Below, in pieces: positions 1 to 64,000 of a stretch of 64,000 bases of DNA (within the stretch, counting starts at the first letter, position 1; each line of letters opens with the position of its first letter). Origin of the DNA: Saprospiraceae bacterium (GTDB lineage Bacteria; Bacteroidota; Bacteroidia; Chitinophagales; Saprospiraceae); contig JAHDES010000006.1 in assembly GCA_020628645.1 (NCBI GenBank), forward strand, positions 1 through 64,000, written 5' to 3'. The position numbers and the translations under genes were made by a program. Under the pieces are notes generated by a model. That model ran no database searches. It saw only the letters and a program-made list of their open reading frames with translations, and was not told the DNA's origin.

Positions 1-3000
1 TTGGCTCACCAAATGGGCTATGAACAGCAGGATCATCACAAGTAATTGTTTTATCTGCAGGAGCAGTAATTACTGGAGCAATTGCATCTTCCACTAATAC
101 TTCTTTCCAACATACATTGGTGTTACCAGCATTATCCGTAACTAATAATTCAACTGTTACTAACTGATTTACATCACAACATTCAAAAGGTACAACATTT
201 GACCAAGCTGTTGTATCTAAACAACCATCTACGCGACGTACTTGAAGTGAAGCGATACCACAATTATCATAAGAACCTTCATCTACATCAGCAGCAGTTA
301 ATTGAGCTGATCCATCAGAACCAAGAGACACATGTAATTCATCATCACATACTGCAATTGGAGCTGCTGTATCTTCTACTTCAACATCAATAGTAGAAGT
401 AGATGTGTTACCACAATTATCTGTAGCTTCCACTACAACTTGAGTGATACCAAATGGTAGACCCTCAAGAGGAGCTCCAGTAGTAATATCAACAATTACT
501 AATGTACCATTAGAATTGTAAACACCACCACCTACTGTATAAGTAGCTTTAACTTGGTAGATGTCAGAACAGTCATCAACTACAGCAGGACTTAGGTAAA
601 CATCTCCAGTTGCACAATCATTAGCTGCATCCACTACGATATTTGAAAGATCAATTGTTGGTCCTTCTGTATCTTCTACTTTGATGGTTTGTTCATGAGT
701 AATGGTTGTTCCAGAACACCAATTTACAATAGACCAGGTTCGAATAATCTTATAGCCATCACCACATGATGGTAATACAACATCTTGGTAAGTATAAGAA
801 ATATCACAAAGACCATGTTGGTTGGCTGTTAATTCAAAGCAATCAAATCCGATCGTACCAGCCTCTATTTCTGTAATACTAGCAGGATCTTGACCAGAAC
901 ATTCAATATGTACTTCACTAGGAAGCTGAATTTGATCCATCATAGGAGCTTTTAGTCCTACTGTTTGTGTACAGGTAGCAGAATTACCAAATGGATCAAT
1001 TGCTTGCCAAGTACGAATAATTTTAGCCCCTAGCCATTCAGATTGGTCACAATCTGTTTCCACAAACATTTCATTCAACAATATTAAATCACCATCGTAA
1101 GTACAATCTATTACGGAACGTAATTTAGGGAAGCCAGCAGTAATAGTTAATTCAACTCCATTTACCTTACCTTTACCTACATCACCATCATCGTTGAATC
1201 CATTCGTATCTTCAAAATAAATATCCCATGTACCAGATAAATCAACGAATGCTATATTATCAAATACATCAAATATATCTTCATCTATATCATCTAGTCT
1301 ATCCGATACGGATATTCCATTAGGAGCAGTTAAAGTAACAAGCACATCTTTAGGACGAGAGTGTGTATGCTCAACATTAAATTGAACATCTTTAATAATT
1401 TCACCTAATGGAGCACACCCAACACTTACAGAGACTTCGGCATCAGAACCTAAGTTACCTGCAATATTGACTGGTACATCTCCAGCATTGGCAGCATAAG
1501 TTTCTGTATGCTCATAATCTTCGTTCATGACTTCTGGATGCGTACAAGCCACCTCATAATCTTGACATTCTATGATTGGGTCATACTTATCTTCAACCAT
1601 AAGTGTACCCCAACAATAATTGTCACTTCCGATGTGATTGACATGATATATTAGGGTTTGTCCTGCTTGATCTGGACCAACTGAGTTACCTATTGCTATA
1701 CCATTAAGATCAAAAACTGTAACGACATATTGAGCATCACAAGGCATTTGATCTTCAAGTACATCATCAGGACTAACAACTATTGTACAATCATCTGTAT
1801 CGGTAAATGGTGCAGGTAAGGAAATGATGACATTATCATTACACGTTAAAGATGGATTAGCATCTGTAACTACATTTACGATAGAAGAACAACGTACGAT
1901 TTGTCCATCTGTATAAGTCGTCATAAATACCACTAAATTAGGTCCTACTGGTAAATCAACGACCGTATTTACAGAAGCTTGGAATACCCCTATTGAAGGG
2001 TAAGATACAACTGTAACTGGTCCAGGCTCTGCATGTCCACAATTTGGATAACAAACAAACGGAGTAGGAGGCGTTGGATGTACAAATCCGACTAATTCAC
2101 AATCCGTAGTATTAGTTGTAGTTAACACTAAATCATCAGGACAATCTTCAGGTTTACATGGAATAGTAAAACCAGTTACTTTTTCAAAAGTAAATGTTCC
2201 TGGGCCACCCACAATTTCAAAGAAACCTGTAGGATTACCATTATTATCAAGGACAGGGATGCCTCGATCTGGATCTGTTCCTTGTATGGACCAAGTTCCA
2301 CCTGACCATCCATTTTCTAGTCCATCATAAGCTATAAAGGTATAATCTTCACAAGAATTCAATGCTACCGTAGTTACTACTGTAGAACCTGGTGCTAAAC
2401 CATCATAATCTCCTGCCCCAATGATGTCAATAATATCATCAGCACCATCATATAATTCCCAAGACATATCCATTGGACTCGTACCAAGAGTAATGACAAG
2501 ATTGTAGTCTATGGTTTCTACACAATTTTTAGGACAATCTAGTTTTACACTAATTGTTTGATTAGCTGGTGGGTAGGATGAATAATTAACTGGATTACCA
2601 TTATCATCAATTGCCATATTTCCTAGGGCATCAATTAACATCCAGCCATTTTCATCTTCATCTGCACCATTCCAATAGGTTAAATCAATTGTTCCTCCAT
2701 CATTGGTAGAAATAGGTATGATTAATAAATCACAATCTTGAGGTGTTAATTTATAATTAGTGGGAGTGTCTTCATTGATTGAAACATCAATAGACGCTCC
2801 TTCCCAGCCATCAGCACCTGTATCTTTCAACACTAATAAATAAGTACATTCATGTTCTTCAGGCGCACAATCTAAAATAGTAATCGTAACAGGTACTCGA
2901 CTAGAAACACATTTCATATCAGGCACACAAACACATTCTACATAGAAGGTGTATACACCAGGTACATTTGGATCAACTAATCCAGCCGCTACAGGATTGA

Positions 3001-6000
3001 ATGTATGAGGATCACCATCAAGGTCATCTGTAAAAACGCCATCCATATCATTATCCGCATCAAAAAGAGGTGTTCCTCCTGTTGGAACATCATACCAATT
3101 AGCAGATGGTGTTGGAATAGGAACACCAGTAGGAGCGATAATATTACCGCAAGCTGCACTACAATCTACAGTAAGAACAGGCGAACCATATTGCGTATTT
3201 TTAACTGGAGCTGTACCCATTCCTTTATTGGATTGACAATAGATAGCATTCGTTACTTCAGGGTCAGCTACTGGATCATCATTAATAGCCACATCCACAT
3301 CTACAGTTTCCAGACATCCCTTACAATCAATAACGGTTACAGTAAAGGTATACACGCCTGCTGCTAATGGAGCTCCAGGTAAGTCCGCTGCTGCTATGGT
3401 GAAAATATCACAACTAACAGGATCATTAGAACTCAAAATTGGGGATACCGCCACACCATTCAATGTCCATTGCCATTGATAACGAGGAGTTAGATCATTA
3501 TGAGCACACCAAGCACCCGCAAAGATGGTATCTACTTTTAGCATTAAATCATTTGATTGACAAACAATTGGCATTGGAGTAGAAGCAGCAATTCTTGGAT
3601 ATTCGATAATCTCAAATGTTACTGTACAAGATGTTTTACAAATGTCAATCCCCATTTCATGATTTATGGTATAAATACCAATTCCATGATTTGCATATAA
3701 AACAGCAGGATCAAGTACGACATCTCCATCCATCATACCTGTAATACCAGCATCTCCTTCTTGTAATAAAATGCCATTTGTTCCCGTACCGATGATAGTA
3801 CCATCTGGAGCAACTAATGACCATACGGACATTTCATCTAAATCACGACACAATAAATCTGGTGTCAGATTATCGTATCCCGGATTAAACTCATTTACAT
3901 CAATTCGAATCTCATCAGAATTACCACAGATTTCAAGTGGCATTTCAAAACAAGCATCAAATGAAGGATAAAGAGTAATCTCCTGTTCTACTATAACGGG
4001 TTGACACTCCGTTGATTCCATTGGTGGGATTGTCAGGGTAATTAAATAAGTACCAGCATAACGGTAATCATCTCCAATGAGATTTTCAGGTTGAACAGTA
4101 ATATGATCTACTGTAGCATCTATCACAAATACATCTGTAAAGTCAACAGCAGCATTGAAGGCTTCATGATTTTCACAATTACCTGCATCAATTGCACTAT
4201 TTGCTAATTTTGTGATACTGATATCACCAATTTGTACATCATATTCATCATTACTTAATTCCAAATCAAATGTACCATCTGTAAAACAAGCAGGGCTATT
4301 TCCACCAATCCAATAAGGAGTATCTAATAAAGGATCACATTGACCAGAAACGAAGATTTCACACCCTCTTGCATCTACAATACTTACAGACCAATTCGTT
4401 TCTCCATCATTGATGAATAAAGTTCCTGCATCACCACCATCAGTAGCAACAATATATTCTCCATTTCCATCAGCATCTAGTGCATTTGTACCTCCATTTA
4501 TTTGTACTGTGTAAGGTGCTAATCCATCTGTAATAGTACCGAATACAACAATTCGATCACCAGGTAGCGCATCACACATACATTCGCCAGGATTGAATAC
4601 TAATGGTTGACGAAGTTCAAATACATCTTCTACAGTAATATCACAATCTGCAGTTGGTTGACTCAGTGTAAAACGAATGATCACAAATCCTGAACCATCA
4701 CCAGGTGTGTATACGCCTGTTGCTGGATCAATTGTACCTGCTGTACCTGTTCCATCAAATCCTTCAATACTCCATACGCCATTATAAGTACCGGGTAAAT
4801 TATTTGGATCAATTTCATTTCCATCTTGATCTGTAATTGTCAAGTAGTTAGAGAAATCTAATAAACTTGCTGCTGCTGGCAGACAAATTTCGGGTACATC
4901 TAATGCTAGTTCATAATCACCAACATTATTGATTACCGTAACTTCTGCTTCACAAGTAACTGAATTACCACAAGCATCTGTTACAACGAGTGTCACCATA
5001 TTAACTCCCACATCATTACAATCAAATGTACATGAGGTGGTTGGTATTCCACCAGTTTCACAGATTAATTCTATCGTAATATCATCACCAGAACATAAAT
5101 CATAACTACCTGCGTCAATGTCAGCGGGTACGATAGTATACATTCCAGTGGCATCTAAGGTTACTTCAATATCTTGACATAAAACGATTGGGGCTAAATT
5201 ATCAACAATCGTTACTGTTGCGGAGGCAGTTGAAGTATTACTACAATCGTCTGTTGCTGTGAAGGTAACAAGAGCAGAACCAGTAGCGCCGCAATCATCA
5301 CTTAAAGCTGTGAAATCATTAGAATAAGTAACTTCACTACAGCCATCTATCGCCACCCCATTTCCATTAGCAGTTAACCATGCAGCTATCGCTCCATAAG
5401 GATCATTACTTCCATTACATTCTAAGGTTAAATCTGTAGGAGGAATAGACCAAACAGGATCGGTGGTATCTTCTATTGTAAATGTTGCGGCGGTAGCTGC
5501 ACTATTACCACAATCATCGGTAGCTGTAAAAGTTACAGTTACAGCTCCAGTTGCACCACAAAGATCGCTTAATACATTTGTACCTCCATAATTATTTGAC
5601 CAACTTAGATTAGAGCAAATATCAGAAGCCACAGCACCACCATTATTTGCCAACCAAGCTTGAAGGTCATTTGCATTACCAGCTCCATCGCACTCAACTG
5701 TTTCATTTGAAGCAGGTGTATCAATAGATGGATTTGTAGTATCTTCTATTGTAAAGTTTGCTAAACAAGTAGATGTATTACCAGCAGCATCGGTAGCTGT
5801 GAAAATGTAAGTTATAGTACTTCCTCCTCCACAAGCAGAGATGGTATTCCATACATCTGAAGTAATTGAAATATCTGTAGGTAAAGAGCAATTATCACTT
5901 GCTGAAACTGTTGCTAACCAAGTACTTAAATCTAGCGTATTACCCATTCCGTCACATTCTACAACTAAATCCATAGGACAAGTAATAGAAGGGGCTTCAC

Positions 6001-9000
6001 AATCTTCAACAAGTACATCAAAACAACAAGTACTTATAGGATTACCATTGGCATCCATAATAGTGTAACACAATGTTGAAGTACCCAAGTCAAAAATATA
6101 ACCTGCAGCATTTCCATCTGTATCTCCTAAACTTGTAGAGGTTACGATACTTCCATCTGGATTTGTAATCTCATAAATCACGGTAAAGTTTGGACAATTT
6201 TCAATAGCTAATGTTGGAGCTATATCCTGATCACTAGTCCAAGTACATACTCCTGTATCATTACACTTAACCACATCATTAGATGGACAGAGAATCACTG
6301 GATCATCTGTATCTTCAACTGTAATTGTAAAAGAACATTCCGAAGAATTTCCACAATTATCCGTAGCAATAAAGGTAATATCTGTATCTCCAAGAGGGAA
6401 TATCATTCCAGAAGCAATTCCTGCATCTAGTACAACAGAAGCTATCCCATTACAATCTTCAGCAATTGGAGTACTATAAACAACATAAGCATCACATTGA
6501 TCCACGTCTGTACCAATAGTCATATCAGCAGGACAATTGACAAAAATTGGTGGTGTTGTATCTGGTGTTACATTAATAGTGGCATCATCTGTATTAGAAT
6601 TACCACATGCATCTGTAGCTGTCCAAGTAACAGTTACAGATCCTCCACATAAATCAGGAATAACCGTAAAATCGTTACTTATATTAATATCTATTAGGCT
6701 ACTACAATTATCACTTACTATGTAATCATCTAACCAAGCTGTAACAGCAGAGGCTATATCATCACCACAAGCAATAGTTAAATCAGTAGGTGCTGTTAAT
6801 GTTGGCATAGTAGTATCTTCAATAATAAAAGAAGCCAAAGCAGACACACTATTGCCACAATCATCTGTTGCCGTAAACATATATACAGCTTCAGATGTAC
6901 TTCCACAACCTGATATTGTATTAACCAATGAATTAGTAATGGTTGTATTACAATTATCCATAGCTACAGCACCAGCATTGCTTGCTAACCAAGCAGTTAA
7001 AGCTGCGGTATTACCCATGCCATCACATTCTACTATCATGTTCATAGGAGCAGTGGAGAAAGTAGGATTTATACGATCTGCAAATACAGTTGCCGATTCT
7101 GCAGCTGTACATCCATTTGCAGTATTTAAAGTATAAGTTATCACTACGTCTTCACAATTAGTAGGTACTGCGAATGTTACTGTCCCACCAGCAGTTGGAA
7201 TTCCTGTAGCTGGCGTAAATGTTACAGGGCCTGTAAATTGTCCTCCATCAGTAGCAGGATCAAGTGTTACGGTTGCACCTGGACATAAATCTTGTGAACT
7301 AATTGTAAAGCTCGCGTCTTGAGCAGTACCATCCATTACCACAACAACAATATCAATAGATTCAGAACACATTTGTGATCCCACACCATTACATACTGGC
7401 GTTGTTATAGTTTCTGTATATGTAATAGTATAAGTTCCGCTTACTACTCCACCTGTTGGTGTTAAGGTAACAGTACCCGTAGTAGCATCAATCGTTGCTG
7501 TAGCATTAGTAACATTATCTTCTATTGTCCAAGCTCCAACCGCTGCAATAGAATACATCGGACTACTAACATTTGGAGTAAATGTTTGCGCTGCGTCCGC
7601 ATCACTAAGACAAACTTCGTTTTGAATATCAAAACTTGGCTGTGGTTTTTCGCTGATATATACAAAAGCAGTTGCTGTTGCAAAACAAGCACCTGAGGTC
7701 GCCCCATCAATAGAGGTAACGGTATAAGTAACAGGATAACAACCTGCTGCTGTATAAGTTAATGTATTACCATCAATCATAGCACCTGAGGCTGGGAATC
7801 CAGTTCCTGCCGTAAATGTACCTCCTGGTGTTGTATTAACTGTAAACAATGCATCTAAGCTAATATTTCCACTTGGAGCTACAACACATTCTAAATGAAC
7901 ATCTGCTAATTCAGCAGAAACCGCTGGTTCTACTACTATAATTGCAGTACTAGTCGTTTCACAACTAGGGTAACCGATAGTATGAGTAATCGTATATGTA
8001 CCTGCACCTAATGTAGATGGGTTGAATATTGCATCACCTGTTCCATCTCCAACTAAAGGCAAGGTAATAACAGCACCTGTAGAAGGGTCATTATAGGTCC
8101 ATACCGATAGTGAGGTTTCGTCTCTATCAGAACAAGGAAGATTTTCAAAATCGTCATCCGCTGCTAATACAATAGCATTTTCATCTTCACATAATGGTGA
8201 TGTTACCGCGAAACTTGCATCAAAGGTTGGGTCAATTTGAATTGTAGTGGTAACTACTTCTTCACATCCATCTCCCAAATCAATTGTTGCTATAATTTGA
8301 TAGGTGCCTGTTAAAATTGCATTATCAATAAACGCACCTGGATCAACGATAATCATACCATCACTTGTAATTGTAAAACCTATGGTTGCAGCAACTGGAG
8401 TAATTGGATCTCCACAAGCATCTTTGATTTGTTCAATGTCATAAGAAGTTGAGGTCATACAAGAGATTGAATTACCATAATAAACTTCATCAATACCATA
8501 AAAATCCTCATCAGAAGACATGTTCAAGGTCACCATCGTAAATGACATTGGTGCATTGATAACTCCCCAAAACTGAGGATCTGCGGCACCTGACACAGTG
8601 ATCACAAAAGACTGTCCTACATCATTGGTAAAGGTTAAAAATCCATTGCCAAAAGCTGGTTCATTTGTATCTGTAGCATTTAATCCGAACGTATTGATAG
8701 GAGTATTAAAAGTCCATTTAAGATCTACATCTGGATCAACATCTAAGTATTGAACACCATCCGTTGCAAATCTGCCTGCACCTGGAGAATCTTCTACAGT
8801 AAAATCGCCTGTAATTGAAAAATCAGCAGTAACAATATTGTTTTGGGTATTAGCAGGAATAGTTTCAAAACTTTCCATGGTCAAACCACCTCCTGCAGCT
8901 GCTAAGAAGTCAGCCTCATTATTAAATGTTGCTTGAGGTCCTACCGCACCATCTGCACATTGTACGCCATCAATATAAATCATATATGGTGCATCACCTG

Positions 9001-12000
9001 CACATACAGGTCCTTGATCTCCAACGAAGACGGGGTCTGCATATGGACAATTTCCAGTAAGGATTATTTCACATCCTCGTGCATCGGTAATCGTAATATC
9101 ATAAGTATATTCTGAATCGTAAAGTGTTACTGTTGCAGAAGTTGCTGTCCCATCGTAAGGACTATCCAATGTACCTCCATCTACGCTTATTGTATAAGGT
9201 GCAAGACCACCGCCAATGCCCGTAATTTCAACCGTACGTATTCTAGGATCTGTACTACAAGCACAACTAGCCATTCCTGTAACTGGTTGACGAAGTTCAA
9301 ATACATCTTCTACAGTAATATCACAATCTGCAGTTGGTTGACTCAGTGTAAAACGAATGATCACAAATCCTGAACCATCACCAGGTGTGTATACGCCTGT
9401 TGCTGGATCAATTGTACCTGCTGTACCTGTTCCATCAAATCCTTCAATACTCCATACGCCATTATAAGTACCGGGTAAATTATTTGGATCAATTTCATTT
9501 CCATCTTGATCTGTAATTGTCAAGTAGTTAGAGAAATCTAATAAACTTGCTGCTGCTGGCAGACAAATTTCGGGTACATCTAATGCTAGTTCATAATCAC
9601 CAACATTATTGATTACCGTAACTTCTGCTTCACAAGTAACTGAATTACCACAAGCATCTGTTACAACGAGTGTCACCATATTAACTCCCACATCATTACA
9701 ATCAAATGTACAGGAAGTAGTCGGTGTACCTCCAGCTTCACAAATTAACTCAAGCGTAATATCATCACCAGAACATTGGTCATAACTTCCTCCATCAATA
9801 TCCGCAGGAACTATAGTATACATTCCTGTTGCATCTAAGGTCACTTCTATATCTTGACAGATTACAATAGGTAAAAGATTATCTTTTATTGTAATTGTAC
9901 GGTCACATGTTACAACTTCTCCATCACAGTTTCCTGCTACTGTAAAAGTAACGGTTACTTCATTAGAGCCTGTTAAACATGACGTTGGTAAGGCTGTATA
10001 ATTATTTGTAACGGTAACCGTACCACAAGCATCTGTCGCAGAAGCAGAAGCTAACCAAGTAGAAACAATAGCATCATTATTAGTATTAGCACATTCCAGC
10101 GTAATATTCGCAGGACAAGTCAATACTGGTGCTACATTATCAGAAATAGTGATATCTGCTGAAGTTGTAATACTATTGCCACATGCGTCTGTAGCTGTAA
10201 AAACAACTGTTGTTGTACCTGTTGCACCACATGCATCACTTAATGCACTAAAGTCATTAGACCATGTAACAGTACTACAATCATCTGATGCACTTGCATT
10301 TCCATTTGCGTTTAACCATGCTAAAATATCATCTGCTTGTGTTGTGCCATCACATTCTAAGGTAAGATTAGTAGCCGCTACGTCTATAGAAGGCATAGTG
10401 GTATCTTCTATGGTAAAGCTACTCATACAACTTACTGTATTATCACCGCAATCTGTTACACTAAACATGTATACAAATGTTAGTCCGCCTCCACATGCAG
10501 AAATGGTATTGACTAAGATAGGAGTATTCGCCACTAAATTATCTGTGCAATTATCCATTTCATTTAATGATGTTGCTAACCAAGTAGCTAAATCAGTTGT
10601 ATTACCTAAACCATCACATTCTACTGTTTGTGGGCTAGGACAAGTAAATGTTGGATCTTCACAATCCTCCACTATTACATTAAACGAACAAGTCTGCATA
10701 TTACCTGCAGCATCTTCTAAGAAATAGGAAACTACACTTGTGCCTTTAGGGAATACATCTACTATTGAGGCATCCCAAGCTGTTTGAGGAACAATTAATG
10801 CTCCACTTACACTATATTCTATGGTTAATCCTGTACAATTATCTCCCGTAATTGGATGGATTGTCTCATCAGAAGACCATGCACATAACCCAGCTGTATT
10901 ACAAACTACTACATCATTGGATGGACATTGTAAGCTTGGGTTTTGACTATCTATTACAGTAATGTCAAATTCACATAAACTGGTATTATTACAAGCATCT
11001 GTAGCTGTAAATTGTATAGTAGTGTTTCCTAATGGGAAGGGCATTCCAGAAGCAATTCCTCCTGTAAGGACGACAGACGTTATTCCATTACAATCCTCAG
11101 CGACAGGGGTGCTGTAAATCACATTTGATGTACAATTGTCTACATCAATGGCTACTGTCATATCTGATGGGCAATTCACAAATACCGGAGGAGTGGTATC
11201 ATCAGAGATAATAATATCTGCTGAATCCATACTTGAATTTCCACATACATCAGTTGCTGTCCATGTTACTGTGACGGTTCCACCACATGCTGCTGGCAGA
11301 TTAGTAAAATCATTACTTATTGCAATTTCTCCAGCACTGCTGCAATTATCTGAAACACTTGCTTCCAATAACCAATCTGCAACTAAGATGTCAATATTAT
11401 CGTCACAAGATACCATCAAATTAGCTGGTGCTGTAACGGTTGGAGGCGTATCATCACTTACGGTATACGTTCCTGTTTGCGTAGTTTCATTACCACATTC
11501 ATCGCTAACTGTAAACAAGAAGGTATATACCCCTTCATCTTCACAACTAAAATTAGCACTTTGAAGTACAAAAGAAGATGTTGTCGTTCCGCAACTCTCT
11601 ACTATATTAGAAATAGCGCTTGCTGCCCATGTATATGGATCAGCTACATCACACTCAATAGGTCCTGGATCTGTTGCTACATCAAATGTAGGGGTTGTAG
11701 AATCTATAATGTGTAGATAAGCAACTTCGTCAATACTATTGCCACATTCATCTGTAGCTGTAAAAGTATATTCTCTTATTTCTGTATTCCCACATAATGA
11801 AATAACATCTGGTGCAGATGGAACAATATCAACATTACCACAATTATCTACTGCTACCATACCACCAGCATCATTCAACCAAGTTTGTATGTCTAAAACA
11901 AGAGTAGAACTACCACACTCTAAATATAAATCAAGAGGTGGAATCATGATTACTGGTTTTTGGGTATCTGTAATAGTAACTGTTCGTGATACGTCAGTTG

Positions 12001-15000
12001 CACTATTACCACATGCATCCATTCCATCAAAGGTATAATTCCACACGCCTGTATTTCCACAACTTCCAACAAATTCACTACTAAATGTTGGTGTAAGGGT
12101 GCCATCACAGCCATCTATAATCAATGCTCCATTTTCCCAAGCTTCAATAATACCAGAAGCATTAGGTCCACATTCAATAGTGATGTTATCAGGAGTAACT
12201 AATACAGGTGCTGTTCCATCTGTAACAGTAAATGAAGAACCTCTTGTAGCACTATTACCACATTCATCTGTCACTTGAAATTCAAAAAAGTATTGAGCTG
12301 TAACACCACAAGTTGAAACGATATTTACAATTTCAAAATTTACATTTAAATTTCCTCCACATGCATCTGTAGCTGATAAAGTTGCCGCAATACCTGCCGC
12401 CCAATCATTAGCTAAATCATCTGGGTTGCCAGAAACACATTGTGCCATTCCTGGATTTATTGGATCTATAACTGGCGGAGTTAAATCCGTTATATGTACA
12501 TAAGCGACTTCATCAATGCTATTACCACATTCATCTGAAGCTGTAAAGGTATATTCTCTAACTTCAGTTTGTCCACATAAATCATTATTCACCGGTGCTG
12601 ATGCCAGAATAGTAACATCAGTACAAGCATCCACTGCTACCATCCCCCCAAAAGAGGCTAACCAGCCGCTGATACTAGCATCTGCTCCTGCACCACATTC
12701 TACATATAAATCATCTGGCACGTTCATGATAACTGGTTTCTGTGTATCTATGATCCGAATAGTTGCATTATCTGTAGCCATATTTCCGCAATCATCGGAA
12801 ACTGTCCATGTAATAACAAATGGTTCATCATTACAATCTACTGGAGTTGTCAAGAAATTATTGGTAACGGTAAGGTTATCATCACAAGAATCTGATGCTT
12901 GGTAGCTTGCCAACCAATTGTTGATAATTTCTTCGTTATTTTCGTCGCCACACTCTAAGATAAGATTCTCAGGTGCAGTTATTTCTGGATTTGTTGTATC
13001 TTCAATTCGGAATCTTTTCTCTATTCGATTACTTTCATTACCACAATCATCTACTACAAAGAAATTAACATCCAATACAAAAATTCGATCTGCATTATTA
13101 CATCCACCATTGGGGATATTTCCATCTGCAACACTAAAATCATTTTGCCAAGTGAACCCTCCGCAAGCTTCTGTAACATCTGAATCTAAAAGACCTCCAT
13201 TTGTTTCAATCCAAGCTATTAAGTCGTCAAAGTTTGACAAGCTATTACATTCTACTGTTGTTGCAAATGGCGTACTCGTTGAAATAACTGGAGCCGTATT
13301 GTCAATAGTTGTATAAGTTGAAATACAAGAACTACTATTACCCGCAGCATCAGTCACTACAAATTCATAGAAAAGGGTTTCTGTACCTCCACAACTTGAT
13401 TGTGCACCTATCAGCGTAGCTGTAATATCTAAATCATTTTCATCATCACAATTATCGGTTGCTGATACAGCATTTATTAATTGAGTATTTGTTGGCATTG
13501 TCCCACAAGTTGCATTTGTCACTGGAGTAGGACAAGTTAATTCAGGTGCTTCGCAATCAACTACTGTTACGGTAAATGAACAAGTTGCTGAATTAGCAGG
13601 TGTCAAGTCTTCCGTAATTGTATACGTAATTGTTGTTGTTCCAATAGGGAAGATCGTTCCATCAGGGACATCTCCAGAAGCATTATTCACATCACCACCT
13701 GTTGGAAAATCTATTGAGTGGGTTGTTGTAAATCCACAATCTTCTACAGCATTGATCAATTCTAATCCTGAACCTGACCATGAGCACGTTCCTGCATCCG
13801 CACAAACATCAAGCAGATTCTGTGGACAAATTACTACTGGATCATCATTATCTATTATTGTAATCGTGAATTCACAGATAGATTGGTTACCACAGTCATC
13901 ATTGAATCTCCAACGAACGGTAGCGGTAGAACCCGCTTCTATTGTAATTTCATCTTGAGTGGCAGCACCAAATGCAAAAACAGTAACACCATCAATTCTA
14001 ATACGTTGATCTATAACTAAATTTCCACCACAGTCATCAACTGCAATTGGTACAGGAAGTTTAACCGTAGCGTCACAATTACTTCCATCTACATTCATGG
14101 TCATGTCTTCAGGACAATTTAAAATTTCTGGTCCTGTTGTATCTTGATTAAAAATTATTAATTGATCACATGTACTTGTATTTCCACAAGCATCTGTAAA
14201 GGTATACGTTCGAGTTATTGTTCTATCTGCTGCGTCTGCACTACAAAAATCTAAATCACTTACTAAAAGATCATCACTACTTGAAACTGTGATCTCGCTA
14301 TTTGATGTACAATTATCACTCACACTTCCTCCTAACGTTTCGATACCCGCTATTGTAACCTCTGGGAAAGGCAACTGGCTATTACAATCTAAACCAGCAG
14401 CTTCGGTAATATCCATAGCACAGCTCGTAATCGCTGGCCCCGTTACATCTCTGTCAAATACAAAATCTTGATCACAAGTACTTGTATTTCCACATTCGTC
14501 TTCAAAAGTATAAGTGCGAGTAATTGTACGATCTGCTGCATCTGCACTACAAAAATCTAAAGCACTTACTCCTCCTGATGGGGCTATACTTGAACTTATC
14601 ATTATATCGCCATCCATTGAACAAACATCGCTTACATCACCACCTGCAGTCTCAAAAGCGGATACACTCGTCACCGCGGCTGGTAAACTGCTAGTACAAT
14701 CTAAACCTGTCGTTACATCCGATAAACAGCTCGTAATCGCTGGCCCCGTTACATCTCTGTCAAATACAAAATCTTGATCACAAGTACTTGTATTTCCACA
14801 TTCGTCTTCAAAAGTATAAGTGCGAGTAATTGTACGATCTGCTGCATCTGCACTACAAAAATCTAAAGCACTTACTCCTCCTGATGGGGCTATACTTGAA
14901 CTTATCATTATATCGCCATCCATTGAACAAACATCGCTTACATCACCACCTGCAGTCTCAAAAGCGGATACACTCGTCACCGCGGCTGGTAAACTGCTAG

Positions 15001-16570
15001 TACAATCTAAACCTGTCGTTACATCCGATAAACAGCTCGTAATCGCTGGCCCCGTTACATCTCTGTCAAATACAAAATCTTGATCACAAGTACTTGTATT
15101 TCCACATTCGTCTTCAAAAGTATAAGTGCGAGTAATTGTACGATCTGCTGCATCTGCACTACAAAAATCTAAAGCACTTACTCCTCCTGATGGGGCTATA
15201 CTTGAACTTATCATTATATCGCCATCCATTGAACAAACATCGCTTACATCACCACCTGCAGTCTCAAAAGCGGATACACTCGTCACCGCGGCTGGTAAAC
15301 TGCTAGTACAATCTAAACCTGTCGTTACATCCGATAAACAGCTCGTAATCGCTGGCCCCGTTACATCTCTGTCAAATACAAAATCTTGATCACAAGTACT
15401 TGTATTTCCACATTCGTCTTCAAAAGTATAAGTGCGAGTAATTGTACGATCTGCTGCATCTGCACTACAAAAATCTAAAGCACTTACTCCTCCTGATGGG
15501 GCTATACTTGAACTTATCATTATATCGCCATCCATTGAACAAACATCGCTTACATCACCACCTGCAGTCTCAAAAGCGGATACACTCGTCACCGCGGCTG
15601 GTAAACTGCTAGTACAATCTAAACCTGTCGTTACATCCGATAAACAGCTCGTAATCGCTGGCCCCGTTACATCTGCAATTAAATCAAATGTAAATTCGCA
15701 TTCTTCACTTTCTTCTCCAGTATCTAATGTTTGGTCATTATCTAAGTCATCAAATATAGTTACCGTACGTGTGATGGTTGTATTTACCGTTATATCACAT
15801 ATATCCGTTGGTAAAGTAGGGGCATCACTAACCAACACAACGATGTCACCACATGGCTCATCGCCTACTTCTATCCCATAATCACCATCTGTATTATCTA
15901 CGGTAATATCTCCTGTTCCACTTGTCATTACGGTAGGGTTATCAGGTATATCAGAGAATGTTGTACAGTCAAAATCACCTAAATCTAGGTCTGCTGGGCA
16001 GGTAGCTTCGAACATACAGCCTGGAGCAACACTAAAATTACAAATATTTGGATTGCCTCCAGAAAACCTACAAGCAAAAAGAATTATTTCTACAGCATTT
16101 GGTGGAATTGTAACCGAATACAGAGATCCTGCTCCAAGACCTGTTGTTATGGTTTCACAAGTTGTCACATTGCCTGTTCCGTCATTTGTAGTTATTTGTA
16201 TGTATAATACATCCAAATCACCATTACAACTATTTCCATTACCCACGTTTCCAGAGATTACATTGCCTTCTACAAATGAACTTGGAAATGTAGTCGCATT
16301 TACTATAAACGGTTCACAATTATTAGTTCCAGTATTACAAGAACCTGAAGTTATCTGCCCCCAACTTTCCACCGAGAAGGTAGATAATACTATGATAAGT
16401 ACTACCGATAGGAGGCTGGGACAAAGCGACCGTATGGTATTTTGTGAAGGAAGTGTCATCCAAGGACAACATCGTTCTAAAAAATGTTTATGTATACGTT
16501 TTTTCATGAGATTAAGATGTTTACTCTTAGTAAATGTTGTAAGATTATAATGTTGTAAAGCTGATTTCAT
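1..16570 (-). CDS. Giant secreted HYR-like repeat surface protein, C-terminus beyond window edge
   Basis: One frame stays open from ATG 16570 to base 1 (5,523 complete codons, no stop); frame phase at both ends agrees. A second in-frame ATG lies at 16507. I chose 16570 because of its A-rich upstream (AAAAGAA then ATAAA), but 16507 is possible. The N-terminus has a long basic stretch, then a hydrophobic signal-like segment (SLLSVVLIIVLSTFSVESWG). The body is Cys-rich HYR/hyalin-like modules of about 80-100 residues, repeating motifs such as FTATDDCGN, TTPPVFVNCP and LECDG..AWL. Exceptions are a PEP-CTERM-protein-like module near residues 2545-2700 and a P-domain-like module near 5030-5150. Such proteins in Bacteroidota are usually T9SS-exported adhesins (SprB-type), but the sorting domain would lie outside the window. 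It diverges from the hybrid regulator at 18741. The exact function is inference. Confidence 0.9.
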   Translation of the reverse strand, partial: MKSALQHYNLTTFTKSKHLNLMKKRIHKHFLERCCPWMTLPSQNTIRSLCPSLLSVVLIIVLSTFSVESWGQITSGSCNTGTNNCEPFIVNATTFPSSFVEGNVISGNVGNGNSCNGDLDVLYIQITTNDGTGNVTTCETITTGLGAGSLYSVTIPPNAVEIILFACRFSGGNPNICNFSVAPGCMFEATCPADLDLGDFDCTTFSDIPDNPTVMTSGTGDITVDNTDGDYGIEVGDEPCGDIVVLVSDAPTLPTDICDITVNTTITRTVTIFDDLDNDQTLDTGEESEECEFTFDLIADVTGPAITSCLSDVTTGLDCTSSLPAAVTSVSAFETAGGDVSDVCSMDGDIMISSSIAPSGGVSALDFCSADAADRTITRTYTFEDECGNTSTCDQDFVFDRDVTGPAITSCLSDVTTGLDCTSSLPAAVTSVSAFETAGGDVSDVCSMDGDIMISSSIAPSGGVSALDFCSADAADRTITRTYTFEDECGNTSTCDQDFVFDRDVTGPAITSCLSDVTTGLDCTSSLPAAVTSVSAFETAGGDVSDVCSMDGDIMISSSIAPSGGVSALDFCSADAADRTITRTYTFEDECGNTSTCDQDFVFDRDVTGPAITSCLSDVTTGLDCTSSLPAAVTSVSAFETAGGDVSDVCSMDGDIMISSSIAPSGGVSALDFCSADAADRTITRTYTFEDECGNTSTCDQDFVFDRDVTGPAITSCAMDITEAAGLDCNSQLPFPEVTIAGIETLGGSVSDNCTSNSEITVSSSDDLLVSDLDFCSADAADRTITRTYTFTDACGNTSTCDQLIIFNQDTTGPEILNCPEDMTMNVDGSNCDATVKLPVPIAVDDCGGNLVIDQRIRIDGVTVFAFGAATQDEITIEAGSTATVRWRFNDDCGNQSICEFTITIIDNDDPVVICPQNLLDVCADAGTCSWSGSGLELINAVEDCGFTTTHSIDFPTGGDVNNASGDVPDGTIFPIGTTTITYTITEDLTPANSATCSFTVTVVDCEAPELTCPTPVTNATCGTMPTNTQLINAVSATDNCDDENDLDITATLIGAQSSCGGTETLFYEFVVTDAAGNSSSCISTYTTIDNTAPVISTSTPFATTVECNSLSNFDDLIAWIETNGGLLDSDVTEACGGFTWQNDFSVADGNIPNGGCNNADRIFVLDVNFFVVDDCGNESNRIEKRFRIEDTTNPEITAPENLILECGDENNEEIINNWLASYQASDSCDDNLTVTNNFLTTPVDCNDEPFVITWTVSDDCGNMATDNATIRIIDTQKPVIMNVPDDLYVECGAGADASISGWLASFGGMVAVDACTDVTILASAPVNNDLCGQTEVREYTFTASDECGNSIDEVAYVHITDLTPPVIDPINPGMAQCVSGNPDDLANDWAAGIAATLSATDACGGNLNVNFEIVNIVSTCGVTAQYFFEFQVTDECGNSATRGSSFTVTDGTAPVLVTPDNITIECGPNASGIIEAWENGALIIDGCDGTLTPTFSSEFVGSCGNTGVWNYTFDGMDACGNSATDVSRTVTITDTQKPVIMIPPLDLYLECGSSTLVLDIQTWLNDAGGMVAVDNCGNVDIVPSAPDVISLCGNTEIREYTFTATDECGNSIDEVAYLHIIDSTTPTFDVATDPGPIECDVADPYTWAASAISNIVESCGTTTSSFVLQSANFSCEDEGVYTFLFTVSDECGNETTQTGTYTVSDDTPPTVTAPANLMVSCDDNIDILVADWLLEASVSDNCSSAGEIAISNDFTNLPAACGGTVTVTWTATDVCGNSSMDSADIIISDDTTPPVFVNCPSDMTVAIDVDNCTSNVIYSTPVAEDCNGITSVVLTGGIASGMPFPLGNTTIQFTATDACNNTSLCEFDITVIDSQNPSLQCPSNDVVVCNTAGLCAWSSDETIHPITGDNCTGLTIEYSVSGALIVPQTAWDASIVDVFPKGTSVVSYFLEDAAGNMQTCSFNVIVEDCEDPTFTCPSPQTVECDGLGNTTDLATWLATSLNEMDNCTDNLVANTPILVNTISACGGGLTFVYMFSVTDCGDNTVSCMSSFTIEDTTMPSIDVAATNLTLECDGTTQADDILAWLNANGNASASDDCSTVTWSNDFSALSDACGATGTTTVVFTATDACGNSITTSADITISDNVAPVLTCPANITLECANTNNDAIVSTWLASASATDACGTVTVTNNYTALPTSCLTGSNEVTVTFTVAGNCDGEVVTCDRTITIKDNLLPIVICQDIEVTLDATGMYTIVPADIDGGSYDQCSGDDITLELICEAGGTPTTSCTFDCNDVGVNMVTLVVTDACGNSVTCEAEVTVINNVGDYELALDVPEICLPAAASLLDFSNYLTITDQDGNEIDPNNLPGTYNGVWSIEGFDGTGTAGTIDPATGVYTPGDGSGFVIIRFTLSQPTADCDITVEDVFELRQPVTGMASCACSTDPRIRTVEITGIGGGLAPYTISVDGGTLDSPYDGTATSATVTLYDSEYTYDITITDARGCEIILTGNCPYADPVFVGDQGPVCAGDAPYMIYIDGVQCADGAVGPQATFNNEADFLAAAGGGLTMESFETIPANTQNNIVTADFSITGDFTVEDSPGAGRFATDGVQYLDVDPDVDLKWTFNTPINTFGLNATDTNEPAFGNGFLTFTNDVGQSFVITVSGAADPQFWGVINAPMSFTMVTLNMSSDEDFYGIDEVYYGNSISCMTSTSYDIEQIKDACGDPITPVAATIGFTITSDGMIIVDPGAFIDNAILTGTYQIIATIDLGDGCEEVVTTTIQIDPTFDASFAVTSPLCEDENAIVLAADDDFENLPCSDRDETSLSVWTYNDPSTGAVITLPLVGDGTGDAIFNPSTLGAGTYTITHTIGYPSCETTSTAIIVVEPAVSAELADVHLECVVAPSGNISLDALFTVNTTPGGTFTAGTGFPASGAMIDGNTLTYTAAGCYPVTYTVTSIDGATSGACFATATAFVYISEKPQPSFDIQNEVCLSDADAAQTFTPNVSSPMYSIAAVGAWTIEDNVTNATATIDATTGTVTLTPTGGVVSGTYTITYTETITTPVCNGVGSQMCSESIDIVVVVMDGTAQDASFTISSQDLCPGATVTLDPATDGGQFTGPVTFTPATGIPTAGGTVTFAVPTNCEDVVITYTLNTANGCTAAESATVFADRINPTFSTAPMNMIVECDGMGNTAALTAWLASNAGAVAMDNCNTTITNSLVNTISGCGSTSEAVYMFTATDDCGNSVSALASFIIEDTTMPTLTAPTDLTIACGDDIASAVTAWLDDYIVSDNCSSLIDINISNDFTVIPDLCGGSVTVTWTATDACGNSNTDDATINVTPDTTPPIFVNCPADMTIGTDVDQCDAYVVYSTPIAEDCNGIASVVLDAGIASGMIFPLGDTDITFIATDNCGNSSECSFTITVEDTDDPVILCPSNDVVKCNDTGVCTWTSDQDIAPTLAIENCPNFTVIYEITNPDGSIVTSTSLGDTDGNAAGYIFDLGTSTLCYTIMDANGNPISTCCFDVLVEDCEAPSITCPMDLVVECDGMGNTLDLSTWLATVSASDNCSLPTDISITSDVWNTISACGGGSTITYIFTATDAAGNTSTCLANFTIEDTTNPSIDTPASNETVECDGAGNANDLQAWLANNGGAVASDICSNLSWSNNYGGTNVLSDLCGATGAVTVTFTATDDCGNSAATAATFTIEDTTDPVWSIPPTDLTLECNGSNDPYGAIAAWLTANGNGVAIDGCSEVTYSNDFTALSDDCGATGSALVTFTATDDCSNTSTASATVTIVDNLAPIVLCQDIEVTLDATGMYTIVPADIDAGSYDLCSGDDITIELICETGGIPTTSCTFDCNDVGVNMVTLVVTDACGNSVTCEAEVTVINNVGDYELALDVPEICLPAAASLLDFSNYLTITDQDGNEIDPNNLPGTYNGVWSIEGFDGTGTAGTIDPATGVYTPGDGSGFVIIRFTLSQPTADCDITVEDVFELRQPLVFNPGECMCDALPGDRIVVFGTITDGLAPYTVQINGGTNALDADGNGEYIVATDGGDAGTLFINDGETNWSVSIVDARGCEIFVSGQCDPLLDTPYWIGGNSPACFTDGTFDLELSNDEYDVQIGDISITKLANSAIDAGNCENHEAFNAAVDFTDVFVIDATVDHITVQPENLIGDDYRYAGTYLITLTIPPMESTECQPVIVEQEITLYPSFDACFEMPLEICGNSDEIRIDVNEFNPGYDNLTPDLLCRDLDEMSVWSLVAPDGTIIGTGTNGILLQEGDAGITGMMDGDVVLDPAVLYANHGIGIYTINHEMGIDICKTSCTVTFEIIEYPRIAASTPMPIVCQSNDLMLKVDTIFAGAWCAHNDLTPRYQWQWTLNGVAVSPILSSNDPVSCDIFTIAAADLPGAPLAAGVYTFTVTVIDCKGCLETVDVDVAINDDPVADPEVTNAIYCQSNKGMGTAPVKNTQYGSPVLTVDCSAACGNIIAPTGVPIPTPSANWYDVPTGGTPLFDADNDMDGVFTDDLDGDPHTFNPVAAGLVDPNVPGVYTFYVECVCVPDMKCVSSRVPVTITILDCAPEEHECTYLLVLKDTGADGWEGASIDVSINEDTPTNYKLTPQDCDLLIIPISTNDGGTIDLTYWNGADEDENGWMLIDALGNMAIDDNGNPVNYSSYPPANQTISVKLDCPKNCVETIDYNLVITLGTSPMDMSWELYDGADDIIDIIGAGDYDGLAPGSTVVTTVALNSCEDYTFIAYDGLENGWSGGTWSIQGTDPDRGIPVLDNNGNPTGFFEIVGGPGTFTFEKVTGFTIPCKPEDCPDDLVLTTTNTTDCELVGFVHPTPPTPFVCYPNCGHAEPGPVTVVSYPSIGVFQASVNTVVDLPVGPNLVVFMTTYTDGQIVRCSSIVNVVTDANPSLTCNDNVIISLPAPFTDTDDCTIVVSPDDVLEDQMPCDAQYVVTVFDLNGIAIGNSVGPDQAGQTLIYHVNHIGSDNYCWGTLMVEDKYDPIIECQDYEVACTHPEVMNEDYEHTETYAANAGDVPVNIAGNLGSDAEVSVSVGCAPLGEIIKDVQFNVEHTHSRPKDVLVTLTAPNGISVSDRLDDIDEDIFDVFDNIAFVDLSGTWDIYFEDTNGFNDDGDVGKGKVNGVELTITAGFPKLRSVIDCTYDGDLILLNEMFVETDCDQSEWLGAKIIRTWQAIDPFGNSATCTQTVGLKAPMMDQIQLPSEVHIECSGQDPASITEIEAGTIGFDCFELTANQHGLCDISYTYQDVVLPSCGDGYKIIRTWSIVNWCSGTTITHEQTIKVEDTEGPTIDLSNIVVDAANDCATGDVYLSPAVVDDCSDIYQVKATYTVGGGVYNSNGTLVIVDITTGAPLEGLPFGITQVVVEATDNCGNTSTSTIDVEVEDTAAPIAVCDDELHVSLGSDGSAQLTAADVDEGSYDNCGIASLQVRRVDGCLDTTAWSNVVPFECCDVNQLVTVELLVTDNAGNTNVCWKEVLVEDAIAPVITAPADKTITCDDPAVHSPFGEP
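4604..5032 (-). repeat. 429-bp internal duplication, copy B (identical to 9284-9712)
   Basis: This is the partner of 9284-9712 and encodes residues of about 3847-3989. The surrounding modules also correspond between the two regions: for example the TTPPIFVNCPADMTIGTDVD block near 6.5 kb matches a TTPPVFVNCPSDMTVAIDVD block near 11.1 kb. The 429 bp therefore look like the recently homogenised core of a much longer, older super-repeat. Confidence 0.95.
9284..9712 (-). repeat. 429-bp internal duplication, copy A (identical to 4604-5032)
   Basis: Line-by-line comparison shows 429 identical bases at an offset of exactly 4,680 bp (1,560 codons). It encodes residues of about 2287-2429 of the giant protein, including ELALDVPEICLPAASSLLDF. 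Beyond both edges the two copies stay homologous but diverge. Confidence 0.95.
14420..15674 (-). repeat. Perfect 306-bp tandem array (about 4.1 copies) inside the giant gene
   Basis: Four consecutive units of 306 bp (102 codons, frame-preserving) are identical in the bases read, and the identity ends at 14420 and 15674. They code residues of about 299-717 of the giant protein; each unit has the motif DRDVTGPAITSC, two further Cys positions and FEDECGNTSTCDQ. A diverged fifth unit lies at about 14160-14420, with CDQLIIFNQDTTGPEI at its C-terminal side. Complete identity suggests recent unequal exchange or conversion, so copy number may vary or may be mis-assembled. Confidence 0.95.
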
Positions 16571-17498
16571 TTTATGTTCTTTTAGGGTTATAATTAATTG
16601 AATTACAAGTTTTTATATTTGCTCTATTAATTGTGTTAAATAGAAAAAGCCATAAATCATCCTTTCGGATCATATATGACGGTTGGGGTGAATCGAGCTT
16701 ATGGTGGGGTATATTCAATTTTGACTTAAAGTAGTCTCGAGTATGTTTTATTTGAGCTAAAACATTATTATCAAAACCTATTAAGAGGCTATATAATTTC
16801 TTTTTAATACAGGAGGAATTATTAGACCATTGAAGGAAAAAAAGAGGGGGATTAAACTTATTTGTAAAACAAAATTTTGTAGTTAAAGAGGATATAAAAT
16901 AGAAAAAAGACGAAGCTATAGCTGCAACTTTTTCTACGACTGAAAAGTATACAGCTATATACTTAGTCTTGGGTATAGACCAAGTTGTTGCTTCATTCTG
17001 CTTTTGTTCTGCATGACACAAAAACAGCAAATATGAACCCCAATAAACACAAATCTCTTTCATTGATTACAATTGTTTCTTCTTTCCCTGATTGACTCTT
17101 TGATATAAGAGAATAAAAAAGGAATTATTTCTATTTCTAGATAAAATGGGATAGAAGCGTATACAATTGTATAATTACTGACTATCTCATTTACAATTTT
17201 AATATTCTAAAAAACTGTATCCAATTTGTAAAGCAATTTGCGCTTATAAGACTTATGACAAAATGGACACAGATGTCATGAACATTAAAAAGAATATCGT
17301 ACGGTAAATGAGATGTTTTATATTGTAGAGAATAAGGAAAGGCTATGAAAGTCTAATCCTTTTTCTATTGTTTTTTACTTCAAAATTAGTCCGAGCCATC
17401 TATCCGAGTCAGGTAGAAATATAGTAAAACGACCCTCATAGAAATGAGACAAACAGCTCAGGACTATTGGAAACTAGAGTTATCTTCATTTGTGCTAG

Positions 17499-17609
17499 GG
17501 GTATAAAATTTTAGTTAACCCTCATACAAAACGAATGTAAAATGCTTGGATTTATTGATTATAATTGTCATCATGAAACCGCCAAGTCAGCAGTAGAAAT
17601 GGATACCCC
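17499..17609. repeat. Small element with inverted ends and ATTGATTATAAT core (copy 1)
   Basis: Terminal 7-bp inverted repeats GGGGTAT (17499-17505) and ATACCCC (17603-17609) enclose ATTGATTATAATTG at 17554-17567. Size and layout resemble the elements at 17862 and 21617. No reading frame lies inside. The arms are short, so chance pairing cannot be excluded. Confidence 0.4.
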
Positions 17610-17861
17610 AAGTATCATTTTTGAGGATTACCAAATCTAAAAAGATAAAGAGTGGTGATTTTATTGATTACAATTGCATTATTTAATACTTTTTTTAAAT
17701 GCGTAAAGTACTGTGTTTTTTTGTTTGAATGTTATACAAATATATAACATGTTTGATAACCAACCAATACCCTAAATAGGGTATAAAAATGAACGGTATA
17801 TTTTTTAAATAAACGGTATTTAAGCCTTTAAGTATTAAAATAAATATAATATATAGTGAAA

Positions 17862-17956
17862 GTAGCCCTCCCTTCTCTTTTATTGATTATAATCATTTAA
17901 GCTTGGAAAAAAATCTAAAAATTTAATCATTTTTATTTTAAATGCTTCAGGGCTAC
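17862..17956. repeat. Small element with inverted ends and ATTGATTATAAT core (copy 2)
   Basis: GTAGCCCT at 17862-17869 and AGGGCTAC at 17949-17956 form perfect 8-bp inverted ends around ATTGATTATAATCA at 17882-17895, which is followed by TTTAAGC. The arm sequence GTAGCCC is shared with the element at 21617-21744, which argues for one repeat family. Confidence 0.55.
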
Positions 17957-18269
17957 CTTACAAAACCGTTTTTTAGGGTCATCAGGGTTTGTTGAATTAT
18001 ACGAATTCAACTCCAAACCTATTTATTTTACTTACACTTTAGAAGTAAAGCAAATAAGCAAGTCTTTAAGTAGTAGTACTACAAAAGAAAATAATTGTTT
18101 TATTATAAATCAGGTATAAACCAATTAGTTAGTAACCTAACTAATTAGAAAACTTTCTGGGTAAACGCTAGTAAAAAGTGGCTATTTATTTTGACTAAGT
18201 ACAATTATAGATTGTAAGTTCAGTTTATGGTCGGTGTACAGGATTTGATATTAATACGCAATTGATTAA

Positions 18270-18353
18270 GTGATTTCGTAAATCACACCTTCAACGTATA
18301 ATGCCGATTTGAAAAAATCGTAAATTATATACGAAAGGATTTTTTCAATTCGG
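18270..18353 (-). other. Two hairpins downstream of a minus-strand TACCTTTG box
   Basis: GTGATTT (18270-18276) pairs with AAATCAC (18280-18286) over a 3-nt loop. The second hairpin pairs 18304-18320 with 18337-18353 (CCGATTTGAAAAAATC against its near complement; one internal mismatch and an end mismatch). Both lie 50-130 nt downstream of the TACCTTTG box at 18400-18407 on the minus strand. They could be a leader or small RNA, a transcription end, or relic repeats. No coding function was seen. Confidence 0.45.
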
Positions 18354-18399
18354 TATAATTTAGTTTTACGTAAGGTTAGCTTTAAATGTTTGGATAATG

Positions 18400-18407
18400 C
18401 AAAGGTA
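18400..18407 (-). promoter_or_regulatory. Candidate Bacteroidota -7 box TACCTTTG
   Basis: The minus strand reads TACCTTTG, matching the TAnnTTTG consensus of Bacteroidota housekeeping promoters. A TTG lies 16 nt upstream, slightly short of the usual spacing of about 19. It points toward the hairpins at 18353-18270 and, 1.8 kb away, the giant gene. Confidence 0.4.
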
Positions 18408-18740
18408 AGTTCTTTTAGATTAACAATTCGGACAATAACCTTTAAAAAGTGGTCAATTAAATAAGTGATTTTAGAGTAGTAGAGGTACAGCACTATTTTT
18501 TAGGATAAATTGATTTTGTATTAAAAAAGTCACAAATAAAAGGAGAAAACAAAAAAATGTCCGTTTTTTGTACAATTACGTCCGCTTTTTTTTAAAATGA
18601 ACATCTACCTTTACGATCTCACTATGAAATACTCTTATTATATCTTAATCAATATATTACCTTTTTATTAAAAGGCTACACTTCTTTATTTCACGATAAT
18701 ATAAGTGAGCTATTTCTCAAGTTTCCAAGCTACTTGTATT

Positions 18741-21503
18741 ATGAAATGTGTACTCCAAAAAACCTCATTAACCTTCTTTTTATTCTATTTCCCGATTTTG
18801 ATTTTTGCCCAATCAGCAGATACAATTTCACTTGAAGGATTGACGGAAGGTTCTAAAGAATATTTTTACAACTATCAATTGCTTATAGAAGCTGTTGATC
18901 CTCTCGAAGTCAATAAAGATTCTATTATTGATGATTATCTTGAAAAGGCAGAGCAACACATGCCATCAAAATTAGCTTTTGGTTATTTAAATAAAGCTTT
19001 TCTACTAGAAGAACAATCCAAATATACAGATGCTTTACTCAACTATCAAAAAGCAAAAGATCGCTATCAACTCAATGAAGATTATCGTCAAGTAGCCAAG
19101 ACCCTTTATTATATGGCAATCTCAAGCTCCTATGCTACAAAAGATTATAAAAAAAGTATTCCTTATCTTGAAGAGTCTATTGAAATTTGTAAAGAACATG
19201 GTTTTGATGGAGTAATGTCTACGGATTACTATATTATGGGGTATTGTTATCGAGGATTGTATGAAGAAGAGAATACTGCAGACCATAAACAGAAAGATTC
19301 GACCTCCCAAAATTACCTTACTCAAGCCATTTATAATTTTGATGAAGCTTTAAAATTAGCAGAAACCAAAAATGACCAAAGTCAAATCGATCATATTCTT
19401 TCTCAAAAAGTCAATATTTATCTATATCAAGAAAATTATGCGGCCGCTAGAGATCTGGCTACTCAACTACTTCAAGCAGATAGCTTTAAAGGGAAGAATG
19501 GGACATTACATCTTTTACATATTGTATTAGGGAAAGCCTATTTTGGTTTACAACAATATGAATTAGCCTATAATCAAATTGATTCGGCAGAACAGGTATT
19601 GCCTGCAGAGCAATCATCAATGAATGACTTGCTTCATGTGTATGATACCAAATATACATTTGCCCTCGAGCTAAAAAATTATAAAACGGCTCTGGATTAT
19701 TATACTAAATCAGAAGCTATCAAAGACAGTTTATGGTCGAATGAAAAGAAAATTGCTTATGAAAAACTCACCGTTGAATATGAAACGCTACAAAAAGAAC
19801 AAGAAAATCTTGCCCTTACTAAGGAAAAACAGCTTTTATCCACCATTAATAAGTGGATCAGTGCCATTGCCGTGCTCTTTTTATTAAGTCTACTTTTACT
19901 CTCTTATTTTTATTATAAAAATCGCCAACAACAAAGGCTTATTCTGGCTCAAAAAAATGAATTAGAACAATTAGATGAACTTAAAATGCGGTTTTTTACA
20001 AATGTAGCGCACGAACTTCGAACACCGCTTACCTTAATTACTGCACCCCTAAAAATGCTACTAAAATCTCAAACTTTAGATGACTATACATTAATTACCT
20101 TACAATCTATCACCAATAATAGTAAAGACTTATTGGTGTTGGTTGATGAAATTCTTGATTTATCGAGATTTAACAATCATCAACTTTCAATAGATAAACA
20201 ATCGTATCATTTTTTAACGATAATTAATTCCCTTGGGTATAAGTTTGATTTAGAAGCTCAACAACGAGAGATAGACTATAGTATTAATTATGCCTTGCCT
20301 TACGACCTTTATTTAATAGTAGATAAAAATAAAATATCAAAAATAGTTTCTAATCTTTTGACCAATGCTTTCAAGTTTTCAAAGTCAGGAGATAGTATTG
20401 AGTTGCTGGTGCAAGAGCATCAAAAATTTATCCTTGTTATAGTTACAGATACTGGACTAGGAATACATCCTGATGATTTACCGCACATTTTTAAACGATT
20501 TTATCAATCCACACAATCAAATATGCCTCTATCTGGAGGACTAGGCATTGGTCTTGCATTATCAAATGAATTAGCTCATTTAATGAATGGAGAACTTTCT
20601 GTACAGTCTGAATATGGTAAAGGAAGTACCTTCACCTTTAAATTTCCACAAGAAATAGGCAATTCAACAAATGCTTTAAAAGATGATATTAAAGAGCAAT
20701 CGATTTCTGGTATCCTTCCATCAACCACTACCTTTTTGGAAACTTCCCATACCATCCTTATTGTAGAAGATAACATTCAATTGCAATCATTAGTACAAGA
20801 ATTATTACCATCATCCTTTACCTTTTTGTTTGCAAACAATGGAAAAGAAGCGCTTCAAATATTGAATAAATCAACTCATATTGATTTAATTATTTCTGAT
20901 ATTATGATGCCTGATATGGATGGCTTTCAACTTTTAGATCATATAAAAAATAGTGATGCATGGAAATGGATTCCCATTATAATGCTGACTGCTCGAACAT
21001 CAATAGAAGATAAAATAAAAGCTTTGACTGTAGGAGTAGATGATTATATAAGCAAACCTTTTGAACCCGAAGAATTAAAAGCAAGGGTAATTAATTTACT
21101 CCAAAATTCCCAACAGAAGAAAAATCAATTGGGAGTGTCAGAAGATAAATTAATTGATGTAACAATACCCAATTTAGAAGCGGCGGATTATACTTGGCTC
21201 AAAGAAGTAGAGAAAGTATGTTTTAAAAACATCCATGATTCAACTTTTAATATGAACCATTTAGCCCAAAAGCTGGCTATAAGTGAGCGTCATTTACGGC
21301 GTAAAATCAAACAAATCACTGGGATTACAGCAGGTAATTATATCAAAGAAATTCGACTAGAAAAAGCTAGACAACTAATTGAGAACAGAGTTCTTACTAC
21401 GCTTGCTGAAGTTTCTTATGAAGTGGGCTTCAATACACCATCTTATTTTGCAAAATTATATGAAAAACGATTTGGTAAAAATCCTGTTGATTTATTGAAA
21501 TAA
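18741..21503 (+). CDS. Hybrid two-component sensor kinase / response regulator with AraC-type HTH
   Basis: This 920-aa signalling protein has a signal peptide (FFLFYFPILIFAQS), TPR-like helices over about residues 45-330, a coiled stretch and a membrane segment at about 372-392. After these come a HisKA box with His424 (VAHELRTPLTLI), a HATPase with N box NLLTNAFKFSKSG and glycine boxes DTGLGI and GGLGIGLA, a receiver with Asp720 (SDIMMPDMDG) and Lys772 (YISKPF), and an AraC HTH at the C-terminus. All key residues are present. ATG 18741 was preferred over 18705 because it starts directly before the signal peptide. The periplasmic TPR part replaces the beta-propeller of classic glycan-sensing HTCS proteins. 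It is divergent from the giant adhesin gene and may regulate it (inference). Confidence 0.92.
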   Translation: MKCVLQKTSLTFFLFYFPILIFAQSADTISLEGLTEGSKEYFYNYQLLIEAVDPLEVNKDSIIDDYLEKAEQHMPSKLAFGYLNKAFLLEEQSKYTDALLNYQKAKDRYQLNEDYRQVAKTLYYMAISSSYATKDYKKSIPYLEESIEICKEHGFDGVMSTDYYIMGYCYRGLYEEENTADHKQKDSTSQNYLTQAIYNFDEALKLAETKNDQSQIDHILSQKVNIYLYQENYAAARDLATQLLQADSFKGKNGTLHLLHIVLGKAYFGLQQYELAYNQIDSAEQVLPAEQSSMNDLLHVYDTKYTFALELKNYKTALDYYTKSEAIKDSLWSNEKKIAYEKLTVEYETLQKEQENLALTKEKQLLSTINKWISAIAVLFLLSLLLLSYFYYKNRQQQRLILAQKNELEQLDELKMRFFTNVAHELRTPLTLITAPLKMLLKSQTLDDYTLITLQSITNNSKDLLVLVDEILDLSRFNNHQLSIDKQSYHFLTIINSLGYKFDLEAQQREIDYSINYALPYDLYLIVDKNKISKIVSNLLTNAFKFSKSGDSIELLVQEHQKFILVIVTDTGLGIHPDDLPHIFKRFYQSTQSNMPLSGGLGIGLALSNELAHLMNGELSVQSEYGKGSTFTFKFPQEIGNSTNALKDDIKEQSISGILPSTTTFLETSHTILIVEDNIQLQSLVQELLPSSFTFLFANNGKEALQILNKSTHIDLIISDIMMPDMDGFQLLDHIKNSDAWKWIPIIMLTARTSIEDKIKALTVGVDDYISKPFEPEELKARVINLLQNSQQKKNQLGVSEDKLIDVTIPNLEAADYTWLKEVEKVCFKNIHDSTFNMNHLAQKLAISERHLRRKIKQITGITAGNYIKEIRLEKARQLIENRVLTTLAEVSYEVGFNTPSYFAKLYEKRFGKNPVDLLK

Positions 21504-21807
21504 CCTAGGGTTGAGGACATTATCAAGAGGTAAGATGGGGGTCGACAGAGCCCTAGGTTTCTAAAACAAAAAACTAGAGTTTGAGAGTGAACTGGAAACG
21601 CTTAAATCTTTGAAAGAACGTAGCCCAAGACGATCTATTTTTATTGATTATAATTATTCAAGCCAATACTATTATTTTAACTTTTAATGTAACCTCAATA
21701 ACTGATTATAATACCATAGGGTGTCTATACTAGGGGGCTACGTTACTATTAATGTGCAAAGAGAATCCCTTCTCAAGTTTATGATTATTCTCACACAATT
21801 TGCTCAG
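21504..21807. other. Convergent spacer rich in inverted repeats
   Basis: No gene was seen. AACCTAGGG at 21502-21510 (overlapping the regulator's stop codon) pairs with CCCTAGGTT at 21551-21559 over a 40-nt loop, a possible 3' end structure. The rest is the repeat element at 21617-21744. Confidence 0.6.
21617..21744. repeat. Small element with 10-bp inverted ends and two ATTGATTATAAT-type cores (copy 3)
   Basis: AACGTAGCCC at 21617-21626 and GGGCTACGTT at 21735-21744 are perfect 10-bp inverted ends. Inside are ATTGATTATAATTA (21643-21656, followed by TTCAAGCC) and a second copy, CTGATTATAATACC (21702-21715). This is the best-formed member of the family seen at 17499 and 17862. It is 128 bp long and non-coding, so it resembles a MITE or REP-type element. 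Confidence 0.6.
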
Positions 21808-22593
21808 TTATCTTTCATTAATTATATTTTTATTTAGGGTGTTTTTATATACTTTTATTGCTTCTTCAATTTGTTTTCTTCTCCTTCTTGATACAGGCAA
21901 TTTTATATTAGCTTCTAAATGAACAAACTTTTTATTTTCCTTAGTTGATGTATTTTCTATCTTATCTAAATTCACAAGATATGCTCTATGAATACGACTA
22001 AGATACCCGTTGTTTATTCTAGTATAAAAATTGCCTATTCCCTCAAATGTTTTACTATTTTTTATAGTTGCATCTACATTACTCTTATAAAAAATATTGG
22101 TGATAGAACCATCCGCTTGAGCATATAAAAAGTGCTCAAAATTAATTTTATGTCCTTTTTTCCCATTTATATTGATGCATTCAAAAAAGCTTTTTTCATT
22201 TGAAATTTGCTCATTTATGAATAGGTTTTTGTTAAGTTCCTTGAAAAAAGAGGCACTAGTAATCTGTAGTATTGCCAAAGTTGAGGATTCAAATCTCTTT
22301 ATCAGTGTCTCTCCAATTTCTTTTTCTTTTCTAATGAATATTAAACGCTTTGAGTTATTCTTATCAATTTTATGTAACAAAAAATTTAGTGCAATATTAT
22401 CTTCTCGTTCACTAGTTATAAAATACAAAATCAGAGTAGTAGGCTCATTGATAAGTCCTTGTTCAACTTTATAGAGCTGTTCTCGTTCAATAAATTGAAA
22501 TTTATTAGGAATCCCACTTATCGAAATAGCCTCTTTATGAAATAGATCTACATCGCTATCATATCCAGATATTAAAATTATTGATTTAAACAT
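21808..22593 (-). CDS. LytTR-domain DNA-binding regulator with degenerate receiver-like N-terminus
   Basis: The 261-aa protein ends in a clear LytTR domain (about residues 145-250), with the family's typical pattern of a DGSITNI-like strand, FEGIGNFY, FLSRIHRAYLVN-type RIHRAYLVNLDKI, and the terminal LPVSRRRRKQI segment. Residues 1-125 have the alternating strand/helix pattern of a CheY-like receiver, but the usual phosphoacceptor position reads LILYFITSE without Asp. Phosphorylation control is therefore unlikely; a partner or ligand may act instead (inference). No kinase gene is adjacent, and it faces the hybrid regulator. It probably acts as a transcription factor in the cytoplasm. Confidence 0.85.
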   Translation of the reverse strand: MFKSIILISGYDSDVDLFHKEAISISGIPNKFQFIEREQLYKVEQGLINEPTTLILYFITSEREDNIALNFLLHKIDKNNSKRLIFIRKEKEIGETLIKRFESSTLAILQITSASFFKELNKNLFINEQISNEKSFFECININGKKGHKINFEHFLYAQADGSITNIFYKSNVDATIKNSKTFEGIGNFYTRINNGYLSRIHRAYLVNLDKIENTSTKENKKFVHLEANIKLPVSRRRRKQIEEAIKVYKNTLNKNIINER

Positions 22594-24348
22594 AAAAAGT
22601 AGTTCTATACATTCTAAATATGAATGTTTAAAATGTTTTGTAATTGCTCTATTTGGTTTATTATTTAATATATCACTATATACTAGTAAGAATGATCTTA
22701 TTAGAAGATGATTAGGATAATATTTTTAAGACATTTTTTTAGATGATCAAATGAGGAAGAAGGAATAGAACATTCTTATTCTAGTACTCTATAAACTAGA
22801 GCATAGTTAATTTTAACTATATGAAAATCAATTCTTTATGTGCTTAAGGTCAAAAAAATATATTTATTTAGCTTAAGTGTGCAGGCAAGCAAATAAAAAT
22901 CCTTAAAGTCTTGATTTTCAAAATAAATTTTTACCAAGCTCTTCACTCATTTCAATCAAACGCTCTCTTTTGTGTTAAATAACATTTGTTTAGATACATA
23001 AAATAATTCTATTTTCTTAAAATAGAATATTGACTTTATTTGAATATTAATAACACGCTTTTATTAAGAGACATTGAAGTGTAATGAAAAGATATATGCA
23101 GCTAAATTCTGGAATTGAAATTAGTTATTGAATATACTTTTTTGAATGCTCTCAACTTAATTTACTTTTGTTACGATAATAAACTTCAATACAATAAATA
23201 CATTTCTAAAAATGTATTTAGGCTATTAAAGTAATACAAATGTATAAAAATAACAATAGAAAATCAATCATTTAAAAATAAACGGGAGAAAAAAACATAA
23301 ACGGAAAAGGCCGAACCCAAACGGAGAGTAAGGGTCGGCTTAAACAATTATAATCAATAATTTTACTCTTGGGATTTGAGGTCTAAATTAGGGTGTACTC
23401 TATTTTTAGATAAAAGTAATAAATTGTATCAATCTATTTTTTAGTCAAAAAATAACTGAAAGTTGAGAGTGTTATCTAAAAAGTATGATTCTGATAAATG
23501 TTTTGGGGAAAGATTACTACAAATTTAGCCATTTTTTTCCTCACAATCAAATTAAATCTTTAAAAATTGCAAGCAAATTTAGTTTTCAAGTCATTAGTTA
23601 AAACTATATTTTTTAAGACAAGGGCTTTCAGTTACTACTCATATTCTGAAATGTTAAAATAGCAATTAGGCGATAGTGGATTTTTATTTCTATCATAAAG
23701 TTATAAGAAACATTCCAGGTAGCAATGGAATTAAGGTATTCTTCGATCTGCTTTATGGTTTCATAATCGAGTAATTTCCGTTTCTAAACCATTGGAAAAG
23801 GTAAATCGGTTTTTTTAAAAGAGATCATAGCAATCAATTCTAGTTTACTAAAGAAATACAAGATTAATGTCTAATACGATACGCTTATACAAACAAGATT
23901 CAATTACTATTTTGTTCCTTGAAAAAAGTATATTTGAACATAAATCTCACCCATTTTTCCAATACCTGTAATTCCAAAAGTGACAAAATGACGCTAAAAT
24001 AGAAACTTTTATTTTTTCAAACTTCCAGTAACCTGCTGGCTATCAGCTATTTAATTTTTTGAGTCAAATTTATAACGTCCTAAAAGTGATAAGTTGAGCG
24101 AAAAACGTCACTTTGATTTCCCCAACCCACAATCCCTTTTGCCCCTTCATTCCATGCTTCCATTTAGGAGCGCGCGCTTGGCAGCTATCATACCCCAAGG
24201 AAAATCAAACTGAGAACTGAAAATTAAATTTGAAAGGAAAACAAAAGCAGCTTTTGCTATGATCGGAAGCGGTGCAGTATTTTCCAAAAGCTCGCTTCTG
24301 CTAAAAGTGGTTTAGGGCGTAATTTGCGCCCTAGCCTTTCTAAAGAAA
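22594..24348. other. 1.75-kb AT-rich non-coding region with gene relics
   Basis: No intact gene was seen. It holds a minus-strand ATTGATTATAATTG motif at 23345-23358 next to a GGCCGAACCC/GGGTCGGC hairpin (about 23310-23340), a stop-containing minus-strand relic at about 23640-23828, and a 7-bp-stem hairpin TAGGGCG/CGCCCTA at 24313-24333 just before the recombinase pseudogene. It looks like degraded accessory DNA. Confidence 0.6.
23640..23828 (-). pseudogene. Possible gene relic, product not recognised
   Basis: From ATG at 23828 the minus strand reads MISFKKTDLPFPMV, hits an in-frame stop at 23784-23786, then continues open as KRKLLDYETIKQIEEYLNSI and TWNVSYNFMIEIKIHYRLI. The protein-like composition after the stop suggests a decayed gene, but no family was recognised and chance is possible. 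Confidence 0.25.
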
Positions 24349-24969
24349 TTTGAGGTCTTTTTAAGTGCTACAGCAAGTGGAGGAGGTATTGCGGTGTATA
24401 TGCGAACCATTCGTGCAGCTTATAATGAAGCCATTCGACGAAATCTAGTAGATCGAACGTACCCTGATTTGAGCCTGGCTTATTGGCTGTTTTTGTTCAG
24501 TTATTATGCTAGAGGAATGAATTATACCGATATGGCAATGCTGAAATGGGAAGATATTTATAATGGGTGATTAAATTACCATAGGGAAAAAACAGGTAAA
24601 TTTTACACCTTGAGGATTTCAGAATCTCTAGATCAAATTCTTAATCTATTTAAAGCTAGCAAAACCAATGAATATGTCTTTCCTATTCTTTCTGATTTTC
24701 ATCAAATTGTCACTCAAAAAAAGAATCGTATCAAGAAGTGTCTAAAGCAATACAATAAGTGCTTAAAGCAAATCGGTCATCTTTGTGAAATTGAAGCACA
24801 TATCACGTCTTATGTAGCAAGACATACTTACGCAACAACCCTAAAACGAAAAAATGCAAATATTGCATTAATTAGCGAAGCAATGGGACATAGTGATATA
24901 AATACAACTAAAGCCTATTTAATGAAGGTTGAAAATGAAGCACTTGATAGTCTAGATGAGTTATTATAA
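24349..24969 (+). pseudogene. Site-specific tyrosine recombinase (integrase) remnant
   Basis: The frame from about 24349 reads SGGGIAVYMRTIRAAYNEAI and FSYYARGMNYTDMAMLKWED, then an in-frame TGA at 24568-24570, and continues in the same frame to TAA 24967-24969. The C-terminal part keeps catalytic motifs ARHTYA (Arg), GHSDINTTKAY (His and Tyr). The N-terminal arm-binding domain is missing, and the core/catalytic junction (RNLVDRTYPDLSLAYW) looks shortened by deletion compared with Bacteroidota phage_int_SAM_5-type integrases. An open frame from TTG 24610 is therefore only the tail of the dead gene. It marks a decayed mobile element next to the Fic gene. Confidence 0.85.
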
Positions 24970-25026
24970 AATGCTTTTTATGCGCCATTATTTTACATAA
25001 TAGGCTTTTAATGCAGTATTTTTTTA

Positions 25027-25034
25027 TAATTTTG
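25027..25034 (+). promoter_or_regulatory. Candidate -7 box TAATTTTG for the Fic gene
   Basis: TAATTTTG fits TAnnTTTG and lies 33 nt before ATG 25067, leaving a short leader. No clear -33 TTG was found. Confidence 0.35.
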
Positions 25035-25066
25035 TCATAAAGAATATTCTTACGCGCTATTTTTTT

Positions 25067-26527
25067 ATGAGTTCATTACCTGAAATAATATTTAGTTCTT
25101 CTGATTCAGCCACCTCTCAGCAACTTTCAAAACTATTGAAAGCAGGCACAATTCGTAAATTGATACCTAGGGTATACACCTCAAATTTAGTTGATGAAGA
25201 TACGACTATCATTAAACGGAATCTATGGATGTTAGTGTCCCATTTATTTCCTGAAGCGCAACTTTCTCATCGTTCGGCTTTGGAATTTAGTTTATCACCT
25301 AAAAATAGATTATACCTGAGTGGCAATAATAAGAAAACTTATAAATGGGGCGCAATAGAAATTAGGATGGTTTTAAGACCCAAAAAACTAACTGACGATC
25401 ATCCTATTTTTGATCAACTCTATGTTTCTTCTTTTGAACGTGCACTTTTAGAAAACTTACTCCCTAGTAGAACGATAAAAGGGGAAAAAAGAACATTAGA
25501 TCAACATCAATTAGAAGATCGTCTTTTACAAGAACTAAATACTAGAGGCGAAGATAGCTTAAATTATACGCGAGATCGAGCAAGAGAAATTGCACAAGAA
25601 TTAGGATGGGAACTTGCCTTTCAGAAACTTCATAAAATTATTGGTTCACTTTTATCATCAAAACCGAAAGATATATTAAAATCACCCATTGCCATAGCAA
25701 AAGTACTTGGTGAACCTTATGATGCTCATAGAATCGATTTGTTTCAAAATCTAGTAGCTAGTTTAAAACAAACTAGTTTTCCAGATCGCCCTCAAAAAAC
25801 GAAAAAGCAAGAGTCTTTTGAATTAATAGCCTTTTTTGAAAGTTATTTTTCAAACTATATTGAAGGCACAACTTTTGAAATTCAAGAAGCAAAAGATATT
25901 GTTTACAATGGTATGCTGATTCCTAATCGAACTGGAGATACCCACGATATAAAAGGAACATTTAGCTTAGTGGCTAATCGCTTTGAAATGTCCAAAATTC
26001 CAGAATCTTATGAAGAACTTATTCAAGTTCTTCAAGATAGACACCGACAAATTTTATATGGAAGACAGGAAAAAAATCCAGGTATTTTTAAATCTATTGC
26101 TAATCGAGCAGGAAGTAGTCATTTTGTTGAACCAAATTTAGTCAGAGGTACATTAAAGCATGGATTCGAATTATTCAAAGGGTTGACTAATACTACTGAA
26201 AGAGCTTTATATATGATGTTTTTGATTAGTGAAATACATCCATTTGATGATGGCAATGGTCGTTTAGCCAGAGTCATGATGAATGCAGAATTAGTGCATG
26301 GTTGTCAATCTAAATTAATAATCCCTACTGTTTATCGAGACGACTATATCCTCAATCTAAAGCAGCTTACTAGGCATAAAAATACAACAAATTACATTCG
26401 TATGATGGATCGAGCACATACCTTTTCTCACTGGCTAATACCTGATTCATATGATAATTTGGTGGAGCAACTGGAATTGAGCAATGCTTTTAAAGAAAGT
26501 GATGAAGCTGCGCTTCTATTTAACTAA
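25067..26527 (+). CDS. Fic-domain protein fused to AbiEi-like antitoxin/HTH N-terminus
   Basis: The 486-aa protein has two parts. Residues 1-150 resemble AbiEi-type antitoxin winged-helix proteins: LSKLLKAGTIRKLIPRVYTS, LSHRSALEFSL and SSFERALLENLL occur in the order of that family. Residues of about 250-450 are a Fic domain with the full catalytic motif HPFDDGNGRLAR (His391), which in known Fic enzymes transfers AMP or another nucleotide phosphate to a target hydroxyl. An SxxxEG motif (SNYIEG, Ser262, Glu266) before the core matches the self-inhibitory helix of class II Fic proteins, so the enzyme is probably kept off by default. It is intact although its neighbours are decayed, which points to a recent or selected defence or toxin-antitoxin-like role (inference). 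Confidence 0.88.
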   Translation: MSSLPEIIFSSSDSATSQQLSKLLKAGTIRKLIPRVYTSNLVDEDTTIIKRNLWMLVSHLFPEAQLSHRSALEFSLSPKNRLYLSGNNKKTYKWGAIEIRMVLRPKKLTDDHPIFDQLYVSSFERALLENLLPSRTIKGEKRTLDQHQLEDRLLQELNTRGEDSLNYTRDRAREIAQELGWELAFQKLHKIIGSLLSSKPKDILKSPIAIAKVLGEPYDAHRIDLFQNLVASLKQTSFPDRPQKTKKQESFELIAFFESYFSNYIEGTTFEIQEAKDIVYNGMLIPNRTGDTHDIKGTFSLVANRFEMSKIPESYEELIQVLQDRHRQILYGRQEKNPGIFKSIANRAGSSHFVEPNLVRGTLKHGFELFKGLTNTTERALYMMFLISEIHPFDDGNGRLARVMMNAELVHGCQSKLIIPTVYRDDYILNLKQLTRHKNTTNYIRMMDRAHTFSHWLIPDSYDNLVEQLELSNAFKESDEAALLFN

Positions 26528-26575
26528 GAAACTAAAGCAAAAGGTACTTTGGTGTCAAAACCCCTTACTAAATAA

Positions 26576-26611
26576 TAGACATTATCGTACGCTAACGTAC
26601 GATAATGTCTA
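26576..26611. terminator. Perfect 16-bp-stem palindrome, likely bidirectional terminator or repeat
   Basis: TAGACATTATCGTACG (26576-26591), loop CTAA, then the exact complement (26596-26611). It sits 49 nt after the Fic stop codon. There is no U-run directly after it, so it may instead be a protein-binding palindrome or repeat remnant. Confidence 0.6.
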
Positions 26612-26620
26612 ATAAGAAAA

Positions 26621-27074
26621 TCACCCCTTCCCTATCACAACAGGAGGTAGATAATTCAAAGCAAGCATCTCTTCCGCTTCTGGATTCACCGTTTCATTTC
26701 GATACAATTGAAAATCCTTCGGAAGTTCCGGGTTTTAGATTTACAACTCGTAGAAATATAAGATTAATCCCTTTCTAGCCCCACTACTGCCAGTTAAAAC
26801 GATCAATTTGTTTTCTAAATAATGTGCTTGAACTATTTGAACGTCTTTAGACAAATTGGGAAATTTAATAGCCTTTACATACCTAGGAGAGTTCTTTTCA
26901 TAGAAAACGGTATAAATAGACTCCTATAATTGCTTGGTGTATTTTTTTTTGAATCATCTCTTCCAATTATTCTCGTCGCGGAGAAGTTGCCAAAAAGGAA
27001 ATCTCACATTTGGCTTGCATCAAGTCATTTAATTGAAATTTAATTTCATCTGAAAATTTCTTCTTTGAAGTCAT
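26621..27074 (-). pseudogene. Frameshifted gene relic, product not recognised
   Basis: The minus strand starts at 27074 with MTSKKKFSDEIKFQLNDLMQ and KCEISFLATSPRRE, then meets a stop. Another frame continues with VYTVFYEKNSPRYVKAIKFP, NLSKDVQIVQAHYLENKLIV and LTGSSGARKGLILYFY, and a last part gives FQLYRNETVNPEAEEMLALN and YLPPVVIGKG before TGA at 26621-26623. The span is not a multiple of three. Reads like a once-real protein of about 150 residues, now broken by frameshifts. No family is recognised. Confidence 0.5.
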
Positions 27075-27141
27075 AAAAATGTTAAATTCGAGTTTTCTAT
27101 TTAGATGGAACTTTAAAAAAGATCTGTCAAAATCAAGTAAT

Positions 27142-27795
27142 ATGCCCTCTATTTACATTTCTGATCATGTAAGAGCAGTTCAATATTTACATCGCGCAGT
27201 AATCAGTCAAAATTATTTGATGGTGAAAGAACAATTACGCGCTTTTGTAGAGAATCTCTGGGATGCTTATCAATATCAAGACCAATTTGTGTGGGTTGAA
27301 TTTTCCAATTACCATCCTAAATGGAAGGGGCAATTGGATGCAAGTATTTCATTTGCAGATTTAAAAAAAGAAGATTGCCAAATGGTGATTGCAAAGGAAT
27401 ATGGATTTAAAGATTGGTATGCTGTAGAACAATGTGAACTTGCGATAGATCATGTTTTTTCGAGTGCATTAAATTTATTATTAACTGGAAAAAAAGATGC
27501 TTTAGCACAATTATTAGATGAGTTCCCTGATTTAGTGCATCAACGCTCCCATTATGCACATCAAGCGACCCTTTTACATTATGTTGGTTCTAATGGTGTC
27601 GAAATTTGGCGACAAGTCGTACCAGATAATCTTGTTGAAATAACGCAACTATTATTAGCAAGAGGCGCTGATCCTCTTGCTGAAGCAAATATTTATGGCG
27701 AAACTACTACTGCAAGCCTGATTGCATCTAGTGATCACCCATTTCAGGCTGGTATTCAAAAAGATTTATTAGAATTATTTATCGAATCAACATAA
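27142..27795 (+). CDS. Ankyrin-repeat-containing protein
   Basis: The protein is 217 aa from ATG 27142; an in-frame ATG at 27079 would add 21 residues without a signal peptide. I prefer 27142 because the fold-like part begins there. The C-terminal half has ankyrin-type repeats: LLTGKKDALAQLLDEFPDLV, HQATLLHYVGSNG and ITQLLLARGADPLAEANIYG. The N-terminal half has no motif I recognise. No signal peptide, so probably cytoplasmic with a protein-binding role. The last 17 bp overlap the 3' end of the convergent PKD protein gene at 27779. Confidence 0.75.
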   Translation: MPSIYISDHVRAVQYLHRAVISQNYLMVKEQLRAFVENLWDAYQYQDQFVWVEFSNYHPKWKGQLDASISFADLKKEDCQMVIAKEYGFKDWYAVEQCELAIDHVFSSALNLLLTGKKDALAQLLDEFPDLVHQRSHYAHQATLLHYVGSNGVEIWRQVVPDNLVEITQLLLARGADPLAEANIYGETTTASLIASSDHPFQAGIQKDLLELFIEST

Positions 27796-30070
27796 TTTGT
27801 TCTTGGTAACTCATCGGAGTACCTCTAGGTCCCACAAAAGATACATTGCAAATGTACACTCCTGAGGGGTTAAGTTGCCCTGTATTATTCTTTGTGCCAT
27901 TCCACCCAATCTTGGGATCAGTAGAAGTGAAAATTTGTTCTCCCCAACGATTCCAAATTTCCATTCGATAATTCCGAATACCATCTAAATAGCCCACTCC
28001 TGTAAAAATATCATTGGTACCATCACCGTTTGGCGTAAAGGCATTGGGCATATAATAAGTTGTAGTGGGAACAATATCAATAAACTGGATCAAAGTATCC
28101 GCACAATTATTGGGATGTGTAACAATGAGTGTAACTTCTTGTAAACCTGTATCTCTAAACGTATATGAAGGATTTTGGGTATAGTTATCACGTTCGCCAT
28201 CAAAATCCCAGTACCATGAATTAATAAATTGAGAAGAATCTACGAAATTAACCGTTGCATTAAAATTAGTTAATTCTTTTGGCGTATAATCAAAATTAGC
28301 AATTGGTGCAGGAGAAATTGTAATCCAACTAGGATAAGAACGAGAAGTAGCACAACCCAGAGGCGATTCTATATCAATGGCAATATTATAGATGCCTGTT
28401 TCATCATAACGATGAGTAGGACTAATTAAATCACTAGTTTTACCATCCCCAAAATCCCAACGGATTGTATAATTTTCATCTATAGGTGTAGATAGGTTCT
28501 CAAAAATAATATTAGCAGGCGGACAACCCGTAAAAGAACTAGGTTCAATGATGATGAGCGGAGGAATAGGGAAATATTTTACCGTATCAATAATCTCTCC
28601 CTCGCAACCATTTAAATCTACAATATTCAATGTAACTGGATAATTACCCGGTTCATCAAATAAAATGGTTGGATTGGGTGTATCTGATGTTTGGTTTGTC
28701 CCAAATTCCCATTCATAGGTCTCAATATTGGCTCCACCTAGGATAGATTCATCTCTAAATGCCACAGAATCGACGAGACAAGTATCGTATACTGCATTAA
28801 ACTTTGCTTCAACGGGAGGGAAGATATTAATTTGAACATAACCTGTGTCGCCACATTCTGTTCCTGGATTTAAATACAAACGCCCTTCGTATTGCCCATA
28901 ACCTGGAAAAGGAACACTTAAATTCCAGTCATTATAGATTTGAGTCGTACCATTCACATCAAATTCCCAATAAAAATCATCAATAAATTCTTCTTGAAAA
29001 CTCTGGTTAAAAATATTGATAATACTATCCTCACATTGGTTTATGACAAATTGTTCATTATTAATGGATTCATCTGCTTGAACACTTGTTTGAATCAAAG
29101 GATCACAATTTTCTACATTAAATTGAAAATCTCGTTGCGTAGTACTTAAAAGAATACCGTTTCGATACTCACTCACACATACGCCTACAACAAATTGTCC
29201 TTGTATATTCGGTACACCAGAAATAATTCCCGTCACAGGATTAATGCTTACGGCGGGGTCGCCTGCAAGCGGTGCAAGTGCTGTATAGGTAGGGGTGAGA
29301 TAATCTACAGGATCAAAATAGGGTTCACAAGCAGGAGTAGGTATAAAGCCTTCACAACTTGTTGCAACACCGGGTACATTGGTCGTGCCTGCAAGTCCTC
29401 CACCTTTCAATGGCGCACAAAGTTCATATACCAGTTGATCTCCTTCTGTATCTGAAGCAGAATGATCAAATGATAAAGATTCATTAGCACAAATTATGAT
29501 CGGAGGAAATTCTTTAAAAATAGGTACATTATTACAAGTAGCTTGAGCAGTAGGCGTGATGACAGTAGTATAAGTAGAACCTGTATCCCCTGGATCTAAA
29601 ATATTATTGATAGAACCATTTCGACAACAGCGCTGATAAACGACATGATAATTTTGGTCAATAATAGGAAGATCAACTACTTGTAGATAGGTGCCAATTT
29701 CTACACATACATCATTAGGCGGAATCAAACAAGGTAATTCTGGAAAAGAAATTTCTTCTACATCATTAGACAAGGCTACTCTTATATAATTTAATGAATC
29801 ATTGACCTGAGGAGTTTCAGGATTAGGAAATCGTAGAATTTCGAAATCTCCTTCTTCTGTTTCTCTATAAATAGTAAGTGGAGCATTTAAACTAAACTGC
29901 CCTTGGCTTTGATTATTACAATTACGATAAATGAGCATTTTTATTTCATAACGCCCAGGTGCAATACAACGATAGGTGACTTCTCCACCTACAAGATGTG
30001 TAGCTAAGAGTTCAGAAGTAGCGCCTAGAAAAATAATACCTAATAAAAAGAGTAGTGTCCATTTTTTCAT
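27779..30070 (-). CDS. PKD-domain secreted protein with T9SS type B (CHU_C) sorting domain
   Basis: The protein is 763 aa from ATG 30070, which directly precedes the signal peptide (KKWTLLFLLGIIFLGATS); an upstream ATG at 30118 only adds a leader. After the signal comes the HLVGGEVTYRC module common in Bacteroidota surface proteins, then several PKD domains with WDFGDGKTS, PTHRYDETGIYNI and WEFGTNQTS cores. It ends in a gliding-motility-associated C-terminal domain (MPNAFTPNGDGTNDIF, MEIWNRWGEQIF, PSGVYICNVSF), the signal for T9SS export and surface anchoring. It is a tandem paralogue of the gene at 30282. The role is probably an adhesin or gliding surface component (inference). Confidence 0.9.
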   Translation of the reverse strand: MKKWTLLFLLGIIFLGATSELLATHLVGGEVTYRCIAPGRYEIKMLIYRNCNNQSQGQFSLNAPLTIYRETEEGDFEILRFPNPETPQVNDSLNYIRVALSNDVEEISFPELPCLIPPNDVCVEIGTYLQVVDLPIIDQNYHVVYQRCCRNGSINNILDPGDTGSTYTTVITPTAQATCNNVPIFKEFPPIIICANESLSFDHSASDTEGDQLVYELCAPLKGGGLAGTTNVPGVATSCEGFIPTPACEPYFDPVDYLTPTYTALAPLAGDPAVSINPVTGIISGVPNIQGQFVVGVCVSEYRNGILLSTTQRDFQFNVENCDPLIQTSVQADESINNEQFVINQCEDSIINIFNQSFQEEFIDDFYWEFDVNGTTQIYNDWNLSVPFPGYGQYEGRLYLNPGTECGDTGYVQINIFPPVEAKFNAVYDTCLVDSVAFRDESILGGANIETYEWEFGTNQTSDTPNPTILFDEPGNYPVTLNIVDLNGCEGEIIDTVKYFPIPPLIIIEPSSFTGCPPANIIFENLSTPIDENYTIRWDFGDGKTSDLISPTHRYDETGIYNIAIDIESPLGCATSRSYPSWITISPAPIANFDYTPKELTNFNATVNFVDSSQFINSWYWDFDGERDNYTQNPSYTFRDTGLQEVTLIVTHPNNCADTLIQFIDIVPTTTYYMPNAFTPNGDGTNDIFTGVGYLDGIRNYRMEIWNRWGEQIFTSTDPKIGWNGTKNNTGQLNPSGVYICNVSFVGPRGTPMSYQEQIMLIR

Positions 30071-30147
30071 ATACCATATAATTAAATACTGTGTAAACAA
30101 CGTAATTTGGTGTTTCAATGAGGCTATAACTCATTGTATTGTTTTTA

Positions 30148-30162
30148 AAAGTCAAAGACTTT
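30148..30162. terminator. Small hairpin between the PKD paralogues
   Basis: AAAGTC and GACTTT pair over an AAA loop. It lies in the 211-bp gap between the two minus-strand genes and could be a weak terminator or leader structure. There is no strong U-tract. Confidence 0.25.
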
Positions 30163-30281
30163 GAAGCCACCTTCGACCTTTAAAATGAATAGAAGTTTTG
30201 ATTACAGAGTATTAAAGTTGAGTACCGTTTAGAAGCAGTATTGGCTATGTGGCTTCAATCTATTACAAATTATTTGTATAA

Positions 30282-32537
30282 TCAACGGATTAAGGTAGCA
30301 AATCCTTTTAATGTCGTTGGTTGGCCACGAGGACCCACAAAACTAACTGTAACGACATACACGCCACTAGGGGAATCTCGTCCTACATTATTTTTGCGTC
30401 CATTCCAACCTTCATTAGGATCATTTGTTTGAAAAACGTTTTCTCCCCAGCGATTCCAAATATTCATGGTATAATTGGTCATCCCGACAAAAAAGCCAAC
30501 AGGATGAAAAATATCATTTTGTGAATCATTGTTTGGCGTAAAAGCATTGGGTAAGAAATATTTGATAATAGGTTCTACATCAACTCGCTGAATCATCGTG
30601 TCTTGACAGCCATTTTCATGTGTAACGATTTGAATAATCTCTTGATAGCCTGTGTCTGGAAAAGTATAAGTTGGGTTTTGATTGGTGGAAATGGCTTCTC
30701 CGCTAAAATCCCAATCCCATTTTACTGCAAGTTGAGACTCATCTGTAAAATCCACAGTTGGTTGAAGATTAGAAGGGCGATCTGGTATAAACGAAAAACC
30801 AGCAATAGGTGATTCTCGAACGGTGATCCAATTGGGATATTCATCGCCAATATAACAGCCGATAGGAGAAGTAATATCTACGGTTACAGTATAAATTCCA
30901 GGCTCTTCATAAATATGTGTTGGGCTAATTGCTGAACTAGTATTACCATCTCCCAAATCCCACAAAATGGTATAAGTGCTATCAATGGGGGAGGAGAGAT
31001 TATTGAAAAAGATATTAGCGGGTTCGCAGCCCAAAAACGTACTAGGTTCTACGATAACTTCGGCGGGGGCAGGCACCCAATAAATTTCATTAATTAACGT
31101 ATCCCGACAATTATTGGTATCTCTAACGATGAGAGCTATATCTTTTGTACCGGGGGTGGCGAATAAATGTTGAGGATTACGCTCAGGAGAACTATTTCCA
31201 TCCCCAAATTCCCATTGCCAATCTGTTAAAAATCCACTTCCAGAATACGATTGATCCGTAAAGCTAACTGGACCAGCAACACAAGTATCGTAGGAATATT
31301 CATAATCGGAAACAATTTCAGGGAAAACATTCACATAAATAGTTGCTGTATCCCCACAATCTAAACCGGGATTTAAAAATAATTGCCCCACATAAGTTCC
31401 TGTATCAGGAAAAACAAGTGGCGCATCCCAAGAATAAATGGTCTCTGTAGTACCATCTATATCAAATTCCCAGCGATGTTCTTTAATGAAATCTTGTATT
31501 CGACTTTCGTTCTCAATCACAGCTTCATCTGCCCCACAAACGATAACAACAAATTCCTTATCATCAATAATTTCATCTTCTTTTATATCTGCAAATACAG
31601 TAGGATCACAATCTTCTACATTAAACTGAAAATCCCGTTGTACGGTACTTAATAAAACACCATCTCGATATTCTCGTACACAAATACCCACTACAAATTG
31701 TCCCTGTATTTGAGGCATTCCTGTAATTTGTCCAGTAACAGGGTGAATGGAAACCACAGGGTCACCTGCTAAAGGAGAAAATGCGGTATACGTTGGGGTA
31801 AGATAAGCGACCTGTTCGTATGGAGGAGGTGCATCAGGATTAGGCGCTACTCCACCTAGGCTAGATCCAAGTCCTAAAGTAGCGGATGAAGAACCGAGAA
31901 CCCCTCCACCCAGAAGTGGAGAACAAAATTCATACACCAATTGATCGCCATCTTTATCAGTAGCGGAATGATCAAAGACAAAGGGTTTATTCGCACAAAT
32001 TATGATGGGAGGAAATTCATTAAATACAGGACTACTATTACAGAATTGTTGCGCTTCTGGTGTAAGTTCAACAAAATAAGTTGCTCCAGATCTACCGGGG
32101 TCAATTATATTAGTTATGAAATTATTTCTACAGCATCTTTGATAAGCAACTGTATAGGATTGACTTGATTTGGGAAGCGTCACCGTAAATCGGTAGATAC
32201 CTTCTTCTACGCAGACATCATCTGGTGGAATTAAACATGGATTGCTTAAATCTGGTGGAATATCTCTTACTTCATAGTTATTTAAGGAAATGATTTGATA
32301 CTGTGTATTTCCTTCAAAAATAGTGATAGTTGCAGCCTCAACACTTGCTCCGATTCCATCAAAAAGTGCCCCTCCTCCCAAGCAGTCTCGATAAATACGC
32401 ATCGTAAATTCGTACTCATCATTACCCAAGCATTCATAGGTGATTTCTCCTCCAACAATATGGGCTGCTTTTAATAGGCTACTAGGTAATCCTATAAAAA
32501 TTAATAAAGATGAAAGATACAGGCTAATTCTTCTCAT
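30282..32537 (-). CDS. PKD-domain secreted protein with T9SS type B (CHU_C) sorting domain, paralogue
   Basis: The 751-aa protein has the same plan as the gene at 27779: a signal peptide (ISLYLSSLLIFIGLPSSLLK), then AHIVGGEITYECLGNDEYEF, PKD domains (WEFGDGNSSPERNPQHLF, WDLGDGNTSS, WDWDFSGEAISTNQNPTY) and a CHU_C domain (LPNAFTPNNDSQNDIF, MNIWNRWGENVF, PSGVYVVTVSF) ending in TLIR. Long stretches match the paralogue, such as YQRCCRN and EFPPIIICAN. The CEF/KDGDQLVYEF segment is followed by a Gly/Ser-rich insert that is longer here. The tandem pair arose by duplication and has since diverged clearly. Exported by T9SS, surface-attached (family knowledge). Confidence 0.9.
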   Translation of the reverse strand: MRRISLYLSSLLIFIGLPSSLLKAAHIVGGEITYECLGNDEYEFTMRIYRDCLGGGALFDGIGASVEAATITIFEGNTQYQIISLNNYEVRDIPPDLSNPCLIPPDDVCVEEGIYRFTVTLPKSSQSYTVAYQRCCRNNFITNIIDPGRSGATYFVELTPEAQQFCNSSPVFNEFPPIIICANKPFVFDHSATDKDGDQLVYEFCSPLLGGGVLGSSSATLGLGSSLGGVAPNPDAPPPYEQVAYLTPTYTAFSPLAGDPVVSIHPVTGQITGMPQIQGQFVVGICVREYRDGVLLSTVQRDFQFNVEDCDPTVFADIKEDEIIDDKEFVVIVCGADEAVIENESRIQDFIKEHRWEFDIDGTTETIYSWDAPLVFPDTGTYVGQLFLNPGLDCGDTATIYVNVFPEIVSDYEYSYDTCVAGPVSFTDQSYSGSGFLTDWQWEFGDGNSSPERNPQHLFATPGTKDIALIVRDTNNCRDTLINEIYWVPAPAEVIVEPSTFLGCEPANIFFNNLSSPIDSTYTILWDLGDGNTSSAISPTHIYEEPGIYTVTVDITSPIGCYIGDEYPNWITVRESPIAGFSFIPDRPSNLQPTVDFTDESQLAVKWDWDFSGEAISTNQNPTYTFPDTGYQEIIQIVTHENGCQDTMIQRVDVEPIIKYFLPNAFTPNNDSQNDIFHPVGFFVGMTNYTMNIWNRWGENVFQTNDPNEGWNGRKNNVGRDSPSGVYVVTVSFVGPRGQPTTLKGFATLIR

Positions 32538-32792
32538 GTATTCAGATAAAATTGTAAGAAATAGTTTTCGTTTTTTATGCTAATTTGTTTTTTTTTAAAA
32601 CGCCCAATTTTTTTACTATTAAAACATTTAAAAATAATGTATTATTGCCACTTTTTAATTGGCTTCAATATTTTTTTAGACGTTTCTTTTACATCAATAT
32701 AACAAACTGACAAAAAAAAACGATATATATTCTAGAAATTGTTCCAATTCAATTTCAATATGCAGTAATTAAAGAACACCCACTACAAAAAT

Positions 32793-33362
32793 ATGTTGCA
32801 AATCGACAGTTTAACAGCAGTAATTGAGGTATTAGAAAAAGGAGGTATTATCCTTTTTCCAACGGATACTATTTGGGGTATAGGATGTGATGCTACCAAT
32901 GAAGATGCCATTCGTAAAATCTACGCACTCAAACAACGTGATCTTTCCAAACCTTTCATTCTCTTGGCAGAATCTATGCCAATGGTAAAACAATATGTTC
33001 AACATGTACATCCCAAAGTAGAAACACTTCTTCATTATCATACTCGCCCACTGACCATCATTTATGAGCAAGCTATTAATTTACCTGATATAGCTGTGGC
33101 TCAAGATAAATCTGTGGGGATTCGTATTCCTCAAGATGCCTTTTGTCAAGAGTTGATTAAAGCATTGGGCAAACCCATCGTAGCTACTTCTGCCAATATC
33201 AGTAATGAACCTTTTCCTAAGCGATTTGGTGAAATTAGTTCTGCCGTCATTCAAGGGGTAGATCATGTCGTACAACACCTCAAACGAGATCGAATTGAGG
33301 CTGAACCTTCTGTAATTGTACGTTTGAGTGCAAAAGGAGACTTGATCTTCTTGAGGGAATAA
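32793..33362 (+). CDS. L-threonylcarbamoyladenylate synthase (Sua5/YciO/YrdC family)
   Basis: The 189-aa protein is the usual length for the short TsaC-type enzyme. Motifs seen are ILFPTDTIWGIGCDA (nucleotide/threonine pocket), ALKQRDLSKPFILL (KxR..KP) and ATSANISNEPFP (SxN). The family makes threonylcarbamoyl-AMP from threonine, bicarbonate and ATP, the first step of t6A37 tRNA modification in the cytoplasm. The start at 32793 is the only ATG before the conserved region. There is no separate Sua5 C-terminal domain. It stands alone, with the GH36 gene 71 bp downstream. Confidence 0.9.
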   Translation: MLQIDSLTAVIEVLEKGGIILFPTDTIWGIGCDATNEDAIRKIYALKQRDLSKPFILLAESMPMVKQYVQHVHPKVETLLHYHTRPLTIIYEQAINLPDIAVAQDKSVGIRIPQDAFCQELIKALGKPIVATSANISNEPFPKRFGEISSAVIQGVDHVVQHLKRDRIEAEPSVIVRLSAKGDLIFLRE

Positions 33363-33433
33363 ATTTAAGTCTAAATCTATAAATAGTCTGCTTTATGTTT
33401 TGGCATTTTTAGCGTTTCAATTATCTTGAGCAA

Positions 33434-35176
33434 ATGTTTAAATGCCTCATTCGTTATAATAATCAAAGCCATACTGTAGTAGCTGGTAAAATGAAGTTCT
33501 TTGACGAACTCTATGTTGATTTTCAAGCTACCCCTGTAAAAAATGTAGCTGGTTTAAAAACAGGAACTCACTTTCAGATTACGATTCATCCCAAACAAGA
33601 TGTTACACTTGAAAAACTCTCCCTGTTTACCAAGCAAGTCTATAAAGGAAATGAATCTGTTTTTTGTAATGGATTTCAGTCTTGGTCAGAGAGTAGAGAG
33701 TATCAAGTTGATGAATATATTCCTCCGCTTTTATCCATTGCTCGCCCTTTGATGCAGCCTTATGGCGACTATCATATTGATGCTGTTCCACGTACAAATG
33801 GGCAACTCCACTCTTGGACGTACGGCTACATTCGCCAAGAAAAAGGCATTGCTTTTTTAGGTAGTTTGACTGAGAAATCTGCTTTCTCTATGATTGTTTA
33901 TGATACCCAAAAACAAGAACTGCAGTTACAGAAAGATATTGAAGGATTAGAATTAAAACATTCTTTCCCAGTGTTGGATGCTATTTATTTAGAAGGAGAG
34001 GAAAATGCGGTTTGGGATACGTATTTTGATTTAATGCCTGAAAAAAGACCCATAGCAGAGGCGGCAGTAGGTTGGACAAGTTGGTATCATTATTATACGG
34101 ATATTTCAGAAGAAATTATTCTCAAAAATTTAGATGCCTACAAAAAACACAATTTCCGTTATACTCGAAAAGTACCCGTTATTTTTCAAATAGATGATGG
34201 CTATCAAACGAGAGTAGGGGATTGGTTGAGTATTAAAGATTCCTTTCCCAATGGTTTACGATCTATCGCTAAAAAAATTCATGATAAAGGTTGTAAAGCT
34301 GGATTATGGTTGGCTCCTTTTATTGTCGAAAAAAAATCAGAATTGTATCGTCAACATCCAGATTGGGTACTCAAAGATGCGAATGGAAAACCCGTAAAAG
34401 CAGGTTACGCGCCCCATTGGAGTGGTCATTTTTACGCTTTAGATTTTTATAAAAAGAAAGTCCAAGATCATCTCACCACCGTATTTTTTACCGTATTAAA
34501 TAAATGGAATTTTGATATGGTGAAATTGGATTTTTTGTATGCCGTCTGTTTATATCCACCACCTGAAAAAACACGGGGGCAAGTAATGTGGGATGCCCTT
34601 CAGTTTTTACGACATATTATTGGTGATAAACTCATTTTGGGTTGTGGTGTTCCTTTAGGATCGTCATTTGGAGTGTTAGATTATGTTCGAATTGGGGCAG
34701 ATATTCATTTGAAATGGGAGCATCGTTTGTTAAAGTTTCTTCGTAATCGAGAACGCGTTTCTACAATGATCGCACTGCGCTCTGTATTAGGGCGATGGCA
34801 ATTGAATAAACGAGCATTTATTAATGATCCTGATGTGTTTATCTTACGAGATGCTAAAAATAAACTCACACCTACTCAACAGTATACGATCTTTTTAATT
34901 AATGTACTGCTAGGAGATTTGTTGTTTACCTCCGATTATTTAGAAGATTATTCAATAGAACAATTGAGTGAGTATCATAGTTTGTACAAATGGCGAAAAA
35001 GTGAGATTCAATCCGTTCAACAACATGATGAAGTTTATTCGATTCATTTTACCCATGATAAATGGAATTTTATAGCCCTTTGTAATTTAAGTGCAAAAAC
35101 TATTTCTCATCAACTAAATAAAAAAGCGATTGAATTAGAGCCTTATGAGAGTTTGGTTTTAAAAAAAATTAAATGA
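33434..35176 (+). CDS. GH36/GH27-type alpha-galactosidase-like glycoside hydrolase
   Basis: The 580-aa protein has a beta-rich N-terminal part (1-190), then a TIM-barrel with the family's markers: VGWTSWYHYY, IFQIDDGYQ, GLWLAPFIV, the nucleophile motif VKLDFLY (Asp366) and the acid/base region RIGADI (Asp423). Such enzymes remove alpha-galactosyl or related residues with retention. No signal peptide is seen, so it probably acts in the cytoplasm on imported oligosaccharides (inference). Its stop overlaps the start of the methyltransferase gene by 4 bp, so the two are co-translated. The substrate cannot be read from sequence. Confidence 0.85.
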   Translation: MFKCLIRYNNQSHTVVAGKMKFFDELYVDFQATPVKNVAGLKTGTHFQITIHPKQDVTLEKLSLFTKQVYKGNESVFCNGFQSWSESREYQVDEYIPPLLSIARPLMQPYGDYHIDAVPRTNGQLHSWTYGYIRQEKGIAFLGSLTEKSAFSMIVYDTQKQELQLQKDIEGLELKHSFPVLDAIYLEGEENAVWDTYFDLMPEKRPIAEAAVGWTSWYHYYTDISEEIILKNLDAYKKHNFRYTRKVPVIFQIDDGYQTRVGDWLSIKDSFPNGLRSIAKKIHDKGCKAGLWLAPFIVEKKSELYRQHPDWVLKDANGKPVKAGYAPHWSGHFYALDFYKKKVQDHLTTVFFTVLNKWNFDMVKLDFLYAVCLYPPPEKTRGQVMWDALQFLRHIIGDKLILGCGVPLGSSFGVLDYVRIGADIHLKWEHRLLKFLRNRERVSTMIALRSVLGRWQLNKRAFINDPDVFILRDAKNKLTPTQQYTIFLINVLLGDLLFTSDYLEDYSIEQLSEYHSLYKWRKSEIQSVQQHDEVYSIHFTHDKWNFIALCNLSAKTISHQLNKKAIELEPYESLVLKKIK

Positions 35177-35808
35177 ACCCCAATCAAGAAACCATTTCCA
35201 CTTGGAATAAAATAGCTCATTTGTACGAAGAAAAGTTCATGAATTTGGATTTGTATAATGATAGTTATGATCGGTTTTGTGCCTTGATTTCGAAAAAAGC
35301 GAGCATTCTTGAAGTAGGATGTGGACCAGGAAATATTTCCAACTATCTTTTAAATAAACAACCAACATTCAAGATAGAAGGGATTGATATTGCACCTAAT
35401 ATGATTGATTTGGCACAAAAAAATAATCCTACGGCCCAATTTCAGATAATGGATATTCGATCTATTCGTGATCTCAATAAAACCTACCAAGCGATTATAG
35501 CAGGTTTTTGTATTCCTTATTTAGCCATGAAGGAGGTACAGCAATTTATGGATCACTGTGCTAAATTATTAGTGAATAAGGGGATATTATACCTCAGTTT
35601 TGTAGAAGGAAATTATGGGAAATCTAAATTTCAAACAGGGAGCACAGGAGATCGTATTTTTTTCCATTATTATGAGACGGATTATTTATTGAAGCTATTG
35701 AACGACCAAAAATTCCATCTTATGGAACGATTGGAGTTGCCATATCAAAAGTCAGCTTCTGAAATAGAAACCCACATTATTTTAATTGCAAAAAAACTAG
35801 ATTTCTAA
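35173..35808 (+). CDS. Class I SAM-dependent methyltransferase
   Basis: The 211-aa protein has the SAM-binding glycine motif ILEVGCGPGNIS (about residues 40-51), an acidic residue at the end of strand 2 (IEGIDIAPNMI) and a post-motif AQFQIMDI. It is a single Rossmann domain of UbiE/Methyltransf_25 type. The substrate is unknown. Start overlaps the end of the glycosidase gene by 4 bp (ATGA), and the 3' end overlaps the convergent protease gene by 4 bp. Confidence 0.85.
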   Translation: MNPNQETISTWNKIAHLYEEKFMNLDLYNDSYDRFCALISKKASILEVGCGPGNISNYLLNKQPTFKIEGIDIAPNMIDLAQKNNPTAQFQIMDIRSIRDLNKTYQAIIAGFCIPYLAMKEVQQFMDHCAKLLVNKGILYLSFVEGNYGKSKFQTGSTGDRIFFHYYETDYLLKLLNDQKFHLMERLELPYQKSASEIETHIILIAKKLDF

Positions 35809-37469
35809 AAATCGTCTTCTTTAAGCATTTCTTGTTTTTCGACAAGTGGATTGGGGAGTGCTAAGGTTTTTAGAGCTTCCAAAACATCAGGGTCTTTTTG
35901 ATTTAAAACGGCATAAAACCCATTGTTATCAAACAAATGTTTGGCAAGACGAGCCTTTAGGTAATGCTTGAGGAGTGGCTCTATTTTAGATAGGTTCTTC
36001 TCATTAGGAGTGACTTCTTTATCTTTTGCATATTGGATAAAGGCAGCAAAAGTTGGTTCATCGACTTGAAAAGAAGTTAGAAAATCATCTAATTCCCATT
36101 CGGACCACTGATTTTCTTGATTTTGATAATGACGATAAATAAATTTTGGAACTAAAGGACTTAATTGTTTGAAAGTAGGATTCACTTCTAAAGAATCATA
36201 AGCGACAAAAACATCGGGTGTAATTCCTCCTCCTCCATACACTTTACGACCACTAGCTGTTTTGTAAACAAGTGAATCATCTCGTGGTATTTGGCTTTCA
36301 TCTGTTAATTCACCAGATTCATATCGAGCATAAAAGTCATCATCATACGCTTTTTTATCATCATAAGGGCGTTGAATAGATCGTCCAGAAGGCGTATAAT
36401 ATCGTGCAATCGTTAAACGCAGAGCAGAGCCATCTTTTAAGTCATATTGTTCTTGTACCAAGCCTTTTCCAAACGAACGTCTTCCAATAATGGGACCACG
36501 ATCCCAATCTTGAATAGCACCCGCTACAATTTCACTTGCAGAAGCTGAGCCTTCGTCAATAAGGATAGCTACTTTATCTATATCAAAGAAGTTTTGCCCA
36601 GTTGTTTCGTATTCATTTCTGTGAACGGCTCGACCTTCTGTGTAAACAAGTAGTTTATCTTTTTCTGGAAAAAGTTGACTCAGTATTTTAGTAGCTTCCT
36701 GTAAGTAACCCCCTTGATTTTGGCGAACATCGATGATTAGATCTGTCATACCTTTTTCTACCAATTCTTCTACTCCTTTCATAAATTCAGCATAGGTATT
36801 GGCACTAAAGCGATTAATTTTAATATAGCCTGTTTCATCATTAAGCATTTGTGCAATATCAATACTGTTGACTGGGATTTCAGCACGTTTGATAGCAAAT
36901 ATTTGTGGTAGTTTTTCATTATTTCGGATGATGCCTACATTCACATCAGAATTTTCTTCACCTCTAAGCATTTTCATGATGGATCGGATTTCTGTTTCAT
37001 TACCAGCAACGATTGAGTCATTAATCGAAACAATACGATCATGTGGTAAAATGCCAGCTTGATCTGCAGGACCATCTTTTATGGGTTTTAAAACAATGAT
37101 AGTATCTTCCAAAATCATAAACTCTACCCCAATTCCCGTAAATCGTCCTTGTAATTGTTCATTAATTTCAGCGACTTGTTCAGCAGAAATATAATTGGAG
37201 TGAGGATCAAGTTCTTCTATAATAGAATTAATGGCTTCTTCAATGAGTTTGTCATTTTTTACTTCATCAACATAGCGAGCATCAATGTAACGGAGTAATT
37301 CTTCAATTCGTCCATTTCCTAATGTACCAGTATAATTTTCATTTTCAATAACTATTTTGGTTTGTGGAGGGTTAGGTTTTAGCTTTACACCAATCAGCAT
37401 ACCTGCTACCATCATGCAAGATAGTAAAAGAGGTAGCCACAATTGTATTTTTGAAGTTTCTTTAGTCAT
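35805..37469 (-). CDS. C-terminal processing peptidase, S41 family (CtpA-like)
   Basis: The 554-aa protein has an N-terminal membrane anchor or signal (LLLSCMMVAGMLIGV), an N-terminal helical part, and a PDZ domain (FTGIGVEFMI to DGPADQAGILPHDRI). The S41 core has GSASASEIVAGAIQD with Ser310 and RRSFGKGLVQEQY with Lys335, 25 residues apart as in the Ser/Lys dyad of this family. A C-terminal extension of about 130 residues carries no motif I know. It cleaves proteins near their C-termini in the periplasm (family knowledge). It is convergent with the methyltransferase. Confidence 0.92.
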   Translation of the reverse strand: MTKETSKIQLWLPLLLSCMMVAGMLIGVKLKPNPPQTKIVIENENYTGTLGNGRIEELLRYIDARYVDEVKNDKLIEEAINSIIEELDPHSNYISAEQVAEINEQLQGRFTGIGVEFMILEDTIIVLKPIKDGPADQAGILPHDRIVSINDSIVAGNETEIRSIMKMLRGEENSDVNVGIIRNNEKLPQIFAIKRAEIPVNSIDIAQMLNDETGYIKINRFSANTYAEFMKGVEELVEKGMTDLIIDVRQNQGGYLQEATKILSQLFPEKDKLLVYTEGRAVHRNEYETTGQNFFDIDKVAILIDEGSASASEIVAGAIQDWDRGPIIGRRSFGKGLVQEQYDLKDGSALRLTIARYYTPSGRSIQRPYDDKKAYDDDFYARYESGELTDESQIPRDDSLVYKTASGRKVYGGGGITPDVFVAYDSLEVNPTFKQLSPLVPKFIYRHYQNQENQWSEWELDDFLTSFQVDEPTFAAFIQYAKDKEVTPNEKNLSKIEPLLKHYLKARLAKHLFDNNGFYAVLNQKDPDVLEALKTLALPNPLVEKQEMLKEDDF

Positions 37470-37552
37470 GCTTAATTATCATCATTGAGCGATTAGATCG
37501 TTTTGAATAAACAGTCGTTTTAATGCTGTTTATTTTTGTTGTATACAATTTC

Positions 37553-37990
37553 TTATTTTCCCAGCCACTCTATTTCTTCTTCGAATAGCAGTTCATTTAG
37601 GTTATTTCCCTCGTTTTTTGCTCTGAACAACTCAACCTCTTTCCTAATTTGTGAACCTCCACCTATTCTTATAAGAATATCTATATAATCCACAAATGCT
37701 TGTGATTCGTCTCCAAAATTCTTCCAATAAATAATTTCTTTCTTTACAGGATATAATCCACAACTAACGGTTAATGCTTTCTTAGCTGAGAATCCAACTG
37801 TTTTCAATCCGATACTATCCGCAATATTATAAGCAATTTTAGGAATCCCAGAATTAGTATACCCACTAACAATTTCAATCTCCTTTTTATTAATATCAAC
37901 AATAACTTCCTGAAGTTTTGTTTTAAGGATGTCCTTCGCTTTTTCTTGGTCAAAATGTGGAGAGCTAAAGCCTACTATTCCTATTTTCAT
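37553..37990 (-). CDS. Small SLOG-like Rossmann protein
   Basis: The 145-aa protein opens with KIGIVGFSS, then EIVSGYTNSGIPKIAY, LKTVGFSAKKAL and a Gly-rich RIGGGSQIRKEV near the end. This order (start strand, SG..G loop, GGGxQxxxE) resembles SLOG-superfamily (LOG/DprA-like) nucleotide-binding proteins. The exact activity is not readable. A TACTTTTG box lies about 80 bp upstream (38069-38076), so it probably has its own promoter. Confidence 0.55.
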   Translation of the reverse strand: MKIGIVGFSSPHFDQEKAKDILKTKLQEVIVDINKKEIEIVSGYTNSGIPKIAYNIADSIGLKTVGFSAKKALTVSCGLYPVKKEIIYWKNFGDESQAFVDYIDILIRIGGGSQIRKEVELFRAKNEGNNLNELLFEEEIEWLGK

Positions 37991-38068
37991 AAATTAATTT
38001 CCGAGTTTTTCATCCATTGTACACACCGAGAAGGTATTCGTATTTTTTGAATTTATTGATGAGGGATA

Positions 38069-38076
38069 CAAAAGTA
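38069..38076 (-). promoter_or_regulatory. Candidate -7 box TACTTTTG for the SLOG-like gene
   Basis: The minus strand reads TACTTTTG (TAnnTTTG), 79 bp upstream of ATG 37990. No clear -33 element was seen. Confidence 0.35.
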
Positions 38077-38371
38077 AAAGATTTCTGTTTACCCACTGTC
38101 ATAAATTTGATTTTTTAATTATATACCATTAAAACAACAATAGTAAACAAAAACAAAAACCCATCCAATTCTCAATTAATTTTAACAGCTAAAGCTAGAA
38201 AAGGTTATTTTATTAAAAATAAATAGAGAAGATGCTATTATTTTGAATTTATATGCTAATTCTGTGGTATAATCAGTATGAAATCAAGTATTTTATGCAT
38301 TTTTTTAGATAAAAACATGAGATTAGCTAAGTTAAATCTTAAAAACAGGTAGGGTTTTTGTAGCATTTTTG

Positions 38372-38379
38372 TACTTTTG
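38372..38379 (+). promoter_or_regulatory. Candidate -7 box TACTTTTG for the Lrp/AsnC gene
   Basis: TACTTTTGC matches TAnnTTTG and lies 77 bp before ATG 38456. TTTTTG runs lie 11 nt upstream, closer than the usual -33 position. Confidence 0.4.
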
Positions 38380-38455
38380 CTCCTCAACTGTATCTTGTTT
38401 CTAAAATAATGCACCTCAAAATTTAATAACCCACAAACGTTTACAGTGACCTACT

Positions 38456-38959
38456 ATGAAAAAAATGAATAACCTCGTGATCAGTCAACGAATGGAAAAT
38501 GTTGATAAATTAGACCTACAAATTTTATCTGTTCTAATGAAGGATGCTAATATGCCTTATACGGATATTGCTAAACAGCTTTATGTATCGGGAGGAACCA
38601 TCCATGTTCGCATGAAGAAGTTAAAAAAAATGGGGATCGTAAAAAGTGCTCATCTGGTAGTAGATTATAGCATGTTGGGCTATGATGTTAGTGCTTTTTT
38701 AGGGATATATTTAGATAAAAGTTCTCTTTATGAACAGGTTACTGCTGAATTGAAAAAAATTCCTGAAATTGTAGGAGCTCATTACACCACGGGAAATTAT
38801 AGTATCTTTGCAAAGATTGTCTGTCAAGATACCAAACATTTACGTCAAGTGTTGCATGAGAAAATACAACAAATCTCTGGTATTCAACGAACAGAAACTT
38901 TTATTTCTTTAGAAGAAAGCATCAATCGCCCCATTAATATTGTGGACGAAGACGCTTAA
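38456..38959 (+). CDS. Lrp/AsnC family transcriptional regulator
   Basis: The 167-aa protein has an N-terminal winged HTH (LDLQILSVLMKDANMPYTDI, then VSGGTIHVRMKKLKKMGIV) and a C-terminal RAM (ligand-binding) domain (YDVSAFLGIYL, IVGAHYTTGNYSIFAKIVCQ). The length is typical. Such proteins bind DNA as dimers or octamers and often sense amino acids. The ATG at 38474 region (MENVDKLD) is an alternative start that would drop a non-conserved leader. The RlmI-type methyltransferase frame begins right behind it. Confidence 0.9.
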   Translation: MKKMNNLVISQRMENVDKLDLQILSVLMKDANMPYTDIAKQLYVSGGTIHVRMKKLKKMGIVKSAHLVVDYSMLGYDVSAFLGIYLDKSSLYEQVTAELKKIPEIVGAHYTTGNYSIFAKIVCQDTKHLRQVLHEKIQQISGIQRTETFISLEESINRPINIVDEDA

Positions 38960-38970
38960 AATAGCACCTT

Positions 38971-40200
38971 ATTAAAAAAAGTATTGTTCATCTTTCTACA
39001 CGTATTCCTGAGCGAATAGCAATTAAAGTAAAATCTTCTGTAGAACGAAAAATTCGTCAACTACATCCTTGGGTATTTGATAAAGGTATCGTCAAACAAA
39101 ATAAAGAAGGAAATGTAGGCGATATAGCCATTGTATTCGATCAAAAAAAGAATAAATTATTGGCCATAGGATTGTATGATCCCCATTCTACAATTCGAAT
39201 TAAACTACTTGCCTTTCAAGAACGAATTGAACTCAATCCTTCTTTTTTTCTTCAAAAGATTCAAACTGCTTATCAAAAACGACTCCCTTTACTAAGTACT
39301 ACTACTAATAGTTATCGCTTGATTTATGGGGAAAACGATGGTTTACCTAGCTTAATCGCTGATGTTTATGATAATGTATTGGTTCTTAAACTCTATTCAG
39401 CAATTTGGTATCCTTATTTAGAAGATATAATTGAAAGTTTAAAGGAGGTGAGTTGCTGTACGACTATGGTCCTTCGATTAAGTAGAAATCTTCAACAACT
39501 TGCTATCTGTGATTTTGAATTAAAGGATGGACAAGTTATTTTGGGAGAATTAGCAGATGAAGCTATTGTTTTTCAAGAATATGGCATTCGCTTTTCCACC
39601 AATGTTATCAAAGGGCATAAAACGGGCTTTTTTCTAGATCATCGTCACAACCGTAAACGAATAGGGGAGTTAGCAAAAGGAAAGACGGTACTTGATTTAT
39701 TTTCGTATGCAGGTGGATTTAGTGTGCATGCATTAGTAGGAGGGGCAAAAGCAGTGACTAGTTTGGACATCAGTGGGGGAGCACTTCAAATGGCACAAGC
39801 GAATGTTGCTTTGAATCTAAAAAATGCCAATCATTCCATTTTAAAAATGGATGTTTTTGAGGGCTTGACCCAATTACAGCAAGAAGGACAATTATTTGAT
39901 ATTATTATTGTAGACCCGCCATCTTTCGCCAAATCTCAACAAGAACGAGAACGGGCTATTTCAACTTATCAGCGATTGTTTCAAATGACCATTCCTTTAG
40001 TTCGTCGAAATGGGATTCTATTATTAGCATCCTGTTCCAGCCGAATAAAAGCAGATGAATTTTATGATTTGACCCAACAAAGTTTAGCTGCTTCGGGGCG
40101 TAAGTATAAAGAATTAGAACGAAATCAACATGATATAGATCATCCAATTAGTTTTCCTGAAGGGGCTTATTTAAAGAGTATTTATTATCGATTGGATTGA
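38971..40200 (+). CDS. RlmI-type class I 23S rRNA methyltransferase, apparently without canonical start codon
   Basis: The homologous frame is open from 38965 and includes the N-terminal PUA part (KVKSSVERKIRQLHPWVFDK), but no ATG, GTG or TTG occurs before TTG 39160, which is already inside the PUA domain. I placed the start at ATT 38971 (would read M-K-K-S-I-V), giving 409 aa, close to the usual length of about 396. Later motifs are GHKTGFFLDHRHNRK, the SAM loop VLDLFSYAGGFS and the catalytic-type IIVDPPSFAKS. RlmI makes m5C in 23S rRNA (family knowledge). It follows the Lrp gene by 11 bp and may be translationally coupled. A start mutation or sequence error is an alternative. Confidence 0.8.
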   Translation: MKKSIVHLSTRIPERIAIKVKSSVERKIRQLHPWVFDKGIVKQNKEGNVGDIAIVFDQKKNKLLAIGLYDPHSTIRIKLLAFQERIELNPSFFLQKIQTAYQKRLPLLSTTTNSYRLIYGENDGLPSLIADVYDNVLVLKLYSAIWYPYLEDIIESLKEVSCCTTMVLRLSRNLQQLAICDFELKDGQVILGELADEAIVFQEYGIRFSTNVIKGHKTGFFLDHRHNRKRIGELAKGKTVLDLFSYAGGFSVHALVGGAKAVTSLDISGGALQMAQANVALNLKNANHSILKMDVFEGLTQLQQEGQLFDIIIVDPPSFAKSQQERERAISTYQRLFQMTIPLVRRNGILLLASCSSRIKADEFYDLTQQSLAASGRKYKELERNQHDIDHPISFPEGAYLKSIYYRLD

Positions 40201-40206
40201 GAAAAT

Positions 40207-40253
40207 AAAAAAGGACTACCTCCAACGTCTTGGAAAAAGATAGTCCCCTTTTT
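40207..40253. terminator. Bidirectional terminator between convergent RlmI-type and SPFH genes
   Basis: AAAAAAGGACTA and TAGTCCCCTTTTT form an imperfect stem with flanking A and T runs on the two sides, between two convergent stop codons. Confidence 0.55.
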
Positions 40254-40299
40254 GAGAAAGATTAAACTTCCACTAAGCAGAAGTTATATCCAACATCAA

Positions 40300-41238
40300 T
40301 TATTTTTCATTTTTTTTATTCTTAGCAAGTTCTGCATTTCTAAGTTTCATTTGTTCTCCCATTTGCTGAGAAGCAGTAAATGAAGTTACCATCTGAGAAA
40401 GCATATCAGAACCAGCAGTAGGATTATTAGGCAATAATATCAAGTTACTATTTGAGTTTTCACCCATACTTTGCATGGTGTCATAATGTTGTGTGACAAC
40501 GATCAAAGCAGATGCTTCTTGTGAATTAATGCCCACTTTATTCAATACTTCTACGGACTCTTCTAGTCCTTTAGCAATTTCACGACGCTGATCAGCGATA
40601 CCTTGTCCTTGTAAGCGTTTACTTTCCGCCTCTGCTTTTGCTTTAGCTACGATACGGATACGATCTGCTTCAGCTTCAAACTCTGCTGCTAATTTTTCAC
40701 GCTCTGCTGCATTAATACGGTTCATGGCATGTTTTACTTCACCATCTGGATCAATATCTGTCACTAAGGCTTTTACAATTTTATAACCATAATCATTCAT
40801 CGCCTCTTGTAATTCTTTCATAATGGCAAAAGCAATATCATCTTTACGGATAAAAACATCATCTAATTTCAGTTTAGGAACTTCTGCACGTACTACATCA
40901 AAAATGTAAGAGGTAATTTGTTCGTGTGGATTATCTAATTTATAAAATGCTTCATAAATAGAATCACTCAACACACGGAATTGAACAGAAACTTTCAATT
41001 TCACGAATACATCATCCAAGGTTTTTGTCTCTACAGGAACATCTAATTGGGTGATTTTTAAATTTACACGTCCAGCAATAGAATCTATGAATGGTATTTT
41101 AAATTGTAAACCAGCATGTCGAACAGAATGAAATTTTCCTAATCGTTGAACGACTGCTGCAGACTGCTGACGGACAGTGAACAATCCTGAAAAAATAAGC
41201 ATTAAAGCAAAAACGGCTATAATTGGCAAAAATGTCAT
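40300..41238 (-). CDS. SPFH/Band 7 (stomatin-like) membrane protein
   Basis: The 312-aa protein has one N-terminal membrane segment (FLPIIAVFALMLIFSGLF), then the Band 7 domain with VVQRLGKFHSVRHAGLQFKI and RVNLKITQLDVPVETKTLDD, then a charged Ala/Glu-rich coiled coil (AAEREKLAAEFEAEADRIRI, KAKAEAESKRLQGQGIADQR), typical of paraslipin/stomatin oligomers. These scaffold membrane microdomains and may control membrane proteases. No NfeD partner gene is adjacent. The C-terminus is Lys/Asn-rich. Confidence 0.92.
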   Translation of the reverse strand: MTFLPIIAVFALMLIFSGLFTVRQQSAAVVQRLGKFHSVRHAGLQFKIPFIDSIAGRVNLKITQLDVPVETKTLDDVFVKLKVSVQFRVLSDSIYEAFYKLDNPHEQITSYIFDVVRAEVPKLKLDDVFIRKDDIAFAIMKELQEAMNDYGYKIVKALVTDIDPDGEVKHAMNRINAAEREKLAAEFEAEADRIRIVAKAKAEAESKRLQGQGIADQRREIAKGLEESVEVLNKVGINSQEASALIVVTQHYDTMQSMGENSNSNLILLPNNPTAGSDMLSQMVTSFTASQQMGEQMKLRNAELAKNKKNEK

Positions 41239-41266
41239 ACGAATTGATTTTAATGGTGAATGATTT

Positions 41267-41359
41267 TCAAAGCAATTTTTTTCGACCTATTTTATGATCT
41301 TCTATAAATGTAACCATTAGATAGATCACCAAAAAAAGGATATATAAGATGATAAACAT
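41267..41359 (-). CDS. Possible 30-aa single-span membrane protein
   Basis: The minus strand from ATG 41359 encodes MFIILYILFLVIYLMVTF then EDHKIGRKK, a classic membrane span plus basic tail, ending 28 bp before the SPFH gene start. It could be a small SPFH partner, but length alone gives little statistical support. Confidence 0.35.
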   Translation of the reverse strand: MFIILYILFLVIYLMVTFIEDHKIGRKKLL

Positions 41360-41567
41360 AATGGTTAAAACTAAAGTTATAAAATAATTCGTTTGATAGT
41401 ACTAAATTCCTTTTTTTCGTGCTAGAATTCCACTTTTTTCGGTAAAAGCAAGGGGAATATCGACAATCCAAGCAGAAAATCGTTTATTATTCAATTACAA
41501 ATAAACATTAGCGATTCTGCTTCGTAAACTGTTAAAACTATTCAGAAAGTTAAATCTAGTTTTTAAT

Positions 41568-42395
41568 ATGAAAATACTTGTTATTGGTGGAGGAAATATG
41601 GGATTGACTTATGCACAAAGTTTCCTGCGTTCGCAAATTACAACGCAAGAAGACATGATGATTTTAGAGAAGTCGCCTAAAAAAGCAGAAGACCTTGCTA
41701 AAAAAGATATAGGAACAGTCTATGGTTCACCAGATGAATGTATGCCCAAAGCAGATTTGATTATCTTCGCAGTAAAGCCTCAAGATACCACAGCTTTATT
41801 TGAAAGTATACGCCCTTATGTAGATGAACAACAAGTGTTTTTATCCATTATGGCTGGAGTGAAGATAGCGAGTATTCGGCAGGCTTTAGCTGTAAAAAAA
41901 ATTATTCGTGCAATGCCTAATCTCCCAGCTCAAATTGGAATGGGAATGACGGCCTTCACTTCTTCTGATGAAGTGACGCGGATCGAATTGGTCATGGTTC
42001 AAAATTTGATTAATACCACAGGAAAAACAGTTTATGTAGAAACAGAGGATGCGATTGATGCAGCTACGGCTATTTCTGGAAGTGGACCTGCCTATGTCTT
42101 TTATTTTATGGATGCGATGATCAAAGCAGCTCGTGATTTAGGCTTTACCAATTCAGAAGCAGAATTGTTGGTTAGTCAAACCTTTAAAGGTGCAGTAGAT
42201 TTATACAACAAAACGAATTTTTCTTGCGAGGAGTGGATTCAAAAAGTAGCTTCAAAAGGAGGTACAACAGAAGCAGCTTTAGTATCCTATAGAAATAATG
42301 AAGTACATGCAGATATAATGGCTGGTGCACAAGCTGCATATGATCGTGCAGTGGAATTAGGGAAAAAAGAAGTAGAAAAAACAGTTGCTAAGTAG
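41568..42395 (+). CDS. proC: Pyrroline-5-carboxylate reductase
   Basis: The 275-aa protein shows the N-terminal NAD(P)-binding loop (KILVIGGGNMGLTYA), the second Rossmann motif LIIFAVKPQD, the conserved IIRAMPNLPAQIGMGMTA segment, and the C-terminal ProC signature around ISGSGPAYVFYFMDAM and KVASKGGTTEAAL. It reduces pyrroline-5-carboxylate to proline in the cytoplasm. The length is standard for the family. ATG 41568 directly precedes the Rossmann strand. Confidence 0.95.
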   Translation: MKILVIGGGNMGLTYAQSFLRSQITTQEDMMILEKSPKKAEDLAKKDIGTVYGSPDECMPKADLIIFAVKPQDTTALFESIRPYVDEQQVFLSIMAGVKIASIRQALAVKKIIRAMPNLPAQIGMGMTAFTSSDEVTRIELVMVQNLINTTGKTVYVETEDAIDAATAISGSGPAYVFYFMDAMIKAARDLGFTNSEAELLVSQTFKGAVDLYNKTNFSCEEWIQKVASKGGTTEAALVSYRNNEVHADIMAGAQAAYDRAVELGKKEVEKTVAK

Positions 42396-42461
42396 GGGAT
42401 TTATGGCTTTGAAAACGTCTTATTACTAAACTATATTTTCAAATCATAAAAACCAAAATTG

Positions 42462-42920
42462 ATGAAGATTACATTAAAGATTAGCTTACTTTTCGCGTTT
42501 ATCATTGGAGCAGTTGCGCCTTCTTTTGCTGTAAAGCCTACCATTGAGAAAGAATCAGCATCTATCTTCGAAGGTATGGAAGTAGAATCTGTAGAAGATT
42601 TTTTAGCACTAACACCCAAGAAAATCAAAGCACAAACGGGAGAAAAAATGAGATTGAAAGATCGCCTGATCCTAAAAATGGCACAACGTCAAGTTAAAAA
42701 GCAGCAAGCGAAAGGCGAAGTCGTGAATTTTTCTGAAGAATACCAACGAGCAAGAGGAGATTTTAGTTTGCTATGGTTTATACTTGGATTGATTTTACCA
42801 ATTATTGGATTGGTTTTAGCATGGATATTTCATGGATTTGGAAGCCGCCAAATGAAATGGGCGTTTTATGGCTTTTTAATAGCAGCAGCATTATTTTTCT
42901 TATTTGGAGTCACCATTTAA
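42462..42920 (+). CDS. Small secreted/membrane protein of unknown function
   Basis: The protein is 152 aa from ATG 42462 (a TTG at 42459 is not needed). It has an N-terminal signal peptide (ISLLFAFIIGAVAPSFA), a charged middle with a Lys/Gln-rich helix (LILKMAQRQVKKQQAKG), then two C-terminal membrane segments (LLWFILGLILPIIGLVLAWI, FYGFLIAAALFFLFGVTI) separated by a short basic loop. Similar signal-plus-two-span proteins are frequent in Bacteroidota, but no function is known to me. It ends in a good terminator hairpin at 42933-42970. Confidence 0.7.
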   Translation: MKITLKISLLFAFIIGAVAPSFAVKPTIEKESASIFEGMEVESVEDFLALTPKKIKAQTGEKMRLKDRLILKMAQRQVKKQQAKGEVVNFSEEYQRARGDFSLLWFILGLILPIIGLVLAWIFHGFGSRQMKWAFYGFLIAAALFFLFGVTI

Positions 42921-42932
42921 AATAGAATATAG

Positions 42933-42970
42933 ATTAAGGTAGTTCTATTTATAAAATAAGCTACCTTAAT
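42933..42970. terminator. Bidirectional terminator, 10-bp perfect stem
   Basis: ATTAAGGTAG (42933-42942) pairs exactly with CTACCTTAAT (42961-42970). It lies between the membrane protein gene and the convergent 54-aa gene, whose stop codon begins at 42973 on the other strand. Confidence 0.6.
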
Positions 42971-43135
42971 TTATTCTTTCCTTCCAGGGCATCGCTTACA
43001 ACGTTTTCCTTTCTTAAATTTCCGACAGCATTTTTTTTTCAATTTTTTTCCTTCGACAATAGGCAGGGCAAAAGGTAGTACGATGTCGTGTGTACCAGGT
43101 TGATAGTTCTTTTTGTCGGTGATGGAAAATTGCAT
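42971..43135 (-). CDS. 54-aa basic Cys-rich small protein
   Basis: The frame from ATG 43135 reads MQFSITDKKNYQPGTHDIVL, then FALPIVEGKKLKKKCCRKF and KKGKRCKRCPGRKE before TAA 42971-42973. The C-terminal half is strongly basic with a CC-x7-C-x2-C pattern that could bind metal or nucleic acid. Protein-like codon use, its place in a minus-strand run behind the zinc-ribbon protein (127 bp gap), and a terminator exactly at its stop support a real gene. The function is not known. Confidence 0.6.
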   Translation of the reverse strand: MQFSITDKKNYQPGTHDIVLPFALPIVEGKKLKKKCCRKFKKGKRCKRCPGRKE

Positions 43136-43261
43136 CTTTTCTTTATTTAGACTAAATCTAAACGAAGATAAGTAAAATATTAGTATTTGTAGGAATACGA
43201 TAAGGTATATTTTTAGAAATTTAGCTAAGATGAATCAATGAAATGGAGAATAGAAAAATTC

Positions 43262-44011
43262 CTAATCTTCTTCTGGTACAACTATATCTTGAATGCCCAA
43301 ATGCCGCTCGATTTCTTGTTCTAGGAATTTTGCTTTAGATACAGAATTAACGGAACACAATCGAATGTGTTTATGCCCTTGTCCTTGATCTACAATCATT
43401 TTAATATCCCAATACCCCACATCTTTTCTTTTTTTGACATAGAGTTGATGAATATCTTGGATAGGATAGCTTTTATCTTTTTTGAGTTTGTTCGGACGCC
43501 ATTGTATGTTTAAATGTTGGCGATCTATGTTTAAAAATATTTTATGTTTACTACGCCATATAAAGTACAAGGCAGTCAGTAGCATTGGGATGCCAAAAAA
43601 TAAAAATGCATAAATATTAAATCCTTCCTCTATCGTAATTGCAAGAACGGGAAAAAAAATAAGCGCGAAAAATGATCCGATAATCCACTCAAACCAAACC
43701 AATGGTTGATCAAAACTGATATCTAATTCATTTTTGTAGTAAAATAATTCGATACCTTCGGGTCGTAGAATTTCTTGTTTGATTTTTTGACTGACTTGGG
43801 TAAAACTACTAATGTCTTGTTGGAAAGGAAAAACGATATGACAAGTACCACATTTAGCAATTTTGTCATTAATGTTTAAATTGTCAGAATGAACATGAGT
43901 ATCACAAGAAGGGCAGCAAATCTTCGTAAAAGGAATTTCTTTTTTAGGGGACAAATAGTCTAATTCCAAAAAAGATTCTATAGGCTTTTTATATTCTTCT
44001 AGTGGTTCCAT
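43262..44011 (-). CDS. Zinc-ribbon membrane protein of unknown function
   Basis: The 249-aa protein has a zinc ribbon near residues 30-60 (CCPSCDTH and KCGTCHIVF), two membrane segments in the middle (VWFEWIIGSFFALIFFPVLA, IYAFLFFGIPMLLTALYFIW) and a C-terminal globular part with a PH-like strand pattern (IFLNIDRQHLNIQWRP, YWDIKMIVDQG). I chose ATG 44011, not 44035, because the 5' leader TTTCAAACAAATG is shared with the glycosyltransferase gene at 50010, where it precedes the real start. The function is not known. Confidence 0.75.
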   Translation of the reverse strand: MEPLEEYKKPIESFLELDYLSPKKEIPFTKICCPSCDTHVHSDNLNINDKIAKCGTCHIVFPFQQDISSFTQVSQKIKQEILRPEGIELFYYKNELDISFDQPLVWFEWIIGSFFALIFFPVLAITIEEGFNIYAFLFFGIPMLLTALYFIWRSKHKIFLNIDRQHLNIQWRPNKLKKDKSYPIQDIHQLYVKKRKDVGYWDIKMIVDQGQGHKHIRLCSVNSVSKAKFLEQEIERHLGIQDIVVPEED

Positions 44012-44100
44012 TTGTTTGAAATATTTGGTAGACAAGTGAATTTACAAAATTCTAAAGAATTTTGTGTGCATAGATGGATTTGATGCACTTATATCCTAAA
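44012..44100 (-). promoter_or_regulatory. Conserved leader element with ACAAAATTC hairpin (copy 1)
   Basis: Read on the minus strand, this leader ends TTTCAAACAA directly before ATG 44011 and contains hairpin ACAAAATTC-TTTA-GAATTTTGT (44044-44065), preceded by GGATATAAGTG. The same order with about three quarters identical bases precedes the gene at 50010. It is a shared cis element or a dispersed repeat. Confidence 0.6.
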
Positions 44101-44173
44101 ATACAAAGCAACTTTTGCCTAAAGGAGTTAAAATCGTACTTGAAACGTAAATTCCCACATTTGAACTTACACT

Positions 44174-45415
44174 TTACAAGCCCTCATCTTTTTTAATACC
44201 TTTAATTCGCTTCCATAAAATTCCAAAACGATCACCTGCATCATTGGGAATATCGCGGGTTTCATACCCCATCAATTCGCCATTTTCTTCTATCAATTGA
44301 AAACGAAAAACGAAGGAGGTATCTTCTTCAATATCCAAATTATCCGTTCCAAAGCGTAAATCATTGAGATAAAGGGTGTCATTTTCTTTAGAGACGCTAT
44401 AATATCCTTTAGAAAACCATTTTAAGGTTTTGACTGAACGGTCTTCTTGATGTCCATCTAGCCAATGATGATTTTTAGGAAATACATTTATTTTTTGCAA
44501 TTTGGGTTCTTCATCCAATAAAGAATAAAAGCCTTGATAATAAGCAGAATCGCCTTCTGCCACACCATTCCAAAGAATATTATTAAAAATAGTAGGCGTA
44601 GTCATATAGCGATGATAAGCAATGTTTTCAGCAGCAAAAGAAGCTTCAAAAACTTTATTAACCTTCATTTTATTTGTTACGGACCACACTAAATAAGCAG
44701 AACTAATCAATATCCCCGCCCAATTCACATATTTTCTAGCTTTCGTTCCTCTTGATAAAATTCTAGCTATTACTAAACAGACGAGAAAAGGCACAGTATA
44801 CAATGGATCAGCGACTGAAATATTATTAAATGCGACGCGATAATCAGAGAAAGGTTGGAAAAGTTGTGTTCCATAGGTGGTACAAGAATCCAAGAGTGGA
44901 TGTGTGAAAATAGCCCAGAAGAACACCCATGCCCATTCTTTCCAAGTAATAGATTTCACTTGATCACCAGGATCTTTTTTATAAAAATTAAACCAATAAT
45001 GCACCCCCATTCCAAGCAAAATAATCAAACTAATCAGAGTGGTAGGAAAATGTATTTTTCCACTACTGGCATAGGGAATGGCATTCACACCAAGAGCAAT
45101 TAGGCTCAAAAAGGCGATCCATAATGCCATCATTAAGAAGCGATAGGTTTTATTTTTGTACAAATCGCTTTGATAAAACCGATAGACCAAAAAACCAAAC
45201 AATAGGGGAGCAGTAAAGGCAAAAAAGAAAGAGTGGCTGATACCTCGATGAAAAGCAAGTGCTCCCATATCATCCATGAAAAAATTGCCAATGATATCAA
45301 GATCAGGAATAGTACCGCCTATTGCGCCATACAACATGGCGCGATTTCCTGCTTTTTTCCCAAGTGCTACTTCACCTACAGCCGCACCCAACACAATCTG
45401 CGTAATGGAATCCAT
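44174..45415 (-). CDS. Metal-dependent membrane hydrolase (DUF457/YdjM type)
   Basis: The 413-aa protein begins MDSITQIVLGAAVGEVALG and carries conserved TIPDLDII and HRGISHSFFFAF, the metal-ligand and signature motifs of the LexA-regulated YdjM/DUF457 inner-membrane hydrolase family, plus THPLLDSCTTYGTQLF. There are several membrane segments up to about residue 250, then a C-terminal soluble domain of about 150 residues. The reaction in this family is not well defined. A TACTTTTG box lies 57 bp upstream. Confidence 0.85.
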   Translation of the reverse strand: MDSITQIVLGAAVGEVALGKKAGNRAMLYGAIGGTIPDLDIIGNFFMDDMGALAFHRGISHSFFFAFTAPLLFGFLVYRFYQSDLYKNKTYRFLMMALWIAFLSLIALGVNAIPYASSGKIHFPTTLISLIILLGMGVHYWFNFYKKDPGDQVKSITWKEWAWVFFWAIFTHPLLDSCTTYGTQLFQPFSDYRVAFNNISVADPLYTVPFLVCLVIARILSRGTKARKYVNWAGILISSAYLVWSVTNKMKVNKVFEASFAAENIAYHRYMTTPTIFNNILWNGVAEGDSAYYQGFYSLLDEEPKLQKINVFPKNHHWLDGHQEDRSVKTLKWFSKGYYSVSKENDTLYLNDLRFGTDNLDIEEDTSFVFRFQLIEENGELMGYETRDIPNDAGDRFGILWKRIKGIKKDEGL

Positions 45416-45471
45416 TTATTTGGTAGAATTTATCAAAAATTATATAACCCATCTAAAGATGTAAAGTTGTG

Positions 45472-45479
45472 CAAAAGTA
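45472..45479 (-). promoter_or_regulatory. Candidate -7 box TACTTTTG for the DUF457-type gene
   Basis: The minus strand reads TACTTTTGC; the expected start site leaves a leader of about 50 nt before ATG 45415. The -33 element is unclear. Confidence 0.4.
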
Positions 45480-45553
45480 AAAAATCTAAAGATTGGAGAT
45501 AATTTCTCTACAATTTATTTAGCTTCGTTTTATATTAAAATAACTAAACCTGA

Positions 45554-46660
45554 ATGATAAAAAATTACAAAGTCATCGGCTTAATGTCGGGCAGTTCATT
45601 GGATGGACTAGATATTGCTTATGTGGAATTTGAGTTAGACCAAACCAATAAAAAAAATCCAATTTATCAATGGCAATTAATACAAGCAGAAACAGCTCCT
45701 TTAACTGAACAATGGGTAGCGAGACTAGCTCACCTACCCAAGCAATCTGCACTTAATTTTGCTAAAACACATACGTATTTTGCCCATTATATGGCGGAAT
45801 TAGTGAATAGTTTTATAAAAAAGCACCAAATAAAACCAGATTTTATTGCTTCTCATGGACATACCATTTTTCATGATCCTGATAGAAGATTTACTACGCA
45901 AATTGGCGATGGAGCAGCTTTAGCTACGTTGACTCAAACGGATGTGTTTTGTGATTTTCGCAGCTCAGATATTGCGATTGATGGAGAAGGAACACCGCTA
46001 GCTCCTATTGCAGATAAATTATTATTTGAGGGCTATGATTTTTATCTCAATTTAGGCGGAATTGCGAATATTTCCTGCAATGTGAATGAAAAATTTATTG
46101 CTTTTGATATTGCTGCTGCCAATCAAGTTTTTAATGCGTTGGCAAATACGATTGGATTGCCGTATGATTATAAAGGACAACTGGCACAAAAGGGGCAAAT
46201 AAATGAAGCCTTACTAAAAACGTTAAATGAGCATCCGTACTTTCAAAAAGACTATCCCAAATCGTTGGATAATCAACAAGTGGTCAATTCTTTTATCATT
46301 CCCGTTTTAAAATGGGAAGCAAATCTAGAAGATAAGCTACATACTTTTGCAGAGCATCTTGCGCAACAATTGTCTTTTGCGATTGATAAAATTGTGCAAA
46401 AAGAAGCATTTCATAAAAAACAATATAAATTGTTCATCACAGGAGGAGGTGCGTTTAATGATTTTTTGGTGAATAAGTTTAAAGAAAAACTACCCAAAAT
46501 AGACCTAATCATTCCAGATGTATCCATTATTGAGTATAAAGAAGCCATTTTGATGGCCTTAATGGGCGTGTTACGAAAAGAAGAAATCGCTAATTGTTTA
46601 TCTTCTGTTACAGGAGCAAGAAGAGATACTGTTGGAGGAGCGCATTATCTAGGGAAGTAA
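45554..46660 (+). CDS. anmK: Anhydro-N-acetylmuramic acid kinase
   Basis: The 368-aa protein has the expected family length. The N-terminus GLMSGSSLDGLDIAYVEFE, the HGHTIFHDP motif, QIGDGAALA, LGGIANISCN and ITGGGAFNDFLV are hallmark phosphate/sugar-binding loops of AnmK in the ASKHA kinase fold. It opens and phosphorylates anhydro-MurNAc to MurNAc-6-phosphate during cell-wall recycling. The ATG at 45554 directly precedes the conserved part. It is convergent with the VOC gene with 1 bp between. Confidence 0.95.
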   Translation: MIKNYKVIGLMSGSSLDGLDIAYVEFELDQTNKKNPIYQWQLIQAETAPLTEQWVARLAHLPKQSALNFAKTHTYFAHYMAELVNSFIKKHQIKPDFIASHGHTIFHDPDRRFTTQIGDGAALATLTQTDVFCDFRSSDIAIDGEGTPLAPIADKLLFEGYDFYLNLGGIANISCNVNEKFIAFDIAAANQVFNALANTIGLPYDYKGQLAQKGQINEALLKTLNEHPYFQKDYPKSLDNQQVVNSFIIPVLKWEANLEDKLHTFAEHLAQQLSFAIDKIVQKEAFHKKQYKLFITGGGAFNDFLVNKFKEKLPKIDLIIPDVSIIEYKEAILMALMGVLRKEEIANCLSSVTGARRDTVGGAHYLGK

Positions 46661-46661
46661 A

Positions 46662-47066
46662 TTATTTTTGATATGGAGTGGTTACCTCTAAGCGATTATT
46701 TTCTGGATCGAGGGTTTCAAATTCATAATATCCATCTCCTGTTTTGCGTGGCCCTCTTAGAATGGGGAAGCCTGCCGCTTTGAGTTGATTCGCTTTTTCA
46801 TCAACCGCTTGCATAGAATCGACGCCAAAAGCGAGATGAATAATACCTAAATGTTGTAACTCAACAGTATCATTTTGATTTTCGGGGATACTAGGTTTTT
46901 GCATTAATTCTAAACGTGCACCAGATTGAAAGCTTAAAAAATAAGACTGAAATTGAGTTTTTTTATTGGTATACTTTTCATTAGGAACAGCATCAAAATA
47001 CTGGCAATAATAGTTTTTCAAACCTTCTAAATCATTTGTCCAAATGGCAACATGTTCTAAAATCAT
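46662..47066 (-). CDS. VOC family (glyoxalase/bleomycin resistance-like) protein
   Basis: The 134-aa single-domain protein has the VOC pattern: LEHVAIWTNDLEGLKNYYCQ, FQSGARLELMQKP, HLGIIHLAFGVDSM, DGYYEFETLDPENNRLEVT. The probable metal ligands are His4, Glu and His in the beta strands and the Glu of RLEVT. Substrate unknown; it may be lactoylglutathione lyase-like. A TACTTTTG box lies 24 bp upstream, giving a very short leader. Confidence 0.85.
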   Translation of the reverse strand: MILEHVAIWTNDLEGLKNYYCQYFDAVPNEKYTNKKTQFQSYFLSFQSGARLELMQKPSIPENQNDTVELQHLGIIHLAFGVDSMQAVDEKANQLKAAGFPILRGPRKTGDGYYEFETLDPENNRLEVTTPYQK

Positions 47067-47089
47067 AATAGAAAAATGTAATTTTAAAT

Positions 47090-47097
47090 CAAAAGTA
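47090..47097 (-). promoter_or_regulatory. Candidate -7 box TACTTTTG for the VOC gene
   Basis: The minus strand reads TACTTTTG, 24 bp upstream of ATG 47066. A TTTTG lies about 10 nt upstream rather than at the normal distance. Confidence 0.35.
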
Positions 47098-47133
47098 AGT
47101 AGGCGGACAAAATTACTTGTATGAAAATAACTG

Positions 47134-47190
47134 CCCTCATAAAAATCATAAATAATTGATGGTAAGAAGATTATGTTGATTTTTTGAGGG
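47134..47190. terminator. Imperfect inverted repeat between VOC and CAT-like genes
   Basis: CCCTCATAAAAATCA (47134-47148) pairs with TGATTTTTTGAGGG (47177-47190) with one bulge. It lies downstream of the CAT-like gene and may end its transcription; the loop is long (28 nt). Confidence 0.35.
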
Positions 47191-47248
47191 ATTACAAGGT
47201 ATTTTTCATACTAATTTTTCTGCCGATAAACTTATCCGTATAAACGGG

Positions 47249-47887
47249 CTATAAAAACTGCTCAAATGAATTTGCCAGCTCTTGAAATTCTTGAAAATAC
47301 TTCCCCATATGCCCTCCATCGACTACAGCATGATGTGCCTGTACGGCTAACGGCATTTTAATTGTACCATTTTCTTCAAAATATTTTCCCCAAGTAATTC
47401 GAGGAACAGAATCAATTGCAGGGCAATGCATAGCATGTTGTAAACTAGTAAATGAAACCCAAGGAATGGTAGATAAAAATAGAAAATCATCACGCCCTTC
47501 TTCATCTTCCATGGAGGGATTCGTTTTCATATTATTAATTTGTGCTATTGCAGCTTTGGCAAAAGAAGTATAATTTGCAACATAATCTACATAACAAAAA
47601 CTGAAAACATCTGTTCCTTCAGTCAAAACAGAAAACGAAGGATGAACACTGTTATGTTCTACTACTTTCCCCTCGCGAATACGATATCGAAAAGCTGAAA
47701 TTGAATTGGCTACCGCACTTATGAGATAAACAATGGTAGGCGTAAAGGACAAATTATCCTTTTTTATCGTTCTAAGAAGAGCACTTATATCTACATTTGA
47801 ACATAAATTAAAATGTGGTTGACTCATTCGATTAAAAAAATCAAAATGACGTTGACGATGTGGGTTGGTAAACTTAATCTCTCTCAT
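47249..47887 (-). CDS. Chloramphenicol acetyltransferase-like (CatA family) protein
   Basis: The protein is 212 aa from ATG 47887 (MREIKFTN); ATG 47908 only adds seven residues. The CAT fold is recognisable through HFDFFNRMSQPHFNLCSNVD, the Ser-containing LSTIPWVSFTSL and the C-terminal catalytic HHAVVDGGHMG (family consensus HHAVCDGFH). Clinical-type CAT enzymes acetylate chloramphenicol with acetyl-CoA; chromosomal homologues in Bacteroidota often have unknown substrates. Resistance is not shown by sequence alone. The 427 bp upstream hold no feature I could identify. Confidence 0.85.
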   Translation of the reverse strand: MREIKFTNPHRQRHFDFFNRMSQPHFNLCSNVDISALLRTIKKDNLSFTPTIVYLISAVANSISAFRYRIREGKVVEHNSVHPSFSVLTEGTDVFSFCYVDYVANYTSFAKAAIAQINNMKTNPSMEDEEGRDDFLFLSTIPWVSFTSLQHAMHCPAIDSVPRITWGKYFEENGTIKMPLAVQAHHAVVDGGHMGKYFQEFQELANSFEQFL

Positions 47888-47908
47888 AGAACCAAGAATT
47901 ACTTGCAA

Positions 47909-48334
47909 GTAAAAGACTTTAACAAAAGCGAAGATACTATTTTCAAGAATAAGCGTATCAGCGACTTTTATTTATAAGTTTTTATTTTAATATTTGTATT
48001 CGATTTAGAGTTTGTTTAAAAAAATGATTTTCAGTTGATGTAAATTTAAACATACTCCTAGAAGTATCCATAAACCACTACCTCAGTCACGAGAACAAAC
48101 TTTATTCGTGCCTAATTACTCAAATAACCTACTGTAACTAAAATCTACATTAAAACACTAGAGTTAAATTTACGCCGCCAATTCCAGTTCTGATAAGATG
48201 AATTACCAAAAAACAAGCAATCTATAATTGAGAAAATTTGATTATTAGATTTTTATGGTATAAACTAAAACATAAAACCCAATTAAAGGGTATAATGAAA
48301 GAGTTTCTATTAATTTGAGAGAAGCTAACGTTAT
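47909..48334. other. Intergenic region, no feature recognised
   Basis: AT-rich sequence between the divergent CAT-like and DUF2304 genes. No clear promoter box, RNA or repeat was seen. Confidence 0.5.
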
Positions 48335-48742
48335 ATGCAGTTTGAAATTTATCAATGGCTAGTACCACTAATCGGGATATTTTACATTTCCCGAACCATC
48401 TACCAGTACACGCAACACAGGCGTAGTGCTTTTGGAACTGCTATTTGGATATTTTTTTGGCTGGCTATTATGTTATTGGCCATTATTCCAAATGCTGTAT
48501 CTAATAAATTGGCACTTCTTCTGGGCTTTAAAAGTAATGTAACAGCTATTATTTTTGTGGCTTTAGGACTCTTATTTTTGTTTGTATTTTATCTTTCTTC
48601 CACAGTAGAACGTCTAGAAGGTCAAATTACCGAATTAGTACGTAAAATTGCTTTAGAGGAGATTGAAAAAGAAATGAATAAAACACCTAGTCTTCAAAAC
48701 AAACGAAAAGGCAAAACTCCCAAAAAGCAGCGCAGTGCATGA
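48335..48742 (+). CDS. DUF2304 family small membrane protein
   Basis: The 135-aa protein has three membrane segments (WLVPLIGIFYISRTIY, IWIFFWLAIMLLAIIPNAVS, NVTAIIFVALGLLFLFVFYL), then a helix (VERLEGQITELVRKIALEEI) and a basic tail, matching DUF2304. In many genomes this family sits next to glycosyltransferases in surface-polysaccharide loci, as here: its stop overlaps the start of the GT4 gene by 4 bp. It may be a membrane partner of the pathway (inference). Confidence 0.85.
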   Translation: MQFEIYQWLVPLIGIFYISRTIYQYTQHRRSAFGTAIWIFFWLAIMLLAIIPNAVSNKLALLLGFKSNVTAIIFVALGLLFLFVFYLSSTVERLEGQITELVRKIALEEIEKEMNKTPSLQNKRKGKTPKKQRSA

Positions 48743-49830
48743 ATATTCTTTTCGTACTCGAAAATTATTATCCCAATATTGGGGGGGTAGAGACTTTATT
48801 CAAAACCTTAGTGGAACGATTAGCTGCTCAAGGACATCAGGTCACAGTACTCACTACACAATTAGAAAAAGATCATCCAAGAAGAGAAGATCATAAAAAT
48901 CTCCTTATTTTAAGATACCCATTTTGGAATCGGTACTTTTTTACTTTTTTTGCTTTTTTTCCAATCGTAAAAATTATAAGACGCGCGGATATAGTACATA
49001 CCACCTCTTACAATGCTGCTTTACCAGCTTTCTTTGCAGCCTTTTTTTTCCAAAAGAAAATTATCGTAACTTTTCACGAAGTCTGGAGTGATTTATGGTT
49101 TCGTCTACCTTTTATGAGTGGGGCAGGACGATATTTACATTGGTTGTTTGAACAGTTTCTGCTTCGTCTGCCTTTTCATCGGTTTGTAGCCGTCTCCGAA
49201 AATACTGCCAACGCATTAGTAAAGAATGGAGTGCGAAAAAGTCGAATTGTAGTCAATTACAACGGAATTAATTATACTGAATTTAAACCTAGAAAAGAAC
49301 TCCCTCAAAATGACAAATTTACGTATACTTTTTTTGGTAGATTGGGGGCTTCTAAAGGTTTAAACATCATAATAGATGCAGCCGCCATAATGAAACGTCA
49401 ATATCCCAATACGATTTTTCAATTTATTATACCAACTAGTCCAACCCATTTTTTTAAGGAAATCATGGATTTATTAGAAGAAAAAGACTTATTAGCTTAC
49501 ACTCAACTAGCACATGATTTACCTTTTGAAGAATTGAAAGCAAGAATAAAAGCGTCTGATTGTGTTGTCATTCCTTCGTATAGTGAAGGCTTTTGCTATG
49601 CAGCAGTTGAAACGATGGCAATGAATGTTCCTATTATTTCATCGGATCAAGCAGCACTAAAAGAAGTCATCTCAGGGAAATTTATTAAAATGAAAACACA
49701 TGATGCAAATGGATTAGTGGTAGCACTAGAAAAAGCCATGCAAGGACAATGGGAACAAACGCCTCTACGAAAATATGAACTTTCAGAAACGGTACAACGC
49801 TACCAAGCGATTTATGAACAACTCCTTTAA
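48739..49830 (+). CDS. GT4-family glycosyltransferase
   Basis: The 363-aa GT-B enzyme opens with FVLENYYPNIGGVETLFKTL (acceptor-side Gly-rich loop). The C-terminal donor domain has FGRLGASKGLNIIIDAA and the SYSEGFCYAAVETMAM E-x7-E motif used by retaining GT4 enzymes to hold the nucleotide sugar. A short hydrophobic/aromatic stretch (FFTFFAFFPIVKII) may attach it to the membrane. Donor and acceptor are unknown; it probably builds a surface glycan in the cytoplasm. It is co-translated with the DUF2304 gene. Confidence 0.9.
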   Translation: MNILFVLENYYPNIGGVETLFKTLVERLAAQGHQVTVLTTQLEKDHPRREDHKNLLILRYPFWNRYFFTFFAFFPIVKIIRRADIVHTTSYNAALPAFFAAFFFQKKIIVTFHEVWSDLWFRLPFMSGAGRYLHWLFEQFLLRLPFHRFVAVSENTANALVKNGVRKSRIVVNYNGINYTEFKPRKELPQNDKFTYTFFGRLGASKGLNIIIDAAAIMKRQYPNTIFQFIIPTSPTHFFKEIMDLLEEKDLLAYTQLAHDLPFEELKARIKASDCVVIPSYSEGFCYAAVETMAMNVPIISSDQAALKEVISGKFIKMKTHDANGLVVALEKAMQGQWEQTPLRKYELSETVQRYQAIYEQLL

Positions 49831-49907
49831 TGCATGGGATGAACAGCATATTTATGAATCTTAAATTAACACATAAGGGAATGATTAAATAAAGTGCATA
49901 AGAAGAT

Positions 49908-50009
49908 AGAAAATAATTTGCATTTTCGGGTATAAGTGTATTCCATGCCCTTATCCACACAAAATTCCTTAGAATTTTGTAAATCCACTTATTCACAAAT
50001 TTCAAACAA
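49908..50009 (+). promoter_or_regulatory. Conserved leader element with ACAAAATTC hairpin (copy 2)
   Basis: This carries TTTGCATTTTCGGGTATAAG, then hairpin ACAAAATTC-CTTA-GAATTTTGT (49959-49980), then AAATCCACTT and TTTCAAACAA right before ATG 50010. Same orientation and order relative to the start codon as copy 1 at 44012-44100, although the downstream genes are unrelated. This suggests a shared regulatory leader or an inserted repeat. Confidence 0.6.
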
Positions 50010-51116
50010 ATGAAACGGATTGCCATACTTGCAGACCCTTTGGATACGCAATCTGCGGGAATACATGTTTATACCAGAGCGTTGATTCGTGCTTTGACTA
50101 CCATAGATCGACAAAATGAATACCTTATTATAAGAGCATGTGCAAAAAATGAATTTCCAAATACAGAAGAAATTGTAGTACCTATTCGTTCCTTTCCTCC
50201 TCTTCATCTTCGTTGGCGACAATTCACGAGCATCCCTTCATTATTGCGAAAAGCGAAGGTAGACTTGGTGATTGAACCAGCTCACTTTGGACCATTTAAT
50301 TTACCCTCAACGATCAAGCGTATAACAGTAATACATGATTTGACGCCCATACTATTTCCTGCTTATCATGGACGATTAAGTCATTGGATGCATCGTTTTT
50401 TGTTACCTTCTATATTAAGGAATGCAGATCATATCATTACAAATTCTAATTGTACTACAAAAGATATAGCACGACTTTATCCGTTTACGAATGAAAAAAT
50501 GACGGCTATTCCTTTGGGAAAGCAATTGTTATTTCAGCCTCAAAATGATGCTCTTATTTTAGAAAAATATGGACTTCAATCTCCTTATTTTCTATTTGTT
50601 GGAACATTAGAACCCAGAAAAAATTTACAAACCCTTCTAAAAGCATTTGAGCAATTCAAAGTACAAAATCCTAGTTTGCCTCATCAACTTGTTTTAGTAG
50701 GACAGCAAGGTTGGAAAAATAATGCTCTTTCTGAACAACTACTACAATCACCATTTAAAAAAGAGATCGTAAAATTGGGTTTTGTTCCTCTAGAAGATTT
50801 ACCAGCGCTTTATTCTCAGGCTACAGCATTTGTTTATCCTTCCCATTATGAAGGTTTTGGATTGCCCGTATTGGAGGCGATGGCTTGCGGGGCGGTGGTG
50901 ATAAGTTCTAATACTTCGAGCTTGCCAGAAGTAGGAGGGAAGGCGGCTTTATATTTTTCACCAGAAGATACGGAAGCATTAGTAATATTACTTGAAAGAG
51001 TTAGTCAAGAATCGGAGATGGTAAATCAGTTAAGAAAGCGGTCGCTTCAACAAGCGGGTTTATTTAGTTGGGAAAAAATGGCGAGAACATTTTTAGAAGT
51101 AATCAATACATTTTAA
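50010..51116 (+). CDS. GT4-family glycosyltransferase
   Basis: The 368-aa GT-B enzyme has an N-terminal acceptor domain (RIAILADPLDTQSAGIHVYT, TVIHDLTPILFP, HIITNSNCTTKDI) and a donor domain with FVGTLEPRKNLQTLLKAF, VYPSHYEGFGLPVLEAMACG (E-x7-E) and SSLPEVGG. It resembles mannosyl/rhamnosyl transferases of O-antigen or capsule loci; the sugar cannot be assigned. It has its own leader (49908-50009), separate from the GT gene upstream. Its last 4 bp overlap the convergent GT2 gene. Confidence 0.9.
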   Translation: MKRIAILADPLDTQSAGIHVYTRALIRALTTIDRQNEYLIIRACAKNEFPNTEEIVVPIRSFPPLHLRWRQFTSIPSLLRKAKVDLVIEPAHFGPFNLPSTIKRITVIHDLTPILFPAYHGRLSHWMHRFLLPSILRNADHIITNSNCTTKDIARLYPFTNEKMTAIPLGKQLLFQPQNDALILEKYGLQSPYFLFVGTLEPRKNLQTLLKAFEQFKVQNPSLPHQLVLVGQQGWKNNALSEQLLQSPFKKEIVKLGFVPLEDLPALYSQATAFVYPSHYEGFGLPVLEAMACGAVVISSNTSSLPEVGGKAALYFSPEDTEALVILLERVSQESEMVNQLRKRSLQQAGLFSWEKMARTFLEVINTF

Positions 51117-52150
51117 TACTGCTCCAGCTCTGTTTCTTTTCGTAGAATAATATACTTCCAAAATCGCTTGATATCAAACCATAAGAAAAATTGCATTTTT
51201 TGAAGAATTTTCCAAGAAGAGATAGGGCGATGCTTTTTATAAAAAGTGCGTCTTGCAGCAAGAATAGTTTTACGATTTTTAAAAATAGTACGATACCACG
51301 CATCGAGCATGATCTTTAAAAATTTAGGACGTATAAATACGATGTCTATTATAATAATGCTTCCATATTTAAAAAGAAAAGAAGGAAGATTAAGGAGTAA
51401 AACCCAAAACGGCATTAGTTTGAAATAGGCATAAAAGATATTGAGTTGTATTTTTAAGATATATTCATAGTTTAAAATTTTTTTAATGGACTGTTTGACT
51501 TTATGTTTTACAACAGCCGTAGGTTCAAAGATGGTATCATACCCTAAAATATTTGCTCGAACGCCTAATTCTGCATCTTCATAACCTGTTTCAAAGTATT
51601 CATCAAAAATTCCAATTGCTCGAAGCATATCAGTGCGATAGATAGCTGCTCCTGCGCAGGCACCAATATTAGATGTTCGTTTTTGAAATAAATCAACAGA
51701 TTCAGCATGACCGATAGGAATAATTTCTGCGGTATTCAGCATCAAATGCCCAGCATTATCCATTTGGTCAGGTTTGAAATAGTTAATCATTTTGCTTGTT
51801 ACCATACCAGCTTGTGTATCTATGGCCGCCTGATATAAATTTTCCAACCAATCAGGAGCTACTTCTGTATCATTGTTTAATAAGATGATATGCGAATAGT
51901 CTTCTTTTAAAAGCTGACGTAAAATTTCATTATTTCCTTTAGTGAAACCGAGGTTTTCCTTGTTTAGATGAAGGATTATTTGAGGATGATTAGAATAAAG
52001 TTGCTTTAGACGGGTAACGTTTTCTAAATTTGAGCCATTATCTACTAGATGGATGATAAAATCTTGATGAGTTTGTTGGAAAAGTGCATTCATACACATT
52101 TCAGTATCTTGGATACCATTCCAATTTAAAGTGATGATGGGAATGCACAT
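51113..52150 (-). CDS. GT2-family glycosyltransferase
   Basis: The 345-aa GT-A enzyme has an N-terminal nucleotide-sugar domain (IPIITLNWNGIQDTEMCMNA, LVDNGS, ILLNNDTEVAPDWLENL with the NDTE/DxD-type site) and FDEYFETGYEDAELGVRANI, the ED acceptor motif of rhamnosyltransferase-like GT2 proteins. A hydrophobic stretch (LMPFWVLLLNLPSFLF) near residue 240 may contact the membrane. A TACCTTTG box lies 76 bp upstream. It belongs to the same glycan locus but on the opposite strand. Confidence 0.9.
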   Translation of the reverse strand: MCIPIITLNWNGIQDTEMCMNALFQQTHQDFIIHLVDNGSNLENVTRLKQLYSNHPQIILHLNKENLGFTKGNNEILRQLLKEDYSHIILLNNDTEVAPDWLENLYQAAIDTQAGMVTSKMINYFKPDQMDNAGHLMLNTAEIIPIGHAESVDLFQKRTSNIGACAGAAIYRTDMLRAIGIFDEYFETGYEDAELGVRANILGYDTIFEPTAVVKHKVKQSIKKILNYEYILKIQLNIFYAYFKLMPFWVLLLNLPSFLFKYGSIIIIDIVFIRPKFLKIMLDAWYRTIFKNRKTILAARRTFYKKHRPISSWKILQKMQFFLWFDIKRFWKYIILRKETELEQY

Positions 52151-52210
52151 GAGGATTAATTGTTAAATAATTTTATTTTCGAATCCATTCAGATAACTAT
52201 TATTTTTTGC

Positions 52211-52218
52211 TATATTTG
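52211..52218 (+). promoter_or_regulatory. Candidate -7 box TATATTTG
   Basis: TATATTTG fits TAnnTTTG and points toward the S74 gene, but the leader would be about 360 nt, so another promoter may be nearer. Confidence 0.3.
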
Positions 52219-52225
52219 TTACGTA

Positions 52226-52233
52226 CAAAGGTA
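52226..52233 (-). promoter_or_regulatory. Candidate -7 box TACCTTTG for the GT2 gene
   Basis: The minus strand reads TACCTTTG, a full match to the Bacteroidota consensus, 76 bp upstream of ATG 52150. Confidence 0.45.
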
Positions 52234-52579
52234 AGCCACAAAAAACCAAAATGAAAAACTTACCTAATGCAGCTACCCTTCAAAACTACGAATTTATCTG
52301 TGTTTGAGTTTCGAAAGACAAATATCCTAAGTTTGTTTGGATAGCAAAAATTACTACTACTTACGCTTTTTAAAAAATTCTCCACTTGTTGGGGGACACT
52401 ATTCTAGTTATTTACACTTTACTTGTGAAGTGTCTGATGATACTAGATTTTTTATCATTGTTAATGAAGTCAGCAGACTTTGTTAGCCTATTATTTTTAT
52501 GGATAAAATGGACATGCACCGTCCAATCAAATATAATTTATTAATTGTAAACCAATTCTTAACCTTAAAAAAAATCACA

Positions 52580-54142
52580 ATGAACAAATTAATTTTAACC
52601 TTATCTTTCATTGTATCTATTTCATTACTTTTTGCACAAACAGAACAAATTGATCCAGCAGCGCCACAAACAGAAGAAGTTACCCCAATTGAAGACCCTT
52701 CAGGTATGAAGAAAGCCCAAGCGCAACAAAAAGCACATCATACACAAATAGAAGCACGTAAAGCAAACCCTGAACTTCAGAAGGCTTCTGCTCCTGGGGA
52801 TGAAGGCTTAAATGTGGAGCGCGGAAATCACGTAAAATTCACTGGAGATGGTTATGCGATCTTTGGAGATAATACCAGCTTTAATATAGCCACAGATGGA
52901 GCCAATATTGAAGCACGTAATGGGTTGTCAAATTTAGATGAAATCTTGTACTTAAACTATTGGGACGGAGATGTCTACGTAGGTACAGGTTCAGACAATC
53001 CATCAGATACTTATATTGGTACTTCTTCTACGAATACAGGATTTTTAAACGCCTACAATACCTTATATGTAGATGGAAATGCAGATGAAGTAGGGGTAGG
53101 AACATCTACTCCGAGTACTAAATTCCATGTTCAAGCCGATGGTTATTCTGAGATGGCACGTTTTCAAAGTGATGTGGGGAGCAAATGGATAAGTTTTTAT
53201 GATGGAGCAGATCGTCAAGGAATTATTTGGAATACAGGGGCAGATATGGTATTCCGAGCAGATAATGCAGGAGGATCAGTACGTTTACAAACGGATGGTT
53301 TCAATGATCGTTTAATTGCCAATGCGACAGGAGTAGGGATCAGTACAACACCAGCTACTAAACTGCATACTACAGTAGAAAATGCGACGAATATTACTTG
53401 TGAGGTTACTGATGATGGTGTGCAAACTACAGTAGGAGGTGGTTCTGCTATACAAGTAGAATCCTTATATAAAGGACTAGATGTAGATTTGAATTCTGCT
53501 GATTTAACAGGAACGCGTTATGGTGTAAATGTAGATAATTTTATCAGTGGAACTTCAGGTGTAACTACAGGAAGCCATTACGGAGGTTATTTCTATACTA
53601 GTGGTGCTCGTACAGGATCGAATTATAGTGTATATGGAGATGAAGGGGCTACGGATGCAGATATAGCCAATTGGGGCGTATATTGTCGTGGAGCAGGATT
53701 TATTACCTCTAGCTGGACAACTTCCGATCAAAAGCTGAAAAACAATATACAAGACATAGCAGGAGCATTGGATCAAATCAATCTATTGAGACCAAAGACG
53801 TATACTTATGATCGAATAGCGTATAAGAATATGAATTTACCAGAAGGCGATCAAATGGGATTCATTGCACAAGATTTAGAGCAAGTATTTCCATCTTTAA
53901 TTCGAGATGCTGAATCGCCAGAGATTACAGCCGAGCAAGCAGCGAACTCAGATCGAGAAGCTTCTCCAGCAGTTGCTTTTAAAGCAGTAAATCATCAGCC
54001 TTTAATAGCATTATTAACGAAGGGAATCCAGGAGTTGTCACAGGAAAATGTTTTATTGAAGCAACAATTAGATCAACAACAACAGATGATGACTGAATTA
54101 AGAGCAGAGATGAATGCTATAAAGGCTTCAGTAAATAAGTAA
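52580..54142 (+). CDS. Secreted protein with tail-fiber S74 (intramolecular chaperone) domain
   Basis: The protein is 520 aa from ATG 52580, directly before the signal peptide (MNKLILTLSFIVSISLLFAQ); ATG 52499 only adds a leader. The middle is beta-rich with phage-fiber-like repeats (VGVGTSTPSTKFHVQADG, VGISTTPATKLHT). The C-terminal S74 domain begins TSDQKLKNNIQDIAGALDQI, followed by RPKTYTYDRIAY and GDQMGFIAQDLEQVFPSLI. In phage spikes this domain helps trimer folding and cuts itself off. It ends in a coiled coil (ELSQENVLLKQQLDQQQQMM) and has no T9SS sorting domain. It is followed by a strong terminator. Confidence 0.9.
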   Translation: MNKLILTLSFIVSISLLFAQTEQIDPAAPQTEEVTPIEDPSGMKKAQAQQKAHHTQIEARKANPELQKASAPGDEGLNVERGNHVKFTGDGYAIFGDNTSFNIATDGANIEARNGLSNLDEILYLNYWDGDVYVGTGSDNPSDTYIGTSSTNTGFLNAYNTLYVDGNADEVGVGTSTPSTKFHVQADGYSEMARFQSDVGSKWISFYDGADRQGIIWNTGADMVFRADNAGGSVRLQTDGFNDRLIANATGVGISTTPATKLHTTVENATNITCEVTDDGVQTTVGGGSAIQVESLYKGLDVDLNSADLTGTRYGVNVDNFISGTSGVTTGSHYGGYFYTSGARTGSNYSVYGDEGATDADIANWGVYCRGAGFITSSWTTSDQKLKNNIQDIAGALDQINLLRPKTYTYDRIAYKNMNLPEGDQMGFIAQDLEQVFPSLIRDAESPEITAEQAANSDREASPAVAFKAVNHQPLIALLTKGIQELSQENVLLKQQLDQQQQMMTELRAEMNAIKASVNK

Positions 54143-54157
54143 AAAAAGCATGAGTAG

Positions 54158-54190
54158 CAAGTAGGTGAAAAACACCTACTTGTTTGTTTG
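54158..54190 (+). terminator. Rho-independent terminator after the S74 gene
   Basis: A perfect 10-bp stem CAAGTAGGTG/CACCTACTTG with an AAAAA loop, then TTTGTTTG, 15 bp after the stop codon. Confidence 0.85.
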
Positions 54191-54538
54191 AAACAAATAA
54201 GGATTGCCTTTCTAGTGAAAAATAAAGATAGAGGTGAAAAAAAAATATTGTTTTTTTGGATTTTAAAAAATAAGCCTTATCTTTATGATGTCTTGATAAC
54301 AAAAGACAATTCTTCAAAGGATATTCTTTACTATATTATATCCGGCTTATTCCAATTCTTTATTATTTTACTGTTTTATTAAGTTAGAACAAGACAAGCA
54401 TTTTATTATGTCTTGTTGAAAAAAAAAATACTACAATCGCTGTATTCATGATTATAGGATTGTCTGTATAAAGAACGGTGCATGTTCTAACCTTATCAAA
54501 TATTTTATTTTCTAACACAAATCAAAAAAGATTTAATC
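54191..54538. other. Intergenic region, no gene recognised
   Basis: AT-rich sequence before the second S74 gene. An open frame at 54188-54382 lacks a canonical start other than TTG and overlaps the terminator; I do not accept it. Promoter unclear. Confidence 0.5.
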
Positions 54539-55627
54539 ATGAGAAATGTATTATTAACTTTTTCTTTATTATTATGCTTTGGTATGTCTTTCGGGCAACT
54601 AAAGGTAGTCGCTAGTGGAAATGTAGGTGTAAACAATGCAACACCTGATGCAAACGCAGTTCTTCACATTAACAATAGAGCTACAGGTGAATTTGTTTTA
54701 AGAACTACATCTACGGGAGGAAACACTTTGTTTGATGTACAGGAAGGTGGTATTGGAGCAGGTAATTTTTTCATATATGACAATACTGGTACAAAAACAA
54801 TTCAGTTTGCTGGTCAAGGTAAGTTCTTTATTGATTCTCCAGGTAATGTGGGTATCGATCAACAGAATCCTTCTTTTGATTTCGAAGTAAATGGTGTTGC
54901 TGCTAAGCCTGGTGGAGGTATGTGGACAGCTACATCTGACAAACGTTCAAAAAGTAGTGTTAATAAATTCAAAGGTGGATTAGAGGAAATTATGCAAATT
55001 CGTCCTGTAATTTATACTTATAACGGTAAATTTGGTACGCCTAATAATGGTAAGGAGTATGTAGGTGTAGTTGCTCAAGAGTTACAAAAAGTTGCTCCTT
55101 TCATGGTAGAATCAGCAGTTTACAATGATGCTACGTTGGAAGAAATGGAAACTCCAGGATATGACGCAAGTAAGGATAATGAAGAATTCCTTGCTGTAGA
55201 CCCTACCGCTTTCACTTATATGTTAATAAACTCTGTACAAGAGCAACAATCATTAATTGAAGCACAAGCTGAGAAAATTGCTCAATTAGAGGAAATGATT
55301 AATAATATTTCTGTTCATGGTATTGGTTCTATTAATCAATCAGAAGTTACTTTAAATTACACAGATTTAGCAGACCTTCAGCAAAATACTCCAAATCCAT
55401 TCAATGGTTCTACTACAATTCAGTATGCTATTCCTTCAAAGGCTAATACTGCTTCTTTGAATATTTATGACATGAATGGTAAGTTATTGAAGTCAATCGC
55501 TATCAATCACGTTGGAGAAGGTCAATTGACTGTAAATGCAAATGATATTCCTTCTGGTACTTATACATATCAATTGGTTGTAGATGGTACTATGGTCTCT
55601 ACTAAAAAGATGGTTTTATCTAAATAG
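54539..55627 (+). CDS. Secreted S74-domain protein with T9SS type A sorting domain
   Basis: The 362-aa protein has a signal peptide (MRNVLLTFSLLLCFGMSFGQ), a short fiber-like part with GNVGVNNATP and GNVGIDQQNPSFDFEVNG, an S74 domain (TATSDKRSKSSVNKFKGGLE, RPVIYTYNGK, YVGVVAQELQKVAPFMV), a coiled-coil helix (SLIEAQAEKIAQLEEMI) and a C-terminal T9SS type A domain (LQQNTPNPFNGSTTIQYAIP, LNIYDMNGKLLKSI, ASGTY-like PSGTYTYQLVVDG, TKKMVLSK). Phage-tail-type folding domain joined to a T9SS export tag on a cell-surface protein. Codon use looks smoother (more preferred codons) than in the neighbours, suggesting high expression (impression, not computed). Confidence 0.92.
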   Translation: MRNVLLTFSLLLCFGMSFGQLKVVASGNVGVNNATPDANAVLHINNRATGEFVLRTTSTGGNTLFDVQEGGIGAGNFFIYDNTGTKTIQFAGQGKFFIDSPGNVGIDQQNPSFDFEVNGVAAKPGGGMWTATSDKRSKSSVNKFKGGLEEIMQIRPVIYTYNGKFGTPNNGKEYVGVVAQELQKVAPFMVESAVYNDATLEEMETPGYDASKDNEEFLAVDPTAFTYMLINSVQEQQSLIEAQAEKIAQLEEMINNISVHGIGSINQSEVTLNYTDLADLQQNTPNPFNGSTTIQYAIPSKANTASLNIYDMNGKLLKSIAINHVGEGQLTVNANDIPSGTYTYQLVVDGTMVSTKKMVLSK

Positions 55628-55688
55628 AAAATGAGATAAATTATTCTTTATTAGTTTAAATAATAATCTCTATCTTCTTAAAGTAGAT

Positions 55689-55732
55689 AATCAGGGTTAA
55701 CTGTACACACTAGTTAACCCTGATTTTTTTGT
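55689..55732 (+). terminator. Rho-independent terminator, 14-bp perfect stem
   Basis: AATCAGGGTTAACT (55689-55702) and AGTTAACCCTGATT (55712-55725) with a 9-nt loop, followed by a T run. It separates the S74 gene from the glycan cluster. Confidence 0.92.
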
Positions 55733-55755
55733 TTTTAAATTTTAAATAACGGAAA

Positions 55756-57216
55756 ATTATCAAACTTACGCAAAAGGTACTTAAAGGAAGTTATTGGAAT
55801 ATATTTTCAAGTATTTTACAACAATTTTTTAATTATTTTATAGGAATAGTACTAGTTAGGTTATTAGAACCATCTGATTTCGGGTTGATAGCTATGGTTA
55901 CAATATTCACAAGTTTTGCAAATATATTCTTAGACTTAGGATTTAGTTTGGCATTAATACAAAAGAATAAAATTAATGAAAACCACGTTTCTTCTGTTTT
56001 TTGGCTCAATGTTTTCATGGGAATAAGTTTCTTTATCTTTTTAAATATTTTCTCATCTTGTATAGCTGCATTTTTTCAAAATAATAAAGTAGAAAATATC
56101 ATACCTTATCTATCTATCAATTTTATACTTACCTCAGGATATTTAATACAAAGAACATTACTTAAAAAGAAGGTTGATTTCAAAGAAATAGGTGTAATCA
56201 ATTTATTTTCTACTATTTTATCAGGAATTATAGGAATATTTTTTGCATATAATGATTATGGTGTATGGTCTTTAGTAATTAATAGTATACTAATAAATGT
56301 CTTTTCTCTTGTGTTATATTGGTATTTTAATCCCTGGCGACCAAAATTTATTTTTAGAATAGATGCTATAAAAGAATTATGGACATTTGGCTTAAATGTT
56401 ACATTGCTAAATATATTTAGATATTTTACTATTAAAATCGATAATATTCTGATAGGAAAATTTATGGGATCCACAGAGTTGGGCTTTTATAGCAAAGCTT
56501 ATTCATTTATGACACTACCTATGCAAGTACTTAAAGGTAAATTTCTAGAAGTGCTACTACCTGCATTCTCACTAATACAATATGATAAAGAAAGACAACG
56601 TAAACTATATTTAAAATCTAGTGAATTAATAGCCGCAATACTTTTTCCTATTATTTGTGGTTTTTTTTGTATTTCAGAGGAATTCGTTCTTATTTTTTTA
56701 GGTGAAAAATGGAGTTCTATCATTATATTAATACAAATTTTTTGTGTAGCAAGCTTATTTAATTCAATAGGTTTACCTGGACCTTTAATGAATGCAAATG
56801 GGCGACCAGATTTGTTACTAAGGCTTACAATAGTTACAAGAAGTTTCATGATAATCTTAATTGTGGTAGGATTAATATATAAAGGCCTCATTGGTATAGC
56901 AATTGGATCTACATTAGGTATAGTTATTCATTCCCTCACTATCAATTATTATGCTCTAAAAATTATTGAGATAGAATTAAATAGATTCATTATTTCTATA
57001 TTAAAATATATTGGATTCTCATTTTCAATGAGTTTAATCATTTTTTTTATTTTTAGTGTATATTATGTGAATCTTTCTTTATTAAATTTAATAGTATTAA
57101 AAATTATTACAGGGGTTGTATTATATACCAGTTTCATGTTTATCTTCAATAAAAATTTGATTTCAGATATAAAAAAAGAATTTAAAGGATTTGACAAAGA
57201 GAAACTAAATTTATAG
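55756..57216 (+). CDS. Oligosaccharide flippase (Wzx-like, MOP superfamily), start codon not canonical
   Basis: The homologous frame is open from 55750 to TAG-type stop at 57216 and includes the N-terminal span (VLKGSYWNIFSSILQQFFNY then FIGIVLVRLLEPSDFGLIAM). No ATG, GTG or TTG lies before TTG 55885 in the first loop, so I set the start at ATT 55756, giving 486 aa, the usual length. About 12-14 membrane segments with family features such as FANIFLDLGFSLALIQK and FMGSTELGFYSKAYSFMTLP. It flips lipid-linked glycan units across the inner membrane. First gene of the surface-glycan cluster. Confidence 0.82.
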   Translation: MIKLTQKVLKGSYWNIFSSILQQFFNYFIGIVLVRLLEPSDFGLIAMVTIFTSFANIFLDLGFSLALIQKNKINENHVSSVFWLNVFMGISFFIFLNIFSSCIAAFFQNNKVENIIPYLSINFILTSGYLIQRTLLKKKVDFKEIGVINLFSTILSGIIGIFFAYNDYGVWSLVINSILINVFSLVLYWYFNPWRPKFIFRIDAIKELWTFGLNVTLLNIFRYFTIKIDNILIGKFMGSTELGFYSKAYSFMTLPMQVLKGKFLEVLLPAFSLIQYDKERQRKLYLKSSELIAAILFPIICGFFCISEEFVLIFLGEKWSSIIILIQIFCVASLFNSIGLPGPLMNANGRPDLLLRLTIVTRSFMIILIVVGLIYKGLIGIAIGSTLGIVIHSLTINYYALKIIEIELNRFIISILKYIGFSFSMSLIIFFIFSVYYVNLSLLNLIVLKIITGVVLYTSFMFIFNKNLISDIKKEFKGFDKEKLNL

Positions 57217-57293
57217 AAGTATAAAATGAGATTGAAGAAAAAATATACTACAGTTTATATACTTTTGATTTTTTAAAATTTAAATAATAGCTA

Positions 57294-58091
57294 GTGAATC
57301 GATTTAATAAAAAAACAAATTTTTCATTAAATAAAAAATGTATTTTTATTACAGGATGTCCAAGATCTGGAACATCAATGTTGACCAAAATAATTGATTC
57401 ACATCCTGAAATATCTATACTGATGGAAAATATTTTTGCAAATAGGAGAAGACATTGGGAAAAAGCTGATTATTGGTATGATAATAGACAATTTAAAAGA
57501 GAATTAAATTCAATATATTCGAAAGTAAAAGAACCTATAGTTGGTAATAAAGTAATTACTCCTGACGTATGGAGTTTAGATGATTTACTTCAATTTTGCA
57601 TGGCTTTTAATGAATTTAAAATTATTTGGATTATAAGAAACCCTAGAGATGTTCTTTTTTCAAGATTGAATAGAGAAAAACCCAATCATTTTAATGATAT
57701 GGCAAGAAAATGGTTGCCATTAGATTATTCATCTAAATTTAATACATGGACTTCTTCATGGCGTCAATCAATTGAAAATTACAGGCGGATGAAAGAGTTT
57801 TTACCATTAAATACAGAATTAGTCTACTATGATGATTTAGTAGAGAATTTTGAGAAGTATATAATACATATTTTTCAGAAACTTGAAATTCCTTTCAATG
57901 ATAGGGTATTATTGTGGCATGAAGTGGCACATACGAATCATAATGGAATAAAAAAGAAAGATTTAAAATATCAAGATTCAGATGTTAAAAAGAAGGAATC
58001 TAACATTGATGAAGATACATTATTAGAAATTAATATGAGCCTAAAAAAAGTCAGCTATTGGATCAATTTATGGGAAAACAGAGCTATATAA
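57294..58091 (+). CDS. Sulfotransferase
   Basis: The 265-aa protein starts at GTG 57294, the only usual start before the conserved part. The PAPS 5'-phosphosulfate loop IFITGCPRSGTSMLTKIIDS and the 3'-phosphate motif IIRNPRDVLFSRL are both present, with TWTSSWRQSIENYRRMKEF and ELVYYDDLVENF as in carbohydrate sulfotransferases (Sulfotransfer_1/3). It transfers sulfate from PAPS to a sugar or lipid hydroxyl, probably on the surface glycan made here (inference). It is the second gene of the cluster; the next gene begins 2 bp after its stop. Confidence 0.9.
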   Translation: MNRFNKKTNFSLNKKCIFITGCPRSGTSMLTKIIDSHPEISILMENIFANRRRHWEKADYWYDNRQFKRELNSIYSKVKEPIVGNKVITPDVWSLDDLLQFCMAFNEFKIIWIIRNPRDVLFSRLNREKPNHFNDMARKWLPLDYSSKFNTWTSSWRQSIENYRRMKEFLPLNTELVYYDDLVENFEKYIIHIFQKLEIPFNDRVLLWHEVAHTNHNGIKKKDLKYQDSDVKKKESNIDEDTLLEINMSLKKVSYWINLWENRAI

Positions 58092-58093
58092 TT

Positions 58094-59059
58094 ATGATAA
58101 TAAGATTAATGAGAAAAAAAAAAAAGGTAATATATTCCTTTAAAATAGGAAAAGTTAAAAAATCACATGGTATTCTATACAATATAGTTTATCCACTCAA
58201 ATTAATTTATAGTAAACCCTTTCAAAAAAAAATTTCGTGTGACTATAATTCATGTGGATGTAAAACGAATCCTTTAATCTGGATTTCGCATGAATATAAA
58301 GTGATTTATTTTGAAGTGCCTAAAGCTGCGAGTAGTTCTATTAAGAGAATGCTAAATCTTAAACAAGCTGATATTTTTTTTATTACTTTGCAGTTATTAT
58401 TGGAACATTATAAAAATGAAGAATTTAATATATGCCTAAATATTGTATGTGGTTCTATCTTTAATCACCTGAAATGTATACGTAAAATAAGTGAAGCAAT
58501 AAAAGTATTCAACTCAAATATTCAAAAAACAAATGAATTTATATATTTAAAATCTAATTACGCTCAAAATTACAATATTAATACTACATTTGAACCATTT
58601 TATGGTGATTTCGATCTTGTCTACAAACTATATTCTAACTATTTTACTTTTTCGTTTGTCAGAAATCCATTTGATAGAATAATATCAAATTGGTCAATGT
58701 TTACTCAAAAACCAGAAAGAAGAAAAGTACTAGAATCCCATATATCTAGCGAGACTAGTTTTGAAGAATTTTTGCACATAATACAAAAAGTGAAAAACCA
58801 TCATTGGCAAGAACAAGTAGATTATTTACCATTTGATGAAAAAGGATTATTAAAACTAGATTTTATTGGGAGATTAGAAAATTTTGAAATTGATTGGAAA
58901 ACATTATGTAAAAATACAGGTATAAGAGAGAATGAAATTTTAAAAGAGAATAAAACAGAGAGAAAGCCTTATGAAAGTTATTATTCAAATGAGGCTAGAA
59001 AAATTGTTGAAAAACTATATTTTAATGATATAAAAAAACTTTATCCTGAACTTCTTTAA
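58094..59059 (+). CDS. Sulfotransferase family 2 (HNK-1-type) protein
   Basis: The protein is 321 aa from ATG 58094, which follows the upstream stop by 2 bp; a TTG 36 bp earlier would overlap that gene and is not preferred. Motifs are VIYFEVPKAASSSIKRML (5'-PSB loop) and FSFVRNPFDRIISNW (3'-PB), typical of Sulfotransfer_2 carbohydrate sulfotransferases. There is a Cys-containing CDYNSCGCKTN segment near the N-terminus and a long helical insert (residues about 85-185) between the two motifs. The second of three sulfotransferases in the cluster. The acceptor is unknown. Confidence 0.85.
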   Translation: MIIRLMRKKKKVIYSFKIGKVKKSHGILYNIVYPLKLIYSKPFQKKISCDYNSCGCKTNPLIWISHEYKVIYFEVPKAASSSIKRMLNLKQADIFFITLQLLLEHYKNEEFNICLNIVCGSIFNHLKCIRKISEAIKVFNSNIQKTNEFIYLKSNYAQNYNINTTFEPFYGDFDLVYKLYSNYFTFSFVRNPFDRIISNWSMFTQKPERRKVLESHISSETSFEEFLHIIQKVKNHHWQEQVDYLPFDEKGLLKLDFIGRLENFEIDWKTLCKNTGIRENEILKENKTERKPYESYYSNEARKIVEKLYFNDIKKLYPELL

Positions 59060-59062
59060 TTT

Positions 59063-60049
59063 ATGGATTATACTAAAACCATCATAATAACTACGATTAA
59101 TAAAAAAACTAATGCAATAAGTGATTTCGAGAAACTGCTCAAAGGTTGGCATATCATATTAGTTGGCGATAAAAAAAGTCATCATATTGAAGATACTAGT
59201 TCTTTGACTTATCTATCGCTTAAAAAACAAAACGAATTAGGGTTTGTATTGAATGAACTGCTTCCCTATAACCATTATGTTCGTAAAAATCTCGGTTATT
59301 TATTTGCTTTAAAAAATGGGGCTTTATCTATATATGATACAGATGATGATAATGCTCCTTATAAAGAATGGAGTTTTCCTTCTTTTGAGATTAAAAATAC
59401 ACTTTCAATTAATGGAAGTAAATATTATAATGTATATAATAATTTTACAGATGAATTAGTATGGCCAAGAGGATTTCCTCTTTCATTAATTAGTCGTAAA
59501 CAAGAGTTTTCTCAAACTATAGGAGATCATTCTGTTGGTATATGGCAAGGATTAGCTGATAAAGACCCCGATGTAGATGCTATTCATCGATTAGTATTTG
59601 ACAAAGAAATTGTTTTTGATAAAAATCCCCCCTTAGTTCTTGCGCAAGGTTGTTATTGTCCTTTTAATTCTCAAAATACCTTATGGCATAGAGAAATGAT
59701 ACCTTATGCTTATCTACCTGCAACAGTAACGTTTCGTTTTACAGATATTTTAAGAGGCTATATCGCTCAGCGTTGTATTTGGGAACATGGTAAAATTTTA
59801 GGTTTTACTCAAGCTACGGTGTATCAAAATCGTAACGAGCATGATTTGATGAAGGATTTCAATTCTGAAATACCTTGTTATACAGAAATAGAAAAGGTTG
59901 TTGGAATATTGGACTCATTATCACTAAAAAATGATTTTGAAAATAATTTGATAACTATATATAATGCTTTATTCAAACATAATATAGTAAAGGAATTAGA
60001 ATTAGATTTAGTGAATAGATGGATTATGGATTTAAAAAAAGTATTATGA
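59063..60049 (+). CDS. STELLO-like glycosyltransferase (DUF288 family)
   Basis: The 328-aa protein begins KTIIITTINKKTNAISDFEK and has NYHVRKNLGYLFALKNGA-like segments (HYVRKNLGYLFALKNGALSI), followed by the DxD-type metal site YDTDDDNAPYKEW. Further typical parts are WPRGFPLSLI and CYCPFNSQNTLWHREM, and GYIAQRCIWEHG. This is the pattern of the STELLO/DUF288 family, first known from plant cellulose-synthase-interacting proteins and nematode homologues. No membrane span. Role probably sugar transfer to the cluster glycan (inference). Confidence 0.82.
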   Translation: MDYTKTIIITTINKKTNAISDFEKLLKGWHIILVGDKKSHHIEDTSSLTYLSLKKQNELGFVLNELLPYNHYVRKNLGYLFALKNGALSIYDTDDDNAPYKEWSFPSFEIKNTLSINGSKYYNVYNNFTDELVWPRGFPLSLISRKQEFSQTIGDHSVGIWQGLADKDPDVDAIHRLVFDKEIVFDKNPPLVLAQGCYCPFNSQNTLWHREMIPYAYLPATVTFRFTDILRGYIAQRCIWEHGKILGFTQATVYQNRNEHDLMKDFNSEIPCYTEIEKVVGILDSLSLKNDFENNLITIYNALFKHNIVKELELDLVNRWIMDLKKVL

Positions 60050-60876
60050 TATCAAAAACAGAATTTTTAACAATTTATGCTACTTATGGTAGTTTAGAAG
60101 TTGTTAAACAAACACTACCAACGGTTATTAGGGATACAAAGAATTACGGTAACGCACAATTAATTGTTCATGATTCTACGCAAAGAGAGCATGGTCAAAA
60201 AGAGAAATGGCAGTATTTAAGAGCTTTAGAAGAAGAGCATGGGTTCTTTTTAATTTTAAGCACTAATTTATCTATGGCTCATGCTAGAAATATGTGTTTA
60301 CAATTGGGGCAAGAATTATACGCACCTGAATATATTGCAATGATGGAAGATGATCATGGATATAAACCATCTTTTATTCAGGAATTAGTACAATCTATGA
60401 AGGATTATTATGGTAAAAAAAGTAGATACTCATTACGATATGGTTTGTTTACAGGATGTACAGAACATGCGGTTGGAGATTTAGAATCCATAGAAAAGTG
60501 TGAGCATAAAACAGGAAAAATTACTAAAAAATCGTCCTTACATATTAATAAGGTTAACAGCTGCTTTAGATGTGCTCCAACTTCACATTGGAATAATGTA
60601 TTAAAAGGATATGATACGGATGAGTATTTGATTTCGTACTTTCAAACTTTTCCTTTAAATATGCGAAATTATAATAAGGGATTTACAAATTTTTTTGTTA
60701 AAAATGGAGAATTGATGTTTTCTGTACAAGCAGAAGGACGCGGAGATACAGCTAAAGATTCTTTACGATTGTGGGATAAGGATTTTGCAGCTTCGGATCC
60801 TCGGAGTAATTATATAGGAAAAGATAAAACTAATGTTCTTGAGGATAAAAGTTTCTTGAATAGATTTTTAAAGTGA
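60046..60876 (+). CDS. GT-A-type glycosyltransferase-like protein
   Basis: The protein is 276 aa from ATG 60046, which overlaps the TGA of the STELLO-like gene (ATGA coupling); an earlier in-frame ATG at 60019 lies inside that gene. It begins FLTIYATYGSLEVVKQTLPT, a GT2-like first strand, and has NLSMAHARNMCLQLG followed by the acidic YIAMMEDDHGY (DxD-like) site. Later LRYGLFTGCTEH and CFRCAPTSHWNN are specific to this family. Donor and acceptor are unknown. Its stop overlaps the next start (TGATG). Confidence 0.75.
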   Translation: MISKTEFLTIYATYGSLEVVKQTLPTVIRDTKNYGNAQLIVHDSTQREHGQKEKWQYLRALEEEHGFFLILSTNLSMAHARNMCLQLGQELYAPEYIAMMEDDHGYKPSFIQELVQSMKDYYGKKSRYSLRYGLFTGCTEHAVGDLESIEKCEHKTGKITKKSSLHINKVNSCFRCAPTSHWNNVLKGYDTDEYLISYFQTFPLNMRNYNKGFTNFFVKNGELMFSVQAEGRGDTAKDSLRLWDKDFAASDPRSNYIGKDKTNVLEDKSFLNRFLK

Positions 60877-61553
60877 TGAATCCAGTAAAAATTTTTTTTT
60901 CATTCTTCCAGAAAAAGAAAGTTAAGAACTTAATTAATATAAATAACGAGAAGAAGTATATATATATTCATATACCTAAAAATGCAGGTACATCCTTAGG
61001 AAAAATATTTTTTGATGATTCAAAATCTCATATTACTGCATTACAGGTAAGAAATGAATTAACTGTTAAAAAGTATCAAGAGTATTATGTTTTTACTTTT
61101 TCTAGAAATCCGTGGGATCGATTTCTCTCTTTGTATAATTATGCAAGACTAGATGAAAGTTTTTATCATTCAGCTATTAATCCAGATAATGCTTTATATG
61201 GTAAACATTTAGATTATGATATATTGAAAAAGGCTTCTTTAAGAGATTGTGCGGAATATTTATTAGATGGTAGATTGAAACATGATGGTAGATGGAATCA
61301 TTGGAATCCTCAAGTTTTTTGGATTAAAGATGAAAAAAATGAAAGCTTGTTAAATTTTTGTGGGAAAGTAGAAAATTATTCAAATGATATTCAATTCCTT
61401 TCAAATAAATTTAAAATTGGAAAAACAAATCCAAAAGCGTTTAATAAATCTAGGAATAAAACTTCTTATCAACTTCATTTCGATAATATTACAAAAAATA
61501 TAGTTGGAGATTACTATAAAGACGATGTTAACTATTTTAACTATTCATTTTAA
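60876..61553 (+). CDS. Sulfotransferase family 2 protein
   Basis: The protein is 225 aa from ATG 60876, overlapping the previous stop by one base (TGATG). The PAPS loop YIYIHIPKNAGTSLGKIFF and the 3'-phosphate motif FTFSRNPWDRFLSLYNYARL are complete, as in bacterial Sulfotransfer_2 proteins. HWNPQVFWIKDE is also a common element of this group. It is the third sulfotransferase of the cluster, and shorter than the one at 58094. It probably acts on a different hydroxyl of the same glycan (inference). Confidence 0.88.
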   Translation: MNPVKIFFSFFQKKKVKNLININNEKKYIYIHIPKNAGTSLGKIFFDDSKSHITALQVRNELTVKKYQEYYVFTFSRNPWDRFLSLYNYARLDESFYHSAINPDNALYGKHLDYDILKKASLRDCAEYLLDGRLKHDGRWNHWNPQVFWIKDEKNESLLNFCGKVENYSNDIQFLSNKFKIGKTNPKAFNKSRNKTSYQLHFDNITKNIVGDYYKDDVNYFNYSF

Positions 61554-61556
61554 TAA

Positions 61557-62417
61557 ATGTCAAAAATAAATAATTCAAATTTAATCTTCGACTTAGGTCT
61601 TCATATAGGAGAAGATACTGCTTATTACCTGAATAAAGGGTACAAGGTTATAGCTGTAGATGCGAATGTTGAGATGATAGAACAAGCTAAAAATAATTTT
61701 TTGCATGCTGTAGAAAAGGAGCAACTAATTTTAGAAAATTGTGCTATATCATTAGAAGAAGATAAACACATATCTTTTTATATAAGTAAACATTCTGAAT
61801 GGAGTTCTCTAAATAAAGGAATAGCAAATAGAGAAGGACAATTCAAATATAAAATCAATGTACCAACAATCAAATTATCTTCTCTTTTTAAGAAACATGG
61901 AATTCCCTATTATTGTAAGATTGATATTGAAGGTTATGATTTAATCGCTTTAGAATCACTGAAAGAACTAAATGCCCAGCCAAAGTATATTTCCGTAGAA
62001 TCAGAATGTGCAATTGATGATAAGGAACTAACAGAGGATGAAGCTATGTTGTCATTAAATTTGCTTCATCAATTAGGATATAAAAAGTTTAAATTGGTAG
62101 ATCAGCATACCCTATCGACCTTACCTTTGAATAAAAAGTTTTATTATCCACTATCCAAATCTCAAAGAAAATGGTATCGTTTACTTTATTATCTTGGTAT
62201 TACTACTCATTCATCTGTATATATTTTAAAGTTGCGAAAAAAAGTAAATTATCAATTTAAAGTGGGATCTTCTGGTGCTTTCGGAGAAGATTTAGATGGT
62301 GAATGGATAGATTATTATACTGCGAGGCAGCATTTAATCTTTCATAGAAGACAATATTTTAATTTACAGAATAGCAATAACTACGGTTTTTGGTGTGATT
62401 GGCATGCTACGTATTAA
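61557..62417 (+). CDS. FkbM-family methyltransferase
   Basis: The 286-aa protein has the SAM loop LIFDLGLHIGEDTAYYLNKG, the acidic strand end VIAVDANVEMIEQAKNNF, and the FkbM hallmark YYCKIDIEGYDLIALESL. An O-methyltransferase of this family methylates sugar hydroxyls in glycans and antibiotics. The C-terminal 90 residues extend beyond the methyltransferase fold (KWYRLLYYLGITTHSSVYIL, GEDLDGEWIDYYTARQHLIF). It starts 3 bp after the sulfotransferase stop. Confidence 0.9.
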   Translation: MSKINNSNLIFDLGLHIGEDTAYYLNKGYKVIAVDANVEMIEQAKNNFLHAVEKEQLILENCAISLEEDKHISFYISKHSEWSSLNKGIANREGQFKYKINVPTIKLSSLFKKHGIPYYCKIDIEGYDLIALESLKELNAQPKYISVESECAIDDKELTEDEAMLSLNLLHQLGYKKFKLVDQHTLSTLPLNKKFYYPLSKSQRKWYRLLYYLGITTHSSVYILKLRKKVNYQFKVGSSGAFGEDLDGEWIDYYTARQHLIFHRRQYFNLQNSNNYGFWCDWHATY

Positions 62418-62436
62418 ACCATATTAAACGTTCAAT

Positions 62437-63309
62437 ATGGAAAATCTTACAATTAGTGTTATAATACGTACAAAAAATAGTGAAAAAACTATTGATGAAT
62501 GTCTACGTAACATACAAAATCAAACTTTTAAAGTACATGAAATAATTATAGTAGATTCAGGGTCAACGGATAATACCTTAAAAATTGTTTCTGAATTTGG
62601 ATGTAGAGTGATTTTTTATCCTAAAGAAATTCCTTTTAATTATTCAAAAGCACTTAATATTGGTATAGAAGTAGCTACCTCTCAATACATTTTAAATGTC
62701 AGTTCTCATGTGATTTTGCAGAATACTAAAACCATTGAATTTATGCTACATTTCCTGCAACTTAATCAATTAGTAATTGCTGTGAGTACTATGTTTCCTG
62801 TAGGGAAGAATGGAAGGAGAGATTATAGTACTGAAATGCAAACACAAAAGATAGGAAAAGTACAATGGGATTTTTTTAACAAGAAAAACTTTAAGGGTTT
62901 TGCAATGTGTAATACATGTGGATTATTTGAACGAAAATATTGGTTAGAATATCCATTTAATGAGAATATGTTAACAGCAGAAGAACAGGAATGGATTTAT
63001 CATTTCATGAAGAAATATAATAGAGGTTCTATAATAATAACTAACCCTTATGTATTGTATAAAAATCCGTATATAAATGTCTATAAAGCAAATCGAGATG
63101 TAATCGCTTTAGGACGATATGTTTATCCTCCTCTTTTGTCTACTAAACACATTATTAAATTATTGACTGTTGATAGTTTCGCTGCATTATTTAAAACAAA
63201 TTTATATAGAGTTTATAGAAATTGGTCTCTGGCTTTAGCTTTGATAAAGGAAAGGTTAGGATTTAAAATGAAAATTTCCTCTAATTATTCAAATAAACTT
63301 GAAACGTAA
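62437..63309 (+). CDS. GT2-family glycosyltransferase
   Basis: The 290-aa GT-A enzyme begins TISVIIRTKNSEKTIDECLR, then IIIVDSGSTDNTLKIV (nucleotide-binding strand) and YILNVSSHVILQNTKTIEFM. The DxD position is relaxed, and ENMLTAEEQEWIYHFMKK matches the ED/EE acceptor motif of GT2 enzymes. A hydrophobic C-terminal part is absent. It adds a sugar to the cluster glycan (inference). The gap to the next gene is 107 bp. Confidence 0.88.
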   Translation: MENLTISVIIRTKNSEKTIDECLRNIQNQTFKVHEIIIVDSGSTDNTLKIVSEFGCRVIFYPKEIPFNYSKALNIGIEVATSQYILNVSSHVILQNTKTIEFMLHFLQLNQLVIAVSTMFPVGKNGRRDYSTEMQTQKIGKVQWDFFNKKNFKGFAMCNTCGLFERKYWLEYPFNENMLTAEEQEWIYHFMKKYNRGSIIITNPYVLYKNPYINVYKANRDVIALGRYVYPPLLSTKHIIKLLTVDSFAALFKTNLYRVYRNWSLALALIKERLGFKMKISSNYSNKLET

Positions 63310-63416
63310 AAAAAGTATATACTTGTTTGTACAAAAATTAGAAACTGACTTAAATAGAGTGTTAACTAGATTAACTTTTTTCGTAAATATTTATATCGTA
63401 GAGTTTTGTTACTATA

Positions 63417-64000
63417 ATGATAAAAGAAAATACAAATTATAAACTTGTACCTAAAGAATTTAAACCTAATATATTTCACATATTATATATAATACGTACA
63501 TGCTTGTTAGAAAAAATAAATCTACATAAACACCACCTCAAAGGTAGGATGATGGATTTTGGTTGTGGAAAAAAGCCATATCAATCTCTTTTTAATGTTG
63601 ATGAATATATTGGTGTTGACTTTGATGGTGAAGGACACTCTCATAAAGATGAACAAATCGATGTGTTTTATGATGGTAAACACTTACCATTTCCAGATAA
63701 TCATTTTGATTCTGTATTCAGTAGTGAGGTCTTTGAACACGTTTTTAATTTAGAAGAGATTGTGCTAGAAATCAAACGAACTATGAAAAAGGGAGGTATT
63801 ATTATGATAACTTGTCCTTTTGTTTGGTATGAACATGAAATTCCAAATGATTATGCTCGATATACGCAATTTGCTTTAAAACATCTTTTCGAAAAAAGTG
63901 GGTTCGAAGTTATTAAAATAGACAAAACAGGAAATGCGACTCTAAGCATTTTTCAATTGATTCATTTTTATTTTAGTCCTAAAATTTTATCCTTTATTTT
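63417..64000 (+). CDS. Class I SAM-dependent methyltransferase, 3' end beyond window
   Basis: From ATG 63417 the frame is open to the window end (at least 194 codons). The SAM region reads RMMDFGCGKKPYQSLFNVDE then IGVDFDGEGH, followed by PDNHFDSVFSSEVFEHVFNL and MKKGGIIMITCPFVWYEHEI, as in Methyltransf_11 proteins of glycan clusters. A different frame at 63559-63753 is only its shadow. The substrate is unknown. Confidence 0.85.
   Translation, partial: MIKENTNYKLVPKEFKPNIFHILYIIRTCLLEKINLHKHHLKGRMMDFGCGKKPYQSLFNVDEYIGVDFDGEGHSHKDEQIDVFYDGKHLPFPDNHFDSVFSSEVFEHVFNLEEIVLEIKRTMKKGGIIMITCPFVWYEHEIPNDYARYTQFALKHLFEKSGFEVIKIDKTGNATLSIFQLIHFYFSPKILSFI

Follow-up and report, generated by a model that had tools for sequence, protein, structure and literature searches.

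A modular hairpin repeat family that inserts at ATGAA includes the leaders of two unrelated genes

Two matching leaders in the window

The window, a stretch of 64,000 nucleotides, carries two unrelated genes that begin behind leaders of the same kind. On the minus strand, a gene for a 249-aa protein (43262..44011) shows a weak match to the zinc ribbon PF13719, below the cut-off of that family. It is preceded by leader A (44009..44102, minus), whose right end, TTTCAAACAA, is joined to the ATG and whose left end is not recognisable; the hairpin of leader A, ACAAAATTC-TTTA-GAATTTTGT, occupies 44044..44065 on the same strand. On the plus strand, a 368-aa GT4-type glycosyltransferase gene (50010..51116) follows leader B (49831..50014), which begins just behind a stop codon, runs up to and includes the ATGAA of its right end, and contains the hairpin ACAAAATTC-CTTA-GAATTTTGT at 49959..49980. 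The left-end ATGAA of leader B is degenerate, and the segment at 49847..49887 matches positions 14-53 of the left-end model R1 with 39.4 bits. A glycosyltransferase-like gene, named from its sequence (48739..49830, plus), ends immediately 5' of leader B; because the start of the leader at ~49831 adjoins the stop codon of this gene, the whole intergenic region is leader B.

An earlier note on this DNA had placed leaders before these two genes in the same orientation to the ATG (44011, minus; 50010, plus), and both are found there. Its list of common sequence blocks is correct, but the boundaries it drew are too short, leader B reaching back to ~49831. With at most three mismatches allowed, the window contains the motif ACAAAATTCNTTAGAATTTTGTAAATYCACTT exactly two times, whereas 100 shuffled versions do not contain it at all. 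The two leaders were also recovered as a pair of inverted copies (83 nt, 78% identity), and when the genome was searched with leader A as the query, leader B came back at 79% identity over ~100 nt (E = 1.4e-17).

Architecture and pairing of the repeat family

Leaders A and B are one type within a larger modular repeat family. The units measure ~100-190 nt, start with ATGAA|ACGAGCATGA... and finish with TTTAAACANATGAA, and the hairpin middle between these ends comes in several versions; type I, to which both leaders belong, is one of these middles between the common ends. The earlier note had proposed a search for further copies in the genome, and there are nine of type I plus partial ones. Type I contains the DnaA-box-like sequence TTATNCACA, and some of its copies have GTAG before the first hairpin. 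A short upstream frame, ATG AAA CGA GCA TGA, can be read at the left end, and longer upstream reading frames were seen by reading in types II and III; neither feature is universal.

Most of the copies end at a start codon, contrary to the random placement that would have counted against the earlier note. In this genome, 50 array-terminal right ends were read, and the ATG of 34 of them opens a reading frame of at least 60 aa; the same holds for 40 of 51 right ends in relatives, compared with a background of 55 among 325 ATGAA sites. The count of 50 leaves out five loci with no recognisable ATG right end (C37, C62, C33, C56:13k and C2:47k).

In type II, the commonest type, there is covariation support for hairpins at both ends and for pairing between an internal segment and the right end. 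The type II helices, of 18 and 10 pairs, form one subterminal hairpin per end; the left one begins 4 nt inside the left junction, and the right one stops ~7 nt short of the right junction. Directly 5' of the foot of the left hairpin, the four bases read ACGA in most units. Among 34 of the 46 assembled type II units, compensatory changes were found in 16 of 28 pairs, and 92.8% of cells pair, versus 38-52% when slid. Immediately 5' of the right hairpin, a 7-nt segment pairs with the right end, CATNTGT with ACANATG. The variable base of this segment matches its partner in 25 of 33 units (15.1 in shuffled data, with none of 5000 shuffles reaching the observed value) and the pair is absent in the other 8, while pairing at the neighbouring base, 23 of 33 versus 21.3 by chance, is not significant. 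Three of the five pairing measures for type II beat every shuffle, and two fall within the range of the shuffles.

The type I hairpins show compensatory changes in none of 18 pairs among the nine copies. Full-length leader B folds no better than its shuffles (z = -0.74), another type I unit gave z = -3.24, and four type II units folded as DNA ranged from -0.90 to -6.18. No terminal inverted repeats were seen when the ends were compared by eye.

Insertion at ATGAA and the probable origin of the leaders

Units of the family insert at ATGAA, most often at the start codon of a gene. Sister genomes of another genus provide clean empty sites, in which ATGAA is present once in the empty site and twice in the filled one; in two such pairs (L258 versus L345, and L293 versus L347) the unit is the sole difference at the junction, and L291 versus L330 shows a similar pattern. 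For a symporter gene and a BFN gene, the left ATGAA lies, as judged by eye, at the position of the start codon in relatives. The insertion target is nearly always ATGAA. Two insertions sit at ATGAA within the final codons of open frames, so the target seems to be the pentamer itself.

Unit-rich relatives yielded a second line of evidence for movement. Genome G288 holds five element copies with a mean identity of 98%, and G166 holds seven with a mean of 94% and a minimum of 89%, whereas their flanks are unrelated (mean flank identity 30-37%). A left-end match was found in 29 of 298 genomes and 21 of 112 genera of the taxonomic family, which is probably the Saprospiraceae, the source genome included. 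Neither of two genomes from the same genus has such a match, and none of the 30 same-genus loci obtained for 12 of 15 downstream genes carries a unit. Of the possibilities raised in the earlier note, that of a mobile repeat is supported by these near-identical copies, empty sites and unoccupied loci. A promoter role is not supported: the motif TAnnTTTG is not clearly enriched in the left flanks of units in relatives (3 of 40, versus 55 of 2000 shuffled). A search of phage and plasmid records with one type II copy returned no match.

The same data bear on two other explanations. Modular mosaics such as a type I/III recombinant, and the tandem arrays that also occur, are what one might expect if the leaders had travelled with their genes, through recombination or duplicated upstream regions and without transposition. 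The insertions in sister genomes are clean to the nucleotide, however, and the copies have unrelated flanks, which makes this explanation extremely improbable. The other explanation, put forward in the earlier note, is a conserved cis-regulatory RNA (a riboswitch, a protein-bound leader or a translational switch) governing a regulon. The units are structured, usually sense-oriented and joined to a start codon, and in type II the start codon itself is covered by the pairing of CATNTGT, which would hide it in the mRNA. Against this, the downstream genes are unrelated to one another, near-identical copies precede unrelated genes, the examined orthologues in the same genus do without the leader, 16 of the 50 right ends in this genome open no reading frame, and the type I stems lack compensatory pairs. 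Rfam searches of positions 43000-51000 of the window and of 11 unit loci gave no family that reached its gathering score; among the weak hits to a leader the strongest, to ES003 sRNA, lies on the opposite strand of leader B (E = 0.091, 25.8 bits versus a gathering score of 37) and was rejected. We consider a regulon of this kind highly unlikely.

Leaders A and B are very probably copies of a small (~100-190 nt) non-autonomous mobile element. The best reading is an element turned 5' leader, not a riboswitch regulon, with effects on expression as a proposal only. Insertion takes place directly behind ATGAA and leaves a filled site with ATGAA at each end and the hairpin element between. At a gene start the left ATGAA is the former start codon, and the right ATGAA substitutes for it behind the element's own TTTAAACAN. 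The element thus separates the old upstream region from an unrelated gene whose protein is unchanged, and since it brings a replacement start codon, unrelated genes acquire the same hairpin leader. Any influence of the hairpin leader and the new initiation region on expression would be a by-product, which may be neutral at one gene and selected at another.

A mobile element more commonly harms a gene or comes to rest in the space between genes. Insertion at first codons with a regenerated start codon means that this family can rewrite 5' leaders genome-wide while leaving proteins intact. In the sister species, genes that carry the leader and genes that lack it make up a natural series, in which the effect of mobile leaders on expression is directly testable.

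Candidate mechanisms and the search for the mobilising enzyme

We put the chance that insertion proceeds by IS200/IS605-type single-strand transposition at about even, with a transposase acting in trans that would recognise the hairpins. The general IS200/IS605 scheme combines subterminal hairpins, a fixed short target and a guide that lies 5' of the right hairpin and pairs with the right end (PMC6006769). Type II units likewise have a hairpin near each end, insert beside a fixed short target and pair their right end with a segment on the 5' side of the right hairpin. They differ from that scheme in a long, AT-rich left hairpin and in pairing over 7 nt instead of 4 nt, demonstrated for type II only; moreover, the units were found without a TnpA carrier, have several exchangeable middles and target ATGAA, mostly at start codons. 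Known IS605-type stem loops resemble the units in being either free-standing or attached to genes, but they lie at the 3' ends of genes and the units at the start codon. HEARO elements use an ATGA-type site.

REP palindromes offer a further comparison. They are dispersed extragenic hairpin repeats proposed to be moved by a separate transposase, RAYT, and the Bacteroidetes RAYT subclass 2.6 is flanked by "atypical secondary structures" (PMC6006769, PMC3733652). The units are also dispersed hairpin repeats outside genes for which a separate transposase is proposed. Unlike REPs, for which 21-65 nt are given, they reach ~100-190 nt, have precise ATGAA junctions and adjoin start codons, and they are not associated with L067, the single RAYT type examined. 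We did not find the repeat family described in the open-access literature consulted, as far as the accessible parts of these papers extend (PMC9755519, PMC6006769, PMC3733652 and PMC2775950 included).

A 5-bp target duplication would account for the ATGAA repeat at filled sites equally well, and the same mobile element might be moved by another enzyme that works without inverted repeats. This could be a recombinase of the IS110 type that uses a bridge RNA, or else a DDE enzyme that makes a 5-bp duplication. The donor loop of the bridge RNA in IS110-type systems pairs with the element end, and the internal pairing of the units may be analogous to it. The 5-bp direct repeat is compatible with duplication, the absence of terminal inverted repeats by eye and the almost invariable ATGAA target less so with this group of movers. 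One IS110-type transposase sits inside a unit, but it is a single copy in two frames, and a search for its type, the one IS110 type examined, gave no match in the unit-bearing genome G016 and none in G001 and G002; we take the gene to be a passenger and rejected it as the carrier. On balance a mover of either kind is possible but rather doubtful.

Returning to the IS200/IS605-like scheme, a more far-reaching version is that the units form an undescribed mobile family specialised for start codons, with an internal guide that finds ATGAA and also pairs with the element's own right end, where the new start codon lies. We regard this as unlikely. If it were true, the element would exchange the start codon of the host for an initiation region of its own, guide pairing in the mRNA would hide or expose the new start codon, and transposition itself would install a translational switch ahead of unrelated genes.

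The repeat family poses a clear search for its mobilising enzyme. No unit ends, and hence no autonomous copy, were found in the flanks of the eight Y1_Tnp matches of this genome, and the Y1/RAYT genes were set aside as carriers on that ground. A few hundred bases behind 60 left ends in relatives likewise held no autonomous copy or transposase. Among the individual candidates, L062 is interrupted by the end of its contig, L066 is a Y1-like stretch inside a long unrelated frame, and L063 shows one chance-like 9-mer, ATGAAACGA. L067-type RAYT genes occur in 11 of the 29 unit-bearing genomes and in 111 of 298 overall, and are thus not associated with the units; the L067 gene itself is preceded by TTTAAATTTTAAACATG, which resembles a unit right end.

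Leaders A and B and their repeat family

The earlier note had described one hairpin leader before two unrelated genes, and both leaders are present, in the same orientation to the start codon: leader A (44009-44102, minus strand) precedes a zinc-ribbon-like gene and leader B (49831-50014, plus strand) a GT4 gene. A 32-nt motif of the leaders is found at two places in the window, and 100 shuffled versions gave no match. The common region exists as described, but it is longer than the roughly 100 bp first stated: leader B runs from about 49831, right behind the upstream gene's stop codon, to the ATGAA at 50010-50014. Leader A has no recognisable left end. Two DnaA-box-like TTATNCACA sequences lie on either side of the leader B hairpin (within 49831-50014), and also occur in some other copies of the same type. 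Elsewhere in the window, perfect 306-bp tandem repeats (14420-15637) and an exact 300-bp duplication (4604-4903 and 9284-9583) lie within a long repetitive region.

Searches of the genome found further copies, which bring type I (the type of leaders A and B) to nine, with partial or recombined ones besides. Leader A as query matched eight places at E < 1e-6, itself among them; a ninth type I copy lies at C85:68.5k, and those at C75, C7:56k and C85:41k are partial or recombined. The reversed hairpin pattern had no match in the genome. Behind the copies on contig C40 and at C21:96k stands a second unit in tandem, whose right end is of the same kind and whose middle differs; from this a modular family was recognised. 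A unit of the family begins with ATGAA followed by ACGAGCATGATATTTATTAATCATAA..ACACAAGGNATGATTAA, carries one of several middles (I, II, III and V, to which a nested hairpin is added), and ends in TTTAAACANATGAA. R1, a model of the left end built from 17 rows whose own matches are by construction, gave 61 matches in this genome at E ≤ 10, 31 of these below 0.01. Short GC-rich hairpin repeats, such as CCCGCCTGTCAT..GGACAGG and CCTGTCTACTCGG..CCAGGTAGA, are nested in the units of L037, L041, L045, L046, L047, L112 and L299.

The units are very probably a non-autonomous, hairpin-ended element, the unusual part of which is its placement at start codons. No Rfam family reached its gathering score on them, one type II copy matched no phage or plasmid record, and no description of the family was found in the open-access literature searched.

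Hairpins, end pairing and likeness to IS200/IS605

The type II alignment comprised 34 of the 46 units without large nested inserts, near-identical units having been dropped. Its consensus has 28 pairs, of which 16 show compensatory changes. Pairing occupies 92.8% of cells, versus 82.7% when shuffled and 38-52% when slid, the slide control being lenient as the structure was derived from the very alignment tested; no shuffle out of 500 attained any of the five measures. The left hairpin begins 4 nt inside the junction ATGAA/ACGA and the right hairpin stops about 7 nt short of the right ATGAA.

Immediately 5' of the right hairpin, a 7-nt CATNTGT complements ACANATG at the right end. Of 33 distinct units, 25 pair at its variable base and eight do not (15.1 paired when shuffled, 0/5000 shuffles; L312 entered this count with a later right end taken by pattern than by alignment). 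The neighbouring base behaves as by chance (23/33 versus 21.3). In the alignment, whose rows share ancestry, cells paired, both-side changes (18 versus 5.2) and covariation score exceed all 500 shuffles, and the numbers of covarying pairs and pair types fall within them (53/500 and 146/500). The subfamily with GTTCCTGAATGTA has no such pairing. Where it forms, this pairing is predicted to cover the new start codon in the mRNA. The type I hairpin is well conserved among the nine copies, with no compensatory changes among them; the folds predicted for leaders A and B leave the start codon unpaired, and full-length leader B shows no advantage in folding over its shuffles.

The type II units agree with the general layout of IS200/IS605 ends outlined in PMC6006769: each end has a hairpin, a guide lies 5' of the hairpin foot, and the target that flanks the element is fixed. 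By analogy, the units may work as IS200/IS605 elements do; they are not assigned to that group as a member, because no mobilising enzyme for them was found. All eight Y1_Tnp matches in this genome have flanks without unit ends, and genes of the L067 type, a RAYT-like Y1 transposase, are not associated with units (111 of 298 genomes overall, 11 of the 29 that bear units). At L067 itself (1400-1475, contig C44), hairpins and a right-end-like TTTAAATTTTAAACATG precede the gene. One unit contains a single-copy IS110-type transposase gene in two frames (L215 6120-7414, at about 50.1-51.4 kb of contig C2); TGATTAA stands on both sides of it, and the unit's right end is intact before a gene start.

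Spread and probable mobility among relatives

R1 matched 29 of 298 genomes and 21 of 112 genera in the family, this genome counted. We infer that the family searched is Saprospiraceae, since among named relatives of the GT4 protein most are Saprospiraceae and other Bacteroidota MAGs. Neither of the two same-genus genomes had an R1 match, and an nhmmer scan of 30 loci fetched from these two (matches of 12 of 15 downstream genes) found no units. When 60 genomes were searched at the DNA level, four had matches: this one, G016 and two others with matches shorter than 31 nt.

Filled and empty sites are best compared within genus g99 of the same family. A 176-nt unit is present in G247 at a site that is uninterrupted in G190, the flank shown being identical (L258/L345), and a 133-nt unit is present in G190 where G247 is empty (L293/L347). 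The G247 site (L330) that corresponds to the 99-nt unit of L291 is also empty. For two genes of this genome, those of the symporter and of the BFN-domain protein, the start codon of the same-genus relatives falls, by eye, at the unit's left ATGAA. Twenty relative loci were read for empty sites: L346 is filled too, L337 has a right-end-like sequence before its ATG, and 18 are without a unit as judged on the 260 nt printed, with flanks mostly diverged. The L337 sequence (G247:C441), GAATTTTAAACAC, lies 5' of the gene's ATG at a site filled in the sister G190 and empty in G101, and is possibly an excision remnant. Mean pairwise identity is 98% among the five unit copies of G288 and 94% (lowest 89%) among seven of the eight copies fetched from G166; the mean identity of the flanks is 30-37%, with a maximum of 48%.

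Placement at ATGAA and at start codons

Of this genome's array-terminal right ends, 50 were read; ATGAA stands at 47 of them, and 34 of the 50 begin an ORF of 60 aa or more. Left out of the 50, for lack of a recognisable ATG right end, were C37, C62, C33, C56:13k and C2:47k. As background, 55 of the window's 325 ATGAA pentamers begin such an ORF (16 of the 55 with no upstream in-frame ATG), and 10 of its 33 ORFs that reach 150 aa start with ATGAA. Among 60 loci examined in relatives, seven have no right end (five appear to meet a contig end; L254 and L314 have none recognisable) and two of the other 53 are duplicates. Of the remaining 51, 40 begin an ORF of 60 aa or more that either is complete or is still open where the fetched DNA stops; the evidence there is the ORF and not ATGA itself, which the search pattern demanded.

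The 16 right ends of this genome without an ORF argue against a leader bound purely to start codons. Nine sites were rebuilt as empty by a script that joined the flanks, and eight were readable. At L041 and L042 the ATGAA falls at the end of an open frame, within its last codons; one of the two frames has 499 codons, and we take it to resemble xylulokinase. The insertion target therefore seems to be the pentamer. Start codons would dominate because genes commonly begin with ATG followed by a Lys or Asn codon and would tolerate an insertion at that point.

An element inserted at a start codon would be expected to lie within the gene's 5' leader. The genes that follow the units, which the earlier note had proposed to inspect, gave no sign of a regulon. 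They are unrelated (GT4, an acetolactate synthase-like TPP enzyme, an SDF symporter and a BFN nuclease), further ones being named from sequence only. Similar acylase-like genes of two genera (L035 and L255) each carry a unit at the start codon, with different middles, which suggests independent hits.
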